Origin: Bryobacteraceae bacterium
GTDB lineage: Bacteria; Acidobacteriota; Terriglobia; Bryobacterales; Bryobacteraceae
Direction of reading: 5' to 3'
DNA length: 64,000 nt
Assembly (NCBI GenBank): GCA_025056455.1
Contig: JANWVY010000010.1
Coordinates: forward strand, 62,001-126,000
Position 1 is the first letter of the stretch; each line of letters begins with the position of its first letter. Made by a program: the position numbers and the translations under genes. The notes below the pieces were generated by a model. That model was not told the origin of the DNA. It worked only from the letters and a program-made list of their open reading frames with translations, and searched no databases. This document shows positions 1 to 64,000 of this stretch, piece by piece.

Positions 1-401
1 GTTGTGCTGCCTGCGACGGTGGCAGCTAGGGCCCCCCTCGTTTTGCTGCCGACACACGGCAAGCTCGGTTGCGTCTCCAAGACAACCTTCCTGCGCTCAA
101 AAAAGTCGTCCGCCGGTAGCGGCAAGTGCTCCAGGAAACACTTTCAGGGAGCCGCCACCGGCGAACGCGCCCGCGGGAGAGACCACGGGAGGCTGCGATA
201 GACTCAACAGGGTAAAACGCGTAAAAACTACCCGAGGAAGGGAAGAATTACCTGCCGTCTCCGGCAGAATTGACCCGGGAGATAGCGATCACCCTGCCAT
301 TTGCCATGCTGCAGAAAATCAGATGCAAGAGGAGGGCCACCGGCAAACCAGACACGGCGCGAATCCGGGACATTGTTGAAAGGGGAAGGACTGAAAGGGG
401 G
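1..401. other. Stretch without a supportable gene
   Basis: No reading frame here resembles a known family. The longest plus-strand frames are rich in Arg, Pro and Ser and look like translated non-coding sequence. A 41-codon minus-strand frame (373 to 248) begins with a hydrophobic, signal-like stretch but has no ribosome binding site and no recognisable relatives. A perfect 6-bp stem with a TCTC loop lies at 252-267 (CTGCCG/CGGCAG), without a T-run on either side. No rRNA, tmRNA, SRP RNA or RNase P RNA hallmark was seen. Confidence 0.4.
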
Positions 402-478
402 TGGTGGGCGCGACAGGACTCGAACCTATGACCTCCTGCGTGTGAAGCAGGCGCTCTAACCAGCTGAGCTACGCGCCC
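402..478 (-). tRNA. tRNA-Val (anticodon CAC)
   Basis: Read on the minus strand this folds as a complete cloverleaf. The acceptor stem GGGCGCG pairs with CGCGCCC, the D arm is GCTC/GAGC, the anticodon stem is CCTGC/GCAGG with loop TTCACAC, and the T arm has loop TTCGAGT. The anticodon at loop positions 3-5 is CAC, which reads the valine codon GUG. The discriminator is A and the CCA end is encoded (402-404). A good promoter lies just upstream. It is the only tRNA gene recognised in the window. Confidence 0.95.
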
Positions 479-492
479 CGGCCAAGACTCCG

Positions 493-522
493 ACTATATC
501 ACACTGCTTTGCAGTGGAACAA
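493..522 (-). promoter_or_regulatory. Sigma-70-type promoter of tRNA-Val
   Basis: On the minus strand there is a -35 box TTGTTC (522-517), an 18-nt spacer and a -10 box TATAGT (498-493). This places transcription start about 8 nt before the mature tRNA. The spacer contains a perfect inverted repeat CACTGC-N3-GCAGTG (502-516). Assignment is by sequence match only. Confidence 0.5.
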
Positions 523-640
523 TTTCGCACTCGCGCTCGGGTTTCCCCTCGAGTTTTATCAGTCGGCAGAAGCCGTCTGGCCGCGAGCATGCCTGTTTTG
601 ACCCCCCACGCCCCACTCCCGGCGCTGTTAGGATGAGCCC

Positions 641-1534
641 ATGCGCAGCTCCTTGCTCTTGTTGGTCGCCAGCCTTGTCCTACACTCTGAACCGCTGTGG
701 CGGGCAAAACCCTTCACCGAACCGGACAGCTTTACCGCAGAAATTGAAGGACCGGCGGTGGACCGCCAAGGTTATCTCTACGCAGTGAGCTTTCTCCGAA
801 AACCAACCATCGGTCGCATTTCTCCGGAGGGACGCGGGGAAATTTTTCTCGAATTCACCAACGGCTCCCTGGCCAATGGAATTCGCTTCGATGCCCAGGG
901 CCGGATGTTTGTCGCCGATTACACCAACCACAATGTCTTGCTCGTCGACACCAAGACACGGAGCTTTCGCGTCTTCGTCCACGAGCCCCGTATGAACCAG
1001 CCGAATGATCTTGCGATCGCGCCCGACGGCACGCTTTATGCCAGTGATCCTGACTGGCAGCGATCCACGGGCCAGCTCTGGCGCATCGACCCCAGACGCA
1101 GAGTCAAGAAAATCGCAGACGGTATGGGCACAACAAATGGCATCGAGGTGAGCCCCGATGGACGGAAACTCTATGTGAACGAAAGCGTGCAGCGCAAAGT
1201 CTGGGTGTTCGACATTCAGGCTGGCGGCGACATCGCAAACAAACGCCTGCTGGTTGAGTTTCCTGATTTTGGCTTTGACGGAATGCGCTGTGACGTGTTG
1301 GGGAATTTGTATATCACCAGGCACGGCAAAGGCACAGTGGTGGTCGTCTCGCCCCAAGGTCAGATCTTACGCGAGATTGACGTTCTTGGAAGATATCCAA
1401 CGAATCTCTGCTTTGGCGGCCCGGACGGGAAAACCGTCTATGTGACCGAGGCGGAGCAGAAGCGAGTGGTAACGTTCCGCACCGATACGGCTGGACTGGA
1501 GTGGGCCCGCTGGCCTGGCAATCGGCCCCAGTGA
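641..1534 (+). CDS. Secreted SMP-30/gluconolactonase-like beta-propeller protein
   Basis: This 297-residue protein has a hydrophobic N-terminal segment (residues 3-14) suggesting export, followed by a six-bladed SMP-30/LRE-type propeller. Family-type features are visible: EGPAVD near residue 36, which supplies the metal-binding Glu, the motif QPNDLAIAPDG around residue 120, TNGIEVSPDG around 167, and FDGMRCD around 205, which supplies the Asp. Members hydrolyse lactones or related esters with a bound divalent metal, but the substrate here cannot be told. An AGGATGA Shine-Dalgarno lies just before the ATG. The gene is monocistronic and diverges from the tRNA. Confidence 0.82.
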   Translation: MRSSLLLLVASLVLHSEPLWRAKPFTEPDSFTAEIEGPAVDRQGYLYAVSFLRKPTIGRISPEGRGEIFLEFTNGSLANGIRFDAQGRMFVADYTNHNVLLVDTKTRSFRVFVHEPRMNQPNDLAIAPDGTLYASDPDWQRSTGQLWRIDPRRRVKKIADGMGTTNGIEVSPDGRKLYVNESVQRKVWVFDIQAGGDIANKRLLVEFPDFGFDGMRCDVLGNLYITRHGKGTVVVVSPQGQILREIDVLGRYPTNLCFGGPDGKTVYVTEAEQKRVVTFRTDTAGLEWARWPGNRPQ

Positions 1535-1681
1535 GGTTGTGGGGAGTAGGCGGAAAAGCCTTTCGCGGCCGTCCGCCCGTTCCAAGAGAACGCGGTGCGC
1601 CTGCAGCCCTGCCTGCTCAGCGCCGTGAACAGGCTTACGGCGCGGCAGAGCCGCTGTGATACCATGTGGAGTTATTCAGCA

Positions 1682-2197
1682 ATGATCCGTTCCTTCCGGG
1701 GCGCCGTTCCGAAAGTCGCCCCCTCCTGTTACATTGATCCCAGCGCTCAGGTGATTGGCGATGTGATTATCGGCGAACGCTCGAGTGTTTGGTGTCATGC
1801 GACAGTGCGGGGGGATGTGAACTCGATTCGTATCGGAGAAGGTACCAACATCCAGGATAACAGCGTTCTGCATGTCGACAGTGACGGTTTCCCCCTTCAC
1901 ATCGGCAACCGTGTCACCGTGGGCCATGCCGTGGTGCTTCACGGCTGCACCATTGAGGATGATTGTTTGATCGGCATTGGGGCGATCGTCCTCAACGGCG
2001 CTCAGGTCGGCGCGGGATCGGTCATCGCCGCTGGCGCCCTGGTTCCCGAAGGCGCGGTCATCCCCCCAGGCAGTCTGGCCATGGGCGTGCCTGCCAAAGT
2101 GCGCCGCCTCGTTTCACCCGAAGAAAAAGAACGCTTCCGCCTAAACGCCGAGCACTATATCGAACTCCGCCAGCACTACAGGGAAGAGCCGTCTTGA
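1682..2197 (+). CDS. Gamma-carbonic anhydrase family protein
   Basis: This 171-residue left-handed beta-helix protein belongs to the gamma-class carbonic anhydrase family (YrdA/CaiE-like). Hexapeptide repeats run from about residue 18. Three His residues characteristic of the metal site are visible in the segments LHVD, VGHAVVLHGC and the nearby helix turns, and the DNSVLHVD motif is typical. The start at 1682 gives the family's usual N-terminus (MIRSFRG). In-frame ATGs at 1664 and 1595 would only add atypical sequence. The stop codon overlaps the TTG start of hisS, so the two are probably co-transcribed. Activity is plausible but many family members have no demonstrated carbonic anhydrase function. 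Confidence 0.88.
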   Translation: MIRSFRGAVPKVAPSCYIDPSAQVIGDVIIGERSSVWCHATVRGDVNSIRIGEGTNIQDNSVLHVDSDGFPLHIGNRVTVGHAVVLHGCTIEDDCLIGIGAIVLNGAQVGAGSVIAAGALVPEGAVIPPGSLAMGVPAKVRRLVSPEEKERFRLNAEHYIELRQHYREEPS

Positions 2198-3450
2198 TTA
2201 AAGCGATCAAAGGCACGCGCGACATCCTGCCGCCCGCAACCAAAGTGTGGAACTTCGTGGAAGAGGTGTCGCGGCGCGTTCTCCACTGTTACAACTATCA
2301 AGAAATTCGCACCCCGATCTTTGAAGAAACTGCACTGTTTGCTCGCGGCGTGGGTGAGGAAACCGACATTGTGAGCAAAGAGATGTACACCTGGCAGGAC
2401 CGAGATGGCTCATCGTTGACCCTACGGCCGGAAAACACGGCCCCAGTCATCCGCGCCTTTCTGGAACACCGTCTCGATCAGCGGCCTGGCCTGCAAAAGC
2501 TTTTCTATATCGGTCCGATGTTTCGCCGTGAACGCCCGCAAAAAGGCCGCTACCGCCAGTTCTTTCAAATCGGCGCCGAAGCCATTGGCTCAGAATCTCC
2601 CGCCCTCGATGCCGAGGTGATCGAGATGGTCGTTGAAATTCTGACCCAGAGCGGTCTTCAGGGCTTTCAGTTGATCATCAACTCGGTCGGCTGCCCGCAA
2701 TGCCGGCCGCGCTTTGTTGCCATGCTCAAGGAAAAGATCGAGCAAGTGGCCTCGCAGCTGTGCGCAGATTGCCGGCGCCGCTCCGTCACCAACCCTTTGC
2801 GCGTTCTCGATTGTAAAGTGCCTGCCGATCAGCCCCTCATTGAAACCTTGCCCTCGATTCTGGATCATCTCTGCCAGGATTGCCGCTCTCACTTCACTTG
2901 GGTGCGAAAATTTCTCGAGGACCGCGACATCCGCTACCAAGTGCAAGGGCGCCTGGTCCGCGGACTGGATTACTATATGCGCACCACGTTCGAAATCGTG
3001 CATGGCGCACTGGGCGCCCAGAACTCCGTGGTCGGGGGTGGCCGATACGACGGCCTAGCCGAGGCTCTCGGGTCCAAAGTTCCCGCACCCGGCATTGGCT
3101 TTTCGATTGGCGAAGATCGCCTGGTGTTGAGCCTCGAAGAATGCCGGCCAGAGTTGGCTCGCCAGACCCTCGATTTGTTGGTGGCGCCTCTCGGAGAAAG
3201 TGCCTTGAGCCACTCTACACTGCTTGCGCGCGAACTTCGCCGCCAGGGTCTCTGTGTCGAAATCGCCTTCGACGCGAAGTTGAAACGCGCTCTTGAGCTG
3301 GCTAACAAGCTCGGCGCGCGCCATGCGTTGATTGTTGGCGACAACGAAATTCAAGCCGGAGTGTATGCTCTGAAGGACATGGCCACTGGCCAGCAACTCA
3401 ATGTGACTCGCGACTCTCTTGCAGACAAAATTCTCTATGGAAAGCACTGA
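2194..3450 (+). CDS. hisS: Histidine--tRNA ligase
   Basis: This is a class II aminoacyl-tRNA synthetase of 418 residues that charges tRNA-His. Motif 2 ([20 protein letters not shown]), the histidine-specific [14 protein letters not shown] and motif 3 ([11 protein letters not shown]) are all present, followed by the anticodon-binding C-terminal domain. The conserved N-terminus [13 protein letters not shown] forces a TTG start at 2194, overlapping the stop of the carbonic anhydrase gene (TTGA). No ATG or GTG exists at a sensible place; the longer open frame upstream is only the shadow of the preceding gene. The 3' end overlaps aspS by 14 bp, so translation is likely coupled. Confidence 0.97.
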
Positions 3451-5263
3451 ACAACAGGCAGCCAGAAACGATCAACCGGAAGCACGTCAGCCCGTATCGC
3501 TGGATTTTTTGGGCGAGCTTCGCCGCACTCATATGTGCGGCCAGCTGCGCGCCTCCGATGCTGGCAAACGTGTCATCTTGATGGGCTGGGTTCACCGCCG
3601 TCGCGACCTTGGCGCGGTCATCTTTATTCACCTTCGAGACCGTGAAGGCGTTACCCAAGTGGTTTTTCATGAAAACATCGACCCTGCGGTTCACCAGAAG
3701 GCAGAAACGATTCGCCCGGAATACGTCATCGCTGTAGAAGGCCTTGTCGAGAAGCGCACGCCCGAAACCGTCAACCCAAACATCGCCACGGGCGAAATCG
3801 AGGTCGTGGCGGAGAAACTGTGGATTCTTAACGAATCGCGCACACCGCCCTTCCCCATGGACGAATTCGCCGAAATCGCCGAAGACGCCCGCCTCAAATA
3901 CCGCTACCTCGACCTTCGCCGCCCGCAAATGCAACGCAACATCATCCTGCGTTCGCGGATTTCCTTCGCCATTCGGGAACATCTCTACTCGCAAGGCTTC
4001 CTCGAAATCGAAACGCCTTTTCTCACCAAATCCACTCCCGAAGGCGCACGCGACTTCCTGGTGCCAAGCCGTTTGTCTCCGGGCTACTTCTACGCCCTTC
4101 CGCAAAGCCCACAAATTTTTAAGCAACTCCTCATGATTAGCGGCTTTGAAAAATACTTTCAGATCGTCCGCTGCTTCCGCGACGAAGACCTGCGCGCAGA
4201 CCGCCAGTATGAATTCACTCAGATCGACATCGAGATGTCCTTCCCGCAACAGGAAACCATCTACGAAGCGGTCGAGCCCCTAGTGCAGCGGATTTGTAAA
4301 GAAGCTGGCGTGGAGATTTCCATCCCCTTCCCGCGGATGACCTATGCCGAAGCCATGCGCTCCTATGGCATCGACAAACCCGATCTTCGCATTCCGCCTT
4401 TTCACTGCGTTGAGGATCTGTTCGAAGGTCAGGGTCTTACCCAGCCCGGTTTGCCCTTGGTGGCCATCCATATTCCCAACACGGGGGCGCCCTCTCGCAA
4501 GGAACGCGACGAGATCAAAGCCTTTGGCGCCGAGCGCGGCCTTCGCGTCTATGACGATGTGAAGCGTCTGGAGCGCGACTTTCCCGGGCCGATGGCCAAG
4601 CTGCGCGAGCGCGCCTCGGCAGGCGAAGAAGACCTGCTCGTTCTCGCTGGCTGGCCTTCAGAAAAGAAGGGACACCGGCCAGAAGAAACCGTTTTGCAAG
4701 CTTGCGGGCAGCTGCGTCTCTATTGCGCCCAGAAATTCAAAGACCGGCACAAGCTCCTTGACAACCGTGTCTTTCAGTGGGTTTGGGTCGTCGATTTCCC
4801 CATGTTTGAGTGGGACGAAGAGGAACAACGCTGGGTGGCTGCTCATCACCCCTTCACTTCGGTCCACGACGAAGATCTCGAAAAGCTGACGACCGATCCC
4901 GCTAGCTGCCGCGCCAAGTCCTACGATATCGTGGTCAACGGCATCGAGCTTGGCTCTGGCTCCATCCGTATTCACCGCCGTGACGTGCAGGCGAAGGTCT
5001 TTTCTGCTCTTGGCCTTTCCGACGAGGAAGCCCGCGCCAAGTTCGGCTTTTTGCTCGATGCTCTGGAGTACGGAGCGCCTCCGCATGGCGGTATTGCCCT
5101 GGGCTTGGACCGTCTCGTGATGTTGCTGGCGGGAGAAAACTCCATCCGCGACGTCATCCCCTTCCCCAAAACCGCTAAAGGCACCGATCTGATGTCCGAC
5201 TCCCCTTCGCCAGTGCCGGAAAAAGCACTGCGGGAGCTCGGAATTGCACTACGCAAGAAGTAG
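3437..5263 (+). CDS. aspS: Aspartate--tRNA ligase
   Basis: This is a bacterial-type class II AspRS of about 608 residues. It carries an N-terminal OB-fold anticodon-binding domain ([12 protein letters not shown]... [12 protein letters not shown]), a catalytic core with motif 2 ([18 protein letters not shown]), the bacterial GAD insertion around residues 300-410, and motif 3 ([15 protein letters not shown]) with the family signature [11 protein letters not shown]. The ATG at 3437 lies inside the end of hisS; the alternative ATG at 3533 would still keep the whole core. Whether it is discriminating or also charges tRNA-Asn cannot be decided here, because no gatCAB or asnS is in the window. Confidence 0.97.
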
Positions 5264-5266
5264 GGC

Positions 5267-5953
5267 CTAGCGCGGCGGCTTCACTTTGTCCTTGGCGTAG
5301 CAATCCGGTTCGATCGGGCAGCGGTGGCACTTCGGCTTACGAGCCGAGCAGATCTCCCGCCCGAAATGGATCACTTGGTGGCTGAAGGAAATCCAGCGCT
5401 CCTGGGGAAGCAACTTCATGAGATCCTGTTCAATCTTCACTGGCTGGTCGTGTTTGGTGAGGTCAAGCCGGCGCGCGATCCGCTGCACATGGGTATCCAC
5501 CACCACCCCTGACGGAATGCCGAACGCCGTGCCCAGCACCACGTTGGCGGTTTTTCTGGCTGCTCCCGGCACCGTGAGCAAATCCTGCATGCGCCGAGGC
5601 ACCTCACCATGAAACTTGGTTAGAATCGTGCGCGCCGCTCCCACCAGATTTTTCGCCTTATTGTTATAAAAACCCGTCGAGCGGATCTGTTGTGCCACTT
5701 CTTCCACCGGCGCCGCCGCGAGATCTGCAATCGTGGGATACTTGCGAAACAGCTCCGGCGTCACCTGGTTGACGCGCTCGTCGGTGCACTGAGCGGAAAG
5801 GATCGTCGCAACCAGCAACTCCCAGGCGTTGCGATGCCGCAGCGCACAGGTGGCGTTCGGATAGAGCTGGTCAAGAGCTTTGAGAATGCGCTCCAGGCGG
5901 GCTTGCTTCGCTGCTTTCGTCTTCGGCGCCGGCAATGCCCTACAATAACACAT
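5267..5953 (-). CDS. nth: Endonuclease III (DNA glycosylase/AP lyase)
   Basis: This base-excision repair enzyme of 228 residues removes oxidised pyrimidines. The helix-hairpin-helix segment carries the catalytic Lys (PGAARKTANVV, where most homologues have PGVGRKTA) and the catalytic Asp follows in VVVDTHVQRIARRL. The C-terminus has the 4Fe-4S cluster pattern C-x6-C-x2-C-x5-C (CSARKPKCHRCPIEPDC). The ATG at 5953 has AGGAAAA upstream on the minus strand. A longer in-frame extension to 6106 is Arg-rich and lies inside the opposite gene, so it was not used. The first 19 bp overlap the start of the divergent gene. The 3' end abuts aspS convergently. Confidence 0.95.
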   Translation of the reverse strand: MCYCRALPAPKTKAAKQARLERILKALDQLYPNATCALRHRNAWELLVATILSAQCTDERVNQVTPELFRKYPTIADLAAAPVEEVAQQIRSTGFYNNKAKNLVGAARTILTKFHGEVPRRMQDLLTVPGAARKTANVVLGTAFGIPSGVVVDTHVQRIARRLDLTKHDQPVKIEQDLMKLLPQERWISFSHQVIHFGREICSARKPKCHRCPIEPDCYAKDKVKPPR

Positions 5954-7443
5954 TGCGCGGCTTTTCCTGGATTCCTGCCCTCGCCGTGGTCGCTTTTGGC
6001 GGCTCGCTTGCCGCCCCCTTCTATCTCGATGATTTCGCCTTGCTCCAAGATCCGGCCGTGACTTCACCGGGGGGCTGGATGGATTGCTTGGCTCTGACCC
6101 AGACAAGACCCCTCACTTGGCTCAGCTTCTGGCTGAATTATCAACTGGGCGGCTCTCAGCCGTCTGGTTATCACGCCGTCAATTTAGGGCTACATCTGGC
6201 AAACATTCTGGTTGCGCACCAGGCGCTATCGGGTGTAATTCCAAGGGCGGTAGCGTTCCTCGCCGCCACGGTTTTTGCTCTGCACCCTGTCCAAACAGAA
6301 GCGGTGACTTATGTTTTTGCGCGCGCCAGCTTAATCATGACTTTGCTGTGCCTGCTAGCCTTGCGCGCCTGGTTGAACCAGCGTCCCCGCCTGGCGGCTG
6401 GCTGGTTTGCGCTGGCCTTGATGGCCAAGGAGGAATGCGTCACTTTTCCCGTTGTGCTGGCCCTGCTTGACCGCTCGACAGGCCGGAAAGGCACAAGCAA
6501 GCCACTGCTGGCCATGCTCGGGCTGTCTCTCTTGTTCGGAGCGCGCGTTCTCTGGCTGTCAACCATCACCCCAGGATCCGGAGCTGGTGCTCAATCTGGC
6601 GTCTCCCCTCTCAGCTACTTCTCTGTCCAAGGGCTCGCCATCCTGCGTTATCTCCGCCTGTTGATATGGCCTCAGGGGTTTACGATTGAATCGCCCCTCT
6701 CGCTCCAAGCGGCTTGGTGGGCGTGGGCGCCCATCGCCCTTTCTATAGCGATCGCTGCTCGTCGTTTTCAAGGGGCGGGAGCGGGTTTTTGGTGGCTGGC
6801 TGGGCTTCTCATTCTTGCGCCCAGCTCTTCTGTGCTTCCCGCTTCGGACCTTTCGGCAGACCGTCGCCTCTACTTCGCTCTTCTGGCCTTTGCCGTAGTG
6901 GCGGGGCTCGGGCTGAAGAAGCACCCGGCGTGGCTGACTCCAGCCTTGGGGGTTGTTCTTGCCGCGCTGAGCTTCCTAGAGTCCGTGACCTGGCGCGATC
7001 CTGCCGCGTTATGGCGCCAGGCCCTGGCGCGCGCCCCGCACAAGGTCCGCCCCTACATCCAACTCGCACGGTTGTCGCCGCCAAGCCAAGCCCTCGAGTT
7101 AATTTCTCAAGCTCAAGCTTTTGCGCCTGCAGACCCTCTGTTGGCATCTGAGAAAGGGAGAATTTACTTCGAGAGCGGCGAGGTCGCTCTGGCGCTCAAC
7201 GAGTTCGGGCGGGCTCTGGCGCTTGCGCCGAACGACGCCCGAATGATCAATAATCGTGGCGTGGCCCTTGCCCGTCTTGGTCAGGTTGCGGCAGCCCGGA
7301 TGGACTTCGAACGCGCTCTGCAAAGGGAGCCTTGTTTCTTTGATGCCCTCTGGAACTTGCGAAAACTCGGAGACACTCGGTCGCCCGATCCACGATGCCG
7401 TTTTACACCCAGTCAAAGACGATCTCTCGATGAGCGCCCCTAG
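5935..7443 (+). CDS. Polytopic membrane protein with C-terminal TPRs (TMTC-like)
   Basis: This protein has about 502 residues. The first 340 contain many hydrophobic segments and the pattern of the TMTC/PMT-like glycosyltransferase superfamily: an acidic pair in FYLDDFALL near residue 31, then TRPLTWLSFWLNY, YHAVNLGLHLANI and ALHPVQTEAVTYV. Residues about 375-480 form TPR-type repeats. Family relatives are membrane GT-C glycosyltransferases or their homologues of unknown substrate; here a role in glycosylating exported proteins is only a guess. The ATG at 5935 has no clear Shine-Dalgarno and lies within the 5' end of nth on the other strand. The 3' end overlaps the next gene by 14 bp. Confidence 0.75.
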   Translation: MPYNNTLRGFSWIPALAVVAFGGSLAAPFYLDDFALLQDPAVTSPGGWMDCLALTQTRPLTWLSFWLNYQLGGSQPSGYHAVNLGLHLANILVAHQALSGVIPRAVAFLAATVFALHPVQTEAVTYVFARASLIMTLLCLLALRAWLNQRPRLAAGWFALALMAKEECVTFPVVLALLDRSTGRKGTSKPLLAMLGLSLLFGARVLWLSTITPGSGAGAQSGVSPLSYFSVQGLAILRYLRLLIWPQGFTIESPLSLQAAWWAWAPIALSIAIAARRFQGAGAGFWWLAGLLILAPSSSVLPASDLSADRRLYFALLAFAVVAGLGLKKHPAWLTPALGVVLAALSFLESVTWRDPAALWRQALARAPHKVRPYIQLARLSPPSQALELISQAQAFAPADPLLASEKGRIYFESGEVALALNEFGRALALAPNDARMINNRGVALARLGQVAAARMDFERALQREPCFFDALWNLRKLGDTRSPDPRCRFTPSQRRSLDERP

Positions 7444-7954
7444 TTACCTACTGCGCACCCAGATGATTGCGCCGGTCAGCCTCGAGGAGGCATTTGCCAT
7501 CTTCGAGGACCCCCGCAATCTTGCCAAAATTACCCCGCCCTGGCTCAATTTCCGTATCCTCACTCCCGAGCCCATCACCATGAAACGCGGCGCCGTCTTC
7601 GACTACCGTTTCCGGTGGTTCGGCCTGCCTCTGTCCTGGCAGACCATCATCACCGATTACGAACCTCCGTTTTACTTCGTGGATTTCCAAGCAAAGGGCC
7701 CATACCGTCTCTGGCGCCACCGCCACAGCTTTAAACCCTCTGTGGAAGGCACAATTGTGACGGATGAGGTCGAGTTTATTCTGCCTTTCGGCTGGCTGGG
7801 CAAAATGGCCCTCAAATTTGCCGTCGCTGAACAACTTAAGGAAATTTTTCGGTTCCGCCAGCAAACGCTCAACACGATGATGTGTGGTGGGCGAGGTCGG
7901 TGGACCGAGCCCGCAATCACAGCCTATCCGTCAGCCCAACAGAAGCTGTCCTAA
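7430..7954 (+). CDS. SRPBCC family (START-like) protein
   Basis: This 174-residue protein has the helix-grip layout of the SRPBCC superfamily: an N-terminal strand followed by PVSLEEAFAIFEDPRNLAKI, then alternating strands with WRHRHSF and TDEVEFILPFGWLG, and a long C-terminal helix with an FRFRQQTL segment. Similar proteins are often called cell-division inhibitor-like or ligand-binding. The ligand is unknown. The ATG at 7430 sits inside the end of the preceding gene, suggesting coupling. The stop overlaps the convergent GNAT gene by 4 bp. Confidence 0.78.
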   Translation: MSAPSYLLRTQMIAPVSLEEAFAIFEDPRNLAKITPPWLNFRILTPEPITMKRGAVFDYRFRWFGLPLSWQTIITDYEPPFYFVDFQAKGPYRLWRHRHSFKPSVEGTIVTDEVEFILPFGWLGKMALKFAVAEQLKEIFRFRQQTLNTMMCGGRGRWTEPAITAYPSAQQKLS

Positions 7955-8448
7955 CACCTCGCCGTCCGGCTTTGCGCGAGGCGCGTGAGCGCCTCTCCGG
8001 AGAGCCGGAACAAGACCCAATCGCGCAGAGCGGTGGCCCCCAAATTTTCGTAAAACCGAATAGCAGGTTCATTCCAATGGAGTACAGCCCAATCCAGCCG
8101 CCCGCAGTTTCTCTCCACCGCGATGGCGGCCACCTCGGCGAGAAGGGCCTTCCCGATACCGCGCCCCCGGTACTGCGGCTCCACAAAGAGATCCTCGAGG
8201 TAGAGGCCGGGCTTTGCTAAGAATGTCGAAAAGTTATGGAAGTACAGAGCCATCCCTGCTGGCTGGCCGTCGTAGTAGGCGATTAACGCCTCCGCGACGC
8301 TCCGGCCACCAAACATCGCTTCCTTCAAACTTTCTTCCGTCGCTACAACTTGGTCAGAAAGCTTTTCGTACTGGGCTAGGCTCCGGATGAATTGCAACAG
8401 CAGAGCCGCATGTTCCGGACCTGCTCGAACAATCTCAATGGCAGCCAT
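7951..8448 (-). CDS. GNAT family N-acetyltransferase (SAT1-like)
   Basis: This 165-residue protein is an acetyl-CoA-dependent GNAT enzyme. The acetyl-CoA loop is clear (EPQYRGRGIGKALL around residue 92), preceded by the strand LYLEDLFV. The N-terminal FIRSLAQYEKL and the C-terminal WNEPAIRFYENLGA are typical of the spermidine/diamine acetyltransferase branch, so a polyamine or small amine is a reasonable but unproven substrate. It lies 5 bp downstream of the response regulator gene on the same strand and could be read through from it. Confidence 0.88.
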   Translation of the reverse strand: MAAIEIVRAGPEHAALLLQFIRSLAQYEKLSDQVVATEESLKEAMFGGRSVAEALIAYYDGQPAGMALYFHNFSTFLAKPGLYLEDLFVEPQYRGRGIGKALLAEVAAIAVERNCGRLDWAVLHWNEPAIRFYENLGATALRDWVLFRLSGEALTRLAQSRTARC

Positions 8449-8453
8449 GCGAG

Positions 8454-9116
8454 TTACGATTCCTCTCTTTCTGTTCCCAGCGCGATTAATCCATGACGGA
8501 TGGCATGCTGCACGAGCTCGGCGCTTGTCTTCACCCCGAGATCGTCCATCAATTTGTATTTGTGGGTTTCCACGGTACGCGGCGAGATATTCAGGATCGC
8601 GCCGATTTCCTTGGCCGATTTGCCTTCCGCAAGAAGCTGCAAGACCTCGCGCTGTCGGCTCGTAAGCTCAATGGTACGTTTTCCGTGCCGCCGCGTCTCA
8701 TCCAGCAACTCCTCCATCGAAGGGGTGCGGAGGGCCGGTGATAGGTAGGTGCGCCCGGCTAGGGCCTCGCGGATCGCCACCACCAGTTCATCCGAGGCCG
8801 AATGCTTCAAGACGTAGCCGCTTGCGCCTGCCTCGAGCGCCCGGCTGACGTAGGTGGCGTCCGGATGCATGGTCAGAAAGACCACTCTGGCCCGCACGCC
8901 TTCCTCGCGCAACTTGCGCACAGCTTCAATTCCGTTGAGCAGCGGCATCGAAATGTCCGCCACAATGACGTCAGGATCTAGCGCGCGAGCCTGCTCGATG
9001 AGCTCGCGCCCGTTGGTGGCTGTTCCCAGCAAGTGAAATTCTGGCTCAAGCAAGCTGCACAAGCCATCCAGCACGATTTGGTGATCATCCGCAAGCAAGA
9101 TCGACGCTTTTTTCAT
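8454..9116 (-). CDS. NarL/LuxR-type response regulator
   Basis: This is a 220-residue two-component regulator. The receiver domain (residues 1-120) has the acidic pocket (LLADDHQ) and the phospho-acceptor Asp in DVIVADISMPLLNG. The switch Thr is in FLTMHPD and the conserved Lys is in GYVLKHS. The C-terminal LuxR helix-turn-helix (about 145-210) reads LTSRQREVLQLLAEGKSAKE then ISPRTVETHKYKL. It follows the histidine kinase gene by 16 bp, so the pair is probably one operon. Target genes are unknown. Confidence 0.94.
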   Translation of the reverse strand: MKKASILLADDHQIVLDGLCSLLEPEFHLLGTATNGRELIEQARALDPDVIVADISMPLLNGIEAVRKLREEGVRARVVFLTMHPDATYVSRALEAGASGYVLKHSASDELVVAIREALAGRTYLSPALRTPSMEELLDETRRHGKRTIELTSRQREVLQLLAEGKSAKEIGAILNISPRTVETHKYKLMDDLGVKTSAELVQHAIRHGLIALGTEREES

Positions 9117-9132
9117 CCGAAAATCCTTGCCC

Positions 9133-11664
9133 TCATGCTCGCCGCGCAGGTAATTCGACGACTAAGGACGTTCCCTCGCCGGGCTTAGAATGCACGTGGA
9201 AAATACCTCCCAGCAATCGCGCCCGTTCTTCCATACTGGCTAAACCCAGACCCGGCCCGCGATCCCTTCGCTCGGGATCAAAACCGGAGCCGTCGTCCCG
9301 GATTTCTAGCCGGATGCGGTCTCCCACGCGGCGCAACGAAACCCAGGCCTGCCCGGCCTGCGCGTGTTTAGTGATGTTGCGGAGCCCTTCCTGCACCACA
9401 CGGTATAAGGTCAACTCGACTTCTTTGCTCATCTCCGGCAACTCTTCCATCTCCAGGTCAACCGGCGGCCCGCCGCGCTCAAACGAACTGCGGCATTCGG
9501 CCGCAATCGCCGCTGCTAAGCCAAGATCGTCCAGCCATGAGGGATGTAGCCGTCGCGATAAACCGTGTACGTCGGTCGAAATTCGGGCCAGCGTTTGTTT
9601 GAGTGCTTCCAGGTTTCGACGCATTTGCTCATCCCCAACCGCAGTCTGCAACCTCCCCAAATCAATGGCCACGGCCGCTAGGCGTTGTGTGATATCGTCG
9701 TGCAGTTCACGGGCTACTCGCTTCCGCTCCTCTTCTTGGGCTGCGAGGAGGCGTCCCGCTAATCTCTCCAGCTCGCGCTGTTTATCCTGCAAAGCGAGCG
9801 TCGCCTTGCGATATTCCGTGATGTCTTGCGCGGCGCACACAATGCCCGGACGGCGGTTGGGCTCAGCGCTCAAATAGGATGCCGTGAAGAAGACAGGAAC
9901 TTGGCTCCCGTCGCTGCGGCGGAGGGCAGCTTCCACCGTGGCCAGCCGGCGCTCGTGATAGAGCTGTTCTAGGTGCGGGCGCCAGTCTGCCTCGGGAAGA
10001 AACTCGCCCAGGAGTTTCCCGCGCAAGACTTCTGGCGCAACACCTAGCAGAGCCGACGCCGCCGGATTCGCCTCTCGAATCGGTGAGCGGAAGAGCTCGT
10101 CGACAGTGGCGGCGAGTTCCACTTCCACGACAAAAACAGCGTTGATGAGAGACGACAAGATCCGGTCTACCTCTTCCTTAGAGACCGTCGTCTTCTCGAG
10201 ATCTTCCGCCATCTGGTTGAGCGTCGCGGCGAGCTGGCCGAGCTCGTCGTCGGCAGCCACGCTGGTGCGCGCGCGGAAATCTCGGGCCCCCATTCGCCGC
10301 GCTGATTCCGTCAACTGCAACACCGGCTGGGTGACCCGCCGCGCGAGAGCTGAGGCCGCTAAAAAAAATGCCCCCGCCACCAAAATGCCGTAACCCAAAA
10401 TGCTTTTTCGCAGGTCATCCACCGGCGCAAAGGCCTCCGCCACGTTAATTTCGGCGACCAACGTCCAGTCAAGCCCCGCTACGGCGAGCGGCGTGGAAGC
10501 CCGCAACACTTTAGCCCCCAGCAAATTCTTCGCCTCCCCAAACCAGGGCTCGCGCAATTCGTTCACCGCATCGAAAATCCGAAGTACAAGCACGGCGGTT
10601 CGGTTAGCTTGTATCCGCGCGATCCAACCCCGGTCGAATTGGGCTTCTCTCAGGGCCTTCACAAAATCCTCTGGTTTTTCGATGTACTGGCGGAAATCCG
10701 ATCGCAGCGCGCCTTCCGAACCCACAATGTAGGCCTGACCGGTCTCCCCTAACCCCTCCTCTTTCCAGTGTTGATTACCGGTCATGACGCGGTTGATTTC
10801 AGCAATCGAGATCTGAATCGCCAGCACGCCGATTTTTTCACCCCCCCGCCACACAGGCGCGGCGACAAAGGCCGCAGGCGCTTCATGCGACGGCAAGTAT
10901 CGCGCGTAATCCTCGACTACCGCTTGCTCAGGTTCCGGTAGGGCCAAAGCGCGCCGGAACACTCTTCCCAGCCCCGTCCGGGAATAGGGCGCTTGCCCGA
11001 TGCTGGCCCCCAAGTCGATTTCCTTGGACACCGTGTACAGCACCCTTCCGCTGGCGTCGATCAGAAAGATGTCATAAAAGCCAAAGGCCGACTGGTATCG
11101 GTGCAAGGTGGGATGATACCGCGCGTGGATAACCCCGTAACGGCCAGCTCCGGGAACCTCCAGCAAACGGTCTTTCGTGCCAGGAGGATAGGGATTTTGG
11201 GCGATGTAGAAATACTGTAAACTTCGCGCTGCCGCCTCGCGCGGAATCCAATCTGCGACTTTTTCGTCGCTCGGTACGGTGCGGAAAAATTCCCGGTAGT
11301 AGGCCTGAAGGGCCGAGTCCGCAGCTTCGGAAAGCGGGGGAAGCGTCTTCCAGGCTTGCTCAAATTCCTCCAGCGCCCCAATTGTCGATTCGTCGCTTGA
11401 GAGCGCCAGCACATGGTTCAACAGGTCCTCAAAATACCGTTCAATTTGACGCGCCCGCGTTTGGCGGATGGCGACTAAGCGGTCCGCCGTGGCGCGCTGC
11501 AACGCCGCTCTCGCCCCCGCCCAGGCCTCCCATCCAGTGATGGCAATTGCCAGTGACCCCAAAAACAAAAATGCCACCTGTAATTTCGTGCGATAGGAAC
11601 GAAACACTAGCAATGATCCTAACAAGCCTGCGTTCGCCAAAAAAAACCCCGCCGGGTGCGACAT
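9133..11664 (-). CDS. Membrane sensor histidine kinase (Cache-like, HAMP, PAS, HisKA_3)
   Basis: This sensor kinase of about 843 residues partners the adjacent regulator. An N-terminal membrane segment (about 25-45) is followed by a large extracytoplasmic domain to about residue 415 with the look of a double-Cache sensor. Then come a second membrane helix (about 416-436), HAMP (440-485), PAS (about 500-620), and a HisKA_3 dimerisation domain with the phospho-accepting His in RELHDDITQRLAA (about 654). The ATPase domain has an N-box (GLRNITKHAQ), G1 (RDDGSGFD) and G2 (GLGLASMEERA). The start at 11664 was chosen because it places the membrane helix near the N-terminus and avoids overlap with the divergent hydrolase gene. 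The signal is unknown. Confidence 0.92.
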   Translation of the reverse strand: MSHPAGFFLANAGLLGSLLVFRSYRTKLQVAFLFLGSLAIAITGWEAWAGARAALQRATADRLVAIRQTRARQIERYFEDLLNHVLALSSDESTIGALEEFEQAWKTLPPLSEAADSALQAYYREFFRTVPSDEKVADWIPREAAARSLQYFYIAQNPYPPGTKDRLLEVPGAGRYGVIHARYHPTLHRYQSAFGFYDIFLIDASGRVLYTVSKEIDLGASIGQAPYSRTGLGRVFRRALALPEPEQAVVEDYARYLPSHEAPAAFVAAPVWRGGEKIGVLAIQISIAEINRVMTGNQHWKEEGLGETGQAYIVGSEGALRSDFRQYIEKPEDFVKALREAQFDRGWIARIQANRTAVLVLRIFDAVNELREPWFGEAKNLLGAKVLRASTPLAVAGLDWTLVAEINVAEAFAPVDDLRKSILGYGILVAGAFFLAASALARRVTQPVLQLTESARRMGARDFRARTSVAADDELGQLAATLNQMAEDLEKTTVSKEEVDRILSSLINAVFVVEVELAATVDELFRSPIREANPAASALLGVAPEVLRGKLLGEFLPEADWRPHLEQLYHERRLATVEAALRRSDGSQVPVFFTASYLSAEPNRRPGIVCAAQDITEYRKATLALQDKQRELERLAGRLLAAQEEERKRVARELHDDITQRLAAVAIDLGRLQTAVGDEQMRRNLEALKQTLARISTDVHGLSRRLHPSWLDDLGLAAAIAAECRSSFERGGPPVDLEMEELPEMSKEVELTLYRVVQEGLRNITKHAQAGQAWVSLRRVGDRIRLEIRDDGSGFDPERRDRGPGLGLASMEERARLLGGIFHVHSKPGEGTSLVVELPARRA

Positions 11665-11745
11665 GCGCCGCAACGGCCGTGAAGACGCAGCGGCCACAGC
11701 TAGGCTGAGGTCCGGTTCTTTTGCTCCTGGGCTATCATAAGCTGC

Positions 11746-12621
11746 ATGCGCAGCGTTGTAATTTGCGTCGCTGGTCTTTTTGCCTTGTTGCCGCAACTCT
11801 GCCCCGCCCAGGCTCGGAAATACGCCACCCCTTACGGCTCGAACCCCGCCGCTGGCCGCACCTTCGTCCACGATGGCGTCAAGCTCTACTACGAGACTTA
11901 TGGCGCCGGCGAACCTTTGCTGGTCGTTCACGGCAATGGGGGCCACATTCAACATCTCGCCGCGCAAATCGATTATTTCCGCAAAAGCTACCGCGTGATT
12001 GCGATGGACAGCCGCGATCACGGCAAGTCGGCCGATAGCCCCGGGCCCCTCACCTATGAGTTAATGGCCGGCGATCTGGCTGCGTTGCTCGACCACCTCA
12101 AGGTGGGTCCAGCGAACATCTTGGGTTGGAGCGATGGCGCCATTGAAGCACTGTTGCTCGGCATCCACTACCCGGCGAAGGTCAAAAAGATCGCCGCGAT
12201 GGCAGCGAACCTCAACCCCACGCCTACCGCTCTCCACCCCGACGCGCTGGCCTGGATTCACAAGACAGTGGCCGAAATGCCACCCTTGGCCACGGCCACG
12301 CCCGCACAACGCCGCGAGCGAAAAGTGGTGAGCATGATGCTCTCCCACCCCAACATCGACCCCAAAGAACTCCGTAAAATCACTGCCCCAACGCTCGTGC
12401 TGGCGGGTGATCACGATCTGATCACCGACGAGCATACCATCGAGATTTTCCACCACCTCCCGAACGCCCAGCTCTGCATCTTCCCCGACGCCACCCACAT
12501 GATCCCCTTCGATGATCCAGCTCGCTTTAACGCCGTGGTGGAACGTTTTTTCCGCCAGCCCTTTGTCAAACGCGACCGTCTGCGCGATTTCCTCAAATCG
12601 CTCGAGCTGATGACCAAATAA
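11746..12621 (+). CDS. Secreted alpha/beta hydrolase
   Basis: This 291-residue protein has a cleavable-looking signal peptide (residues 1-22, ending PAQA). The alpha/beta hydrolase fold shows an oxyanion region HGNGGH, nucleophile elbow GWSDGA (Ser near 130), acidic residue in AGDHDLI and catalytic His in DATHMIP, so the triad looks complete. The substrate is unknown; carboxylesterase or dienelactone-like activity is possible. It diverges from the sensor kinase gene, with 81 bp between starts. Confidence 0.87.
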   Translation: MRSVVICVAGLFALLPQLCPAQARKYATPYGSNPAAGRTFVHDGVKLYYETYGAGEPLLVVHGNGGHIQHLAAQIDYFRKSYRVIAMDSRDHGKSADSPGPLTYELMAGDLAALLDHLKVGPANILGWSDGAIEALLLGIHYPAKVKKIAAMAANLNPTPTALHPDALAWIHKTVAEMPPLATATPAQRRERKVVSMMLSHPNIDPKELRKITAPTLVLAGDHDLITDEHTIEIFHHLPNAQLCIFPDATHMIPFDDPARFNAVVERFFRQPFVKRDRLRDFLKSLELMTK

Positions 12622-12745
12622 TCCGGCGAGGTTTTGCGCAGCCGCTGTTTTAACGTCCCGCAGCGAGCACCGCAGCGGGAATTCTCCGCCCCCGAAGGAC
12701 TCGCCAAACCGCATTCCCTCGAGCCTTCCGTGGGAAAATAACAGA

Positions 12746-15385
12746 GTGACTGGTCATCAGATCCGACAAAAGTTTCTAGATTTCTTCGCCGCTCGCGGGC
12801 ACCGCATTGTCCGCAGCTCCTCGCTCGTGCCCGCTAACGACCCTACGCTGTTATTCACCAATGCCGGGATGAACCAGTTCAAAGACATCTTCTTGGGCCT
12901 CGAAAAGCGCGATTACAGCCGCGCCGCCAGCTCCCAGAAATGCGTCCGCGCCGGCGGTAAACACAACGATCTCGAAAACGTGGGCTACACGCGCCGCCAT
13001 CACACTTTCTTTGAAATGCTGGGCAACTTCTCCTTTGGCGATTACTTCAAGGCGGAAGCCATCGAATTTGCCTGGGAACTTGTGACCCGGGACTTCGCTT
13101 TGCCCAAAGACCGGCTCTATGTCACCGTGTTCCGCGAAGATGACGAAGCCGAGGCACTTTGGCAGAAAGTCGCTGGAGTGCCGAAAAGCCGCATCTTCCG
13201 CCTGGACGAGAAGGACAACTTCTGGCAGATGGGAGACACGGGTCCTTGCGGCCCCTGCTCGGAGATCCACTATGATCTCGGACCAGCCGCCGCCGAACCT
13301 GGCCGCGAAAATGAGGAATTTCCGCTCGATGGCGGAGGGCGGTTTGTTGAAATCTGGAACTTAGTGTTCATGCAGTTTGACAGGGCCACCGACGGCACCC
13401 TGACTCCGCTTCCCAAGCCTTCCATTGACACGGGGATGGGGCTCGAACGGGTGGCTGCCATTCTTCAGGGCAAGCTCTCGAATTTTGATTCCGATCTGCT
13501 GTTTCCTCTTATGGAGTACGGCGCCTCGCTGTTTCAAAAGGCAGTTGGGGAGGATCCTCGCGTTGACACCGCCCTGCGCATTTGCGCCGACCACGCCCGC
13601 GCGACAGCTTTTCTCATTCACGATGGAGTCGTCCCCTCAAACGAAGGCCGCGGTTATGTGCTGCGAAAAATCATGCGCCGCGCCATGCGGCATGCCCGGA
13701 TGATCGGCGTAGAAGAGCCATTCCTCTACAAAATGACCGGCTTCGTTGCCGAGTTCATGCAGCCAGCCTATCCGGAATTGATGGAAAGCGTGCCACGCGT
13801 CGCGCGCGTGGTCAAGGACGAAGAGCACCGCTACGCCACCACCTTCCACATCGCCGAAAAAGTGTTTCACGATGAGGCGAAAGCTGCCCAAGGCAACGTG
13901 CTCCCCGGCGCGGCGGCCTTCAAGCTTTACGACACCTACGGTTTGGCGCTTGACGAGCAGCAAGAAATGGCCCGTGAGCGCGGCCTTCTCATCGACCTTG
14001 CTGGCTTTGAAGCCGCCATGGAAAATCAGCGCCAGCGTGCCCGCGCTAGCTGGAAAGGGGCTGAAAAAGCACAGGTCGCGCCCGCCTATCACACGCTGCT
14101 CGAGCAAGGCCGCACCCACTTTCTGGGCTACAGCCAGCTCACCGCGGAAAGCACCATCGTCGGTCTGTTGGATGAGCATAAACAACTGGTGCCCTTGCTC
14201 CCCGCGGGTTCGAAGGGCGAAGTGGTGCTGGATTGTACTCCGTTTTATGCCGAGGCCGGCGGCCAGGTGGGAGACCAAGGCGCCTTACTCAAACAAGGCA
14301 CTCTCGCTGCCCGCGTTGAAACAACCTACTCTGCACTTCCCGGCCTTTCCGTCCATAAAGTCGCGGTCTTGCAACCTCTCGCCCTGGGCGATGGGGTGGA
14401 ATCGCAAGTCGATGCTAGCCTGCGCGCCGCCACCATGCGCAACCATACGGCGACCCACCTGCTTCACGCCGCCCTGCGCAAGGTGCTGGGACTCCACGTC
14501 AAACAAGCGGGTAGCGTGGTTGAGCCTCTACGCCTGCGGTTTGACTTCACCCATTACACGGCAGTTGATCCCGAGGAACTGGCCGAAATTGAACGCTTAG
14601 CCAACGAGCAGATCCTGCGCAACCTCGCAGTCTCAACGGAAATTCTGCCGCTTGAAGAGGCTCTGCAAACCGGCGCCATGGCCTTGTTTGGTGAAAAATA
14701 TGGGGACACGGTCCGCGTCGTCACTGTGCCCGGCTTCAGCCGGGAGCTTTGCGGCGGGACCCACGTCACGCGCACCGGCGACATCGGCCTGTGCAAGATC
14801 TTATCGGAAGGAAGCATTTCTGCTGGCGTCCGGCGCATTGAGGCGGTAACGGGTGAAGCAGCTCTTGAGAAATTCCGCGCGACTTCACAAACGCTGGCCA
14901 AGGCCGCTTCCCTCCTCCGGGTTGCAGAAAGCGAAATCGCAGACCAAATTGAGCGCCTCGTGACTCAGCAAAAGGCGCTTGAACGGCAGCTTGATCAACT
15001 CAAACTGAAGCTGGCTCAAGCTGAGGCTGCAAGCATCGAAAGCTTGGCTCGAAGCTTTGGTCCCGTCAAAGTTCTGGCCACCCGCGTCGACGGCTTGGAT
15101 CGCGTTCAATTGCGCTCGCTCGTCGACTCCTTGCGTGGCAAATGGCAAAGCGCGGTCGTCGTGCTCGCTAGCGCGGACAATGGCGCGATCTCCCTGGTCT
15201 CTGGCGTTACCAAAGACCTCGTCGGAAAAGTTCACGCCGGAAAGCTCATCAGCTCCCTCTCGCAATCCATTGGAGGCAAAGGCGGCGGCCGCCCGGACAT
15301 GGCCGAAGGCGGTGGTAAAGACATCGGTGCGCTAGCGGCGGCTTTGGAAAGCGTCTACACGAGCGTCGGCGAGCTCCTGAAATGA
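12746..15385 (+). CDS. alaS: Alanine--tRNA ligase
   Basis: This is full-length AlaRS of 879 residues. The class II catalytic core occupies the first half (RGHRIVRSSSLVP, TNAGMNQFKD, HHTFFEMLGNFSFGDYF). The editing domain has HTATHLLHAALR and the zinc-binding ELCGGTH. The C-terminal DHHA1/C-Ala part ends with the glycine-rich GGKGGGRPDMAEGGG. It starts with GTG at 12746, which gives the standard N-terminus TGHQIRQKFLDFFAARGH; no ATG is available nearby. It edits mischarged Ser and Gly besides charging tRNA-Ala. Confidence 0.97.
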   Translation: MTGHQIRQKFLDFFAARGHRIVRSSSLVPANDPTLLFTNAGMNQFKDIFLGLEKRDYSRAASSQKCVRAGGKHNDLENVGYTRRHHTFFEMLGNFSFGDYFKAEAIEFAWELVTRDFALPKDRLYVTVFREDDEAEALWQKVAGVPKSRIFRLDEKDNFWQMGDTGPCGPCSEIHYDLGPAAAEPGRENEEFPLDGGGRFVEIWNLVFMQFDRATDGTLTPLPKPSIDTGMGLERVAAILQGKLSNFDSDLLFPLMEYGASLFQKAVGEDPRVDTALRICADHARATAFLIHDGVVPSNEGRGYVLRKIMRRAMRHARMIGVEEPFLYKMTGFVAEFMQPAYPELMESVPRVARVVKDEEHRYATTFHIAEKVFHDEAKAAQGNVLPGAAAFKLYDTYGLALDEQQEMARERGLLIDLAGFEAAMENQRQRARASWKGAEKAQVAPAYHTLLEQGRTHFLGYSQLTAESTIVGLLDEHKQLVPLLPAGSKGEVVLDCTPFYAEAGGQVGDQGALLKQGTLAARVETTYSALPGLSVHKVAVLQPLALGDGVESQVDASLRAATMRNHTATHLLHAALRKVLGLHVKQAGSVVEPLRLRFDFTHYTAVDPEELAEIERLANEQILRNLAVSTEILPLEEALQTGAMALFGEKYGDTVRVVTVPGFSRELCGGTHVTRTGDIGLCKILSEGSISAGVRRIEAVTGEAALEKFRATSQTLAKAASLLRVAESEIADQIERLVTQQKALERQLDQLKLKLAQAEAASIESLARSFGPVKVLATRVDGLDRVQLRSLVDSLRGKWQSAVVVLASADNGAISLVSGVTKDLVGKVHAGKLISSLSQSIGGKGGGRPDMAEGGGKDIGALAAALESVYTSVGELLK

Positions 15386-15415
15386 GCGTCCCCAGCGATG
15401 CAGGACAGAACGAGC

Positions 15416-16435
15416 ATGAACTACGACGTTGTGATCGTGGGGGCAGGCCCGACCGGCCTGGCCTGCGGCATTGAACTCAAAAAGCGCGGCATTCGCGCGC
15501 TCCTCATCGAAAAAGGCTGCATCGTCAATTCGCTCTATCATTACCCCACCAACATGACCTTTTTCACAACTCCGGAGTTGCTCGAAATCGGCGGCATTCC
15601 CATGACCTCGCTCAACGAAAAACCCAACCGGACCGAAGCCCTGAAATACTACCGCCGCGTAGCCGCCTACTATCAGCTGGAAATCCGCCAGTACGAACGA
15701 GTCGACCGCATTAGCGGTGAGGACGGAAACTTTGTGGTTCATTCCACCGACCGCCTGGGGCAATCCCTCCAAACTCCTTGCCGGAAAGTGATCCTCGCCA
15801 TGGGATATTACGACATCCCCAATAAACTCGGCGTTCCCGGGGAAGACCTCGACAAAGTCATCCACTATTACAAGGAACCCCATCCTTATTACGGCCTCGA
15901 GGTCGCCGTCGTCGGTGGCAAGAACTCCGCCGCTATTGCCGCTCTTGAACTGTTTTGGACTGGCGCCAAGGTCACCTTAATCCATCGCGGCCCTGGAATT
16001 TCAGACAAAGTGAAGTACTGGATCAAACCCAACATCGAGAACCGCATTAAGGCAGGAGAAATTCAAGCCTACTTTCACTCCCGGATTACGCGAATTGCCC
16101 CGGCCTGGATTGACGTCGAAACCCCACAAGGTGAAATCCGTCTGGCCAACGATTTTGTGTTCGCCATGACCGGCTACCGGCCTGACTTTGAGTTTATGGC
16201 CGCCCATGGAATCACTCTCGACGAAGAATCGCAAAAGCCCCGGACAGACCCTGAAACGCTCGAAAGTGAACGCAAGGGAATTTACTTGGCAGGCGTCGTT
16301 GTTGCAGGAGTGCACACTAACGAAATCTTCATCGAGAACGGCCGTTTTCATGGGGAAAAGATTGCTGCCGCGATTGCCCGCGAGCTATCGACTTCCGCCG
16401 TCACTTCTCCCCTTCAAATTCAATCCTCCCGCTAA
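15416..16435 (+). CDS. YpdA-like flavin-dependent disulfide reductase
   Basis: This roughly 339-residue FAD/NAD(P)-binding protein opens with a Rossmann motif at the very N-terminus (YDVVIVGAGPTGLACGIEL) and has a second nucleotide motif in VAVVGGKNSAAIAALEL. The overall pattern (NSLYHYPTNMTFFTTPELLEIGG, then YYDIPNKLGVPGEDL) matches the YpdA family of bacillithiol-disulfide reductases, which lack the CxxC pair of thioredoxin reductases. Whether this organism uses bacillithiol is not shown here. The start at 15416 is preferred; an ATG at 15398 would add six residues. It lies 30 bp after alaS and may be co-transcribed. Confidence 0.85.
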   Translation: MNYDVVIVGAGPTGLACGIELKKRGIRALLIEKGCIVNSLYHYPTNMTFFTTPELLEIGGIPMTSLNEKPNRTEALKYYRRVAAYYQLEIRQYERVDRISGEDGNFVVHSTDRLGQSLQTPCRKVILAMGYYDIPNKLGVPGEDLDKVIHYYKEPHPYYGLEVAVVGGKNSAAIAALELFWTGAKVTLIHRGPGISDKVKYWIKPNIENRIKAGEIQAYFHSRITRIAPAWIDVETPQGEIRLANDFVFAMTGYRPDFEFMAAHGITLDEESQKPRTDPETLESERKGIYLAGVVVAGVHTNEIFIENGRFHGEKIAAAIARELSTSAVTSPLQIQSSR

Positions 16436-16571
16436 AAGTGTCGGAGCCAGCCTCTGCAAGTGGGGCCGCGAAACGCTGGCCTGACTCCCCCAGTCTCTGC
16501 AATCCTGCCGCCTCCGCTTGCTGGACAGCGCGGGATTCGATACGCTGTGAGCTTCTGCGGGGTGTTTTTCC

Positions 16572-17957
16572 ATGAATTCCGCCACTCGGCGCCATCTTCC
16601 TTCGCGCCGCGATCTGCTTGGCGCACTTAGTCTGGCCGCGCCCGTGGATCTGCGAGCTCAAATTTCCCAGCGACCCAACGTCGTCCTTATCCTCGCGGAC
16701 GACTTTGGCTATGAGTGCGTTGGCGCTTACGGAGGACTCTCCTACCGCACCCCCCAGCTCGACCGGATGGCTGCCTCCGGCGTTCGCTTCACCCATGCCT
16801 ACGCCCAGCCACTGTGCACGCCCACCCGCATCCAGTTGATGACAGGCCAGCACAATTTCCGCAACTGGAAGGCTTTTGGCATCATGGATCCGGCCGAAAA
16901 AACTTTCGGCCACATGATGCAGCGCGCCGGCTACCGCACTGCCATCGTCGGCAAGTGGCAGTTCTATAGCTACGAAGCCAAGGGATCGCCACGCTATGCC
17001 AAAGGGATGAAGCCCGAGCAGGGCGGCTTCGATGAGTATCTGCTCTGGCACGCTGGACTGACCGAGACCAAAGGCTCACGCTACGCCGACCCAGTTCTGA
17101 ATGAGAACGGCGTGCTCCGTCGCGACACCAAAGGCAAATACGGACCCGACCTCGAACTCGAATTTCTGAGCCAGTTCATCCAGCGCAACAAAAACCAGCC
17201 CTTCTTCGCCTACTACGCGATGACGCTAACGCACGGACCCTTTAATCCCACCCCGAAAAGCGCGGATTGGGCCCACCAAGACCGCCTCAAAGATGACCCT
17301 AAATACTTCGCTGATATGGTGGAGTACCTGGACGATAGTGTGGGTCGAATCCTCAGACTCCTCGAGCAAACCGGCCTGTCAAGCAAAACGCTCGTTCTGT
17401 TTTACTCCGACAACGGAACTCCCCAGGAAATCACCTCGCGCACTCGCGAGCGCACCATCCCGGGCGGGAAGGGAAAAACCACAGACGCCGGTATGCACGT
17501 TCCGCTGATCGCCTGGTGGCCCGGCGTGGCCGCAGAAGGCAAACTCTGCCACGACCTCATCGATTCCACCGACTTCTTGCCGACGCTCATGGAGGCGACG
17601 GGCGCCCGCTGGTTTGAGGGCCGGCCCCTCGACGGTCGCAGCTTTCTGCCCCAAATCAAAGGCCAGCAGGGTAATCCCCGCCCGTGGGCCTTTTCCCACT
17701 ATGACCCTCACCCGGGTTGCAAGGTGAACTATACACCTACGCGCTTAGCCTGGGACCACCAGCACAAGCTTTATCTGGACGGCCGCTTCTACGACTGGCA
17801 GGCCGATTACTTCGAACAGAATCCGATTCCGAGCGGGCAAGCCACACCCGCGCAGAACCAAGCTCGCCAAAAATTGCAGCAGGCTCTGGATCAAATGGCG
17901 ACAATCATGCCGCCACGGTTCAACCGCTTTGAAACTGACGGCCGAAAAGCTTATTGA
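16572..17957 (+). CDS. Sulfatase with Tat-type signal
   Basis: This is a type I sulfatase of 461 residues. The N-terminus has a Tat-like motif (SRRDLLG) and hydrophobic stretch. The mature part begins RPNVVLILADDFGYE with the metal-binding Asp pair. The formylglycine site CTPTR (about residue 78, in QPLCTPTR) is intact and has Cys, so it needs a formylglycine-generating enzyme, which is not in this window. Further metal-site residues appear in LFYSDNGTP. It probably removes sulfate from polysaccharides outside the cytoplasm; the exact substrate is unknown. Length is normal for the family. Confidence 0.92.
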   Translation: MNSATRRHLPSRRDLLGALSLAAPVDLRAQISQRPNVVLILADDFGYECVGAYGGLSYRTPQLDRMAASGVRFTHAYAQPLCTPTRIQLMTGQHNFRNWKAFGIMDPAEKTFGHMMQRAGYRTAIVGKWQFYSYEAKGSPRYAKGMKPEQGGFDEYLLWHAGLTETKGSRYADPVLNENGVLRRDTKGKYGPDLELEFLSQFIQRNKNQPFFAYYAMTLTHGPFNPTPKSADWAHQDRLKDDPKYFADMVEYLDDSVGRILRLLEQTGLSSKTLVLFYSDNGTPQEITSRTRERTIPGGKGKTTDAGMHVPLIAWWPGVAAEGKLCHDLIDSTDFLPTLMEATGARWFEGRPLDGRSFLPQIKGQQGNPRPWAFSHYDPHPGCKVNYTPTRLAWDHQHKLYLDGRFYDWQADYFEQNPIPSGQATPAQNQARQKLQQALDQMATIMPPRFNRFETDGRKAY

Positions 17958-18018
17958 GGATTTCGCGGGAACCTCTGAATCCCCGCCATCGTCATGAATT
18001 GTTAAGAGGACGTCCTGA

Positions 18019-18975
18019 ATGAACCGGTTTCGGAGTTTCCTATTCCTTTTGGTGCTCGCGAGCACCACCTGCTGGGCTGCGGATCCAGCCTTGCTCAAGC
18101 TGCTACCTCCAGATCCAAAGTGGATTGCGGGAATCCATGCAGACCGAGTCCGCTCGTCGCGCTTTGGTCAGTTCGTGCTTGAGCAGCTCAAAAGCGAAGA
18201 GCAGGTATTTGAGAGGCTCGTCTCCTCAACAGGCTTCGATCCTCGCCGCGATCTTCAAGAGGTGATCGTCGCCTCCCCCGAATCAAAAAGCCAGGGCTTT
18301 TCCCTCGTTGTCGCTCGTGGCTCTTTCGATGCGGCGCGGATCCGCGAGTTTGCCCGTAGTCTCGGCCTGTCCGCCAACCTCTATCAGGGCGTGGAACTGC
18401 TGGCCAGTCCAGATACCTCGCCAACGGGTTGCTTGGCGATTTTGGACGCCACCACTGCCCTGGCCGGCCACCCCGAAGCCGTCAAAGCGGCCATCGATCG
18501 ACGCAGCAAGGATCACCACTTCGACCCGAAAATCCTTGCAAAACTCAACGACTTGAGTACGCGCTATGACGCTTGGATGGTTTCTGCCGGTCTTGAGCGC
18601 TTGGCTAGTGAGCTGCGGCCCGAGCTTGAACAGACCATGCGCAGCCCGGTCATGGCGGGATTCGAGAGTGTTGTTGGTGGCATTCGGTTTGGAGCCAACG
18701 TGGAGTTGATGGCGGAAGGCATCATGCGTTCGGACAAGGATGCGCAGGCCCTGGTGGATGTGATGCGCTTCCTCACGAGCCTCGTTCAGTTAAACAGCGA
18801 GAATAGCCAGGCGAAAGAACTCGGGTCGTGGCTCGAACGGATGACACTGAAAGCTGAGGGCAAGGAGTTTCGTCTTCTGTGGACGGTGCCCGAAAACCTG
18901 GTGGAGGCATTCCTCCGGGAATCCTTCGCCAGTCCGGCGAAATCGATGCGCCGCCCGTCCACTCCGGTCATTTGA
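18019..18975 (+). CDS. Secreted protein of unknown function
   Basis: This 318-residue protein has a clear signal peptide (residues 1-21, MNRFRSFLFLLVLAS to CWA). The mature part alternates short strands and helices, with no catalytic motif I recognise. The segment LLPPDPKWIAGIHADRVRSS followed by a repeated alpha/beta pattern resembles uncharacterised exported acidobacterial proteins. A perfect palindrome AGGACGTCCT (18007-18016) covers the probable Shine-Dalgarno. The 3' end overlaps the convergent NUDIX gene by 8 bp. It follows the sulfatase by 61 bp, so they may share a transcript. Confidence 0.7.
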   Translation: MNRFRSFLFLLVLASTTCWAADPALLKLLPPDPKWIAGIHADRVRSSRFGQFVLEQLKSEEQVFERLVSSTGFDPRRDLQEVIVASPESKSQGFSLVVARGSFDAARIREFARSLGLSANLYQGVELLASPDTSPTGCLAILDATTALAGHPEAVKAAIDRRSKDHHFDPKILAKLNDLSTRYDAWMVSAGLERLASELRPELEQTMRSPVMAGFESVVGGIRFGANVELMAEGIMRSDKDAQALVDVMRFLTSLVQLNSENSQAKELGSWLERMTLKAEGKEFRLLWTVPENLVEAFLRESFASPAKSMRRPSTPVI

Positions 18976-19489
18976 TAAGAATCGAAAGATCCGGGTTCGG
19001 GTTCAGCCCGAACTTCCGGCGCAGGGCGTAGAGAGAGTCGGGCGTAAAGAGCCGGCCATTCGGATTTGCGTATACCTCCGAGACGCTCATCCGTTCTACG
19101 CCCTGCACTTCTTCTGGTTGTAGGGCCAGCGGTCCTTCATAACGGCAGCCATAGGCGCGTCCCCAGACCCGGTGTGCGGCGAAGTAAAAGTCAAACCACG
19201 GCTCGAGAGTAACACCGCGAATGCCAAGTTCTTCCGCCAACTCCCGCTCGGCGCTCTCCTCATAGGTTTCGCCCGCCAGCACCACTCCTCCTGCTGCCAA
19301 ATCCCAGTAGCCAGGAAACACGTCCTTGGTCTCGGTACGGTGTTGCACGTAGAGCCGGCCCTGCGAGTCGAAGACGAAAATATAGGTCGAGCGGTGACCG
19401 AGCCGTTCGGCCCGCATGCGCCAGCGTGGGGCCACCCCGACTTCGCGGTTTTGTTCGTCCACCACGACGATGAGCTCATCGCGAGCCAT
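18968..19489 (-). CDS. NUDIX hydrolase (YfcD/Idi-like)
   Basis: This 173-residue protein has a complete Nudix box (G-x5-E-x7-RELAEELGI, starting GVVLAGE near residue 67). The N-terminal HRSTYIFVFDSQGRLYVQ and the FPGYWDLAAGG segment are typical of the YfcD/isopentenyl-diphosphate-isomerase-like branch. Such proteins hydrolyse nucleoside or other diphosphates; the substrate is not predictable. Its 3' end overlaps the convergent upstream gene by 8 bp. Confidence 0.9.
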   Translation of the reverse strand: MARDELIVVVDEQNREVGVAPRWRMRAERLGHRSTYIFVFDSQGRLYVQHRTETKDVFPGYWDLAAGGVVLAGETYEESAERELAEELGIRGVTLEPWFDFYFAAHRVWGRAYGCRYEGPLALQPEEVQGVERMSVSEVYANPNGRLFTPDSLYALRRKFGLNPNPDLSILIK

Positions 19490-19567
19490 GGTTTCTCACC
19501 AGCCCGAGCTGCGCAATCCGCGCGCGCGGATTCGGTCAGCTCCGGCTCCTGGGAAAGGTTTCGGCCC

Positions 19568-20032
19568 CTACGAAGGCTTATAGAACAACACCAGCCCTGC
19601 CCCCAGCGACGCCAACAGATATCCCACCCAAAGCAGCGGGTTCGGCGCCTCCTTCGGCGGGTGGGTGATCATGGAGACCAGCACGTTAATCAGAGGAGCA
19701 AGTCCAAACACGAGGGGCATGACGTAGGCCGGAACACCCCCGTTGCGAAAAGCGAGAATAATAAAGATGGCGCCCAAGGCTCCCAGCGCCCCCGCCAGCG
19801 TGGCCGAAAGCGTGCCCTCCATCTTGAAGCCGTTGAGCTGCCCTTGGGAAGAAAGCATCAACACCGGCACGAGCACCGCCACGAGAAAATACGCCACGCC
19901 AACACACAGCAAGGCGCGCAAAGGATTCCCCAGTTGCACTTGACCTTTGTGTAGCGTAGGTCCGTACATCCCCCAAGCCAAAGCTGCCCCGAGAGCAAAG
20001 GCCACCCAAAGCATCGATTTTTTCCTCTCCAT
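19568..20032 (-). CDS. Small EamA-like membrane protein
   Basis: This 154-residue protein is very hydrophobic, with about five predicted membrane helices (ALGAALAWGMYGP, LLCVGVAYFLVAVLV, GALGALGAIFIILAF, FGLAPLINVLVSM, LLASLGAGLVLFY). The order resembles one half of a drug/metabolite (EamA) transporter, which normally has ten helices, so it would have to work as a dimer. The function is unknown. The ATG at 20032 is chosen over a TTG one codon earlier. It lies downstream of the TonB receptor gene on the same strand. Confidence 0.65.
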   Translation of the reverse strand: MERKKSMLWVAFALGAALAWGMYGPTLHKGQVQLGNPLRALLCVGVAYFLVAVLVPVLMLSSQGQLNGFKMEGTLSATLAGALGALGAIFIILAFRNGGVPAYVMPLVFGLAPLINVLVSMITHPPKEAPNPLLWVGYLLASLGAGLVLFYKPS

Positions 20033-20080
20033 CAACTCTGTTTCGCCCTTACTTGGTTGGACCCCCCAATTCGTTGCTGG

Positions 20081-23000
20081 CTAAAAAGCAAAGCGCAAGG
20101 CAAACTGAATTTGCCGGGATGAAGTGACCGTCGTGCGGATACGGCCAAGCGAACCGAGCGGCGCCTCGTTATCTGCCGCCCCAGTAAAAGCCAACAAGCT
20201 TGGGACCCCGAAGTTCGCACGGTTGAAGAGATTGAAAACTTCGCAACGGAACTGGATGTTGCCGCTCTCACCCAGCTTCGCCCAGCGCGTGTTCTTGATC
20301 AAGGCAAAGTCCACGTTGCGAAGATTCGGACCAATCAGCGCGCCCCGGCCCAAGTTCCCGAGCGTACCAGCTGGGGGCAGAACGAAGGCCGCCGGATCGA
20401 AATAGCGGTCCGGACTGCCCAGGATTGCGCTCTGATGGGTAAAACCAGGAGCCATACTGGGACGGTCGAAACCGAGACCCGGTCCCAGCGACGGAGACCA
20501 TTGGGACCGCGAGCGGTTGCGCGCTACGAAAACCGTAAGCGGGTTGCCGCTTCGCGCCTGCGCAATGCCCGCGAGCTCCCAACCATCTAGTAATTTGCCT
20601 TGTACACCACGCAAGCTCTTGGCAAACGGGATGGCCCAGGAATAGTTCATCACCCAGTTGTGCTTTGCGTGATAGTCGGCCAGCCCTTTGTTGTATTGAA
20701 AGCCAGGATATTCGGGCATAGCAGTCGTCGTGCCGTTGGTGGCGTCAGAAAAGAAAGTGGAGGCCTGCGTGGTGTCAATGTTTCGCGAGAACGTATAGGA
20801 AGACTGAAAGCTGAATCCTGAATTCCAGCGCTTGCGTACTTCCCAAAGAAAAGCGTTATACCAAGAATTTCCGTCGCTCTTCTTCAATTCAATCGTGGAA
20901 AACGCAGGATTCTGGCGTGGCGCATTCAGAGGGAAAAACAGCGTCCCATCTTCCCGCCGGATGGGAATGGCCGTATTGGCATCCGTGCTGCGCCACAAGT
21001 GAATGCCTCGCGAACCCGCGTAGCCAAATGTAACCAGCGTGTCAAAGGGAAGCTGTCGCTGTACGTTTATGTTCCAAACCTGTACGTACGGATTTTTAAT
21101 GTTCCATTCCACAGGCCGGATTGTGTTTCCAACGCCTCGTTCAAACTGCGGCACTGGAAAAGTGGGATTCGCGATGATGAGCCGCGGCGTCGCCGGTGGA
21201 TTCGTTACCGTCACAATTAGGTTCTGCTGGTTGTTCGTGTTCCAGTAAATTCCATAGCCAGCGCGCACCGCCGTCTTGCCATCACCGGATGGATCCCAAG
21301 CTATCCCAACCCGTGGCGAGATATTGCGATACGTCGGATTTTGGTAGAGCTGGCCAACCGTGGGAGCAGGATCCATCAGATTGATCAGCGCCGAATCCCG
21401 CCCGTAAATATCAATCGGCGTTGTCGAAAACTCATACCTCACCCCGAGATTCAACGTCAGCCGGCGGCTCACTCGCCAGGTATCCTGCGCGTAAAAGGCG
21501 GAAAGTGTAAATCGCCAGTAGCGATCAAGCGCACCGCGGGGATCAAGTCCCAGGTAACGCTGCGGACGGTTTTGTAAAAAGTCAGTGATGCTGGCGAAGG
21601 TGAAAATGCCAAGCGCAAACGTCGGATTCACCATGTTATCGCGGTAGCGCTCAGCCATGGCCCCAAACTTAAATAGGTGGGCTCCCCGGTTGTAGCTCAC
21701 GCCATCCTCAATGCCAAAAATATTTTGCGTGAGTTTTACATTCACGGAAGTCTGCGGACCGAAGCGTCCCGGTATACCCCCAATGTCAATGCCTCCCATC
21801 ATCGTTCGGCCCGGGACAAAGGCAGGCAGCGGAGGATTCAGATTGGCTTGAACATCTTGTCCAATCCGCGTGCGGCTAAAGCTAGCTCGGAGTGTGTTCA
21901 GCAGCGAGTTCGACAGCGCCACACGATGCTCGGCGGTCAAGAACTGGTTGCGCGAAAGAAAGGTGCGGGGAAACTGCGGGTAATCTGTAGGCAACTCTTG
22001 AGCTGCGTCATCCGCCGTGTAGCGAACAAACAGCTGGCTGCGCTCGCTTAAATTGTGGTCATAGCGCGCCTGGCCAAAATTTTGATCGAGCAGCTGGTTG
22101 TAGCGGAAAATGTGCTCGCCGAGACCAAAACCAGCCGAACGCCGCCCTGGCGTCGGAAGCGGAAAAGCCTCTAGATAGGGACGGATCACAGGATCAATGG
22201 GCGCAATCTGGCCCGAGCGCGCCGCCAGATCCGGAACGATCGTGAGAATCGTGCGCCCTTTGCGTTCTCTCAACGTTTCGTAGCCGACAAAGAAGAAAGA
22301 TTTGTCGCGCCGGATTGGCCCCCCAAGCGTGGCGCCTAGCTGGTTGCGCTTGAACTCGGGGCGAACATCGTCGAAATAGTCTCGTGAGTCGAGATTGTCA
22401 TTGCGGTGGAAGTAGACAACGCCGCCATGAAAGTCATTGGTGCCCGACTTCGTCAGCACATTAAACTGACCGCCAGAATTCCGTCCGAATTCGGCGCTGT
22501 ACGAGTTCACTTCCACGCGGAATTCCCGGATGGTTTCTGTACCGAGAGCAGTTGACGCCGCACTGCCAGCCGGGCCGTTGGTGAAATCGTTCATCGGCGT
22601 CCCATCAAGCAGGTACACGTTCGAGCGAGGATCTTGACCGTTAATGCTCATCCCTAGACCGTGGGCCACTACGGAGCCGCCATCGCGATGCGGGTAGGCC
22701 ACCACACCCGGTTGCAGCAGGGCTAGATCTGTCCAGTTGCGACCATTGAGCGGCAGCTCACGAATGGCGTTCTCCCCCACTAGATAGCTGAGCTCGTGCG
22801 TGCTTGTGTTCACCGAAGAAGCTTGCCCGGTAACAGTAACCTCTTGGCTCATGTCGCCAAGTTCGAGGGTGAAATCTAGTCGCAGTTGCTGAGCCACCGT
22901 GAGCTCGACATTCTTGCGGACAACGGGACGAAAACCGTTTCGTTCCACGCGTAACTCGTAGTTTCCAGCTGGCAGCCCGCTGAGAACGTATTCTCCCGTA

Positions 23001-23191
23001 GCGTTAGAAATCGCCACGCGGACGAATTTCCGTTCGAGATTGATCGCGGAGACTTTTCCATCCTTCAACACCGCTCCCGAAGGATCAGAGAGAACGCCGC
23101 TAATGTTGGCTGCCGTTTGACTCCACAGCAGGTGTGGGAAAGTGAAAACCCAGGCCCGAAAGACGGCGCGGCTGTACGCTAACCGGATCAC
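20081..23191 (-). CDS. TonB-dependent receptor with carboxypeptidase-regulatory domain
   Basis: This 1036-residue outer-membrane receptor is of the type expanded in Acidobacteria. After a signal-like N-terminus (residues 1-25, GTG start) comes a carboxypeptidase-regulatory (Ig-like) domain at about 27-110 (SGVLSDPSGAVLKDGKV, GEYVLSGLPAGNYELRV). A plug domain follows at about 115-235 (IRELPLNGRNWTDLALLQPG, SAEFGRNSGGQFNVLTKSG), then the beta-barrel, ending in FALRFAF with the terminal Phe typical of outer-membrane proteins. The substrate is unknown; in this lineage they are usually linked to glycan or peptide uptake. The length is normal, unlike the truncated relative near 33-35 kb. Confidence 0.93.
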   Translation of the reverse strand: MIRLAYSRAVFRAWVFTFPHLLWSQTAANISGVLSDPSGAVLKDGKVSAINLERKFVRVAISNATGEYVLSGLPAGNYELRVERNGFRPVVRKNVELTVAQQLRLDFTLELGDMSQEVTVTGQASSVNTSTHELSYLVGENAIRELPLNGRNWTDLALLQPGVVAYPHRDGGSVVAHGLGMSINGQDPRSNVYLLDGTPMNDFTNGPAGSAASTALGTETIREFRVEVNSYSAEFGRNSGGQFNVLTKSGTNDFHGGVVYFHRNDNLDSRDYFDDVRPEFKRNQLGATLGGPIRRDKSFFFVGYETLRERKGRTILTIVPDLAARSGQIAPIDPVIRPYLEAFPLPTPGRRSAGFGLGEHIFRYNQLLDQNFGQARYDHNLSERSQLFVRYTADDAAQELPTDYPQFPRTFLSRNQFLTAEHRVALSNSLLNTLRASFSRTRIGQDVQANLNPPLPAFVPGRTMMGGIDIGGIPGRFGPQTSVNVKLTQNIFGIEDGVSYNRGAHLFKFGAMAERYRDNMVNPTFALGIFTFASITDFLQNRPQRYLGLDPRGALDRYWRFTLSAFYAQDTWRVSRRLTLNLGVRYEFSTTPIDIYGRDSALINLMDPAPTVGQLYQNPTYRNISPRVGIAWDPSGDGKTAVRAGYGIYWNTNNQQNLIVTVTNPPATPRLIIANPTFPVPQFERGVGNTIRPVEWNIKNPYVQVWNINVQRQLPFDTLVTFGYAGSRGIHLWRSTDANTAIPIRREDGTLFFPLNAPRQNPAFSTIELKKSDGNSWYNAFLWEVRKRWNSGFSFQSSYTFSRNIDTTQASTFFSDATNGTTTAMPEYPGFQYNKGLADYHAKHNWVMNYSWAIPFAKSLRGVQGKLLDGWELAGIAQARSGNPLTVFVARNRSRSQWSPSLGPGLGFDRPSMAPGFTHQSAILGSPDRYFDPAAFVLPPAGTLGNLGRGALIGPNLRNVDFALIKNTRWAKLGESGNIQFRCEVFNLFNRANFGVPSLLAFTGAADNEAPLGSLGRIRTTVTSSRQIQFALRFAF

Positions 23192-23443
23192 GGTTCAACT
23201 CCCAGAAGGCGTAGTTACTTTCTTGCGCGGCGGACTTTTTGGCGACGTCCGTTCGGACACCAGGCTGACGAACGCCCCGGTTCTCCCCGTAACCCAGCCC
23301 CTTCTTTTCGCCGCCTCTTCACACTATAACGCAACCGAAAAACCGCAGTGAATGGCCTGCGCCTAGGCTAGCAACAGCCAAACTGCTTTCGGCTCGCCTG
23401 CAACTCGCTGCAAGCTTGCCCAGCCGTGTTATAGCCTAACGGC

Positions 23444-24679
23444 ATGCCCGACAGCAGGAGAATCTTTCTGTCCCAGAGTGCCTGGTCCTGGCTGACCCGG
23501 TGGTGGACGTTCGGCCTTGGAACCACGGCGCTCGCCAAGAAGCGTTCCGTCTATGACGAGCTCGGCATTCGCCCCATTCTCAATTTCCGCGGTACCCACA
23601 CAACCATCGGCGCCTCAAAACAATGGCCGGAGCTGCATGCTGCCATGGAAGAAGCCTCTAGACACTATGTTTCGCTTGACGAGCTGCAAGACCGGGTCGG
23701 CGAGAGGCTAGCCAAGCTGATCGGAACAGAGGCCGCGATGGTCACTACTGGATGCGCTGGCGCCATCACACTCGCCACCTGCGCTTGTGTAGCCGGCGAC
23801 AATCCACAAGCCATTCGAAAACTTCCCGAGATCAACGGATTGAAGAGCGAAGTTTTGGTTTTGAAGTTGCACCGTAACGGCTATGATCATGCCGTGCGCG
23901 CGGCTGGCGTGCAGTTGGTGGAAGTCGAAAACAGCGAGCAATTGCGAAACGCCATCAACCAGAACACGGCGATGATGTACTTCCTCGGTGGCACTAGCGG
24001 CGATTGGACCTGGCCGGAGTCGCTGTCCTATCAAGAGGCCCTCAAAATCCTCAAGCCAGCGGGGGTGCCACTGCTCGTTGATGCGGCAAATATGCTACCG
24101 CCCTGGGACAACATCCGAAAACTGGCGGCGGCCGGCGTGGACCTCATCGCCATGAGTGGAGGCAAACATATGCGTGGACCGCAATGTTCGGGGATTCTCG
24201 CGGGGCGCAAGGACCTCGTGGCCGCGGCCCGTCTGAATACCAACCCGCATTCCGACAGTCTGGGCCGAGGCATGAAGGTCGGACGGGAGGAAATCATCGG
24301 CCTCTGGCTGGCGGCGGAAAAATACGCTGCGCTTGACTTCGAGGCTCTGGACAAGATCTGCCTCCAACAGGCCGAATTCCTGCGCCAAGAACTCGCTCAA
24401 ATCGACGGCTTGCGAACTTCGTTTGCACCCTTTGATCGAACCCGGAAAGTGCGCCGCGTCATTGTGGAGTGGGACGAAAAGCAACTTCAATTAACGGCGG
24501 CTGAATGCGAACGCCAGTTGATGGAAGGCTCGCCGCGCATCGCTGTCTTGCGCCATTCGCCGCAAGGGCTCATGTTCACGGTGTTCATGAACGATCCGGG
24601 TGATGAACGGGCAGCCGTGAAGAGAATGCGCGAGATTTTCGCCAACGCCCGCACCGCTCAGCTTGCAGGCCGCCGTTAA
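23444..24679 (+). CDS. SelA-like PLP-dependent enzyme with Tat-like leader
   Basis: This 411-residue fold-type I PLP enzyme belongs to the SelA/D-glucosaminate-6-phosphate ammonia-lyase-like group. The core begins at about residue 38 (YDELGIRPILNFRGTHTTIG). The PLP phosphate/ring region is near MVTTGCAGAITLAT, the Asp is in PLLVDAANMLPP, and the probable Schiff-base Lys is in MSGGKHMRGPQCSG. The N-terminus (SRRIFL then a hydrophobic run) looks like a Tat signal, which is odd for a PLP enzyme. No selB, selC or selD is nearby, so selenocysteine synthesis is unlikely. The 3' end overlaps the convergent small gene by 4 bp. Confidence 0.82.
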   Translation: MPDSRRIFLSQSAWSWLTRWWTFGLGTTALAKKRSVYDELGIRPILNFRGTHTTIGASKQWPELHAAMEEASRHYVSLDELQDRVGERLAKLIGTEAAMVTTGCAGAITLATCACVAGDNPQAIRKLPEINGLKSEVLVLKLHRNGYDHAVRAAGVQLVEVENSEQLRNAINQNTAMMYFLGGTSGDWTWPESLSYQEALKILKPAGVPLLVDAANMLPPWDNIRKLAAAGVDLIAMSGGKHMRGPQCSGILAGRKDLVAAARLNTNPHSDSLGRGMKVGREEIIGLWLAAEKYAALDFEALDKICLQQAEFLRQELAQIDGLRTSFAPFDRTRKVRRVIVEWDEKQLQLTAAECERQLMEGSPRIAVLRHSPQGLMFTVFMNDPGDERAAVKRMREIFANARTAQLAGRR

Positions 24680-24840
24680 GTCCGTGTTCGGTTCCCCAGT
24701 GTGGCCAGCACGAACCAGACCACCGTCCCTACGAACAGCCAGTTCCGGTAAGCCTGCTCACCCATCACTCCCCAAAAAAAGGAAACGGCAGCCCACAATC
24801 CTATGACCAGACCCAGGCTGGCCAGCCACATTCGCTTCAC
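24676..24840 (-). CDS. Tiny membrane protein coupled to the NCS1-like permease
   Basis: This 54-residue protein starts with GTG at 24840, overlapping the stop of the permease gene (GTGA), so translation is likely coupled. It is mostly two hydrophobic helices (LASLGLVIGLWAAVSFFWGV and NWLFVGTVVWFVLATL) joined by a short polar loop. I do not recognise the family. The position suggests an accessory subunit or small partner of the transporter. A longer frame reaching 24909 lies inside the permease gene and was rejected. Confidence 0.6.
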   Translation of the reverse strand: MKRMWLASLGLVIGLWAAVSFFWGVMGEQAYRNWLFVGTVVWFVLATLGNRTRT

Positions 24841-26204
24841 TGGCTCACCCTCCGCTTCCAGTTCAAACCAACGTAGAGCGCAATGGCGAACAGATAGCAG
24901 GGCAACCACCGGAAAAATAAATGCAAAGGCAAGATGAGGCTAACAGCCAGCGACCCCACCCACACTAGTAAAACTTTCCAATTCAGCGCCAGCTTCTCGC
25001 GCTCAGCCTGAAATTGCGGGATTCCGAGGCGGGGAAAGATCCAGTGCTCCGTGAGGACGACCGCGCCGATGGGCATCAGCACCAGGCCATAAATCGCGAC
25101 ATAGTCTAAAAGCCGAACGAAAAATACCGGGAAACAAGCCAAAATCGAAGTGACAATCCCCGTGTAGAGCGTCAGTTTCCATCTGGGCCAGTCCGGCGTC
25201 ACACTTTGCAGCGCCAGCCCCGCTCGATAAAGCGTGGGATTAGCCGTTGTCCATCCGGCAATGGCGACGGCCAGCACCCCCGCAAGACCGGCTGCATGGT
25301 AGGCCATGCGACCAGGGTCGAGGTTGCGATCCACAGCCGCTACCATCAAACCTGAGCAGATCCAAGCCATATAGTGGCCGGGGAAAATACCTGTGGCCGA
25401 GAAGATCCCATACCACCAGCGCTTGGCGTAACGAAATAACGCCATATCAGACAACCCGATATGCATAGCCAGGTTGGCGAACCAGGCAAAGAAGGCAATC
25501 TGCCAGAATCCAAAGGGCTCTTGTCCTGCGACTGCGCGACCATTCCAAACCCTAGTTTCCAGCACACTCCAAAGGTTGCTCAAATCCGGGCGGACGCCCA
25601 GCGAAGGAAGAGTCGCAATCGCGCCCGCCAAAAAGATCATGAACAGCCACGGCGAACACACGCCGGCAAAGCGGCTGACCGCCGTAAAACCAACAACCGC
25701 AAGGACCGTGAACAGAAGACCGAGCCCGATAGTCAGCAGCACCCAAGCAGCGCTGTTTGGAAGAAAGTCGGTCAAGGCTGGCGTAGGGATGCGCAAGCCT
25801 AACCCGATTGCCGTCGCGCTGACGGAGATCATGGCGCCCGCTAGAATGCAATACAACAAAGCGTTGGCGACGTTATACAGAAATGTGAGACTCGGCCCAG
25901 CAATCCTCCTCAAATACCAGTAGAGAGTGAGTCGAGTCTCCACGGCAATTGGGCAGCAGATAAAAGTCCAGGAAAGAACGGCCAGCAGATTCCCCACTAA
26001 TAAGCCAAGCAAAAGATCCCGCGCCGTTACGCCGTGCAAGACGAAAAAAGCTCCAATTACAAATTCGGTTGCAGCGATATGCTCGCCAGCAAACAGGGCG
26101 GCAAACCGGCCAGCACCCTGGAGTTTATCTGGGTGCACGGGCTCGCGGTCAAACTCATGAAGCCGGTCCATGCGAGCGGCAAGTTCAGCCAGTTGCGAAG
26201 GCAT
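24837..26204 (-). CDS. NCS1-like purine/cytosine permease family protein
   Basis: This is a polytopic inner-membrane protein of about 455 residues with roughly twelve hydrophobic segments. The N-terminal cytoplasmic part and the first helices (GEHIAATEFVIGAFFVLHG, LLLGLLVGNLLAVLSW) and the later GYHAAGLAGV-like and AIAGWTTANPTLYRAG segments match the NCS1 nucleobase:cation symporter layout. The substrate is not assignable. The ATG at 26204 is preferred over a TTG at 26252. It is followed by the overlapping small membrane gene. Confidence 0.75.
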   Translation of the reverse strand: MPSQLAELAARMDRLHEFDREPVHPDKLQGAGRFAALFAGEHIAATEFVIGAFFVLHGVTARDLLLGLLVGNLLAVLSWTFICCPIAVETRLTLYWYLRRIAGPSLTFLYNVANALLYCILAGAMISVSATAIGLGLRIPTPALTDFLPNSAAWVLLTIGLGLLFTVLAVVGFTAVSRFAGVCSPWLFMIFLAGAIATLPSLGVRPDLSNLWSVLETRVWNGRAVAGQEPFGFWQIAFFAWFANLAMHIGLSDMALFRYAKRWWYGIFSATGIFPGHYMAWICSGLMVAAVDRNLDPGRMAYHAAGLAGVLAVAIAGWTTANPTLYRAGLALQSVTPDWPRWKLTLYTGIVTSILACFPVFFVRLLDYVAIYGLVLMPIGAVVLTEHWIFPRLGIPQFQAEREKLALNWKVLLVWVGSLAVSLILPLHLFFRWLPCYLFAIALYVGLNWKRRVSQ

Positions 26205-26285
26205 AAGGCTGATTATGGTATCAGATTGATGCTGATTTCGAACGCTGAGCAACGCCGTCTAGCGGCTTTCTACGCGGCATCCGTC

Positions 26286-26744
26286 TCAGCGGTGGTGAGC
26301 AATTTCTGGAATTCTAAACGGCAACGGCGACCGCCGGACGGGAGAAACAAATTCGAGCCGCACAGTATCCCCCTCCACCGTGTCGCTCCAAAACGAGTGA
26401 TCCTCGTGCGGACCCTTGCCAGTGTAAGGACCATAACATCGCTTGCCATCTTGCTCGCAGACTCGAACCGTAGCCCGGCCCGTGTCAAAGTCTGTGAATC
26501 GGACTCGCAGAGAGCGGGCGCCTGGCGAGCGGATTTCCAACCTCCACTGGTAGTTACCATCACTCAACCGCTTCCACCGGCCTTTGCGATGGGCCTGCTC
26601 CGGCAAGTTTCGATGAACTCCGACAGTAGGCGCTGGACCTGGTTGCCGTAAGGTCGCCAGCTCGCCGGGTGTCAGCGGTTTCAGCTGAATCTTTCCAGAA
26701 AACACGAGCAACGGAAGACAAAACAAAATGGCTGCGCCGCGCAA
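26286..26744 (-). CDS. Stand-alone homologue of the protease N-terminal domain
   Basis: This 152-residue exported protein (hydrophobic leader at residues 3-17, TTG start) is not a known enzyme. It aligns well with the region before the protease domain in the upstream gene. Both contain HR(N/D)LPEQ, IRSPGA-xx-LRV-x-FT-x-FD-x-G, GPYTG(K/R)G and FWSD in the same order and spacing. It begins 3 bp after the stop of the PPC-repeat frame, so the genes are one operon with likely coupled translation. A role as a separate prodomain-like chaperone, inhibitor or binding partner is inference. No catalytic residues are visible. Confidence 0.65.
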   Translation of the reverse strand: MRGAAILFCLPLLVFSGKIQLKPLTPGELATLRQPGPAPTVGVHRNLPEQAHRKGRWKRLSDGNYQWRLEIRSPGARSLRVRFTDFDTGRATVRVCEQDGKRCYGPYTGKGPHEDHSFWSDTVEGDTVRLEFVSPVRRSPLPFRIPEIAHHR

Positions 26745-26747
26745 GCC

Positions 26748-28175
26748 CTACTCCTGCCTTCCCACGCCGCCCTCAGTGGCGTAAACCTTTTTCTTTGCCG
26801 CCAGCGGCAGCTCATCCACAGAGGTCACAGGTTTTTCCCGCAGCCCTTTGTGTTTTCGATCACTCTTCAATCCATGCAGGAAGACCCGTAAGCGCGGCCG
26901 CAGCGTGACGCCATCTTTCGGCACATCTTTGGCAGCCTCGGTGCTGATGCTTGCAACCAGAGATCCCGTCGCAGGAGTGTTTAGGCTGAAAAGACCAAGT
27001 CCGATATGATAGGTGCCTGCGCGTAGAGGCGGACGGCTCGTGGGCACGATCGAAATCTCTTCGTTCCCACTTTCCGAAAAAGAAGCATAGTCTGCCAGCA
27101 AAGCTCCCGTCGGAGTGAGTTGGGGCGGCGCACCGAAACGAACAAAGAGGTCTAAGTCGATCTCGGGAGAATCCGCCTCGACAGCGATATCAAGACGTGT
27201 GGCTCCTTCGGGCACGGTGATTTGAAAACCATCGCGGCCAGCGAAAAGCGTGGGTGTCATCACCGCGGGCAAGCGGAACTGTACCGGAATTCCGCTGCGA
27301 AGCGTCGTGCCCGAAGTGAACTCGAAGCTCTCGCGTTCCACGGTCGCAGTGATCACCCCGCTAGCGGGCCTGCTGCGGCTGAAGACGCCAATGCTAATGA
27401 AATAAGCGCCGGCAACAAGAGGCGGCTGGCTCGAAAGGTCAATGACGAGCGTCTCGTCCCCACTGCGAGACATGGCCGCGTAGTCTGCCAGAATGTTCCC
27501 TTCGCGGTCGACGTCATTATCCTGGCCAAAACGAACGAACAAGTCGGTGTCTACGCTGGGATCATCCGCTTTCAGTTCCACGGTTAGCCGGCTAGCGCCT
27601 GGTGGTACGTCAATCCGGAAGCTGCGATTGCCCACAAAGAGCGTGTTCTGCGGAACGGGTGGCAGGGAGAACTTCACGCCTACGCCGGAAGTCAGCACGG
27701 TAACGGCGGATGGAGCTGGCGGAGGCGGCGTCGTGGAGACCGTGGCGGTGAGGAAACCCGTGACCTCCGCACCTTTGGTGAACAGGCCGAGCGCGATGAA
27801 GTAGGTACCTGCTCGCAAGGAAGGGGAGGAGGTCGGCAAAATCACCAGGGTGGCCGCACCGGAAGGAGCCTCCACCATATGGTCCGCCACGGCAACCCCA
27901 TCCCGCACCACGACGTCTTGACCGAAGCGAGCGTAAAGGTCAAGGTCCGCCGGCCCGGAAGCCGTCGAGGCGGATAGGCGAATCTCCAGCCGGTTCGCTC
28001 CCTGCGGAACTTGCACTCGGAATCCGCGATTGCCCGCAAAAAGCGTTGGCGCGCTCACCGCAGTCAGCCGGAACGGCGTGGCTACGCCACTGGTGAGCGT
28101 GACCGGTCCCGTGACCGGAGGCGGGGGCGCAGCTATCGTTGTGATTGTTGCGGTCACAGTGGCTTGGACGATCAC
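26748..28175 (-). CDS. PPC-repeat protein, 3' part of a frameshifted protease gene
   Basis: This open frame of 475 codons holds three more pre-peptidase C-terminal (PPC) type repeats (starts near 28105, 27700 and 27305) of the same kind as in the upstream frame, each with the pattern TSGV..F.L..V..PTLF.G..GF.I.VP and DLYARFGQD. The C-terminal 60 residues are basic and end in LAAKKKVYATEGG. In an intact gene this would be the continuation of the protease. The two frames join at the CCCCGGGG tract 28175-28182. It has no signal peptide of its own and probably no independent start. Confidence 0.75.
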   Translation of the reverse strand: MIVQATVTATITTIAAPPPPVTGPVTLTSGVATPFRLTAVSAPTLFAGNRGFRVQVPQGANRLEIRLSASTASGPADLDLYARFGQDVVVRDGVAVADHMVEAPSGAATLVILPTSSPSLRAGTYFIALGLFTKGAEVTGFLTATVSTTPPPPAPSAVTVLTSGVGVKFSLPPVPQNTLFVGNRSFRIDVPPGASRLTVELKADDPSVDTDLFVRFGQDNDVDREGNILADYAAMSRSGDETLVIDLSSQPPLVAGAYFISIGVFSRSRPASGVITATVERESFEFTSGTTLRSGIPVQFRLPAVMTPTLFAGRDGFQITVPEGATRLDIAVEADSPEIDLDLFVRFGAPPQLTPTGALLADYASFSESGNEEISIVPTSRPPLRAGTYHIGLGLFSLNTPATGSLVASISTEAAKDVPKDGVTLRPRLRVFLHGLKSDRKHKGLREKPVTSVDELPLAAKKKVYATEGGVGRQE

Positions 28176-29645
28176 CCCGGGGCGTGAACAATCCGAAGCC
28201 TATAAAGTAAGTGCCAGGTCGCAAGGCAGGCCCGGAGATGGTAATGTCCTCGGTTCCGTCCGGACGCTCAGACCGAGCATCCGCGACCACCCGTCCACCC
28301 TCAAGCCCGATGTCCTGTCCAGCGCGAGCATACAAATCCACATCTGCACTCGCAGGTGTCGTGCGCAGCGTGATTTGAAGACTCGTAGCGTTTTCCGGCA
28401 CGTTGATGGTAAATCCATTGGTGCCACGGAACAGCGTCGGACTACTCACTGGACCCAGGGTGAAGCTACGGGGCTGACCAGAGATAAGGACATTGGCGGG
28501 CACCGTTGGCCCGGTCGCTGTAGTCACCGTAGCTGTCACCGTGAGTTGAATGCTCTTGTTGGGCGTGAACACTCCAAAGGCGATATAGTAAACATCCGGC
28601 TGCAACTGAGGCGGGGTAACGACGACCGATTCGTTAGAATCGCCATCCCGTTCCGAACGAAAGTCGGCCACCACTCGACCGTTTTCAAGCACTACGTTCT
28701 GCCCGCGACGCACATAGAGATCTACATCCGCCTCGGGCGTCGTTGAACGGAGCGTCACTTCGAGCCGCGTCGCATTGGGTGGAACGATAATGGTAAAGCT
28801 GTTGGTCCCAGCAACCAGCGTGGGGCGCGCAAAAGGCGGCAAGGTGAAACTGCGTGGCTCACTTGAGACCAGAGGGTTCTGCGTGCCCGCAGGCGGCGGC
28901 GTGCCACCAAGGACCGTAGCCGTAACAGAAACCTGAATGGGCGTATTCCGCGTGTAGACTCCAAAGGCGATAAAGTAGGTGCCCGGCTGCAACTGGGGCG
29001 GGGTAATGACGATCGATTCATTGGAATCTCCCTCCCGTTCGGAACGAAAATCAGCCACCACTCGACCGCCTTCTAGGCCCACATCTTGGTCGCGGCGGAC
29101 ATAGAGATCGACATCGGCATTCAAGGTGATCGCTCGCATGGTGACTTCGAGCCGCGTAGCCCCCTGCGGCACTGTAATGGTCAAACCCGAAGAGCCATTA
29201 AACAGGGTTGGGTTCTGCACGGGAGGAAAATTCACCGTGCGAGGAACACCCGAGGTCAGGGCCTGGCCCGTGGTCGGCGGCAGCGATGATCCGGCCGTTA
29301 CCGTGGCGGTCAGCGTCGTGCGGATTTCCACCCCCGGCGTAAACACACCCAGGGCGATAAACCATGCTCCGACGCGGAGATTGTTCCCCGTGATGACGAT
29401 TTGCTCGTCTCCGGCGGGACCTTCCGAGCGAAAGTCAGCTACCGCACGTCCCCCTTCGAGCGTGACATCCTGGCCAAAGCGAGCGTAGAGGTCAACATCG
29501 ACATTGGGAGTAGAGGTCCGGAGCGTGATTTCTAACCGCGTGGCGCCCGCCGGAACATTAATCGTGAAGCCATTGGGGCCGTTTAGCAACCGGGCAGAAG
29601 TCACAGCTGGAATCGTGATGCTGCGAGGCTGCCCTGAGATTAGCG
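26950..29645 (-). repeat. Seven tandem PPC-domain repeats
   Basis: Seven consecutive copies encode beta-sandwich PPC domains, with unit starts near 29640, 29265, 28875, 28490, 28105, 27700 and 27305, i.e. a period of about 375-405 bp. Conserved landmarks per unit are the SG-x-P-R-x-F start, PTLF-x-G, GATRLE-x-TLR, D(V/L)DLYxR-x-GQDV, and FIxxGVFTP. The third and fourth units are the most alike. The frameshift falls in the link between units four and five. Confidence 0.85.
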
Positions 29646-31071
29646 GCCCACCGGCAGGAAGGTTGGCCGCCGGAGGCGTCGTTGTCGCGCGGCCTTCAAG
29701 AAACTCGCGAATGACCGGATAAAAGCTAGAAAACCGCCCGTAGTTATCGGCAAACGGGGATTTGGCGCAGTATTCGAGCGCCGTATCGGCCTTGGGTCCG
29801 TGGCTCAAAATGCCAACCAATATGAGGTTCTCGCGAAACAGTCCCGAGCCTGACGATCCGCCTTCGGTCAGTCCACCTCCGCCCCAGAAAGCGCCCACAA
29901 ACGTCTCGAGATCTTTCCCCGAAAAGGGCACGGGCAGGCGCGAGGTTCCAAAGGAAATGCGCTGATAGTCACCCGCGGGATGATGGATCCCAGTAACTGA
30001 CAGCCCAGGGGGCAGCGGTGAAGGATCCCACCCCGAAAAATTCACGCCGTCGGGCAGACTGGTGAGTTGAATTAAGGCCGCATCGCCCGCGTTCACTGCC
30101 GTACCTGCGAGATAGCGCGCTCCAAGTGTACGCGGCACGTTGCGGCGGTCCGGCGGCGCACCATTACAGCGAGCGGCTCGATAATGCCAAAACGCGTTCA
30201 CGGTTCGCGCCGTCGCATCATTCGCGATGCAGTGCCGCGCAGTCAGAAAGTAAGGAATCCGGCTCTCATTACGGGTGTTTAGCAACGTTCCCGAGCAGGT
30301 CGCCGTTCGGCCGTTGGATTCAAACAGAATTTGGGCGACCGCTTTCGCTGTTTCCTCCCATTCGGGGTGGCAACTCACATCCAGATGGCAGGAGGCAGCG
30401 GTAGCGCGAACCGGAGTCTTTGAATCCGCAAACAGCGGCAGCCCATCCGGAGTGAGGTGGGAAATGGTGCGAACCTCGAAGGGAGGATGATCAATCGGTC
30501 CGAGAGCCGACGCTGGCTCGTACTCAATCACAAGGTTTTCGTTCAGAACAATGTCGCTCCAGAAATCGCCATCGCCAAAAATTCCGCGGCCCGTATACGG
30601 GCCATGGATCTCGGCCTCATCCCCCGAGCCGTCATGCACCCATACCCGGCCTGGGCCCACATCAAAGCGGGTGAAATGGACCCGCAACCCGGCCGCGCCG
30701 GGCGAACGAATGGAAACTCGCCAAACTTGCCTACCGCTGTCGAGCACATCGACGCGGGCCATCTGAAACACTTGCTCGGGCAGGTCCCGATGGAGTCCAG
30801 CAAAAGCCAGGCCTTCCGCCAGTCCTTGGCGCGCGGCAGCAATTTCGCGATCCGCGAGGACGGAGAGCCGGTATTCGGCCGCTGGCCGGAGTCTCATCGC
30901 GCGGCTCGGGATTGAGAGACGGAGCTCACGGAGGCGGCGAGCAGTCTCGGGATCAGAGTGCCGGAGCGCGCGCATGGGCCGGGCAACCGCAGCAGGTTCT
31001 ACCTGACCCAAGGCAGCCACTCTCAACAACACGAAACAAAACAGCAACGTTGCAGCGGCGCGGAAAGGCAT
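27940..31071 (-). CDS. Secreted trypsin-like protease with PPC repeats (frameshifted 5' part)
   Basis: The N-terminus has a signal peptide (about residues 1-22). A domain follows (about 75-190) shared with the small downstream gene, then a trypsin-fold protease at about 225-455. This resembles the lysyl-endopeptidase (S1) group, with His in FLTARHC, Asp in AGDAALIQL and Ser in EGGSSGSGLF. Several Cys pairs fit an exported enzyme. Four PPC repeats follow. From about residue 964 the frame runs out of register: after GFGLFTPR the sequence becomes unrelated, while the next frame reads on as a normal PPC unit. One extra base in the CCCCGGGG run (28175-28182) explains it. It is a true mutation or a sequencing error; the protease itself is intact. 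Confidence 0.85.
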   Translation of the reverse strand: MPFRAAATLLFCFVLLRVAALGQVEPAAVARPMRALRHSDPETARRLRELRLSIPSRAMRLRPAAEYRLSVLADREIAAARQGLAEGLAFAGLHRDLPEQVFQMARVDVLDSGRQVWRVSIRSPGAAGLRVHFTRFDVGPGRVWVHDGSGDEAEIHGPYTGRGIFGDGDFWSDIVLNENLVIEYEPASALGPIDHPPFEVRTISHLTPDGLPLFADSKTPVRATAASCHLDVSCHPEWEETAKAVAQILFESNGRTATCSGTLLNTRNESRIPYFLTARHCIANDATARTVNAFWHYRAARCNGAPPDRRNVPRTLGARYLAGTAVNAGDAALIQLTSLPDGVNFSGWDPSPLPPGLSVTGIHHPAGDYQRISFGTSRLPVPFSGKDLETFVGAFWGGGGLTEGGSSGSGLFRENLILVGILSHGPKADTALEYCAKSPFADNYGRFSSFYPVIREFLEGRATTTPPAANLPAGGPLISGQPRSITIPAVTSARLLNGPNGFTINVPAGATRLEITLRTSTPNVDVDLYARFGQDVTLEGGRAVADFRSEGPAGDEQIVITGNNLRVGAWFIALGVFTPGVEIRTTLTATVTAGSSLPPTTGQALTSGVPRTVNFPPVQNPTLFNGSSGLTITVPQGATRLEVTMRAITLNADVDLYVRRDQDVGLEGGRVVADFRSEREGDSNESIVITPPQLQPGTYFIAFGVYTRNTPIQVSVTATVLGGTPPPAGTQNPLVSSEPRSFTLPPFARPTLVAGTNSFTIIVPPNATRLEVTLRSTTPEADVDLYVRRGQNVVLENGRVVADFRSERDGDSNESVVVTPPQLQPDVYYIAFGVFTPNKSIQLTVTATVTTATGPTVPANVLISGQPRSFTLGPVSSPTLFRGTNGFTINVPENATSLQITLRTTPASADVDLYARAGQDIGLEGGRVVADARSERPDGTEDITISGPALRPGTYFIGFGLFTPRGDRPSHCDRNNHNDSCAPASGHGTGHAHQWRSHAVPADCGERANAFCGQSRIPSASSAGSEPAGDSPIRLDGFRAGGP

Positions 31072-31222
31072 ACGGGCCCGACATTTTAGCTCACCACGGT
31101 CAGGCGAGCAAAATGAGGCCTCGCGGGGGAATCGATTGTCCTCTGCCGCGTCCAGGTAGACTCATCCCAGCCTGCAGTTTGCAGGGCTCTCCCCTAGACC
31201 TGACCCAACACCCTACCCCACA

Positions 31223-31281
31223 CCGAGGCCCCGCACTCGCCCCACGGCCGAAGGCCGCCGCGCCTCCTTACGGCGCCTCGG
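31223..31281. other. Structured GC-rich intergenic element
   Basis: Between the BNR gene and the protease gene lie nested inverted repeats. The outer arms are CCGAGG (31223-31228) and CCTCGG (31276-31281). The inner hairpins are GGCC-GAA-GGCC (31246-31256) and GCGCC-N7-GGCGC (31260-31276). No T-run follows on the minus strand, so it is not a classic terminator. It could be a REP-like element or an RNA structure in the leader of the protease transcript. The rest of the gap (31072-31334) shows nothing recognisable. Confidence 0.4.
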
Positions 31282-31334
31282 ACGTCCAGTTCGAGGCGGG
31301 ATTTGCATCCGTGAACCCAAGCAAACGATGGGTT

Positions 31335-32726
31335 CTAGTTGGCTGGCAGCGGAATCCGCTCTGGTTTGGCGAACTCCCCACTCATACGCGGAGGCAAACG
31401 CCATACGGCAGTCCCTTCGCGATCGGTAAAGTACAGATGAGACTCCGAGGGTTTCTTGGTGTCGCCGTCGGCCCATAGTGCGTAAAATTGCGGATGGGCG
31501 TTGACCGGCCTGCGAGCGTAAGTGTGGTTTTTCTCCCTGGCCGCCGTCAACCGTTTCACTCGCTTCCAACTGCCGCCCCGGTCCCGGCTCAGCCACATCA
31601 CCATATCACCGCCAGCCATGTAAGGCTGTGGACCTGGCTCCGTAGGCGCGATGATTCGCCAGGTTCCGCCAGGTTCGATCCAGATTGCCCCAAAGTCGTA
31701 GTTGTGATCCGAACGGGCAAACTCTCGAATCTCCCAGTTTTTTCCCGTCCAGCGAGCTGTATGCCAGATTCGCGGATCGTTCTTGGGCCCCGCCTCATAA
31801 CCGTTGCTCGTCAAATAGAGGATTACGGGATGGCCATCCGCCTCAAACGCTAAATCTTTTAAATAGACCAATCGCCGTTCAGCCTGGTAGTTGTGCACCA
31901 AGGCCGGGTTATCCGCGGAGCGCAGCGGCAGATTCAAGATTTGCCCTGAGACCGTTGTCCAGATCTGACCAAGATCTCGGGTTTCAGCGTAATAGAGATT
32001 GGTTCGAGCGTTGAGACCCAGCGGTTTTGGATGAAAATTAAAGGCGGTGGCTGAACGCCCTGAAGCATGCGCTGTCACCTGGTAGTGCCCCAAGTCCACC
32101 CGGGCGAAAAGTCGCGCGGGGGTCCACTCCCGCCCATCCAAGCTCGTGCTCCAGTACAAGCTGCGTCCTCCGTCTTCATAGATCGTATGGAGGAAGAAGA
32201 ACCCCTGGCCGCGGTGGAACCAGGGATGCCCATAGGAAAAGTTCGTGGTCCGCACGAGATCAAACTCGCGAATATCGAAAGGCCTTCGACTGCGGTGGAT
32301 GTAGGATGGTCGGACTGTTCCATGAGCGTTTGAGAAGATCCAGAGATGCCCGCCGTCATCAATGGCCATCACCGGGTTGTCATGGGCGTCGTTGGTCTTT
32401 TTGTTCAGCAATTGTGTGGGCCGCGGCACCAAACCCGTGCGGTGGTCAAAATAAGACACCATGATCAGAAGCTCCTGTTTGCCCTCTACGCTGCCGCCGT
32501 AGCAGAAGAATGTCTTTTGCTGCGACGGCACATGGATTGCGATCGGAGACTGCTGGTGCGGATAAGTGGCGAAGCCACCGCTGTACTTGAATCGATACTC
32601 GTCGTGCGAGGGCTGATTGGAATACCAAATGCCGCGGTAGCCGTCTAACACAACAGGGACTTCTCCCAGCGCAGGCCCGGCGAACAAAGCCGCTGCTAAG
32701 AACCAGGTTGAGTTCTCAGGTCGCAT
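31335..32726 (-). CDS. Secreted BNR-repeat protein (BNR_4-like)
   Basis: This 463-residue protein has a signal peptide (about 1-21, ending FAGPALG). The body has the beta-propeller look of BNR_4-type proteins: GYRGIWYSNQPSHDEYRFKY, DAHDNPVMAIDDGGHLWIF, YWSTSLDGREWTP and YYAETRDLGQIWTTV, with Asp-box-like turns. Members include polysaccharide lyases and uncharacterised secreted proteins; I cannot assign the activity. The conserved His and Tyr residues in SYGHPWF and YQVT would suit a lyase. It follows the truncated receptor gene on the same strand by 21 bp. Confidence 0.65.
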   Translation of the reverse strand: MRPENSTWFLAAALFAGPALGEVPVVLDGYRGIWYSNQPSHDEYRFKYSGGFATYPHQQSPIAIHVPSQQKTFFCYGGSVEGKQELLIMVSYFDHRTGLVPRPTQLLNKKTNDAHDNPVMAIDDGGHLWIFSNAHGTVRPSYIHRSRRPFDIREFDLVRTTNFSYGHPWFHRGQGFFFLHTIYEDGGRSLYWSTSLDGREWTPARLFARVDLGHYQVTAHASGRSATAFNFHPKPLGLNARTNLYYAETRDLGQIWTTVSGQILNLPLRSADNPALVHNYQAERRLVYLKDLAFEADGHPVILYLTSNGYEAGPKNDPRIWHTARWTGKNWEIREFARSDHNYDFGAIWIEPGGTWRIIAPTEPGPQPYMAGGDMVMWLSRDRGGSWKRVKRLTAAREKNHTYARRPVNAHPQFYALWADGDTKKPSESHLYFTDREGTAVWRLPPRMSGEFAKPERIPLPAN

Positions 32727-32747
32727 ACACGCTCGATCGGTTTCCGG

Positions 32748-35123
32748 TCAAAAGAAAAATCGTAGAGCAAAGCGGAGCTGCCGCTCGTCGGCCCGCGCGC
32801 TCGTAATTTCCGTGTAGCCACCCAAGCTCCGGATGCTGCCGTCGCTGTTCAGCACCAAATTCGATACGTTTGTACCCGGATTGTTGAAGTGCGGGGTGTT
32901 GGTAGCGTTGAATGCCTCAGCGCGAAACTGCAAGTGCAGGCGCTCGGTCACTGCGAATGTCCGAAAGAGCCCTAGATCCAGGTTCACTAGTCCTGGCCCT
33001 CGCAAGTTCGACAGTCCTGCGTTGCCAAAACGAGCCGCTGTAACCGGTGCAAAGGCAGTGGGGTCAAAGTAGGACTGTCCCGGCCCTGTCCCTCCCAAGA
33101 TGGCCACCTTCGGCTTCACTTGGTCGGCCACCTGGCTGTTGCCCGGCGCATTTAGAGGAGTTGGCGATGAAGTGACCGTGAAGGGAGTACCGCTGTAGGC
33201 GCTGAAAATACCGTTAATCTGCCAGCCTCCTGCTAGCAACGCAGGAAGTCCTGCTTTAGCCCTCGCTTTTCCTCTACCAAACGGCAGTTCCCAAATACCA
33301 AAGAGGCGGAGATTTTGAGGGCGGTCAAAGCTGAGGAGTGAACGATTCCTCGCCAGCACCTCAACCCAGTTGAAGAACAGTCCGCTGTCGTTGTTCTCCC
33401 CAAACCCCAGAGCTTTGCTCCAAGTATAGGCGGCGCCGAGGCTGAAACCTTGACGAAAACGCCTGTCCATCTGAACTTGCAAAGAGTCATAAACAGACGT
33501 ATAAGCTGGCTCGTGCAACGTGGTTGCGACGTTCCGGCGGAACGCAGCAAAGAAGGGCCGCCCGGCCGCTCCACCGCCTGGCGGCGCCGCGTTCAAGACC
33601 CGGCGGTTGGTCAGCCGGATGGTTCGCGAGGCCACATAGCCTGCTTGAGCGACAAAGCCCCACCGCAGCTCCCGCTGCAGCGTAAAGTTGAACGACTGCA
33701 CATAGCCCCGATCAAAACGTTGTGGAATCGTCAGGGTAGTCACCGAGGGAGGAAGCTCTAGCACGCCCCGACCAATGTCCGGCAGCTCAGGTAGCGGGAT
33801 GCCGTCCGCTGTACGTCCAGCTGGGGCAAAGGTGTTCGGTGCAACAATCGACTGCTCGATCACTGTGGGGTAGGAACTCCGGAGGGGAATCGCCAACGGG
33901 AAGGGGTCAATGCTGATCCCGTACCCAGCCCGAATTACGAGCTTTTCCATCGCCCGCCAAGCCAAGCCCACCCGCGGCGCAAATAGCTTTTTGCTCAGCT
34001 CTACGCCTGTGTCAAGTGGTGTAGCCCCCAGCCCGCCGATTAGCATCTGGTTGGTCGTCCAGTCGTAGCGCTCTACCCCGCGCTTTACCCGCGTCACCAT
34101 CGGATAGTACTCCCACCGTAATCCTAGGTTGAAGGTGAGTTTGCGCGTTAGCTGCCAGCGGTCACGCACGTAAAAACCCATATTCGTTAACCGGGTACGC
34201 ATGAAATCTGTCGTTGGAATACTCTTGCCAAAGCTGCTTGGCAACCCCAATAGAAATGCGGCTAACGAATTAAACTGGTTGGGCGCTAGCCCGCCATTCA
34301 GCGCCGTTATGCCGCCGGTGAAGTTGAACCCTCCGCGCGGACCAAAACTACCCGCTGGCTGGTAATGGTTCATGTGCTGCCGAGCGATTTCTCCTCCCCA
34401 GCGGAAGTTGTGCGCGCCACGGGTCCAACTGGCGTTGGCAGAATACTGAAACTGACGGTCAGTGCGAAAACGAGGGCTCGAAGCAATATATCCGCCCATA
34501 CCTTCATAATTGGTGACCTGAAAGCCCGGAAAACCACTTTCTCGCACCGTCGGACCATTGGTGCCGGGAATCTTCAGCACGTCGAGTCCGATATTTCGCC
34601 CGAAGAATTCATCGTGGCCATTCTGGTTTTGCTCGGTGTAGCCAAAATGGCCATCGACCAGCACCGAAGGTGTAAAGACATGTGTACCGCCCAACGTAAG
34701 ACTATGAACCGTACCTCTGTCGCTACCTGGAAACGTGGACGCAACGCCGCGCCCGCCAGCTTCGCCCAGCGCCGGCGGGTCGTACGTCCTGTAGCGAAAC
34801 AGCGCATACCGACCAAATAGGGAAGACTTGGCGCCCGAGTACCAGTTGAGTTTTCCATCATAGTTATTGCGATCGATCAACATCGGGGCCGAGGCAAAGA
34901 AGTTTTGTGCGAAACGGTCAAATGTCGGTTCGGGAACCAAAGCTAGCACCTGGCGCGAGACGCGGTCAATTCGCGAGGCCGGGATGAGCAGATTCGGAAA
35001 TGGCTGCCGCCCGGCGCCATTGGAGGCCCCAGTAGCTGGATCGTTAGAAACTTCACCAACCGACTCCGTGAAAACATGACAGCCTGATTCTATTTCCCGG
35101 GCGCGCAAGAGGCAACCAGCCAA
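32748..35123 (-). pseudogene. TonB-dependent receptor, 5'-truncated
   Basis: This frame of 791 codons is clearly the barrel part of a TonB receptor. It reads FPNLLIPASRIDRVSRQVL near its start and FNLGLRWEYYPMVTRVKRG in the middle, and ends RFALRFFF. Signal peptide, carboxypeptidase-regulatory domain and plug are all missing, so the product could not insert normally or gate transport. Receptor-like sequence begins only at about 35060. The first 20 codons (TTG start) have no relation to receptors and run up to 20 bp from the next gene. This looks like a deletion that removed the 5' third or more. The full-length relative at 20081-23191 shows what is lost. Confidence 0.8.
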
Positions 35124-35143
35124 TCCCTGCTCCAGGGATCCGA

Positions 35144-36124
35144 TTAAACATAATCATCCACAAATGTTTTTGCAGGATCGAGACAAGCGGGCTCAACCGA
35201 GGCCACCGATTGCGCCACGACGCGACATACGGCAGAAGCTGCCGCCAGATCGAGGCGTCCCACCGTGTCGAGCGTAGGAAGCATGCCCCTTATGGCCTCG
35301 ACGTCAGCGCGGGCGTCCGGCGCCCGGACCGATTCGGGTAACGCCGCGCGAATCTGCTCTGGCTGCCGATCCGACATCCAGCGATTTGCTGCTAAGAAAC
35401 ATTGAGCGAGCTGGCGCGCCGCTCCGGAGTTCGACTCAAGCCAGCGACGAAGAGCCATTAAACAAAGTGAAGGATAGATCGGATGTCCTAAGAATTCCTG
35501 CGAACCGCGCTCGGTACGCAGGTCGGCCAGAATGGTCAGCGCAGGAAATTTCAAAGCCAGCGTCGCTAGCCCGAGGTTGGTCATCATGGCGGCATCCACT
35601 TTTCCGTATTCCATGGCGGCGACGGCGCTCGCCGACACGCCAATCGCAACCGTCTTCACTTCCTCAAGAGCCACGCCGCGCCGGCGCAAGATGGCGTTTA
35701 GTAGGTGATGCGACGAGGAGCCGGGCCCCGGAATGCCCACCTGGCAACCCCGCAAATCCCTAATGGTCTCGATCCGGCGGGAGGCTTGGGGCGAAACCGC
35801 CAGGACGCTTCCCGGCCGGCGAGCGAGACACGCAAACGCCACGACGTCACGTCCTGAAGCCACCAGCGGCAAAAGAGCATCATAATAGGCTGTAGCAACA
35901 TCGCCTTCGCCCGCAAGGAGCGCTTCCATCATGCGGGGAAAGGCCTGGAAAAACTGAGGCTCCACGACGAGCCGGCGCTGCTCATAGTATCCCAGTCCCG
36001 TGCTGAGATGATGGCCGTAAGATTCCGGAAACGTCAACAAGCGCAGCGTAGAGGCTCGGCGACAGCCCAGTCCCAGCCCGCAGGCAGAGCACAGCAGCCG
36101 GCAAACGGCCAAGCGGCGATTCAT
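35144..36124 (-). CDS. NMT1/NitT-TauT-like substrate-binding protein
   Basis: This 326-residue periplasmic-binding-fold protein has an N-terminal leader with Cys residues (LLCSACGLGLGC), possibly a lipoprotein signal. The body shows the NMT1/SsuA-type pattern: TFPESYGHHLSTGLGYYE, EALLAGEGDVATAYYDALL, DLRGCQVGIPGPGSSSHHLL and VAAMEYGKVDAAMMTN. Such proteins bind nitrate, taurine, thiamine precursors and similar small molecules for ABC import. No permease or ATPase gene is adjacent, so its partner is elsewhere or lost. The ligand is unknown. Confidence 0.82.
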   Translation of the reverse strand: MNRRLAVCRLLCSACGLGLGCRRASTLRLLTFPESYGHHLSTGLGYYEQRRLVVEPQFFQAFPRMMEALLAGEGDVATAYYDALLPLVASGRDVVAFACLARRPGSVLAVSPQASRRIETIRDLRGCQVGIPGPGSSSHHLLNAILRRRGVALEEVKTVAIGVSASAVAAMEYGKVDAAMMTNLGLATLALKFPALTILADLRTERGSQEFLGHPIYPSLCLMALRRWLESNSGAARQLAQCFLAANRWMSDRQPEQIRAALPESVRAPDARADVEAIRGMLPTLDTVGRLDLAAASAVCRVVAQSVASVEPACLDPAKTFVDDYV

Positions 36125-36170
36125 CGTAGAAACCCCATGGTATTTTGGTTATTAGCTCTCACTCAACACA

Positions 36171-38885
36171 ATGGCTGAATCACGAATCGCACTATCCGAA
36201 GAGCTTACCGCTCAAAACGCCGCTGCGGCGGCCGTGGCTGATCCAGACCCCACGGAAACCGCCGAGTGGCTCGAAGCAATCGACGAGGTCATCGACCGCT
36301 GGGGGCCCGAACGAGCCCGCTTCTTGCTCGACAGCTTGATGAAACGCATGGAGAGCTTTGGCTACGCGGTCCCAGCCCGGCTCACCACCCCCTACGTCAA
36401 CACCATTCCCAAAGAAGAGGAAGTGCCCTATCCAGGAGACCGCCACCTCGAGCGCCGCATTAAGAGCATCATTCGCTGGAACGCGCTGGCCATGGTCGTG
36501 CGGGCCAACAAATACGACAACGGCATTGGGGGTCACATTTCTACCTATGCCTCGCTTGCCACCCTGCTTGAAGTTGGCTTCAACCATTTCTTCCGCGCCC
36601 GCATCGGAGATCAACCAGGCGACTTCGTGTACTTCCAAGGCCACGCCTCGCCGGGCGTCTACGCCCGGGCTTACCTGGAAGGCCGGCTGAACGACGAGCA
36701 TCTAAAAAACTTCCGCCACGAACTGCGCGAGCATCCTGGCCTCAGCTCCTATCCTCACCCCTGGCTTATGCCAGACTTCTGGCAGTTCCCCACCGTTTCC
36801 ATGGGTCTCGGCCCGATTAACTCCATCTATCATGCGCGCTTCATGCGCTACATGGAAAACCGTAAGCTGATCCCGGTGACCGACCGCAAGATCTGGGCCT
36901 TTGTTGGAGATGGCGAGACCGATGAACCCGAAACCCTTGGCGCGCTAACTCTCGCTGCTCGGGAAAATCTCGACAACCTAATCTGGGTGGTCAATTGCAA
37001 CCTTCAGCGATTGGATGGCCCCGTGCGAGGGAATGGTAGCATCATTCGCGAGCTCGAGGCCGCTTTCCGGGGCGCGGGCTGGAACGTCATCAAAGTCTTG
37101 TGGGGCTCAGAGTGGGACGAGCTGTTTGCCCGCGATACTTCCGGCTTGCTGCTGAAGCGCATGATGGAGTGTGTAGACGGCGAATACCAAAACTTCAAAG
37201 CGCATGGTGGCGCTTACAGCCGCGAACACTTCTTCGGCAAATACCCTGAGCTGCTCGAACTGGTAGCCGATATGAGCGACGAACAAATCGAGCGTCTCAA
37301 ACGCGGCGGCCACGATCCCGTAAAAGTCTACAACGCCTATTTGCGGGCCACTCAGCATAAGGGCCAGCCCACCGTCATTCTTGCCAAAACCGTCAAGGGC
37401 TATGGTCTGGGCGAGGCCGGCGAAGGCCGCAACATCACCCACCAGCAGAAGAAGCTCAATGAGCAGGAAATGATGTATTTCCGCTCGCGTTTCGATATTC
37501 CCATCTCCGACGAGCATGTCAACACCATTGCCTTCTACCGCCCAGAAGAAAATAGCCCTGAAGTCCGTTACGTCAAAGAGCGGCGCGAAGCCCTCGGCGG
37601 GTACATGCCAAGCCGCGTTGTGAAGCCAATCTCGATTCAAACGCCTCCGCTTGAGAACTTCAAGGATTCTTTGATGGGCTCGTCCGGCCGCGAAGTCTCC
37701 ACGACGATGGCCTTCGTCGCCGTGTTGCGCAATTTGCTCAAGGACCCACACCTTGGCAAATACATTGTGCCAATCATCCCCGACGAAGCGCGCACCTTTG
37801 GCATGGAGTCCCTGTTCCGCCAGTATGGGATTTATGCGAGCGGGGGGCAATTGTATAAGCCCGTTGATAGCGACAATTTCCTGTTTTACCGCGAATCCAA
37901 AGACGGGCAGATCTTAGAGGAAGGGATTACCGAAGCCGGCTCGATGGCGAGTTTTACCGCCGCTGGCACGGCCTACGCCAACTACGGCATCCCGATGATT
38001 CCCTTCTTCACTTACTACTCGATGTTCGGCTTCCAGCGCGTGGGCGACTTGATTTGGGCTTTCGCCGACTCCCGCGGCAAAGGGTTTTTGATGGGCGGCA
38101 CGGCCGGGCGCACTACCCTTGCCGGCGAAGGCTTACAACACCAGGATGGACACAGCCACGTGCTCGCCTCCACCGTTCCCACCTGCGCCAGCTATGACCC
38201 AGCCTACGCCTACGAAATCGCCGTGATTATTCAAGACGGCATCCGCCGCATGTATGAACTGGGTGAAGACCGTTTCTACTATCTGACCATCGGCAACGAG
38301 AATTACGTGCAGCCGCCGATGCCGGAAGGTTGCGCCGAGGGCATTCTGCGCGGCATCTACCGCTATGCGGCCTCGCCGAATGGCAAGCCCGCCGTGGCGC
38401 AACTGTTTGGCTCCGGTTCGATCCTCAACGAGGCCTTGAAGGCGCAACAGATCCTAGCCGCCGAGTTTGACGTGCCCACCGATGTGTGGAGCGTGACTAG
38501 TTATAACGAATTGCGGCGAGACGCTTTGCGCTGCGAGCGTTGGAACCGGCTCCACCCCACCGAGCCCCCTCAAACACCCTATCTCATCCGCGCGCTCGCT
38601 GGAGCCAGAGGGCCCATTATCGCTGCCACGGATTACATGAAGATGGTTCCCGATCAAGTGGCTCCGTGGCTTGCCGGCCGCTTAGTGTCACTCGGCTGTG
38701 ACGGCTTTGGACGGAGTGACAATCGCGAACATCTCCGCCGCTTTTTTGAAGTCGACTCTGCCTCGATTGTTGCGGCAACACTTTCCCGCCTGGCGCGGGA
38801 CGGCAAGTTCGACGCCACACGCGCCGTCGAAGCCATGAAAAAACTCGGCATCGACACCGAAGTGGGAGACCCGGCCACTCGCTAG
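36171..38885 (+). CDS. aceE: Pyruvate dehydrogenase E1 component, homodimeric type
   Basis: This 904-residue thiamine-diphosphate enzyme decarboxylates pyruvate and passes the acetyl group to E2. It is full length. Signatures include the N-terminal RHLERRIKSIIRWNALAMV, the domain with FQGHASPGVYARA, the ThDP motif GDGETDEPETLGAL followed by the N in NLIWVVNCNLQRLDG, and the transketolase-like second half with GFQRVGDLIWAFAD. The aceF and lpd genes are not adjacent, so the complex is encoded at separate sites. No clear Shine-Dalgarno was seen ahead of the ATG. Confidence 0.96.
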   Translation: MAESRIALSEELTAQNAAAAAVADPDPTETAEWLEAIDEVIDRWGPERARFLLDSLMKRMESFGYAVPARLTTPYVNTIPKEEEVPYPGDRHLERRIKSIIRWNALAMVVRANKYDNGIGGHISTYASLATLLEVGFNHFFRARIGDQPGDFVYFQGHASPGVYARAYLEGRLNDEHLKNFRHELREHPGLSSYPHPWLMPDFWQFPTVSMGLGPINSIYHARFMRYMENRKLIPVTDRKIWAFVGDGETDEPETLGALTLAARENLDNLIWVVNCNLQRLDGPVRGNGSIIRELEAAFRGAGWNVIKVLWGSEWDELFARDTSGLLLKRMMECVDGEYQNFKAHGGAYSREHFFGKYPELLELVADMSDEQIERLKRGGHDPVKVYNAYLRATQHKGQPTVILAKTVKGYGLGEAGEGRNITHQQKKLNEQEMMYFRSRFDIPISDEHVNTIAFYRPEENSPEVRYVKERREALGGYMPSRVVKPISIQTPPLENFKDSLMGSSGREVSTTMAFVAVLRNLLKDPHLGKYIVPIIPDEARTFGMESLFRQYGIYASGGQLYKPVDSDNFLFYRESKDGQILEEGITEAGSMASFTAAGTAYANYGIPMIPFFTYYSMFGFQRVGDLIWAFADSRGKGFLMGGTAGRTTLAGEGLQHQDGHSHVLASTVPTCASYDPAYAYEIAVIIQDGIRRMYELGEDRFYYLTIGNENYVQPPMPEGCAEGILRGIYRYAASPNGKPAVAQLFGSGSILNEALKAQQILAAEFDVPTDVWSVTSYNELRRDALRCERWNRLHPTEPPQTPYLIRALAGARGPIIAATDYMKMVPDQVAPWLAGRLVSLGCDGFGRSDNREHLRRFFEVDSASIVAATLSRLARDGKFDATRAVEAMKKLGIDTEVGDPATR

Positions 38886-39004
38886 CCGCGCGCCGTCGCG
38901 ACTTGAACCGCCCCATCAGCGGTACGTCTGGTGCTAGATCGGACAAGAGCTTGAAACACTGATCCGCGCCCGTCGCCTGCTTTGCCGCCAAGCTGTGTGA
39001 CAAG

Positions 39005-40147
39005 ATGGTGGTTTCGATGCTACGCATCTTTCCGCAAACCCCCGAAGAAGCCGCCGAGGCTCTGCGCGCTTCAGCTGCTGCCCGACAGCAAATCCGCATC
39101 GAGGGCAACAACAGCAAGCACCGTGCAGGGGGCGCCGGCCCCGAGCCTAACGTCGTGATTTCAACGGCGCGCTTGGACCGCGTCCTGCAATATGAACCGA
39201 AAGATTTGACCATCAGCGTCGGCGCCGGCATGCCCTATGCGCGCTTCCGAGAGATGCTCGCTGCCGACGGCATGATGACGCCCCTCGATCCTCCTTTCGC
39301 AGAACAGGCGACGGTGGGAGGCGTCATCGCTGCAAATTCCAGCGGTCCGCGCCGCCGTCTGTATGGAACGGCGCGCGACTTGGTGATCGGGATGACCTTC
39401 GCCAACCTTCAAGGCAAAATCGTCAGCTCCGGAGGCATGGTGGTGAAGAACGTAGCAGGTCTTGATATGGCCAAGCTCTTCATTGGCTCGCTCGGCACAT
39501 TAGGCTTGATCCTCTCCATTAACTTCAAGCTAATTCCCAAGCCGCCCGGCACAAGGACCTTTTTGTTTGAAACCCAGTCCGCCGCCCAAGCCATTGAGAT
39601 TCGAAACCGCCTGCTCAGGAGCGTGTTGACACCCGCAGCCGTGGATCTGTTGAATCCAGCTGCCGCGGCAAATCTTGGGTTTGACGGGTGGCTGCTGGCG
39701 GTCGGCGCCTCGGGCAACGCGGCGGTGCTCGATCGATTCGAGCGCGAGCTCTCCGGCGCGCAGGTCAAGCAAGGAGCTGAAGAGCGGGCCTTCTGGGAGC
39801 ACATCGAAGAATTTTCGGCGCGATTTCTACAGGCGCATCCTAGTGGAGCGGTGGTGCGGGTCTCCACCACGCTAGAAGGTTTGGCCGAATGCGTAGCCCG
39901 ATTGCCTGGAAGCGTCATTGCCCGCGCCGCAAATGGCGTGAGCTATGCCCACCTGACCGATGCCGCCCAAGCCCCCCAAGCCTATGCTTTCGGAAAAGCA
40001 GTCATGGAATTTGGGCCGGAAAACCGTGACCCTTCGCTGCTGATGTGGCCTGCCGTCGATTCCGGTTTCGTCATCATGGAGCGGATCAAAAAAATGTTTG
40101 ATCCGGATGGCGTGCTCAATATCAGGAGAATGTATGGCCGTCTCTGA
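39005..40147 (+). CDS. glcE: Glycolate oxidase FAD-binding subunit (GlcE-like)
   Basis: This 380-residue protein has an FAD-binding PCMH domain: IRIEGNNSKHRAGG, DLTISVGAGMPYARFREMLA, then VGGVIAANSSGPRRRLYGT and GGMVVKNVAGLDMAKLFIGS. It matches GlcE of the glycolate oxidase GlcDEF complex, which oxidises glycolate to glyoxylate at the membrane. The gene overlaps glcF by 14 bp and they form an operon. The catalytic subunit GlcD is not in the window. Other 2-hydroxy-acid dehydrogenases use a similar subunit, so the substrate is inferred. Confidence 0.85.
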   Translation: MVVSMLRIFPQTPEEAAEALRASAAARQQIRIEGNNSKHRAGGAGPEPNVVISTARLDRVLQYEPKDLTISVGAGMPYARFREMLAADGMMTPLDPPFAEQATVGGVIAANSSGPRRRLYGTARDLVIGMTFANLQGKIVSSGGMVVKNVAGLDMAKLFIGSLGTLGLILSINFKLIPKPPGTRTFLFETQSAAQAIEIRNRLLRSVLTPAAVDLLNPAAAANLGFDGWLLAVGASGNAAVLDRFERELSGAQVKQGAEERAFWEHIEEFSARFLQAHPSGAVVRVSTTLEGLAECVARLPGSVIARAANGVSYAHLTDAAQAPQAYAFGKAVMEFGPENRDPSLLMWPAVDSGFVIMERIKKMFDPDGVLNIRRMYGRL

Positions 40148-41426
40148 GCTGACCGTTTACACCGAGCTAGACAAGCCGCAACAAAGGGATCTAGACCGGT
40201 GCGTGCACTGCGGCTTATGCCTGAACGCTTGTCCCACCTACCGCGTGTTGGGGCTAGAGATGGATTCCCCACGCGGCCGCATCTATCAAATGGTGCAGGT
40301 CGCCGAAGGAGCGCCCATCACCCCCTCCTATGTAGAACATCTTGAGCTCTGTCTGGCCTGCCGCGGCTGTGAAACGGCTTGTCCTTCCGGCGTGCAATAC
40401 GGTCGTCTAATCGAGGCGGCGCGGGCTGAAATCGAAGCACGCCTGAAACGCCCTTGGGCAGTCAGAACGCTCCGGAGATTTGTCTTTTCCACACTTCTAC
40501 CCTCACCGGGATGGCTCAAGCTGGCCGCGCGCCTGTTTTGGTTGTATGAGCGGAGCGGGCTTCAACGCTTGGTCCGCTCCACTGGCCTGCTGAGGTTGTT
40601 TGGCAAGCTTCAGCACCTGGAGCAACTCGCTCCCCGCGCCGAGTTCCCCACCTTTTTTGATGCCTATGGCAAAGTCTTTCCTGCCGAGGGAACACGCCGC
40701 TACAAAGTAGCGTTGCTTGGCGGCTGCATTGCCAACGTCAGCTTCGCCCGCCTGCACGAGGCCACCGTGCGCGTGCTTCAGAAAAACGGTTGTGAAGTTC
40801 ACGTACCTGCTCACCAAACCTGCTGCGGCGCCCTTCAACTTCATTCCGGCGTTCGTAGCGTGGCCCGGCGTTTAGCCCGCCAGAATGTCGATGCCTTGGC
40901 GGGCGCTGGATTCGACGCCATCCTCACGAATTCGGCAGGGTGTGGCTCCACCCTCAAAGAGTACGGCGAGTTGCTTGAACACGAAGAAGCCTACTGTGAC
41001 AAAGCCCGCCAGTTCGTGGAGAAGGTGCGCGATGTCAACGAGTTTTTGGCCAGCCTAGAGCTCAATCCAAACATGCGGCCGCTGAATCTGACGGTCACCT
41101 ATCAGGATTCCTGTCACCTCGCCCACGGACAAAAGATCAAGGCAGCACCTCGGAAGTTATTGCGGTCCATTCCCGGACTGCGATTCCAAGAAATGCCGCT
41201 TGCCGATCTCTGCTGTGGCAGCGCTGGAATTTATAATGTGCTGCAAACCGAGATGTCGATGGAAATCCTGACCCGAAAAATGGAATGTGTCAACGCGACG
41301 TCAGCTCAGGTCATCGCCACCGCCAATACGGGCTGCATGTTACAGTTGCGGGCGGGCGTCGCGCTCCAGGGAAGGGGACAGCGGGTCGCGCACGTTGTAG
41401 AGCTTCTGGATGAAGCTTATCGCTGA
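40134..41426 (+). CDS. glcF: Glycolate oxidase iron-sulfur subunit (GlcF-like)
   Basis: This 430-residue electron-transfer subunit has two N-terminal 4Fe-4S ferredoxin motifs (CVHCGLCLNACP and CLACRGCETACPSG). Two CCG domains follow, containing HQTCCGALQLHSG and DLCCGSAGIYN, with conserved DSCHLAHGQKI between them. The start at 40134 is preceded by AGGAG, 5-6 nt upstream, and the gene overlaps the end of glcE. Together they pass electrons from 2-hydroxy acids to the quinone pool. It ends one base from the convergent methyltransferase gene. Confidence 0.9.
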   Translation: MAVSELTVYTELDKPQQRDLDRCVHCGLCLNACPTYRVLGLEMDSPRGRIYQMVQVAEGAPITPSYVEHLELCLACRGCETACPSGVQYGRLIEAARAEIEARLKRPWAVRTLRRFVFSTLLPSPGWLKLAARLFWLYERSGLQRLVRSTGLLRLFGKLQHLEQLAPRAEFPTFFDAYGKVFPAEGTRRYKVALLGGCIANVSFARLHEATVRVLQKNGCEVHVPAHQTCCGALQLHSGVRSVARRLARQNVDALAGAGFDAILTNSAGCGSTLKEYGELLEHEEAYCDKARQFVEKVRDVNEFLASLELNPNMRPLNLTVTYQDSCHLAHGQKIKAAPRKLLRSIPGLRFQEMPLADLCCGSAGIYNVLQTEMSMEILTRKMECVNATSAQVIATANTGCMLQLRAGVALQGRGQRVAHVVELLDEAYR

Positions 41427-41427
41427 C

Positions 41428-41997
41428 TTATTCGCGAGCCGCTTGCGTCTTTTTGGAAATGCGGTAGAGATACAGGGTGTGGCTCCGGCCCTCGCCATCG
41501 TCCTCAATGGTCTCGGTCTTTTCCGGCTTCCAGCCAGCGAACTCAAAGTCGTGCGAAACGATCCGCGTACCTTCTTTGAGCTGCTTTTCTAGCAAGGGCT
41601 TGATCTTGTCGTTCGAAGAGGGAAGCAAATAGACAGTGATCAAATTGGCGGTGGAATAATCTTGGGCCAAAATGTCGCCATGAATAATACGGGCTTGCTT
41701 TTCTAAGCCGAGGCTGCGGATCCGGTTGGAGCTCTGTTTCCACAGATCGTCATCGAGCTCGACACCCGTTGCGTAAGCGCCAAACTTCTGAGCCGCCATA
41801 ATGACAACCCTTCCGTCTCCGCTGCCGAGATCGAACATGCGCTCACCCCGCTTGAGACCCCCAAACTGCAACATTTTTTCCACAACATACTCTGGCGTGG
41901 GGTAGTAGGGCGCCAGTTTCTCCGGCTTTTTTGCCCCGGAAGTCTGCGCCGGCAGAGAGGTGGCTAGCAAACCGATCAGCGCAATCAACGGAAACAT
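41428..41997 (-). CDS. SAM-dependent methyltransferase with signal peptide
   Basis: This 189-residue class I methyltransferase has motif I (MFDLGSGDGRVVIMAAQKFG, about residues 54-73), the acidic end of strand 2 (GVELDDDLW) and motif with HGDILAQDY. It resembles the FAM173/ATPSCKMT-like lysine methyltransferase type, but this is recollection, not a search. A clear signal peptide (residues 1-18, ending SLPAQ) suggests export, although SAM is cytoplasmic. Hence either the leader acts as a membrane anchor facing the cytoplasm or the start is wrong; no better downstream Met is seen before the core. Confidence 0.75.
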   Translation of the reverse strand: MFPLIALIGLLATSLPAQTSGAKKPEKLAPYYPTPEYVVEKMLQFGGLKRGERMFDLGSGDGRVVIMAAQKFGAYATGVELDDDLWKQSSNRIRSLGLEKQARIIHGDILAQDYSTANLITVYLLPSSNDKIKPLLEKQLKEGTRIVSHDFEFAGWKPEKTETIEDDGEGRSHTLYLYRISKKTQAARE

Positions 41998-42047
41998 AGA
42001 AGTGGCTTGGGTCCTCTTTTCGTCATACGTAACGAGATGGGAAAAAG

Positions 42048-43952
42048 TTACGGCACAAGATGCAAGATGACACGATTGCTGGGCTCGCCCGCAGCCGTCA
42101 GATAAAGCTCCGCTGGCCCGGCATTCACGAGCTTCGGCAACTGGAATTCAACCAAATAGAAGCCGGTGTAGCCAGGAGCGAGGATCGCGCGCGTAACCGG
42201 CACAGGTTCCCGGTCGACAAACACGGCCACCGGCGCCACCACGCGCGGAGCCCCTTTCATCGTCGTGCCATCGCCCGGCGCCGCCACACCCGAGGGCCAC
42301 GGAGGATCGACAGCCCCCAACCCCGTGGCCAAAATCTGAATGCGCATCCCTGACTTCGCCGGATTGGCGGCATCGAGCGCCATCCCGCTGTCAGCGTCAA
42401 ACACCAGTGGCGTGCCATCCCGGTCCAGAAAGATCGCTGGCGAGACGGGGGCCAGCGGCAGGCCAAGTTGCCGCGCCTGGCCAGCCGCATCAAAGCTCAG
42501 ATGGAAGAGCTCGCCTTGTGCTTCAAACGGCACCTGGATTTGCGTTTCGGCAAGGGATTTTTGAAGCACCGGCACGGAAAGCGCTCCGGGCCCTACCGTA
42601 CGGGCCTGATCAAACCGCGCCCCGAGGATGCTCAGCAAGCTCCCCGGCGCGGCAGGCCGCACACTGAAATCAGCAGCATTGACCACAGCCGGGTCGCGGA
42701 AACGGTGCGGCGCCATTGCCGCATAGAGTCCAAAACCTTCGAGCAGCACAAAAATTTGGTTTCCGCCTTCATCTAGCTGCACATCCAGAACTGGGGCCTC
42801 AACCGGGATTTCCACTCTTTGCCATCCGGGCGCCGCCCCGAAATTCTGCAAATCCATCCAGCCGTAAAACAAGCCCTTTGCCGTGGCGAGATACACGGCT
42901 CCGGAGGAGGCCTCAACGGCCAGTCCCCTCAACCCGTTGCCCCCTAAACCCGCCGTAATATCATCCCAGAACTGGCCCCCATTGTTGGTCCGCAACACTC
43001 GCTGTTCGGCCACCGCAATCGCGTTCCGGCCATCACGAGGATGGATAAACAGGGCGTGCACGGGCCCGGCGTCAGAGAAGCTCGCCACTTGCCAGTTCAA
43101 CCCGCGATCAGAAGACGCCAGCAATCGTCCGTCCTGAGAACCGGCATAGATCCACTCGTAACGGTCCTGAGCCACGGTGATCACCGCGTTCCACCGGTTC
43201 GCAATCTGGCTTTTGAGGTAAATCTCCTTAACGAGCGTCGATTCATCGGAGATGCGCCATCCGAGCCGCTCTCCGGGCCGCCACTCTAACTCCAGTCCGC
43301 TCCGCGTCAAGAGGCGCGCTGCGCGGTAACCATTCGGCAAGGCCAGAATTCGCGAGGCCGGTAAGTTTGCTAAGCCCTCGTTCAAACCAGACCAGGTCGC
43401 ACCACCATCAAGTGACCGCCACACGCCAAACTCGCTGGCTACGACCAGCTCGTCTGGATTCCGGGGCGAAACCGCAAAATCCCATAACCGTTCCCCCAGA
43501 AGCGATTGGTTGCGGTAACCAGTGAGGTTGGTCCAGCTCCGCCCACCGTCGTCCGAGCGGTAGACAAATCGTCCCAGGGCATACCACCGGCCCGCTCGTC
43601 CAAAAGCCCGCTTCACGCGAGCACCTCTTTCCGGCAAAGGGTCGAGACGCTCGGGCTCCTCCTCTGGCAATGCCCTAGCGCTCAACTCAACCCAGGTTTC
43701 AAAGTCACGTGTCTGCCAAACCCGCAACCGCCCAGACGAACTCTGCGTTGCTGCTGGCGCCCAGGCCGCGTAGAGAATGTTGCCGTCGCTCGAATACCAG
43801 ACGCGGTGAACCGCCCCCGTGGCCACCGAAGGCAGCTCGTCGACAATTGCGGCGTTACCGACACGCCTCCAGTCAAGGCTTTGCCGGAGGTCGACTGGTT
43901 GACTCCACGCCAACTGGCCAAACCCAGCCCCGACCAGCAACACAAGCCTCAT
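42048..43952 (-). CDS. Secreted beta-propeller with Solibacter-type C-terminal domain (TIGR03437-like)
   Basis: This 634-residue protein has a signal peptide (MRLVLLVGAGFGQLAWSQ) after a strong GAGGAG Shine-Dalgarno. Residues about 25-400 form a BNR/Ycf48-like propeller with Asp-box-like turns (SDDGGRSWTNLT, SLDGGATWSGL, SSDRGLNWQ, TNNGGQFWDDI). The last 230 residues match the Solibacter C-terminal domain layout: PAVVNAADFS, APGSLLSILGARF, QIQVPFEA, then PVSPAIF and QILATGLGAVDPPWPSG. This domain is found almost only in Acidobacteria of the Solibacter group. It is probably a secreted binding protein. Transcription diverges from the FecR gene. Confidence 0.82.
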   Translation of the reverse strand: MRLVLLVGAGFGQLAWSQPVDLRQSLDWRRVGNAAIVDELPSVATGAVHRVWYSSDGNILYAAWAPAATQSSSGRLRVWQTRDFETWVELSARALPEEEPERLDPLPERGARVKRAFGRAGRWYALGRFVYRSDDGGRSWTNLTGYRNQSLLGERLWDFAVSPRNPDELVVASEFGVWRSLDGGATWSGLNEGLANLPASRILALPNGYRAARLLTRSGLELEWRPGERLGWRISDESTLVKEIYLKSQIANRWNAVITVAQDRYEWIYAGSQDGRLLASSDRGLNWQVASFSDAGPVHALFIHPRDGRNAIAVAEQRVLRTNNGGQFWDDITAGLGGNGLRGLAVEASSGAVYLATAKGLFYGWMDLQNFGAAPGWQRVEIPVEAPVLDVQLDEGGNQIFVLLEGFGLYAAMAPHRFRDPAVVNAADFSVRPAAPGSLLSILGARFDQARTVGPGALSVPVLQKSLAETQIQVPFEAQGELFHLSFDAAGQARQLGLPLAPVSPAIFLDRDGTPLVFDADSGMALDAANPAKSGMRIQILATGLGAVDPPWPSGVAAPGDGTTMKGAPRVVAPVAVFVDREPVPVTRAILAPGYTGFYLVEFQLPKLVNAGPAELYLTAAGEPSNRVILHLVP

Positions 43953-44244
43953 CGCAACTCCTCGCCACGGCAGCACACCGAGCCGGCGCGGAGCTCTCGC
44001 TGTTCCCCGCCTGCCCTCAACTGTGGCGAAATGACACATGACTGATCCCTATTCTACCGTGTTCAACCATGGCAATCGAGACCAAAAATGTTGAAAGAAC
44101 ATATACTTTAAAACCTGAGTTGTGGTAAAAGAGAAAGGGTTGCTGCATTTCAAGGGCGTTTCCCAAGCCGCTCGCTTGGCAAATCGATTGCTAGGGAAGG
44201 GTGGGAGAGGAGGAGTGCCGGCCAGCTCGGCAGTTCGCACGGGG

Positions 44245-45060
44245 ATGGTTTTCTCGGTGTTTCGCATCCAGCAGGTTTCGTCCCTGTTTCGCCTGGTGGC
44301 CAGTGTCAGTATGCTCTGGGCGCTTGGCAGTGGTGTGTGCGCCGCTCAAATCCCTTTCCTCAGCCCAGCGCATTCCGCGGCGACAGCCACCAAAGTCATT
44401 GGGCAGGTGTCGGTCATCAAGGACGCCTACCCTTGGGCCTTGCAGGAGGGAGCCTCTATCCAACCCCAACAGTTGATCGTCACCGGACCCGATGGGTATG
44501 CGCTGTTCCAAGTCGCCGATGGAAGTACCTTCGAGGTCTTCCCCAACTCCAAGGTCATCTTTCGTAACAACTCAAGCAACCTGAAAGATCTCGTCGACAT
44601 GATCCTAGGGCGTATCCGCGTCCATATTGAAAAAATTGGAGGCAAGCCAAACCCGAACAGCGTCACCACGCCCACAGCCGTGATCTCCGTCCGCGGCACC
44701 ATTTTCGACGTGGTGGTGGACGAAACAGACGAAAGCACACTCATTGCTGTCACCGAAGGTCTCGTCGAAGTTCAACATAAGCTCAAACCTTATGGCAAAT
44801 CGAAGTTTGTGGGCCCGAATGAGACCTTACGGGTGTACAAGGACCAGCCACTTGCCAAGCGCAGCGTGGACCGAGGTATCGTTGCGGATCGCGTCTTCCG
44901 CGGTCTCTCCGACGCGATCATCACCATTCTGCGATCTCCGCGCACAACTCCTGGCGGCGCTCCCGGCGGGGGCGCTGGTCCCAGCCTTCCGGGTGACTCT
45001 CGGGGCAGTGAACCTCCTCCACCACCGCCGCCTCCTCCACCTCCTCCCGGAGGCAACTAA
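44245..45060 (+). CDS. FecR-domain protein with polyproline tail
   Basis: This protein has about 271 residues. A hydrophobic leader or anchor lies at residues 8-32. The FecR domain follows (about 40-190: VIGQVSVIKDAYPW, DGYALFQVADGSTFEVFPNSKV, TPTAVISVRGTIFDVVVDE, VTEGLVEV), then a linker and a tail of a Gly-rich stretch and about 12 consecutive prolines (EPPPP... GGN). FecR proteins usually transmit a signal to an ECF sigma factor or bind peptidoglycan-linked partners; no sigma factor gene is nearby. The start is uncertain: an in-frame GTG at 44122 would add 41 residues of doubtful coding quality. Confidence 0.72.
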   Translation: MVFSVFRIQQVSSLFRLVASVSMLWALGSGVCAAQIPFLSPAHSAATATKVIGQVSVIKDAYPWALQEGASIQPQQLIVTGPDGYALFQVADGSTFEVFPNSKVIFRNNSSNLKDLVDMILGRIRVHIEKIGGKPNPNSVTTPTAVISVRGTIFDVVVDETDESTLIAVTEGLVEVQHKLKPYGKSKFVGPNETLRVYKDQPLAKRSVDRGIVADRVFRGLSDAIITILRSPRTTPGGAPGGGAGPSLPGDSRGSEPPPPPPPPPPPPGGN

Positions 45061-45099
45061 TTCCTTTCCGGAGAAGCTTTCCCGTGTGGGGGGCATAGC

Positions 45100-45198
45100 G
45101 CCATCACGGCACGTTTCAAACTGCAAGGGCCAGACACGGCCTGGAGCGGTGCCTCATGGAGCGCCCTTCTGCCATCACGGTACGTTTTAAACTGGAAG
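45100..45198 (+). repeat. Two 28-bp direct repeats, 71 bp apart
   Basis: Copy one is at 45100-45127 and copy two at 45171-45198; they differ at 3 of 28 positions. The shared core reads GCCATCACGG-ACGTTT-AAACTG-AAG. The 43-bp stretch between them has no coding content. Nothing else in the window matches by eye. The pair lies between the stop of the FecR gene and the end of the convergent GH88 gene. Confidence 0.7.
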
Positions 45199-45233
45199 CC
45201 TTAGGAACGAGACGGGAGCTCCCTCTTGGGCCG

Positions 45234-46772
45234 CTATTTCAGTTCCGTTGCGAGCAGCATGACCATCGCTCCTCCACGAGGGTCTTCCCCAAAAACAGCG
45301 GGCCGGTCCAGATAATCCCGCAACGATCGTTGTTTCCCCGTGGAAGCGCAAACATCCACCAGCTTGCCGTCGGCTGATGTTCGAATCTTTACCGCTTCCC
45401 ATGCTTGATCGACGAGCGGCTGGAAGCTCCGCCGCGGAAGCCACCCCCGCCGGATGCCCCGCTGCATGGCGAAAGCGATCATACACGTGGCGCTCAGCTC
45501 ACGCCAGGCCCCATGTTGGTCCACCACTTGCCGCCACATGCCACCCGTCTGATACTTGGCCAGCGCCACCATATGTTTTCGGAACTCCTGCAAAAGCTTA
45601 CTTCTTCCGGGGTAGGAAGGGGGCATGTCGGAGAGCGTGAGTGCTAAGCCAAGCGCAGGAAAACCGTTTCCCCGGCCCCAAGCAGTTTCATCGAGCGGCG
45701 AGTGCCGATACAGTCCATCGGACCGCTGGTTCAGTTTTTGAATAAAGGCAAAATGCCGCATCGCCATCTCGAAGTATTTCTGTTCGCCGCTATGACGGCC
45801 TGCCGCGGCGAGAATCGGGCAACCCATAAACACCGCATCGCTCATTTCGTTGTGAAACGGCATGCATTCGCGCATCTCACCCGTTTCGGTAAATCCCAAG
45901 CTGGCCGCCTTTTTGACCAGATCCAAGTATTCGGGCCGCTTGGTTCGCTCATAAAGCCAGGCAAAGATCAAATGCCCGCTCAAGTGACTGCCAGTGGGCT
46001 GGTGAAGGCTATCTTTTCCTCCGGAAACAAATGGTTCCACGATTCGCTCCACGTCCTCAACGGCGCCCAGCCGCAACCGCGCCATGAGCGCGACAGCAGG
46101 AATGTAAACGACTTCGGGTAGTTGTCTGCCATACACCTGGGCTAGTTGTTCAGCCACTTGCTGCGGAGTCCGCGCTAGACGCTGGCGTACTTCGCGCCGC
46201 GCGGGCGAGAATTCGATGCTCCCCGCTCTTCGCTCGAGAAACTGGCGTAAGGCCTCCTCGCTCTCGCCAATTCTTTCTGATGGAATGCGGCCCGTAATCT
46301 GCGCTGCGTCTGAGTCAAGCGCCGCCGCGAGTGAGCCCGAATCTGGACCTACGATTAAGAGATAGTCGGGTGCTTGCAGTTGAATCCAGCGCCACAAATA
46401 ATGGGACTCCGTCATTTGCCGGTAGGCCTCGCCAGAGGGCGGAAACTGCAACCGCACCCCGTCCGGATTGGCCAGCGGAACGGTCGCCAGACTAAATTGC
46501 CTCCGAAACGGCAGAGCCTCACGAGATTCGACAAACCACTCCTGCATCCGTCTCACGGCGTAGGCGCTCTCAGTGGAACCATCCATGCCGCCTAAGACGA
46601 GCAGCCGTTTGCGATCACCCATCCAATCCAGCCAAGCTGCATCAAACTCACACAAGATCGGAGCGCCGCTCCCGGTCATGCCCACATCGGACTCAATCCC
46701 CTGAATCGTGACTCCGGACAACCAGAGAGCCCAGAACACGGGCGCGGCAACGGACATCATGCGAAGGATCAT
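45234..46772 (-). CDS. M14-like domain fused to GH88/105-type hydrolase
   Basis: This is an exported protein of about 512 residues (leader at residues 1-22). The first 160 residues resemble an M14/succinylglutamate-desuccinylase fold (KRLLVLGGMDGSTES then ATVPLANPDGVRLQFP). The usual zinc His-x-x-Glu is replaced (GGMDG in place of GGIHG), so it is probably inactive. The rest looks like an unsaturated glucuronyl/rhamnogalacturonyl hydrolase: FHNEMSDAVFMGCPILAAAGR with the catalytic Asp, and RHSPLDETAWGRGNGFPALGLA. It would remove unsaturated uronic acids from oligosaccharides made by lyases. The start is uncertain; Met codons at 46760 and 46757 are alternatives. Confidence 0.78.
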   Translation of the reverse strand: MILRMMSVAAPVFWALWLSGVTIQGIESDVGMTGSGAPILCEFDAAWLDWMGDRKRLLVLGGMDGSTESAYAVRRMQEWFVESREALPFRRQFSLATVPLANPDGVRLQFPPSGEAYRQMTESHYLWRWIQLQAPDYLLIVGPDSGSLAAALDSDAAQITGRIPSERIGESEEALRQFLERRAGSIEFSPARREVRQRLARTPQQVAEQLAQVYGRQLPEVVYIPAVALMARLRLGAVEDVERIVEPFVSGGKDSLHQPTGSHLSGHLIFAWLYERTKRPEYLDLVKKAASLGFTETGEMRECMPFHNEMSDAVFMGCPILAAAGRHSGEQKYFEMAMRHFAFIQKLNQRSDGLYRHSPLDETAWGRGNGFPALGLALTLSDMPPSYPGRSKLLQEFRKHMVALAKYQTGGMWRQVVDQHGAWRELSATCMIAFAMQRGIRRGWLPRRSFQPLVDQAWEAVKIRTSADGKLVDVCASTGKQRSLRDYLDRPAVFGEDPRGGAMVMLLATELK

Positions 46773-46889
46773 AGCGCAGAAGGATGAATTCAAGATCAAA
46801 AGGGAGATAGCCTCGGGACATTCCCAGCCTGCTCGCTGCCGCTTCATCTTCGCTTGAAGCTGTTCGTTGCCTGCTGGTCAACCATGCCC

Positions 46890-46933
46890 GAAAAAGGTCA
46901 GCGGCTCCCCTTTTTTCGAAGGCGGAGCCGCTG
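46890..46933 (-). terminator. Rho-independent terminator of the OmpA/Ig-repeat gene
   Basis: On the minus strand a perfect 10-bp stem CAGCGGCTCC/GGAGCCGCTG (46933-46924 with 46908-46899) with a 15-nt loop is followed by ACCTTTTT (46898-46891). It lies 28 bp past the stop of the upstream gene. It sits before the start of the GH88-type gene, so the two are transcribed separately. Confidence 0.72.
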
Positions 46934-46960
46934 TCTGCCGTAAGCTAGCGTGGAAGGTTG

Positions 46961-49939
46961 CTAGTATGCGCCGAAGAACACCTTGGTGGTTGCCTTCGAG
47001 AATCGTCCCCGGGAATCCGTGACTGTCAACTCAAAGACATATTCACCAAAGGCCAGAGGAGCGAAGCGTACTGTCGGAGTGGCCGTGTCGGCCCCAAGGA
47101 TCAACTCGGGCTGACGGCCAACTGCTCGCCAGGAGTAGCCAATCACAAGACCCTCTGGATGGAAGGATCGTGTGCCATCAAGCTGCACTTCGCGGTTGGT
47201 CGTCACCTGGTCCGGTCCCGCATTCGCTACAGGCCCGCCTTCTCCGACGGGTCCAGCGGGCGTTACTTTCACATCCACCCGGGCCGTCACCTGTCCGCGC
47301 CGGCCAAAGGCTCGTAACGTGTAGGTGGTGTCCGCCTGCGGGTTGACAACTCGGGCTCCGCTGGCGCTGACCGGCCCAACGCCGTCGAGGAAGACCTCAG
47401 TTGCGCCTTCCGTTGTCCAGGACAGCGTAACCGGAGCGCCCGGACGCGGCGAAGTTGTCGGATTGGCGACGAAGGAGACGATCCGTGTCGCCGGAAACAC
47501 GGTCACGGTAGTTTCCGCGCTCACCTCACCCGACGCGTTCCTGGCGACGAGAGTGTAAGTCGTGGTTGTCGCCGGAGTGACATTTGCGGTGCCACTGAAG
47601 GCGACTTGGCCTAGCCCGGTAATCGTCACCGTTTCGGCATTTTCCACTTGCCAGACCAGCGTAGCCTGCTCGCCCGCCACAATTTCGACGGGCGCAGCGG
47701 AGAAGCGAACCACCCGCGCCATCGGTGCCGGATTCACCTGAACAGACACCTGCGCCGTAGCCTGGCCGAACCGGTTACGCGCGGTGAGCACATACGTGGT
47801 GGTCGTCGTGGGCGAAACAGATTGTGTACCGTTTTGCGCCACTGCGCCGATCCCGCTAATTTCCACCGACTCTGCGCCCTCGGTCTGCCAGCTGAGCACC
47901 GAAGATTGACCAGCGAGAATCGTCATCGGCGAAGCTTGGAAGAACAGGATCCGAACCTCAGGACGCTGCACCGCGACGGTGACCGTTTCGCTGACTTCTC
48001 CGTTGCGGTTGCGCGCCGTGAGACGGTAGGTGGTTGTCTGCGTTGGGGCCACCGTCGATGAGCCGCTTGCCGGATTCACACGGCCAATGCCGTCAATCAC
48101 CACCTCTTCGGCATTCTCCACTGCCCAGCTCAGCGTCGATGTCTCACCGCTGCGAATCTGTTGCGGGCTTGCAACAAACCGCAAAATCCGCACGGGCGGG
48201 GTTCGACTGACCGTGACGTTGACTCGCGCCACACTCGAGGCCCCTTTATCATCCGTGACCGTAAGGCGGAATCCATAGCTTTGTCCTTCGACCGCCGTAA
48301 ACGTGGCTCTGGCCGTGGTTGCCCCCGCAATGGAGACGGCAGGACCCGCAATCTGCGTCCACTGGAATGTGATTGGATCGCCTTCGGGATCAAAGGATCC
48401 AGAACCATCCAGGGTGACCGGGCCCGGCTGTACTCCAAGCTGGTCCGGTCCAGCATCTGCCACCGGAGCTTCGTTTCCGGTGCGGACACGCCGCTGGAGA
48501 ATCTCATAGCGCACCCGCGGCACATCCGCCGGCACGGGGTGGGAAAGCGACTGAAACTCCTTCGGTCGCAGAAGATTTCCAAACAGCAGTCCGGCCACCA
48601 CCCGCCCGTTGTTACTGCGGGCGAGCAACGTCTCATTAAATCCCCCTTCCACCGTAAAGGCCAGGTTGTTGTTGAGTGGAAAAACAAAGCGGAGCGTGCC
48701 GCCCGGCCGGTCGGCATGACCGTAGCTTTTGAGGTAACCCAGATTACCCTCTGCATACACGTTGCGATAGAGCCCGACTGTGGCTTGCGCCCCCACTTGA
48801 TCAATCGCCTTCAACACGTGCTGAATTTGCAGGGTCCGCGTAATCGGAGTCACCGCAAGCACCTGGTTGTCCAGAAACGCCTTCGTCCCAAACATCCCCA
48901 CCTTGCCGCGTCCGAAGATATAGTCCAGCGTGAGCGCTGCCTGCCCCAAGGTGCCGCCAGAGCGCAGCTCATTCACTTGCACGTTCTTAAAACTACTGAA
49001 CAAGCCCGGCTGGAAGTTCTTATAGCGATACACCAAACCGAGATCGAACTGGCCTTCTTTGCGGTCTCGGAAATAGAGATATTCGCCTTGGCTTTGAAAC
49101 GCGAAATTCTCTTTGAACGGGGCAAAGTAGCGCGCCCGGCCAGAGAAGGTCAATTTGCCAGAATCATCCACGCCCGCATTCACACCCAGAAGGCTAAAGC
49201 GAGGAGCTCGCGATTTATCAATCGCATCCGCGCTGGCCCGTTCGGTGATCGAACGGACTTCGCTCGCCGAAAGCGGTTTGGGTAGATTCAGAATATTCTT
49301 GTCTGTTTGCTGCTGGGCAGCCTTGAGAGCGTCTAACTCGCGGCGCAGCTCGGCATTCTCTTTCTTCATGTCCCGCAGCATGGCCAGGATCTCATCCAAT
49401 CGGTCCAGCTTACTGAGCACCTTGGCTGAGTCATCGCTTCGCTTTTGCATCTCCGAAAGCCGCTTTTGCAGCTCTTCGATCGCGTCGGAAATGCTTCCAT
49501 CTCCAATGCTCCGCCCTTGCTCATCCTTCACCGTCACATTGACCCGACGGTTCATGAACTGTGCCTCTTTCGAACGCCCAGACACCTTAGGGTCCTTCCG
49601 GCCCCGCGTGGTGGTCTCAATCTGACTTGCCGGCACACCGTATTTGGTGAGAAAATTCCGCACGGTCGTCGCCCGCTGCATGCCGAGCTTCTCGTTGTAG
49701 CGGTCTGTACCTCCGTCATCGCCGTGCCCTTCTAATTTCACGCGGTAGCCTGGATGCCGTTTCAGCAATTCTGCTAGCCGCAAAAGGCTCGGATAGCCAT
49801 CCGTTAAAATGGCGGATCCCCGTTCGAAGTTAATCTCTTCCCAGTCTTCCTTAGTAGCAGTGTTTTCGAGCCCCTGAGCGAAACCCGCTAAGGCCAAGCT
49901 AGTGGCCAGCAAAACTTGCCTCCACAAGCAGTTGATCAT
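46961..49939 (-). CDS. OmpA-like domain, coiled coil, barrel and Ig/PKD-repeat protein
   Basis: This is a 992-residue exported protein with an unusual order. After a signal peptide (1-22) comes an OmpA peptidoglycan-binding domain at about 30-140 (INFERGSAILTDGYPSL, KLEGHGDDGGTDRYNEKLG, RNFLTKYGV, NRRVNVTV), where most OmpA proteins have it last. A charged coiled coil spans about 155-215. A beta-rich region of about 230-480 looks like an outer-membrane barrel (GRARYFAPF, GEYLYFRD, DLGLVYRYKNFQPG). It is followed by one PKD-like domain, four roughly 80-residue Ig-like repeats (S-x-x-P-x-x-I, LSW-x-x-ENAE, I-x-G-I/L-G, TTTTTY-x-L-x-ARN) and a last PKD-like domain. The ATG at 49939 follows GAGGAGGA. 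Function: probably envelope anchoring or surface display. Confidence 0.8.
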   Translation of the reverse strand: MINCLWRQVLLATSLALAGFAQGLENTATKEDWEEINFERGSAILTDGYPSLLRLAELLKRHPGYRVKLEGHGDDGGTDRYNEKLGMQRATTVRNFLTKYGVPASQIETTTRGRKDPKVSGRSKEAQFMNRRVNVTVKDEQGRSIGDGSISDAIEELQKRLSEMQKRSDDSAKVLSKLDRLDEILAMLRDMKKENAELRRELDALKAAQQQTDKNILNLPKPLSASEVRSITERASADAIDKSRAPRFSLLGVNAGVDDSGKLTFSGRARYFAPFKENFAFQSQGEYLYFRDRKEGQFDLGLVYRYKNFQPGLFSSFKNVQVNELRSGGTLGQAALTLDYIFGRGKVGMFGTKAFLDNQVLAVTPITRTLQIQHVLKAIDQVGAQATVGLYRNVYAEGNLGYLKSYGHADRPGGTLRFVFPLNNNLAFTVEGGFNETLLARSNNGRVVAGLLFGNLLRPKEFQSLSHPVPADVPRVRYEILQRRVRTGNEAPVADAGPDQLGVQPGPVTLDGSGSFDPEGDPITFQWTQIAGPAVSIAGATTARATFTAVEGQSYGFRLTVTDDKGASSVARVNVTVSRTPPVRILRFVASPQQIRSGETSTLSWAVENAEEVVIDGIGRVNPASGSSTVAPTQTTTYRLTARNRNGEVSETVTVAVQRPEVRILFFQASPMTILAGQSSVLSWQTEGAESVEISGIGAVAQNGTQSVSPTTTTTYVLTARNRFGQATAQVSVQVNPAPMARVVRFSAAPVEIVAGEQATLVWQVENAETVTITGLGQVAFSGTANVTPATTTTYTLVARNASGEVSAETTVTVFPATRIVSFVANPTTSPRPGAPVTLSWTTEGATEVFLDGVGPVSASGARVVNPQADTTYTLRAFGRRGQVTARVDVKVTPAGPVGEGGPVANAGPDQVTTNREVQLDGTRSFHPEGLVIGYSWRAVGRQPELILGADTATPTVRFAPLAFGEYVFELTVTDSRGRFSKATTKVFFGAY

Positions 49940-50234
49940 GGATTTGGATTCCTCCTCAATAAATTTCCCGTCTGGGTGAACGGTTGGGAAAAAACACCTC
50001 CACTCGTGTTCTTGTCTCAAAAATCGACTTTTCCTTTGCGCGCTTTACCCGAGTCTCAGCGGCTTTCTTTGGGGTGTAATTTCTCCTCGCCTGAGTCAGT
50101 AGAATTTGCTCGGACGGGCTTGGCCGCTCGACATTTACGCGGCCTCCCTCTCCATCCTAGCAATCTTGAGGCCAATCACTCGGAACGAGCGCCCGTGCCA
50201 TCCGGACCCCCTCCTTCTTCGTGCGGCAATTTTC

Positions 50235-50264
50235 TTTACAAACAAAACGAGCCTCGGCTAAACT
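50235..50264 (+). promoter_or_regulatory. Possible sigma-70 promoter
   Basis: A -35-like TTTACA (50235-50240), an 18-nt spacer and a -10-like TAAACT (50259-50264) lie 50 bp upstream of the ATG at 50315. The gap 49940-50314 otherwise shows nothing recognisable. Confidence 0.35.
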
Positions 50265-50314
50265 TTGGCCGGTGGGATCGCGCTAGCCTAGCGCTGTTGG
50301 GGTACACCGAAGGC

Positions 50315-50722
50315 ATGCGTCTGCGGATCATTCTACTGGCTGTCGGCCTTTGCTTCTTGCTCGTCGCCGGCTATCTACTCTACCTAGCGACAGCCGAGTC
50401 GCTCTACACAAAGAGAGGAACTCCGGCCTTCTGGTTCGCCATCTCGCGCGTCATCCGGGAGACCCCTACACCGGGTGCGCTTGAACCCCCTCTCTACTAT
50501 TCGAGTGCCGGCGACGGGCCCAAACTACCCGAAAGCGCCGTGCACTTCCGTACCTCTGCCCCAGCCGCGGAGGTCGAGCGGAGCCTGCAACAGTTCGTTC
50601 TCACTCTCGGCTACCGGAGGCGCGCCGAAGACAACGCTTACGTCAAAGGCCGCTCCATTTTAAGCTGGGAAATCACACCTGCACTGGGCGGCCTTCAAGT
50701 CACGGTGCGCGAACAACAATAA
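50315..50722 (+). CDS. Single-pass membrane protein of unknown function
   Basis: This 135-residue protein has one N-terminal membrane segment (residues 5-26, ILLAVGLCFLLVAGYLLYLA). A soluble alpha/beta part follows (AVHFRTSAPAAEVERSLQQFVLTLGY ... SWEITPALGGLQVTV, quoted in two pieces). I do not recognise the family. The ATG at 50315 is chosen because the longer open frame before it is not protein-like. It is 32 bp ahead of the next gene and likely co-transcribed with it. Confidence 0.6.
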   Translation: MRLRIILLAVGLCFLLVAGYLLYLATAESLYTKRGTPAFWFAISRVIRETPTPGALEPPLYYSSAGDGPKLPESAVHFRTSAPAAEVERSLQQFVLTLGYRRRAEDNAYVKGRSILSWEITPALGGLQVTVREQQ

Positions 50723-50754
50723 TCCACAACAGCAACTAGGAGGGGAATTGCCAG

Positions 50755-51498
50755 ATGAGTTCACGAGCTGATATTGACGCCGGCAGGCTCATCTACACCT
50801 GCCATTGTGGATGGATTGATAAGGGACACGCCAATCCGCGCCGCACCTCTCGACCCCATGTCGGGGCGCTGGCGCTCTGGGATCAGTTCCTCAAAGAGAG
50901 CGGCGAACGGTCCGAATTTGATGATGGTTTCCAAGTCATCTACACCCAGGACATGGGAAAGTTCGGCTTTACCTTGGGCGTCACACGCTCCTATTTCGTC
51001 CGCCGTGGACTCAGCATTCCCGAGCGCGAATCCATCGCCCTTGCCATCTTCATGGAAGTGTCGGGAGCCTTTGAAGATCTTCAGGGGCAGTTCCCCTCGA
51101 TCGTACCTGGCTTGGGAAGAGTCGCCGATTCCAGCTATAGCCAGGAAGACCTAATCTCCAATCTCTTGGGTTTTTATAAGGCCGTCCGTCCCGGAACCGA
51201 CTATCTCCAACTTTGCGCCCCGGTTTCCGTCGAAGCTTCGAAAAAAGTTTGGGACCAATACGGCTCGGTTGGCAGTATCAAAAACAAGAATTTTTTCAAG
51301 CCGATTACCCATCCCTGCGAGGAATGTAAGGGCCGCAGTATTTTTCCCCCTCAACTCCAGGTGATTCAGCCCGCCCAGAAAGAGCCTCTCAAAAAAGGCG
51401 CCAAGTTTCGCGATTGGAGTTGGCGGGACTCTGAAAAACGCGACAGGGAATTGAATGAGCGGCTCCTCATGAAGGACCGCTTCGGGCCCAAGTGGTAG
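50755..51498 (+). CDS. Uncharacterised protein with Cys-rich motifs
   Basis: This 247-residue protein has no signal peptide. It has a striking N-terminal motif [15 protein letters not shown] (about residues 14-28) and a C-terminal HPCEECKG (about 182-189), which together could form a metal site with Cys and His ligands. The middle ([40 protein letters not shown]) is alpha/beta. The first motif faintly recalls DUF4056-like proteins, from memory only. The Shine-Dalgarno AGGAGGGG precedes the ATG. No function is proposed. Confidence 0.6.
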
Positions 51499-51503
51499 AG
51501 GCC

Positions 51504-52376
51504 CTACTTTCGCGGCGGACGGCGCGGCGAACGCTTCAGCTCGGGCGGAAAATCGGCAACCGGAGATCCTTTTGGGCTCCGGAGATTCTGCGGGTTTCCC
51601 CGGTCGGGCCACAACGGGATTTGCTGGCCCCCGCGTTGCTCCAAAATTTCGAACAATCGCGCGCGCATCCGCGAAACGATTTTTTGGTGCGCTTCGCTAT
51701 CGATCAGATTGTTGGTTTCGAGCGGATCCTGCTGAAGATCGTAGAGTTCGTCAGAATCCCAGATGCCGTGGTAGCCGATGAACTGATAGCGCTCTCCGCA
51801 CAGCGCAGGGATCGTAGGCGTTTGGGGAAAATTTCTTCGCATGGCGTGGAGTATCGCGATCACACGGGAATCGATGTTGCGAAATACTACCTTGACTACA
51901 CTGAGACGCTTGGCGGCGTGGACGAAAGTGTCGGGCGGTTGTTGAACGCCTGGAAGGCACGGGGCGAGCTCGATTCAACCTTAGTCATTTCCATGTCAGA
52001 CAACGGGTCGGCATTTGGCGAACACGGCCTCATGGATAAAAGGACTGCGTATGAACAATCAATCCGCGTGCCGTCGCTCGCGTTGTCCGGAGCTTTTCGG
52101 CGGTGGAAAAACGGTGCAAGACTTGGCTTTTTTAAATCTCGACCTCGTGGCGCGGCTCGGGGCTACACAGCGACGTTGTGACAAAAGGGTTCTGAAAGTG
52201 AATGCCCTCCTGAGCCATGCGGTCCAAATGCGAGGTCTCTAAACAATCCTGACCCTTAAAAATCCCATGGTGTCATAGGCGATGATCATCCGACAGGATG
52301 AAAATCACGTTCCTGGGCTTGGCTCCTGGCGGCTCTTCACGGATCCTCAGAACACAACCAGACAGCTCTTCGCAGT
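51504..52376 (-). pseudogene. Sulfatase pseudogene with inverted middle segment
   Basis: Three pieces of one sulfatase can be read. On the minus strand 52376 to about 52162 gives the N-terminal part (KPRNVIFILSDDHR, then in shifted frames KGQDCLETSHLDRM and FVTTSLCS). This stops exactly within the Cys-x-Pro-x-Arg formylglycine motif. The middle part is read on the plus strand. The minus strand from about 51845 to 51504 gives the C-terminal part ([36 protein letters not shown]). Frameshifts lie near 52281 and 52256. Sequence either side of the inverted block is missing, so the gene cannot be restored by a simple flip. It cannot make an active enzyme. It follows the TamB-Omp85 gene on the same strand. 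Confidence 0.85.
51840..52160 (+). other. Inverted block inside the sulfatase pseudogene
   Basis: Read on the plus strand, this block encodes the middle of the sulfatase: [47 protein letters not shown] and [10 protein letters not shown]. In another frame it continues [14 protein letters not shown] and [11 protein letters not shown]. All of these are normally on the same strand as the flanks, which are on the minus strand. Breakpoints are near 51840 and 52160. Confidence 0.8.
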
Positions 52377-55300
52377 CAAAAAGCCTGGCCGATGCTAAAG
52401 AACAGCCGGCCAAGACCTTCTCCTGGACGACGATCCAACTTAAATCCATAATCAAAGCGCAATAGAAAGTAAGGCGTGCGAATTCTTAGGCCAACGCCAG
52501 CAGCCTTTCGCAGGTTGGATAGCCGGAATTCAGAAATCGACGGGTACACGTTGCCAAGATCCGCAAAACCAACTCCTTCGAATAGCTTGTAGATCGGAAA
52601 CCGCAGCTCTTGATTGGTGACGAACACCGCATCACCGCCACGCGGCCCGCCAGCAAAATCAACCGGGCCAATCGAATTCTGCGCAAATCCGCGGATTGTT
52701 GTACCTCCTCCCGCAAAAAAGCGTTCGCTCGGAATGAGCGTCTGACCGCCAAGCCCTCTCGCCAGCCCCAGGCGCACAGCGCCAGCATAGACCCAGCGAG
52801 ACCTCAACGGTCCGCCCAGCAATGGGGCCCCAACAGGCTTGGTTAACGGGACAAATTGGAAATACTGCCCGTAATACTTCGTGTAGCGCAGCTGAGAACC
52901 AAGAAAAGCCGGCGCATACTCAAATGCATGCGAAACAAGCGAGCCGCGCGTCGCATCTAAATAGTCATCCCTCGTATCGCGTGTAAAGGTGAACGCCAGA
53001 GGCGCAATGCGCGTCACAATCGGATCCAAAGCCCCCAAGATGGGATCCGGAACCCGGTCTACAGTTTCTGCTTGTTCGAGACGGTATCCCAAACTGAGGA
53101 GGTAGTTTCCACGCAAGCGAGACTCTTGCTGGAGCGAAAAGCCAATCCGGTCCGTGCGAAAAGCAGGCTGCAACTCGCGACGAAAAAAGGTGGCAGCAAC
53201 GGTCTTCAGAGGAAGTTGCTTTAGCAGTGGTTGCGAGAAGTACAAGCGGCCCTCGTGCAGATCCGCGTCGTAGCGGCCGCGGAAGCCCAGAACCCGGGCC
53301 TGGCCAAGGGAGTTGCGATTGGAAAAATCCGCAATCCCGCCCGGGCCCCGCTCCGTATCGAAGTAGGCCCCGTAGCGCAAATCCCAAGCGGGCACCTCTC
53401 GCACGCGCACCACCAGACGCACCGGCTTAAATCCCGCCCCGCCCTCCATTTCCTGGCGTTCGATTTCCACAAGCGCGAAGGCCCCCGTGGCATAAAGATC
53501 TCTCCGCGCGCGACCGATCAAGTCCACGACCACCGCATCGCCGGGCTGAAACGGCAGCTGGCTTCGAATTAGATTCTCACTCACGCGCGAATTTCCCCTC
53601 ACCTCGATCTCCGCAATCCGGCTCGGAAGGCCCTCTTGGATTTCGAATGCCAGGCGCAACTCGTCAGGTTTTTCGCCCGGCACGAGCTCTAAACGCACGT
53701 CGCTATCAAGGTAGCCTTTCGAGCCGTAAAGGTTCCGTAAATTCTCAACAGCTGCTTCCTGCAAACGGGCGGTGAGGACCGTCCCGGTGGTGAACGGCAA
53801 CGCCGCCCGCAGCGTTTTCTCTTCTAGCGCCGAGTAGCCGCGAAACACGATGTCCCCGATCCTCGCCAGCGGGCCGGGATCCACCTTCACGCTCATCTTC
53901 ACCAGCTGGGCATCTGCCTCCAGGCGCGCCTCAGGCTCGGAAACACGCACCTGGCGGTAGCCCCGCTCGCGGTAAAAGCTCTCCACGAGGCCGCGCAGCT
54001 TCTCCGGTTCGAGGAACGCCAGAAATCCGAGCTTCTGGCTTTCAAACAACGGGCGGAATTGGCTGGTTTCCGTTTCGCTTGCACCTTCGAGGGAAACACG
54101 CAATTCTCGGTAGGGACTCCCTGGCGTCACCTCAAACCGCACTTGCTTTTCCGCATCGCTTGAAGCCAGGATCGACGTCGTGACCACAGCTTGAACAAAC
54201 CCCTCGGCTGCTAACCGGCGGCGAATCAGACGAGCGGCCTCATCGAGCCGCTGGGTGTCAAAAACGCCACGCCGCCAGATGGATTGCAACTCCTCTCGAA
54301 GCTGCGCGGGTGGCTGCCAGCCCTCAAAAACGAAGCGCACTACCGGGCCAGGATGGACGAGAACATCAAGGTCAACTTGCTTTTCTCCAACCTGCCGGCT
54401 GACACGCACTTGGGCCTCTAGCAGGCCGCGGGCCGCATAGCTCTTTTCAAGCCGTTCGACGCCGTTGCGCAAGATGAAAAAATCGTACCGGCGGCCCGTT
54501 TTCACGCGCAGTTTTTTCCATACCTCGCGTTCTGTAAAAACGGGCTCTCCGGTCAAGCGTAGCTGCCCCACAACACGGCGCATCCTCTCGGCGTTGGTCT
54601 GAGCCGCAGGCGGCCCCCCGAGACGGATATCGTGATTGAATTCGAGTCGGAAACTGGCGTCGCTTTGTCGCACCCCCCGTGTAACAAAATTGCGAAAGGT
54701 TTCCCACTGCGCCACGTAAATCTGATCCCGGCTGTCGGTGAGATTCATGGAGTAGACGAAACTCAAACCTCGCGCCAGATCCTGGCCAATGGTCAGCCGC
54801 GCCGTCGGATTCGATTCAGGCGCAATCAATCCAGGCTCAACTCGGAATTGCGAAATGCCCGTCGCTCGTTGCACCCGCGAAGAAAGAGTCCCTCCCACGC
54901 TGCCCGCAAGCAAGGAGAGCGCTTGCTCTTTGGCCACCGTAGCCCCTGCGCCACGCGCCTCTTCTAAGGTCCGCCCGGTCACCAGTAACGAGGCAATGTC
55001 TTCTTCAGCAAGCGGCGGATCCGAGCTGAATGTCGTTGTCAGACGCTCCCGCAAGCCGCCCTGGACGAGCAGTTGAATCTCGTGGCGGTTCACCTTGGTG
55101 CGGGCCGAAAGGTCGAGCAAGGGCTCGAGTCGGCGCTCGTCAGCAAAGGTGATTACACCTCGCTCGATCAAATATCTCCGCTCGGCGAGAAGAAGCTTTC
55201 CGCCTTCCTCTACTTCGAGCCGGCCGGTCAAGGCCGGATTCTGCAACGAACCCACCAGCCGCAGGTTCGCCTGGAGGCTGGCCTGAGCCAGATTGTTATC

Positions 55301-58300
55301 GACAATCACCGGATTGCGGGTCACCAGCCGGAGATCGAACTTCAGGCGCGACCGGAACGACTCTTCCGCCGCCAATTCTGCGGGTTCGCTTGCCCCGCGC
55401 GACCGGAGATATTTCACCACGCCCGTCTCCAAGGTCAAGGGATCGGTATAGGAACCTTCCGCCACTTCGACTGTACCCGCCAGCATGAGGTCCCGACGCT
55501 GGCCCTCCAACAGGATTTGAGCGTCGGACACTGTTTTGAGCCCTTCCGGATAGTTCAGATAAACTCCCGAGGCCTGAAGTTTGACCACCCCCTCCGCCAG
55601 TTCGCTCCCCGCCAAGCGAATTTGTCCGCTCCCTTCGAGCTGTCCCCCATTCAAATCAGCCCGTAAGCTACGCAGTTCCACGCGGTCTCCCGTAAACTCG
55701 GCGCGCAGAGCGACATGTTCAGCCTCCAGTTGGGGCGCAAAAAGACTCAAGCGTCCCTCTTTCACCTCGAAGAAACCGGCAATCTTCGGCTCCGAACTCG
55801 TACCGTATCCCACCAGCCGCCAGCGCGAGGGACCTTGCACTCGCGCCTGGGTCAACCACGGCGACAGCACAGCTAGATCCATGTCGCCATCCGCTCGAAT
55901 TGTGATCGCGCCCCGCTGCTTCAGCTCTCCTTCACCCCGCAGCACGATTCGCGTCTGAGGTCCGCTCCAAACGGCATGCTCAATGCGCACCTTGCCCTGA
56001 GCTAGCGAGAGGACCGATTCGCCCTGCTGCTCAAACCCGTAACGGTCTACCTGGAAACGGAGTCTGGTGGCCTTGATCTGACCCGTGATGGCCTCAAGAC
56101 GCAGCGCCGGCGCCTGAAAATACAGCTCGAAGTCGCCAGCGCCCGCCAGAGATTCGGCTACGCCAGGCAGGGCGCGCAGGTCCAACCCTTGCAACCGGGC
56201 CCTTAGCCAGGCCTCCTTTGACAAACCTCGAGACACCGGCAGCGAGGAAGGCAGAAGCGCCAAGGGGACTTCCCCCTCTGCCCTCAACCTCGCTCCCTTC
56301 CAGCCAGCTACCAATTCCTCAAGACGAACTCCGCCCTCGGTAACACTTGCCAAAAACCGCTCAATCTCAACAGGCCCGAGCTGTCTGGCATCCACGCCTC
56401 CGCCCTCCCAGCGCGCCTCGAGCTGGGGCATCATTCGTTCCAAGGATCCGGAGATAGTCCCTGAGACCTTCATCCGGCCACGAGCCTGGTAGGTTGTGTC
56501 GATTGCGGCCAGCGTTGGCAACTTTTCAACGTTCAGGTCCACGTCCACTTGAATGGAGCCCGGAGCCGAGCTCGACTTCCAAGGAAGCTGCCCCTGAACT
56601 CGAACCGTGGAGTCGCCCCAGCGTAAGGCCGCAGGCGCGAGCTGGATCCGGCCATCAGACCATGAGGCGCTCAGAATCCCCTCATTGCGAAGACTCTCGC
56701 CGCGAACGTTCGCTTCCAAACGAGAAATCTCCAAACTCGCGCGACCTTGGTCCCAACGTGCGAGCTCCAACCAGCCCCGCACGACCGCGTCCAACTCACC
56801 CACCACCGGAAATTCGTCAGCGAGCGGAAGCCGGTCAAGCTTCATCGGGCGCAAGCGAACTTCAAACTCCGTCGCAAACGGCGACTCCAAGCTCGACACG
56901 CTCGTTGCTTGCGCACCCAAAGCCGGCACCTCTGCCCGCAACTCCAGTTTCCGGGACTGGATGGCGGCCGCTAGTTTTGCCTCGCCGAGTTCCCGCCCGC
57001 TGATGCGCAACTCGTCGACTTCGACCGCGGCGTCAAGCCGCGGATCCTCCACCGCCCCACCACCCGAAAGCCTGAGGTTCACCAGTGCTGCCACCCGGGT
57101 CTGATCTGGCAGGGTCAACGAGTGGAGCGCCAAGTCCTTGCCCTCTGCCTGAAGCTGGAAGATTCGCTGCGCCACGTTGTAAGAAGCTGTCGCCTCAAGT
57201 CCGCCTGCGGGAGCCACGCCGGGGGATTGTTGCAGCGAGAATTTCTTCACACTCACCACGCCCCGGTCCCAATGGGCATGGAGCTCAAGCGATCCGAAGG
57301 ACTGACCGTAGGCCACTAGTTCGCTAGCTGTGGCATGCAGCGAGACTTGCGGCGCCTTCCACGGCCCAAACAGCGCAAATTGCGCAGACCAGACCCCTGA
57401 TAGCGGAATTTGCTGCCCGGCCCCTTCGAGCAAGCCCGCTAAGGAGCTTGGAAGCAGTTCTCCCTGAAGCTGAACCACCGGCTCGCCAGCGAGGCGTTCC
57501 ATCTGGCCGCCGAAGCTTAACTTTTGCCCCGCCCAGCTCACCTCCGCTCGGGGCATCTCGATTTTCTCTTTCGCGAGCTTGAGCTGGCCACGCGCCTGCG
57601 CCCCCGAATACTGGTTCCAACCGATCTCACTGGCCTCCCAATCCACCGAAAGCAGAGGATGCACGAGCGATCCTGACAAAAGGCCGCGCGCGGCAATCCT
57701 GCCTTCAATCTTTGGCGCCGGCTGGGGCAGCAAGCCTTTCTCTGCGGCGGCTTGCAGCAAACGGTCTAGCTTCTCTGCGTTCAATTCAATTTCGCCCCGG
57801 CATTCTGTCCCGCTGGCGATCGAAATCCGGCCGCTCGCTTCAAGCGATGCAAACCGGAGGGTCGGGATCTGAATCGAAATGGCGTCCGGCGTTAGGGATG
57901 CTTGAATTGCCGCGGAAAGCGGAAGCGCGCGCTTGCGTGGCGGATTTTCCACCGGCTTGAGAACCGCTTGGAGTTCCGCTCGAGCTTGGCGGTAGTTGAA
58001 GCCCGGCCAGCGGGCCGTGACGACGGCCGAGGCCGTGCTGGCCAGCCGAAGCGGCCAGCCCGCTCTCTGGCTGATGGCTTCGAGCTTGGCCTGCGAAAAA
58101 CGGGCTACTGCACGGCTGTTGCCTTCTCCTAGCGCTAAATCCAAGACAACGTCTGCCTGCCCTAGTGGGCTCCGGATCTGAAGCGGCTCTACCCGCAGAC
58201 GGCGTGTTTTTCCGTCCAAGAAAAACTCGGAGTTTAAGCTTGCTGGCCATCCAAAGGCCGCGAACTCCGCGGACGAAATCCGGCCGCGCACCACGAGTTC

Positions 58301-59140
58301 ATGAACTGGCCCCGATACTTGGAAGTTCGCATCCAAGCCCCCTTTCCATCCCTGGAAACCAGCGAATAAACCTATGGCGGCAAGCTCCAGTCGGGTCTCC
58401 GCTGTCAGTTTGAGCGTCGTCGGGCTGCGCAAACTGATCTCGCCCCTTGCCTGAACGTTCGACTGGCCGCTTGAAAACGCCGCATGCTGGATCGCTAAGG
58501 AATCTGCCCGCTGCCAGATCCGGCCTTCCGCACGCCAGGGTAAGATCTGGCCGCCCGCAACGGCTTCACCCTGCCCGGCGATCCATTCAATCGCATGCGT
58601 CCCCGCCGCGAGATCCCCGCGAATGGCTAGGTGTATCCTCTGCGCCGCAACACGGACTCTCGCGCGCAGGTCTTCATAAATCAGCGATAGATCTGTAAAC
58701 TCGCCCGTTTGAATCAGGAAGTCCCACGAAGATGTCGCGTCGCTTTCCGGCAGCCTGGGAAGGTTGTTGCGCCCGTTTGCCTCAATCCGCACCTGAAGCG
58801 CTGCCCCCTCCACCTCGAGTTGCGAAAGCTGCAACTTGCCGCGCAACAGCGCCGCAGGTTTCACACGCAGGAAAACTCGACGCGCCTTCAGAAAAGGAAC
58901 CTGGCTTTCGCCGCCCTTGGATGCCGCTTCGAGATCTGCCATCCAAACCGACCGCGCGGGCAGGTTGTAATGCAGCACAAAGCGGGACTCAATGCCTTGA
59001 CTCCGCAGCCAGGCTTGCAACTGGGCTGCTGTCCAGCGTTGCACACTAGGCGCATGGATGGCCCCCAGCCCCAAGAGAACCATCAGCGCAAAAGCGCTAG
59101 TTCGAACCAGCCACCGGCGCCGTGTCGAAAGTCCCGGCAA
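52376..59140 (-). CDS. TamB fused to a five-POTRA Omp85 (BamA/TamA-like) protein
   Basis: This is a single uninterrupted polypeptide of 2254 residues with a TTG start (GTGAGGG upstream). Residues about 10-30 form the TamB-type inner-membrane anchor. A long AsmA/TamB beta-rich body extends to about 1510, ending in a typical DUF490 C-terminal domain (IVDNNLAQASLQANLRLVG, LEVEEGGKLLLAERRYLIE, SSDPPLAEEDIASLLVTG). Then come five POTRA-like units (about 1515-1915) with the pattern of long helix plus strand and terminal PG (VGQLRLTGEPVF, VRFVFEGW, YRELRVSLEG, IGDIVFRGYS, IAEIEVRGNSRV). The Omp85 barrel follows (about 1920-2254) with GGGTTIRGFAQNSIGP, the conserved RGF motif of barrel loop 6, and a C-terminal Phe. 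In other bacteria TamB and TamA/BamA are separate proteins that work together in outer-membrane assembly and phospholipid transport. The preceding TPR gene is 18 bp upstream. Confidence 0.9.
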   Translation of the reverse strand: MPGLSTRRRWLVRTSAFALMVLLGLGAIHAPSVQRWTAAQLQAWLRSQGIESRFVLHYNLPARSVWMADLEAASKGGESQVPFLKARRVFLRVKPAALLRGKLQLSQLEVEGAALQVRIEANGRNNLPRLPESDATSSWDFLIQTGEFTDLSLIYEDLRARVRVAAQRIHLAIRGDLAAGTHAIEWIAGQGEAVAGGQILPWRAEGRIWQRADSLAIQHAAFSSGQSNVQARGEISLRSPTTLKLTAETRLELAAIGLFAGFQGWKGGLDANFQVSGPVHELVVRGRISSAEFAAFGWPASLNSEFFLDGKTRRLRVEPLQIRSPLGQADVVLDLALGEGNSRAVARFSQAKLEAISQRAGWPLRLASTASAVVTARWPGFNYRQARAELQAVLKPVENPPRKRALPLSAAIQASLTPDAISIQIPTLRFASLEASGRISIASGTECRGEIELNAEKLDRLLQAAAEKGLLPQPAPKIEGRIAARGLLSGSLVHPLLSVDWEASEIGWNQYSGAQARGQLKLAKEKIEMPRAEVSWAGQKLSFGGQMERLAGEPVVQLQGELLPSSLAGLLEGAGQQIPLSGVWSAQFALFGPWKAPQVSLHATASELVAYGQSFGSLELHAHWDRGVVSVKKFSLQQSPGVAPAGGLEATASYNVAQRIFQLQAEGKDLALHSLTLPDQTRVAALVNLRLSGGGAVEDPRLDAAVEVDELRISGRELGEAKLAAAIQSRKLELRAEVPALGAQATSVSSLESPFATEFEVRLRPMKLDRLPLADEFPVVGELDAVVRGWLELARWDQGRASLEISRLEANVRGESLRNEGILSASWSDGRIQLAPAALRWGDSTVRVQGQLPWKSSSAPGSIQVDVDLNVEKLPTLAAIDTTYQARGRMKVSGTISGSLERMMPQLEARWEGGGVDARQLGPVEIERFLASVTEGGVRLEELVAGWKGARLRAEGEVPLALLPSSLPVSRGLSKEAWLRARLQGLDLRALPGVAESLAGAGDFELYFQAPALRLEAITGQIKATRLRFQVDRYGFEQQGESVLSLAQGKVRIEHAVWSGPQTRIVLRGEGELKQRGAITIRADGDMDLAVLSPWLTQARVQGPSRWRLVGYGTSSEPKIAGFFEVKEGRLSLFAPQLEAEHVALRAEFTGDRVELRSLRADLNGGQLEGSGQIRLAGSELAEGVVKLQASGVYLNYPEGLKTVSDAQILLEGQRRDLMLAGTVEVAEGSYTDPLTLETGVVKYLRSRGASEPAELAAEESFRSRLKFDLRLVTRNPVIVDNNLAQASLQANLRLVGSLQNPALTGRLEVEEGGKLLLAERRYLIERGVITFADERRLEPLLDLSARTKVNRHEIQLLVQGGLRERLTTTFSSDPPLAEEDIASLLVTGRTLEEARGAGATVAKEQALSLLAGSVGGTLSSRVQRATGISQFRVEPGLIAPESNPTARLTIGQDLARGLSFVYSMNLTDSRDQIYVAQWETFRNFVTRGVRQSDASFRLEFNHDIRLGGPPAAQTNAERMRRVVGQLRLTGEPVFTEREVWKKLRVKTGRRYDFFILRNGVERLEKSYAARGLLEAQVRVSRQVGEKQVDLDVLVHPGPVVRFVFEGWQPPAQLREELQSIWRRGVFDTQRLDEAARLIRRRLAAEGFVQAVVTTSILASSDAEKQVRFEVTPGSPYRELRVSLEGASETETSQFRPLFESQKLGFLAFLEPEKLRGLVESFYRERGYRQVRVSEPEARLEADAQLVKMSVKVDPGPLARIGDIVFRGYSALEEKTLRAALPFTTGTVLTARLQEAAVENLRNLYGSKGYLDSDVRLELVPGEKPDELRLAFEIQEGLPSRIAEIEVRGNSRVSENLIRSQLPFQPGDAVVVDLIGRARRDLYATGAFALVEIERQEMEGGAGFKPVRLVVRVREVPAWDLRYGAYFDTERGPGGIADFSNRNSLGQARVLGFRGRYDADLHEGRLYFSQPLLKQLPLKTVAATFFRRELQPAFRTDRIGFSLQQESRLRGNYLLSLGYRLEQAETVDRVPDPILGALDPIVTRIAPLAFTFTRDTRDDYLDATRGSLVSHAFEYAPAFLGSQLRYTKYYGQYFQFVPLTKPVGAPLLGGPLRSRWVYAGAVRLGLARGLGGQTLIPSERFFAGGGTTIRGFAQNSIGPVDFAGGPRGGDAVFVTNQELRFPIYKLFEGVGFADLGNVYPSISEFRLSNLRKAAGVGLRIRTPYFLLRFDYGFKLDRRPGEGLGRLFFSIGQAF

Positions 59141-59158
59141 ATAAAACCCTCACCGCCG

Positions 59159-59776
59159 TCAGCGCACCGAGCGAAGGACGGATTGTACTTTTGCCGCTTC
59201 CGGCGCTGTCGGAGCAAGCTTCAAAAAGGTGTCAAAGTGCGCCACCATGCGGTCCGGCCGCTTCAATCCGTTGTACGCCATGCCCGCATAGTAGTGGGCG
59301 TAGGCATTGCGGGGATCGCGGGCGAGCGTGGCCTCGAATTGTCGGGCCGCGTTGGAAAAATCTCGCCGGGCTAAAAAAAGCAGCCCCCTTGTGTAAGCCA
59401 GATCCTTGTGCTCGGAATTGATCCGGGCCGCCTCCTGAATTTGACGCTCCGCCGGCGCGAACTCCTTCTGCGCGATGAGAGCTTGGGCCTGCCCTAGCTT
59501 GATGTCCGCCAAGTTGGCGTCTGGTTTCTCGGTCGCCAGATCGAACGCTCGCAAGGCCTCCGCCGGGCGTTGCAGCTTCACTAGCGTCAAGCCCAAGTAG
59601 TAGGGAGCCCGCCAGTCCTCTGGTTCCGCCTCCATCGCCGCCCGCAGGGATTTCTCCGCTTCGGCGTAATCGTGAGCTTCATATTGTTCAATGCCTTTGG
59701 AGGCAGCCGCCTCCTGCCCCCAAACACTCGCGGCCAAAAACAAAAGCGTGGTGACTTGAGCAAGATTCTTTTTCAT
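59159..59776 (-). CDS. Secreted TPR protein
   Basis: This 205-residue periplasmic protein has a signal peptide (residues 1-20, ending SVWGQ). About five tetratricopeptide repeats follow (KGIEQYEAHDYAEAEKSLRA, APYYLGLTLVKLQRPAEAL, DLAYTRGLLFLARRDFSNAA, AYAHYYAGMAYNGLKRPDRM). It is directly upstream of the TamB-Omp85 fusion in the same orientation with an 18-bp gap, so it is likely in the same operon. TPR partners are common near Bam/Tam-type assembly machines (compare BamD), so a role as its periplasmic helper is a reasonable inference. Confidence 0.82.
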   Translation of the reverse strand: MKKNLAQVTTLLFLAASVWGQEAAASKGIEQYEAHDYAEAEKSLRAAMEAEPEDWRAPYYLGLTLVKLQRPAEALRAFDLATEKPDANLADIKLGQAQALIAQKEFAPAERQIQEAARINSEHKDLAYTRGLLFLARRDFSNAARQFEATLARDPRNAYAHYYAGMAYNGLKRPDRMVAHFDTFLKLAPTAPEAAKVQSVLRSVR

Positions 59777-59944
59777 CGTATCCCCTGTCGCCCATCCTCA
59801 CGCCCCGAAGCATTTTTCATTATTGTGACGCAATTAAATCAAGGTAGGGTACAACTCTCCATTAGGGAAGCCACTGCCTCCCGCGGGGATGGTGGAGAAG
59901 GACCACCTCGGTGGAACTCGAAATGACACCACGCCAGCCGGCGA

Positions 59945-61294
59945 CTAGCGCTCACCTAACTTCGGAATTCGCCAGCGCTTACGGAGCAGACCCGCTTCAA
60001 ACGCGCCAATTGTTGGGGGACTGCCCCAACACCTTCCGTCAAAATCCGGAACGTCCAAACCCAGCTCTCGCCCTGCCCCTCGCACCGGACTGCTAAGAGG
60101 TACGTGGAAATCCCCCCCTTCGAGATCGACAAATCCCGGATGCTTTTGAATCAGCGATCCCGTTTCGGCGGGAATGCCTCCCCCTAAGCTTGGCCCTCGC
60201 CAGTCGCTCCCCTGGTCCATGGCATACCAGAGATTGGAGCCAAAAACGAAGGTTTCAGGGGCCGTGCCCGCGCCAACATTGACAATGGCTCGCAGGTCAG
60301 ATTGGCGCATCACAACCACGTTATTTACAAACGATCCTTTTCGAGAAGGCGTAAACCTCGGCCCGGTCGTCTCTTGAAGGATTCGCGCCACCCAGGTCTT
60401 CGGCTCGATCACCGTGTTCTGAGCAAACACGCACTCATCGCAACCGACATAGGCAATGCTGGCGCCCCCCATCGCCCCGTTGCGAAGAAATACGTTACCA
60501 ATTACGCGGATCCGGGCCGCCTCGTAAGGAGCATCGAGAGGACGGAAGAACTCCAAGCCCGTTGAGCCACCCGCATTTACCGCACGACCGGGAACATCGG
60601 CAAAGATGTTGGCGTGGATCAGAATGTCGGAACTGCCGCCTTTGGCCTGAACTCCATTTGCAACCGCATCGTGAAAGTAATTCCCAGCGATATAGCCGTG
60701 GTGGCAACCCACCATATCGATCAGTTCGCCGCGGTTACATCCGTACAGCTCGCTGTCCAGCACGAAGAAATGATCCACCCCCGAAAGCTTGATGCAATCG
60801 TTGTTGCCCCCAGACCCAGCCCCAGCAACGGTGAGTCTTCGAAGAACCACATGTTCACTGGGAGTGTCGTAGGTGCCCCCATCGTCGATATTAATTCCAT
60901 GCACTGGCGCGCCGCGCAAAGTGAAGCCTTCAATCACGATGTAACGGATTTCTTTGCCGGTCAGGATGGTCGAGTTAGTGGTTGTCTGAAGAACGACGTC
61001 ACCGGCCGCGACAAGAGCGATGGGCCGGTTTGGCTCGCCCTGTAAGTTGCTCAACGTAATGCTACCTGTGTACACACCAGCGTGCACGAAAATTCTTGTG
61101 CCGGGGCGCGCATGGGGAATGGCGCTGCGAATCGAATCAAACGGAGCTTCGGCGGAACCATCACCCGTGGGTTGTCCGCGCGTGCTGACATGCAGCGTCC
61201 GCTCATAAATGACTCCGACGTCAAAAGGTTCCGGCGCTCCCTGGCCATGCAACAGGCCGGCGGCCAAGCCTAAGATCCAAACCCCAACCCTCAT
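59945..61294 (-). CDS. Secreted right-handed beta-helix protein (polysaccharide-active candidate)
   Basis: This 449-residue protein has a signal peptide (residues 1-18) and AGGGAGGA before the ATG. The start of the mature part (TLHVSTRGQPTGDGSAEAPF, IRSAIPHARPGTRIFVHAGVYTG) matches pectate-lyase-like and PL6/PL9-type parallel beta-helix proteins. Repeating coils follow (IEGFTLRGAPVHGINI, VVLRRLTVAGAGSG, ILIHANIFADVPGRAV). The C-terminal LSSPVRGAGREL and IGAFEAG segments are typical of this group. A lyase or epimerase activity on polysaccharides is likely but not assignable. Confidence 0.82.
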   Translation of the reverse strand: MRVGVWILGLAAGLLHGQGAPEPFDVGVIYERTLHVSTRGQPTGDGSAEAPFDSIRSAIPHARPGTRIFVHAGVYTGSITLSNLQGEPNRPIALVAAGDVVLQTTTNSTILTGKEIRYIVIEGFTLRGAPVHGINIDDGGTYDTPSEHVVLRRLTVAGAGSGGNNDCIKLSGVDHFFVLDSELYGCNRGELIDMVGCHHGYIAGNYFHDAVANGVQAKGGSSDILIHANIFADVPGRAVNAGGSTGLEFFRPLDAPYEAARIRVIGNVFLRNGAMGGASIAYVGCDECVFAQNTVIEPKTWVARILQETTGPRFTPSRKGSFVNNVVVMRQSDLRAIVNVGAGTAPETFVFGSNLWYAMDQGSDWRGPSLGGGIPAETGSLIQKHPGFVDLEGGDFHVPLSSPVRGAGRELGLDVPDFDGRCWGSPPTIGAFEAGLLRKRWRIPKLGER

Positions 61295-61445
61295 CCCGAA
61301 ATCCTCCCTCTTGCTTGCTTCGTGACTTAGTCTATCAAGGGATCTGGCGACTCACGGCTGTCGGCAATCCTGCTTCATGCTCTTACAGCCAACTTTTTCC
61401 AGCAAATGTGGCAATCTAAAAAAGTCTGGAGTTCAAGGAGGGCGC

Positions 61446-63344
61446 ATGTGCGGTATGCTGACGTTCAGCCTTGTACTTGCCTCAACCCCATGGGTTTCGG
61501 CGCAAGTCCTGAAATTGAATGACAAACAGGAGGCCGAAGTGGGCCGCTTGGCAGCCGCCCAGTTGGAATCGGAACAGCCCCTGTTCCTAGACGCCAAAAC
61601 CAACGACTACGTCCAGAGCCTAGCGATCCGTCTCGGCCGGCACTCTGGAAGGCCCGGTCTTCGCTATACGGCTCGCATCCTTCAAAGCGATGACGTCCAT
61701 GCGCTGGCGCTGCCTGGCGGCTATATTTACGTGACCCGCGGCTTGATCGAAATGACGGCCAGCGAGGCTGAACTCGCAGGCGTGCTGGCACACGAAATTG
61801 GACACATCGCCGCCCGCCAGCACGCAACCAAAATACGTCGCGCGCAACTAGCTTCCCTCGGCGTTAGCTTCTTGGGCCCCTTGATGGGCGGCGGTATCCG
61901 CGTCGCTGCCGCTGTGCGCGGCGGAAAAACGGGCGCCCGGGGCTTGTTCATGCGCTTCTCGAAAGCCGACGAGGCCGAGGCCGACCGCCTCGCCGCCAAA
62001 ATCCTTTATGACGCCGGCTACGACCCAACCGCCATGCTATCGTTTCAACGAAGGGTCACCAGCCTCAACGAAGACCAATCGAGTTTAGTCAGCAAATATA
62101 TTTCTAGTCACCCCAGCTTTCAGGAACGCTCCGACCACATCCAGGATCTGATCGAATCGCTTCCCAAACGCAATGACTGGCGGGAGAACCGTGAGGAGTT
62201 TGCCGCCATCCAAAAACAGATCCAGGCGGTCAAGCCGCCAGCTTCAAAATCCACCTCTGAAGCTGCACTGTCTCTCTTCGACTTAGCCGGTCCCGAAACC
62301 GACACTCCAGAAACACGTGCCCGCTATGTCGCCAGCCTCTTTGCACCAATTTTTTACCAAGCCTTAGGACACGAACCTCGTTATGATTACATCACCAACT
62401 TCGACTTCGACGGCGATTGGATCGGCGATAACAACTGGGAAAATGCCGCTAAATCGAAGTATCCTCTCCAAGCTTGGGTCTATTACTCCGTCCGAGAAAC
62501 CAGCACTCATTATTTCCTTCATTACGCCGTCTTCCATCCCAGAGATTACAAAGGCGGAGTAGGAAAGGGAACATTGTTCAGCCGCGTCCTTCGTACCGGA
62601 GTAAAACCGGCCGCCAAAGTGGACCCGACAGGTCGCGCTCAGGAAATCGCTCTGGCTCATGAAAACGATCTCGAAGGTTGTCTCCTGGTGGTCGCGAAGA
62701 ATGGTGACGATCCCCGGGATGGCCAAGTCGTCTTCCTTGAAACCCTCGCCCACAACAGCTTTCTCAAATATTTACCACCCGGCCAACACAAGGAAGGCTT
62801 CGGTAATTTTTCCCTGCAAGGCCGCCGCGTGAAACTGTACATCGAGCCTCGCGGTCATGGAATCGAGGCCTACGGACCGACCGAAGCGCAGCAAAAACAT
62901 ACACTTCTGGTTTATACGTTTCTCGGCCTAGCCGAAACTCCAAGCGAGGATCTCACAAAAGCCACTGGGTATAATCTCGCTCCAATCGCCACTACGCTGT
63001 GGCCTGAAGCTCTTCGAGGCGTCACCCCAACTTACGCTGAAACGGAAGACTACGGCCTGTTTTTGCTCGAAGAAGTAGGACCCGATGGAAAAGTTTTCGA
63101 ACGCAAAATGAACCTCGGCCGAATCGGATCGGCCTTCCGGGGCAAAGTGGGTGGCGCGAATCTTGCCCGCCCTCCCTGGGCATGGTTTGATGGCAAAGAT
63201 AAGAACCAGCCGCTTGGTGAGTGGTTTTTCGACCCCGCTCGAACTATCCGCCGGCATTTTGATCTACCCCCAGACTTCTCCGTTGCTTATCTCTATGCCT
63301 GGCCCCCCGAAACGGCCGCAGCGACAGCCACTCCCTCGCCCTAG
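61446..63344 (+). CDS. M48 family metalloprotease with large C-terminal domain
   Basis: This 632-residue exported protein begins at an ATG with AAGGAGGG upstream. Residues 1-20 look like a signal peptide. The peptidase domain (to about 270) resembles BepA-type M48 proteases: ALALPGGYIYVTRGLIEMTA, the zinc site HEIGHIAARQHA (about 117) and the third ligand Glu in DEAEADRLAAKIL. Such enzymes act in periplasmic quality control of outer-membrane proteins. From about residue 283 follows an extra domain of some 340 residues (YDYITNFDFDGDWIGDNNWE, YFLHYAVFHPRDYKGG, FLETLAHNSFLKYLPPGQH) that I cannot assign. The first part would be full length by itself. Confidence 0.85.
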   Translation: MCGMLTFSLVLASTPWVSAQVLKLNDKQEAEVGRLAAAQLESEQPLFLDAKTNDYVQSLAIRLGRHSGRPGLRYTARILQSDDVHALALPGGYIYVTRGLIEMTASEAELAGVLAHEIGHIAARQHATKIRRAQLASLGVSFLGPLMGGGIRVAAAVRGGKTGARGLFMRFSKADEAEADRLAAKILYDAGYDPTAMLSFQRRVTSLNEDQSSLVSKYISSHPSFQERSDHIQDLIESLPKRNDWRENREEFAAIQKQIQAVKPPASKSTSEAALSLFDLAGPETDTPETRARYVASLFAPIFYQALGHEPRYDYITNFDFDGDWIGDNNWENAAKSKYPLQAWVYYSVRETSTHYFLHYAVFHPRDYKGGVGKGTLFSRVLRTGVKPAAKVDPTGRAQEIALAHENDLEGCLLVVAKNGDDPRDGQVVFLETLAHNSFLKYLPPGQHKEGFGNFSLQGRRVKLYIEPRGHGIEAYGPTEAQQKHTLLVYTFLGLAETPSEDLTKATGYNLAPIATTLWPEALRGVTPTYAETEDYGLFLLEEVGPDGKVFERKMNLGRIGSAFRGKVGGANLARPPWAWFDGKDKNQPLGEWFFDPARTIRRHFDLPPDFSVAYLYAWPPETAAATATPSP

Positions 63345-63492
63345 ACCGGCTCTTGCTAGCTCGCCAGCTTGCTTTCGCGCTTACCGCAAGGCACTGCTCA
63401 AGCCCAACCGTCAGGTAATTGCGGTTGCGAGCCACCAACCCAACCCGCTCCACCATGGCGCCTCCCTGAATTTCCTATCATGGAAAAAGACA

Positions 63493-64000
63493 ATGAGCGG
63501 TTTCCTTCCTGATCTGCGAGCGCGCACAATTACGGCCTTGCGTGACAATTCCGTTGACGTACTCATCCTCGGTGGCGGCATCAATGGCGCCGGCGTGTTG
63601 CGCGACCTTTGCTTACGGCGCGCCTCCGCCGGCCTCTCTCTTTCGATTGCCTTGGCCGAACAAAATCATTTCGCCTCGGCAACGTCAGGTAAGACCTCGC
63701 AGCTCATTCACGGCGGCCTGCGCTATCTGAAGTATCTGAAGTTCGCATTGGTCAAGGAATCCTTACGAGAACGAGCCGTTCTTCGCCGCATTGCTCCCCA
63801 CCTTGTCGAACCCATCGCTTTTCTCCTGCCAATCTACAGCCGCCTCGATAAGATGAAGTTTTTACTCGGGCTCACTTTGTATGATCAGCTAGCTGGCGAC
63901 CAGAATATTTCCAAACACCGCGAAGTTAGTAAAACCGAACTCCGCCAGCTCGAGCCCAATTTAGACACCACCGAAGTCGTTGGCGGCGCGCTATTCTACG
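63493..64000 (+). CDS. glpD: Glycerol-3-phosphate dehydrogenase, 5' part
   Basis: The window ends inside this gene. The visible 169 residues show the N-terminal FAD-binding motif (DVLILGGGINGAGVLRDLCL) and the family signatures SGKTSQLIHGGLRYLKY and HLVEPIAFLLPIY of aerobic GlpD, a membrane-associated flavoenzyme converting glycerol-3-phosphate to dihydroxyacetone phosphate. The ATG at 63493 gives a normal N-terminus. There is no obvious Shine-Dalgarno. Neighbouring glp genes cannot be seen. Confidence 0.92.
   Translation, partial: MSGFLPDLRARTITALRDNSVDVLILGGGINGAGVLRDLCLRRASAGLSLSIALAEQNHFASATSGKTSQLIHGGLRYLKYLKFALVKESLRERAVLRRIAPHLVEPIAFLLPIYSRLDKMKFLLGLTLYDQLAGDQNISKHREVSKTELRQLEPNLDTTEVVGGALFY

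Follow-up and report, generated by a model that had tools for sequence, protein, structure and literature searches.

A single-chain TamB-Omp85 protein recurs in Acidobacteriota and is a candidate bridge between inner and outer membrane

Introduction

How TamB hands its cargo over to the outer membrane is a standing question. The TAM complex of Proteobacteria consists of two polypeptides: TamB, with an N-terminal anchor, a long AsmA-like β-sheet and a PF04357 end, and its Omp85 partner TamA, with three POTRA domains. In E. coli, tamA precedes tamB, and binding of TamB to TamA is reported to require POTRA1 (PMC4525385). The BamA-TamB hybrid described for Borrelia burgdorferi also comprises two proteins, TamB and the sole BamA, a five-POTRA Omp85 protein on whose barrel seam the terminal TamB strands have been modelled (PMC13382580); the same placement has been modelled for Bacteroidota TamL (PMC12045153). 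Spirochaetes are reported to carry tamB followed by bamA, and Acidobacteria a 'second BamA' in an operon with TamB, this second copy grouping with TamA (Heinz et al. 2015, PMC4494059).

Here we describe acidobacterial proteins in which TamB and a five-POTRA Omp85 protein form one chain. Two reported architectures resemble this in part. The long MlaD of Veillonella parvula also combines an inner-membrane anchor and an outer-membrane barrel in one chain and is a proposed trans-envelope lipid bridge, but it is described as having an MCE domain, a long helix, a small ten-strand barrel and a hexamer model, with neither TamB nor Omp85 (PMC10665443). Omp85 WD40-like proteins join Omp85 to a partner-like domain and were called 'reminiscent' of a BamA-BamB fusion; their partner is WD40 rather than TamB, and the paper's passages on them mention no inner-membrane anchor (Heinz and Lithgow 2014, PMC4104836). 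The literature that we searched contained no earlier description of a single-chain TamB-Omp85 protein, and the main text of PMC4494059 makes no mention of fused or fusion, single protein or gene, or Solibacter.

Results and discussion

The window, which is the whole 64,000-nucleotide stretch of Bryobacteraceae DNA that was analysed, contains one uninterrupted frame of 2254 codons running from a TTG at 59140 to a stop at 52376-52378. A Shine-Dalgarno-like GGTGAGG lies 7 nt ahead of the TTG, and the stop codon of an upstream TPR gene precedes it by 18 nt. The features are:

52376..59140, (-) strand: TamB-Omp85 fusion gene, 2254 aa, TTG start, single open frame
59057..59125, (-) strand: N-terminal membrane anchor, residues 6-28; AlphaFold2 helix, hydrophobic stretch after RRRW
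55667..59056, (-) strand: AsmA-like/TamB β-sheet body, residues 29-1158; AsmA Pfam match at 57-130, mostly β-strands, pLDDT 86
54629..55666, (-) strand: TamB/DUF490 domain PF04357, residues 1159-1504; 138.8 bits, profile positions 3-380 of 381
54620..54850, (-) strand: six-strand TamB terminal segment ('pseudosubstrate' region of the literature), residues 1431-1507; strands after helices
54575..54619, (-) strand: linker from last TamB strand to POTRA1, residues 1508-1522; no signal-peptide-like stretch
54347..54565, (-) strand: POTRA1; PF07244 alone, E 5.6e-09
54119..54313, (-) strand: POTRA2; PF07244 alone, E 3.5e-07
53873..54100, (-) strand: POTRA3; PF07244 alone, E 3e-05
53630..53863, (-) strand: POTRA4; PF07244 alone, E 5.6e-13
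53396..53620, (-) strand: POTRA5; PF07244 alone, E 3.4e-06
52379..53314, (-) strand: Omp85 β-barrel, residues 1943-2254, C-terminal F; PF01103, 161.8 bits
59159..59776, (-) strand: 205-aa TPR protein with leader peptide (by eye), 18 nt upstream of the fusion and a recurrent neighbour of it

The first-pass annotation had described one chain leading from an anchor through a TamB body and DUF490 domain to five POTRAs and an Omp85 barrel, and the frame, the Pfam matches and the structural models all agree with this order. The domain search that it proposed found PF04357 (cut-off 22.4 bits), Omp85 (PF01103, cut-off 24 bits) and five POTRAs, each of which exceeded the Pfam cut-off when scored singly; no MCE domain was matched up to E 0.1. 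In the AlphaFold2 model of residues 1-1180, helices at 6-28 and 31-47 are followed chiefly by β-strands (mean pLDDT 86.2). The model of residues 1150-2254, which takes in the stretch 1450-2254 singled out beforehand, runs from a TamB sheet through helices and six strands to five POTRAs and the barrel (mean pLDDT 78.0), with low scores for the linker and last TamB strands (pLDDT about 40-76). Among PDB structures, the body matched the lipid-carrying apoB sheet best (E 2.3e-10, with low TM-scores). The chain therefore presents the hallmarks of a TamB/AsmA-like bridge, namely an anchor helix (6-28), a long β-sheet body and a complete C-terminal PF04357. Among the fusions, the terminal six-strand segment was the best-conserved part of TamB in an alignment of 18 rows, one of which (L023) is out of frame.

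Anchor, AsmA-like sheet, PF04357 end and Omp85 partner are thus shared with TAM. The fusion differs in being one chain instead of two, in having five POTRAs where TamA has three, in placing TamB first, and in falling below both NCBIfam equivalog cut-offs (TamA, NF047950, 100.8 bits against 625; TamB, NF047952, 52.8 bits against 825). A single chain implies a covalent TamB:Omp85 ratio of 1:1, so the expectation that the link fixes the stoichiometry holds.

Were this gene an assembly or sequencing artefact, two adjacent genes joined through a frameshift or misjoin, the gaps and frame breaks seen in some metagenome copies (L016/L040, L037, L075, L078, L082) might be cited in its support. However, the frame is unbroken near 54600, where such a fault had been considered, and seven relatives have the same single frame at 35-37% identity along the whole length. 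Moreover, we counted 69 complete distinct frames, the window's included (1855-2779 aa, median 2245 aa), from many assemblies, among them AP025252, titled a 'nearly complete genome', and G119, a genome in one contig. Copies with the same last 250 residues were counted once, which makes 69 a lower bound in that a cut copy may replace a complete one. The junction also lacks an internal signal peptide, a loss that a misjoin would not cause. The complete frames and whole-length relatives rule out the artefact for all practical purposes and uphold the earlier reading of a genuine fusion.

The survey of related genomes that had been suggested covered 396 genomes sampled from the phylum, of which at least 75, spanning 34 family codes, carry a TamB-Omp85 junction within a single frame. 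Among the matches listed, 308 of the 396 have no counted junction row, and on this count no fusion shows in most of the genomes; five additional divergent fusions lie beyond the counted rows. Most named fusion loci are metagenome-assembled. Within the window's genus, 10 of 12 genomes (its own included) have the fusion, as seven complete frames and three copies truncated at contig ends or by an N gap (G001, G009, G011); for the other two, G005 and G010, the matches listed were separate TamB- or Omp85-like ones. A contig scan for fusions outside the phylum with a single peptide pattern, which distant fusions could escape, gave 48 loci, all titled Acidobacteria/Acidobacteriota or with organism names that belong to this phylum. 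A 'stub' variant, with only the TamB end before the POTRAs, was set aside: one locus (L153, in G150) begins at a contig end, and in the other (L150) an N run directly precedes the TamB part, so its genome, G394, is not gap-free and a single-TamB count for it is unsafe.

We considered whether the chain is translated as one and then cleaved at the linker in the periplasm, yielding an ordinary TamB and Omp85, with the fusion just equalising their amounts. In favour of this, the linker is a short stretch that varies in sequence and is modelled with low confidence, and in two genomes tamB and omp85 are adjacent in the same frame with one stop codon between them, which makes co-expression a normal state. 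On the other hand, the junction carries no signal-peptide-like stretch in 67 of the 69 complete fusions, and therefore no signal peptidase site is expected. A hydrophobic stretch does lie ahead of the first POTRA in 25 of 26 separate Omp85 frames, and 64 of the 69 fusions have a strong hydrophobic N-terminal stretch near the start. The 18-row linker alignment revealed no conserved motif by eye, and the fusion has been retained across great divergence. These observations make cleavage improbable and favour a chain that stays intact.

The five POTRAs had been noted as the BamA number. The count stands: the fusion has the BamA architecture of five POTRAs and an Omp85 barrel rather than TamA's three POTRAs, and in Foldseek its Omp85 part matches BamA best (E 6.5e-42, ~820 columns; TamA, TM-score 0.77 by target length). 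Substrate-bound BAM states gave higher TM-scores in this comparison, on which we base no conclusion about docking. Identity with BamA does not follow. The fused barrel scores 268.1 bits, below the 297.15-bit cut-off of the BamA equivalog TIGR03303, and in two quick trees the fused barrels fall together with the Omp85s whose genes adjoin tamB, BamA occupying its own clade (98*/99*, 98*/100*), the position of E. coli TamA being unsure (end branch of 3.27 in one tree, omitted from the other). Because a separate, TamB-adjacent Omp85 of the window genome passes TIGR03303 (373.4 bits), the two lineages are not told apart by this score on its own. Judged from sequence, the fused Omp85 is a member of the TamB-partner lineage, apart from the cell's BamA. 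It falls on the same side of both trees as the separate TamB-adjacent Omp85s to which the acidobacterial 'second BamA' corresponds, although these are separate genes and, in the window's family, lie before tamB. This also sets it apart from the Borrelia hybrid, which is alike in TamB and five-POTRA Omp85; in the present case BamA is a protein of its own, and the barrel joined to TamB is a paralogue of the TamB-partner kind. In the trees the fusions fell into two groups, with a further group of four once divergent ones were added. One clade for all fusions was not rejected for TamB (p 0.473; 0.433 with the divergent ones) or for Omp85 (p 0.368 with 48/74 rows, stubs counted as fusions; p 0.164 with the divergent ones, 47/64 rows).

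The POTRA number and the structural match to BamA would also suit a specialised second BAM, mainly a β-barrel insertase, whose TamB arm delivers a subset of OMPs and whose BamD-like subunit is the TPR protein. Of 54 testable loci, 27 have a TPR gene directly adjoining the fusion, as does the window, where a BepA-like M48 protease gene is near. (In counting testable loci, copies that share their last 300 residues were taken as one, and frames of <1800 aa, with N, or with <600 nt of upstream or <200 nt of downstream sequence were excluded; the TPR neighbour set omits L155 and L165, two large frames that contain TPRs.) Against this, no TPR gene occurs within 200 nt in the other 27 loci, and none of the other fusions compared has a match to the M48 gene next to it. 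BamD carries a lipid anchor, and the leader of the window's TPR protein has no cysteine, so that protein is not a lipoprotein like BamD. With the barrel grouping among TamB-partner Omp85s, we regard a second BAM as rather unlikely. The M48 gene was dropped as a conserved neighbour, as was an OmpA-PKD gene, whose OmpA matches are short (95-137 columns) and confined to five loci.

The reading that we favour, at a probability of about 0.72, is a one-chain TAM that acts as a two-membrane bridge with a TamB-partner barrel and, in many lineages, a TPR accessory. What we infer for it is that the chain spans both membranes, docks in cis and takes part in transport (barrel assembly, lipid bridging or both), and that the TPR protein has a role. 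The N-terminal helix would hold the chain in the inner membrane, ~1400 residues of TamB β-sheet would form a groove through the periplasm, and the last six TamB strands would dock onto the Omp85 part of the same chain. At the other end, five POTRAs and the barrel would fix the chain in the outer membrane, BamA presumably inserting the barrel. Phospholipid, and perhaps nascent β-strands, would then travel along the groove to the Omp85 gate, most likely as in TamAB, with pairing, order and 1:1 ratio built into one polypeptide and a periplasmic TPR protein probably assisting in many lineages. The covalent link had been thought to force the DUF490 end next to POTRA1. A tether of ~15 residues (1508-1522) is indeed present, and the POTRA1 dependence of TamB-TamA binding in E. 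coli fits the order from TamB end to POTRA1; the working TamB end, though, need not sit there, and its six terminal strands, which are conserved, might still extend to the barrel seam, as in the Borrelia and TamL models.

More tentatively, and at slightly under even odds, these fusions could be a phylum-wide class embedded in both membranes: complete lipid or β-strand bridges whose TamB strands close their own Omp85 gate in cis, which have replaced the two-protein TAM in several acidobacterial lineages, maybe with more than one origin, and which act together with a periplasmic TPR subunit of their own. As a TAM that is covalent by nature, the fusion gives direct evidence, at the genetic level, that the two parts pair. 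It also sets the 1:1 stoichiometry, leaves ~15 residues for the path from last TamB strand to POTRA1 and provides cryo-EM and reconstitution with a target consisting of a single chain. Should the topology be right, an inner-membrane-anchored chain can still deliver an outer-membrane barrel that has no signal peptide to itself.

In the window genome the fusion does not replace TamA/TamB: this genome has a separate Omp85-tamB pair besides the fusion, and a separate bamA at C25 (419.6 bits) adjoining an OmpH/Skp-family gene. Elsewhere, 27 of the 75 listed fusion genomes have the fusion as the sole TamB detected, 20 of them ≥90% complete and one being the one-contig G119, and there the fusion can thus make up the entire TAM. 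More than one TamB match was found in the remaining 48, some second matches also being fusions, as in G255; since the window genome, like these, keeps a further TamB, the fusion may have a second, different role.

A single open frame encodes TamB and an Omp85 barrel

The first-pass annotation proposed that TamB and an Omp85 partner are joined here in one chain. This fusion is real: its 2254-aa frame (52376-59140, minus strand) contains no stop along its entire length, its domains lie in order, and the same fusion recurs across Acidobacteriota. The parts of the translated gene, as located by a domain search, are listed here with its start and its upstream neighbour:

Start codon TTG of the fusion, with a Shine-Dalgarno-like GGTGAGG seven bases 5' of it
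Residues 57-130, AsmA-like start (Pfam)
Residues 1159-1504, complete TamB/DUF490 domain, PF04357 (Pfam)
Between PF04357 and Omp85, five POTRAs (Pfam)
Residues 1943-2254, Omp85, reaching the final residue (Pfam)
Window 59159-59776 (minus strand), immediate upstream neighbour of the fusion, a TPR protein that by eye has a leader peptide

The TTG lies 18 nt past the stop of the 205-aa TPR gene. When the POTRA region was split into five pieces, each POTRA individually passed the Pfam cut-off.

We built two AlphaFold2 models of the fusion, with the window and related-locus sequences as the only input rows. In the model of residues 1-1180 (36 rows; mean pLDDT 86.2, pTM 0.47), helices at 6-28 and 31-47 are followed mainly by beta-strands. 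The closest solved structure was the apoB100 belt (E 2.3e-10) and LptD was also matched (~1e-3), both with low TM-scores; these matches fit a long lipid-type groove in the body, though weakly. The model of residues 1150-2254 (42 rows; mean pLDDT 78.0, pTM 0.57) includes the TamB end, all five POTRAs and the barrel, running in order through a TamB sheet, helices, six strands (1431-1507), a linker of ~15 residues, the POTRAs and the barrel. Using Foldseek, it aligned with BamA over ~820 columns (E 6.5e-42) and with Pseudomonas TamA, where the TM-score normalised to the target reached 0.77. PMC13382580 describes the same helix-then-six-strands end in E. coli and Borrelia TamB.

A search of mainly open-access literature found no earlier description of a TamB-Omp85 fusion. 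The nearest precedent known to us for a single chain in both membranes is Veillonella MlaD, which is proposed to form a one-chain bridge (PMC10665443). No TamB-Omp85 single chain appears in the available portions of a paper on the evolution of the translocation and assembly module (TAM, TamA plus TamB; PMC4494059), an Omp85 survey (PMC4104836), a TAM review (PMC11014939), the TamL paper (PMC12045153) or PMC13382580. The mechanism of the fusion is something we can only infer; experimentally, POTRA1 of TamA is required for TamB binding (PMC4525385).

The barrel groups with TamB partners

The first-pass annotation called five POTRAs the BamA number rather than TamA's three. The five POTRAs stand, but the lineage is that of a TamB partner. 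In two quick trees, the acidobacterial BamAs (six to eight) form one clade (support 98), and all fused and TamB-adjacent Omp85s stand apart from it (99 and 100). The BamA equivalog TIGR03303 scored 268.1 bits on the fusion (best stretch 1611-2254), short of its cut-off of 297.15, and the TamA and TamB equivalogs scored far under their own cut-offs. By its placement, the fused Omp85 is assigned to the TamB-partner lineage rather than the BamA lineage.

The window genome encodes its BamA (419.6 bits) on contig C25, beside OmpH/Skp. The same contig carries, at 61-69 kb, a separate pair of Omp85 (975 aa) and TamB (1361 aa), and this Omp85 also scores over the BamA cut-off (373.4 bits). Because this pair is present, the fusion is an extra TAM in the window genome. 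Among the matches listed, PF04357 occurs once in 27 of the 75 fusion genomes and at least twice in the remaining 48. Twenty of the 27 are at least 90% complete, and in 11 of these the lone match lies, by its listed frame, in the fusion; G394, also among the 27, has gaps in its assembly. Outside the window genome, the fusion may sometimes be the sole TAM detected.

The fusion recurs across Acidobacteriota

A survey of related genomes recovered the same fusion in the genus, family, order, class and wider phylum. Among 61 close relatives, it is present in 10 of 12 genus genomes (the window genome included), three of these copies being truncated at contig ends or broken by an N gap. The 25 other family genomes hold three complete fusions and two in pieces, the 20 further order genomes one full and one damaged copy, and one of four genomes from the rest of the class also carries it. 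A scan of species genomes with an alignment of the TamB-POTRA junction gave 51 pattern matches and 48 confirmed loci, all titled Acidobacteria, Acidobacteriota or names inside Acidobacteriota. Of these, 31 are complete single frames (2117-2360 aa); the remaining 17 have a contig-end cut, N gap or frame break.

Phylum-wide, at least 75 of 396 genomes, representing at least 34 family codes, have the junction within one frame of at least 1800 aa with a stop-free match. In at least 13 others the frame that contains it is shorter, and the remaining 308 had no counted junction row among the matches listed. The TamB-Omp85 fusion thus occurs across Acidobacteriota, more broadly than the window sequence alone could show. 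Fusion lengths were taken from extracted frames, as survey frame lengths can overrun a stop outside the match (G312:C32, G336:C9). The extracted set holds 90 distinct fusions; the 69 that are complete range from 1855 to 2779 aa, with a median of 2245. Five divergent fusions (L177, L178, L181, L182, L183) are additional to the junction matches listed in the 396-genome survey. The short fusion L159 (G081:C51, 4204-9768; 1855 aa) has a single POTRA found between TamB and barrel; its relative L160 is truncated at a contig end. The longest, L131 (G179:C18, 4097-12433; 2779 aa), is extended ahead of PF04357, and its genome has one TamB match only.

Junction anatomy and origins

By a hydrophobicity threshold that we set, a signal-peptide-like stretch between TamB and POTRA1 is absent in 67 of 69 complete fusions and precedes the first POTRA in 25 of 26 separate Omp85 frames. 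Among separate pairs, Omp85 comes first in families f1, f3, f5 and f8, and tamB comes first in the other families examined (f30, f33, f35, f48, f55, f61, f64, f78). At two loci, separate tamB and omp85 share a reading frame and are divided by just one stop codon, TAA in L179 (G312:C32, ~8629) and TAG in L180 (G336:C9, ~9121); this arrangement is one step from fusion. Within the fused family, few parts are as well conserved as the final TamB segment (mean 0.71 at 1448-1497); values are 0.48-0.56 over 1498-1847 and 0.58-0.71 over 1948-2247.

In trees, the fusions fall into two or three groups, and one group (L177, L178, L182, L183) was placed among separate pairs in the tree with divergent fusions. 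None of the completed tests rejected a single origin. In both trees, a Luteitalea-titled locus and other distant Acidobacteriota fusions (L063, L126, L118, L156) nest with L014 inside the Bryobacterales group, a placement that points to either inter-class transfer or mis-binning of contigs.

Gene neighbourhood

In 20 of 54 testable fusion loci, the adjacent upstream gene, on the same strand, encodes a TPR protein of ~200 aa with a leader peptide (by eye), and the window adds one further case. In seven loci, such a TPR gene lies directly downstream on the opposite strand (convergent). In the other 27, no TPR gene was found within 200 nt; one of these (L163) has one 684 nt away. Two arrangements with the same TPR partner argue for a working link between the TPR protein and the fusion, with the caveat that TPR proteins are common in general; the downstream set shares only ~24-32% identity with the window protein.

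A further gene lies 2.2 kb from the fusion in the window:

61377-63344 (plus strand), M48 metalloprotease, distant BepA match (95.7 bits, cut-off 570)

By this distant match, it is probably of the outer-membrane quality-control type. It has no counterpart beside the other fusions compared. Elsewhere, the window encodes a 1019-aa protein with an N-terminal OmpA domain followed by PKD/Ig-like domains (46961-50020, minus strand) and, at 20081-23191 and 32748-35123 (both minus strand), two large outer-membrane barrels of the OMP_b-brl_4 type that resemble TonB receptors.
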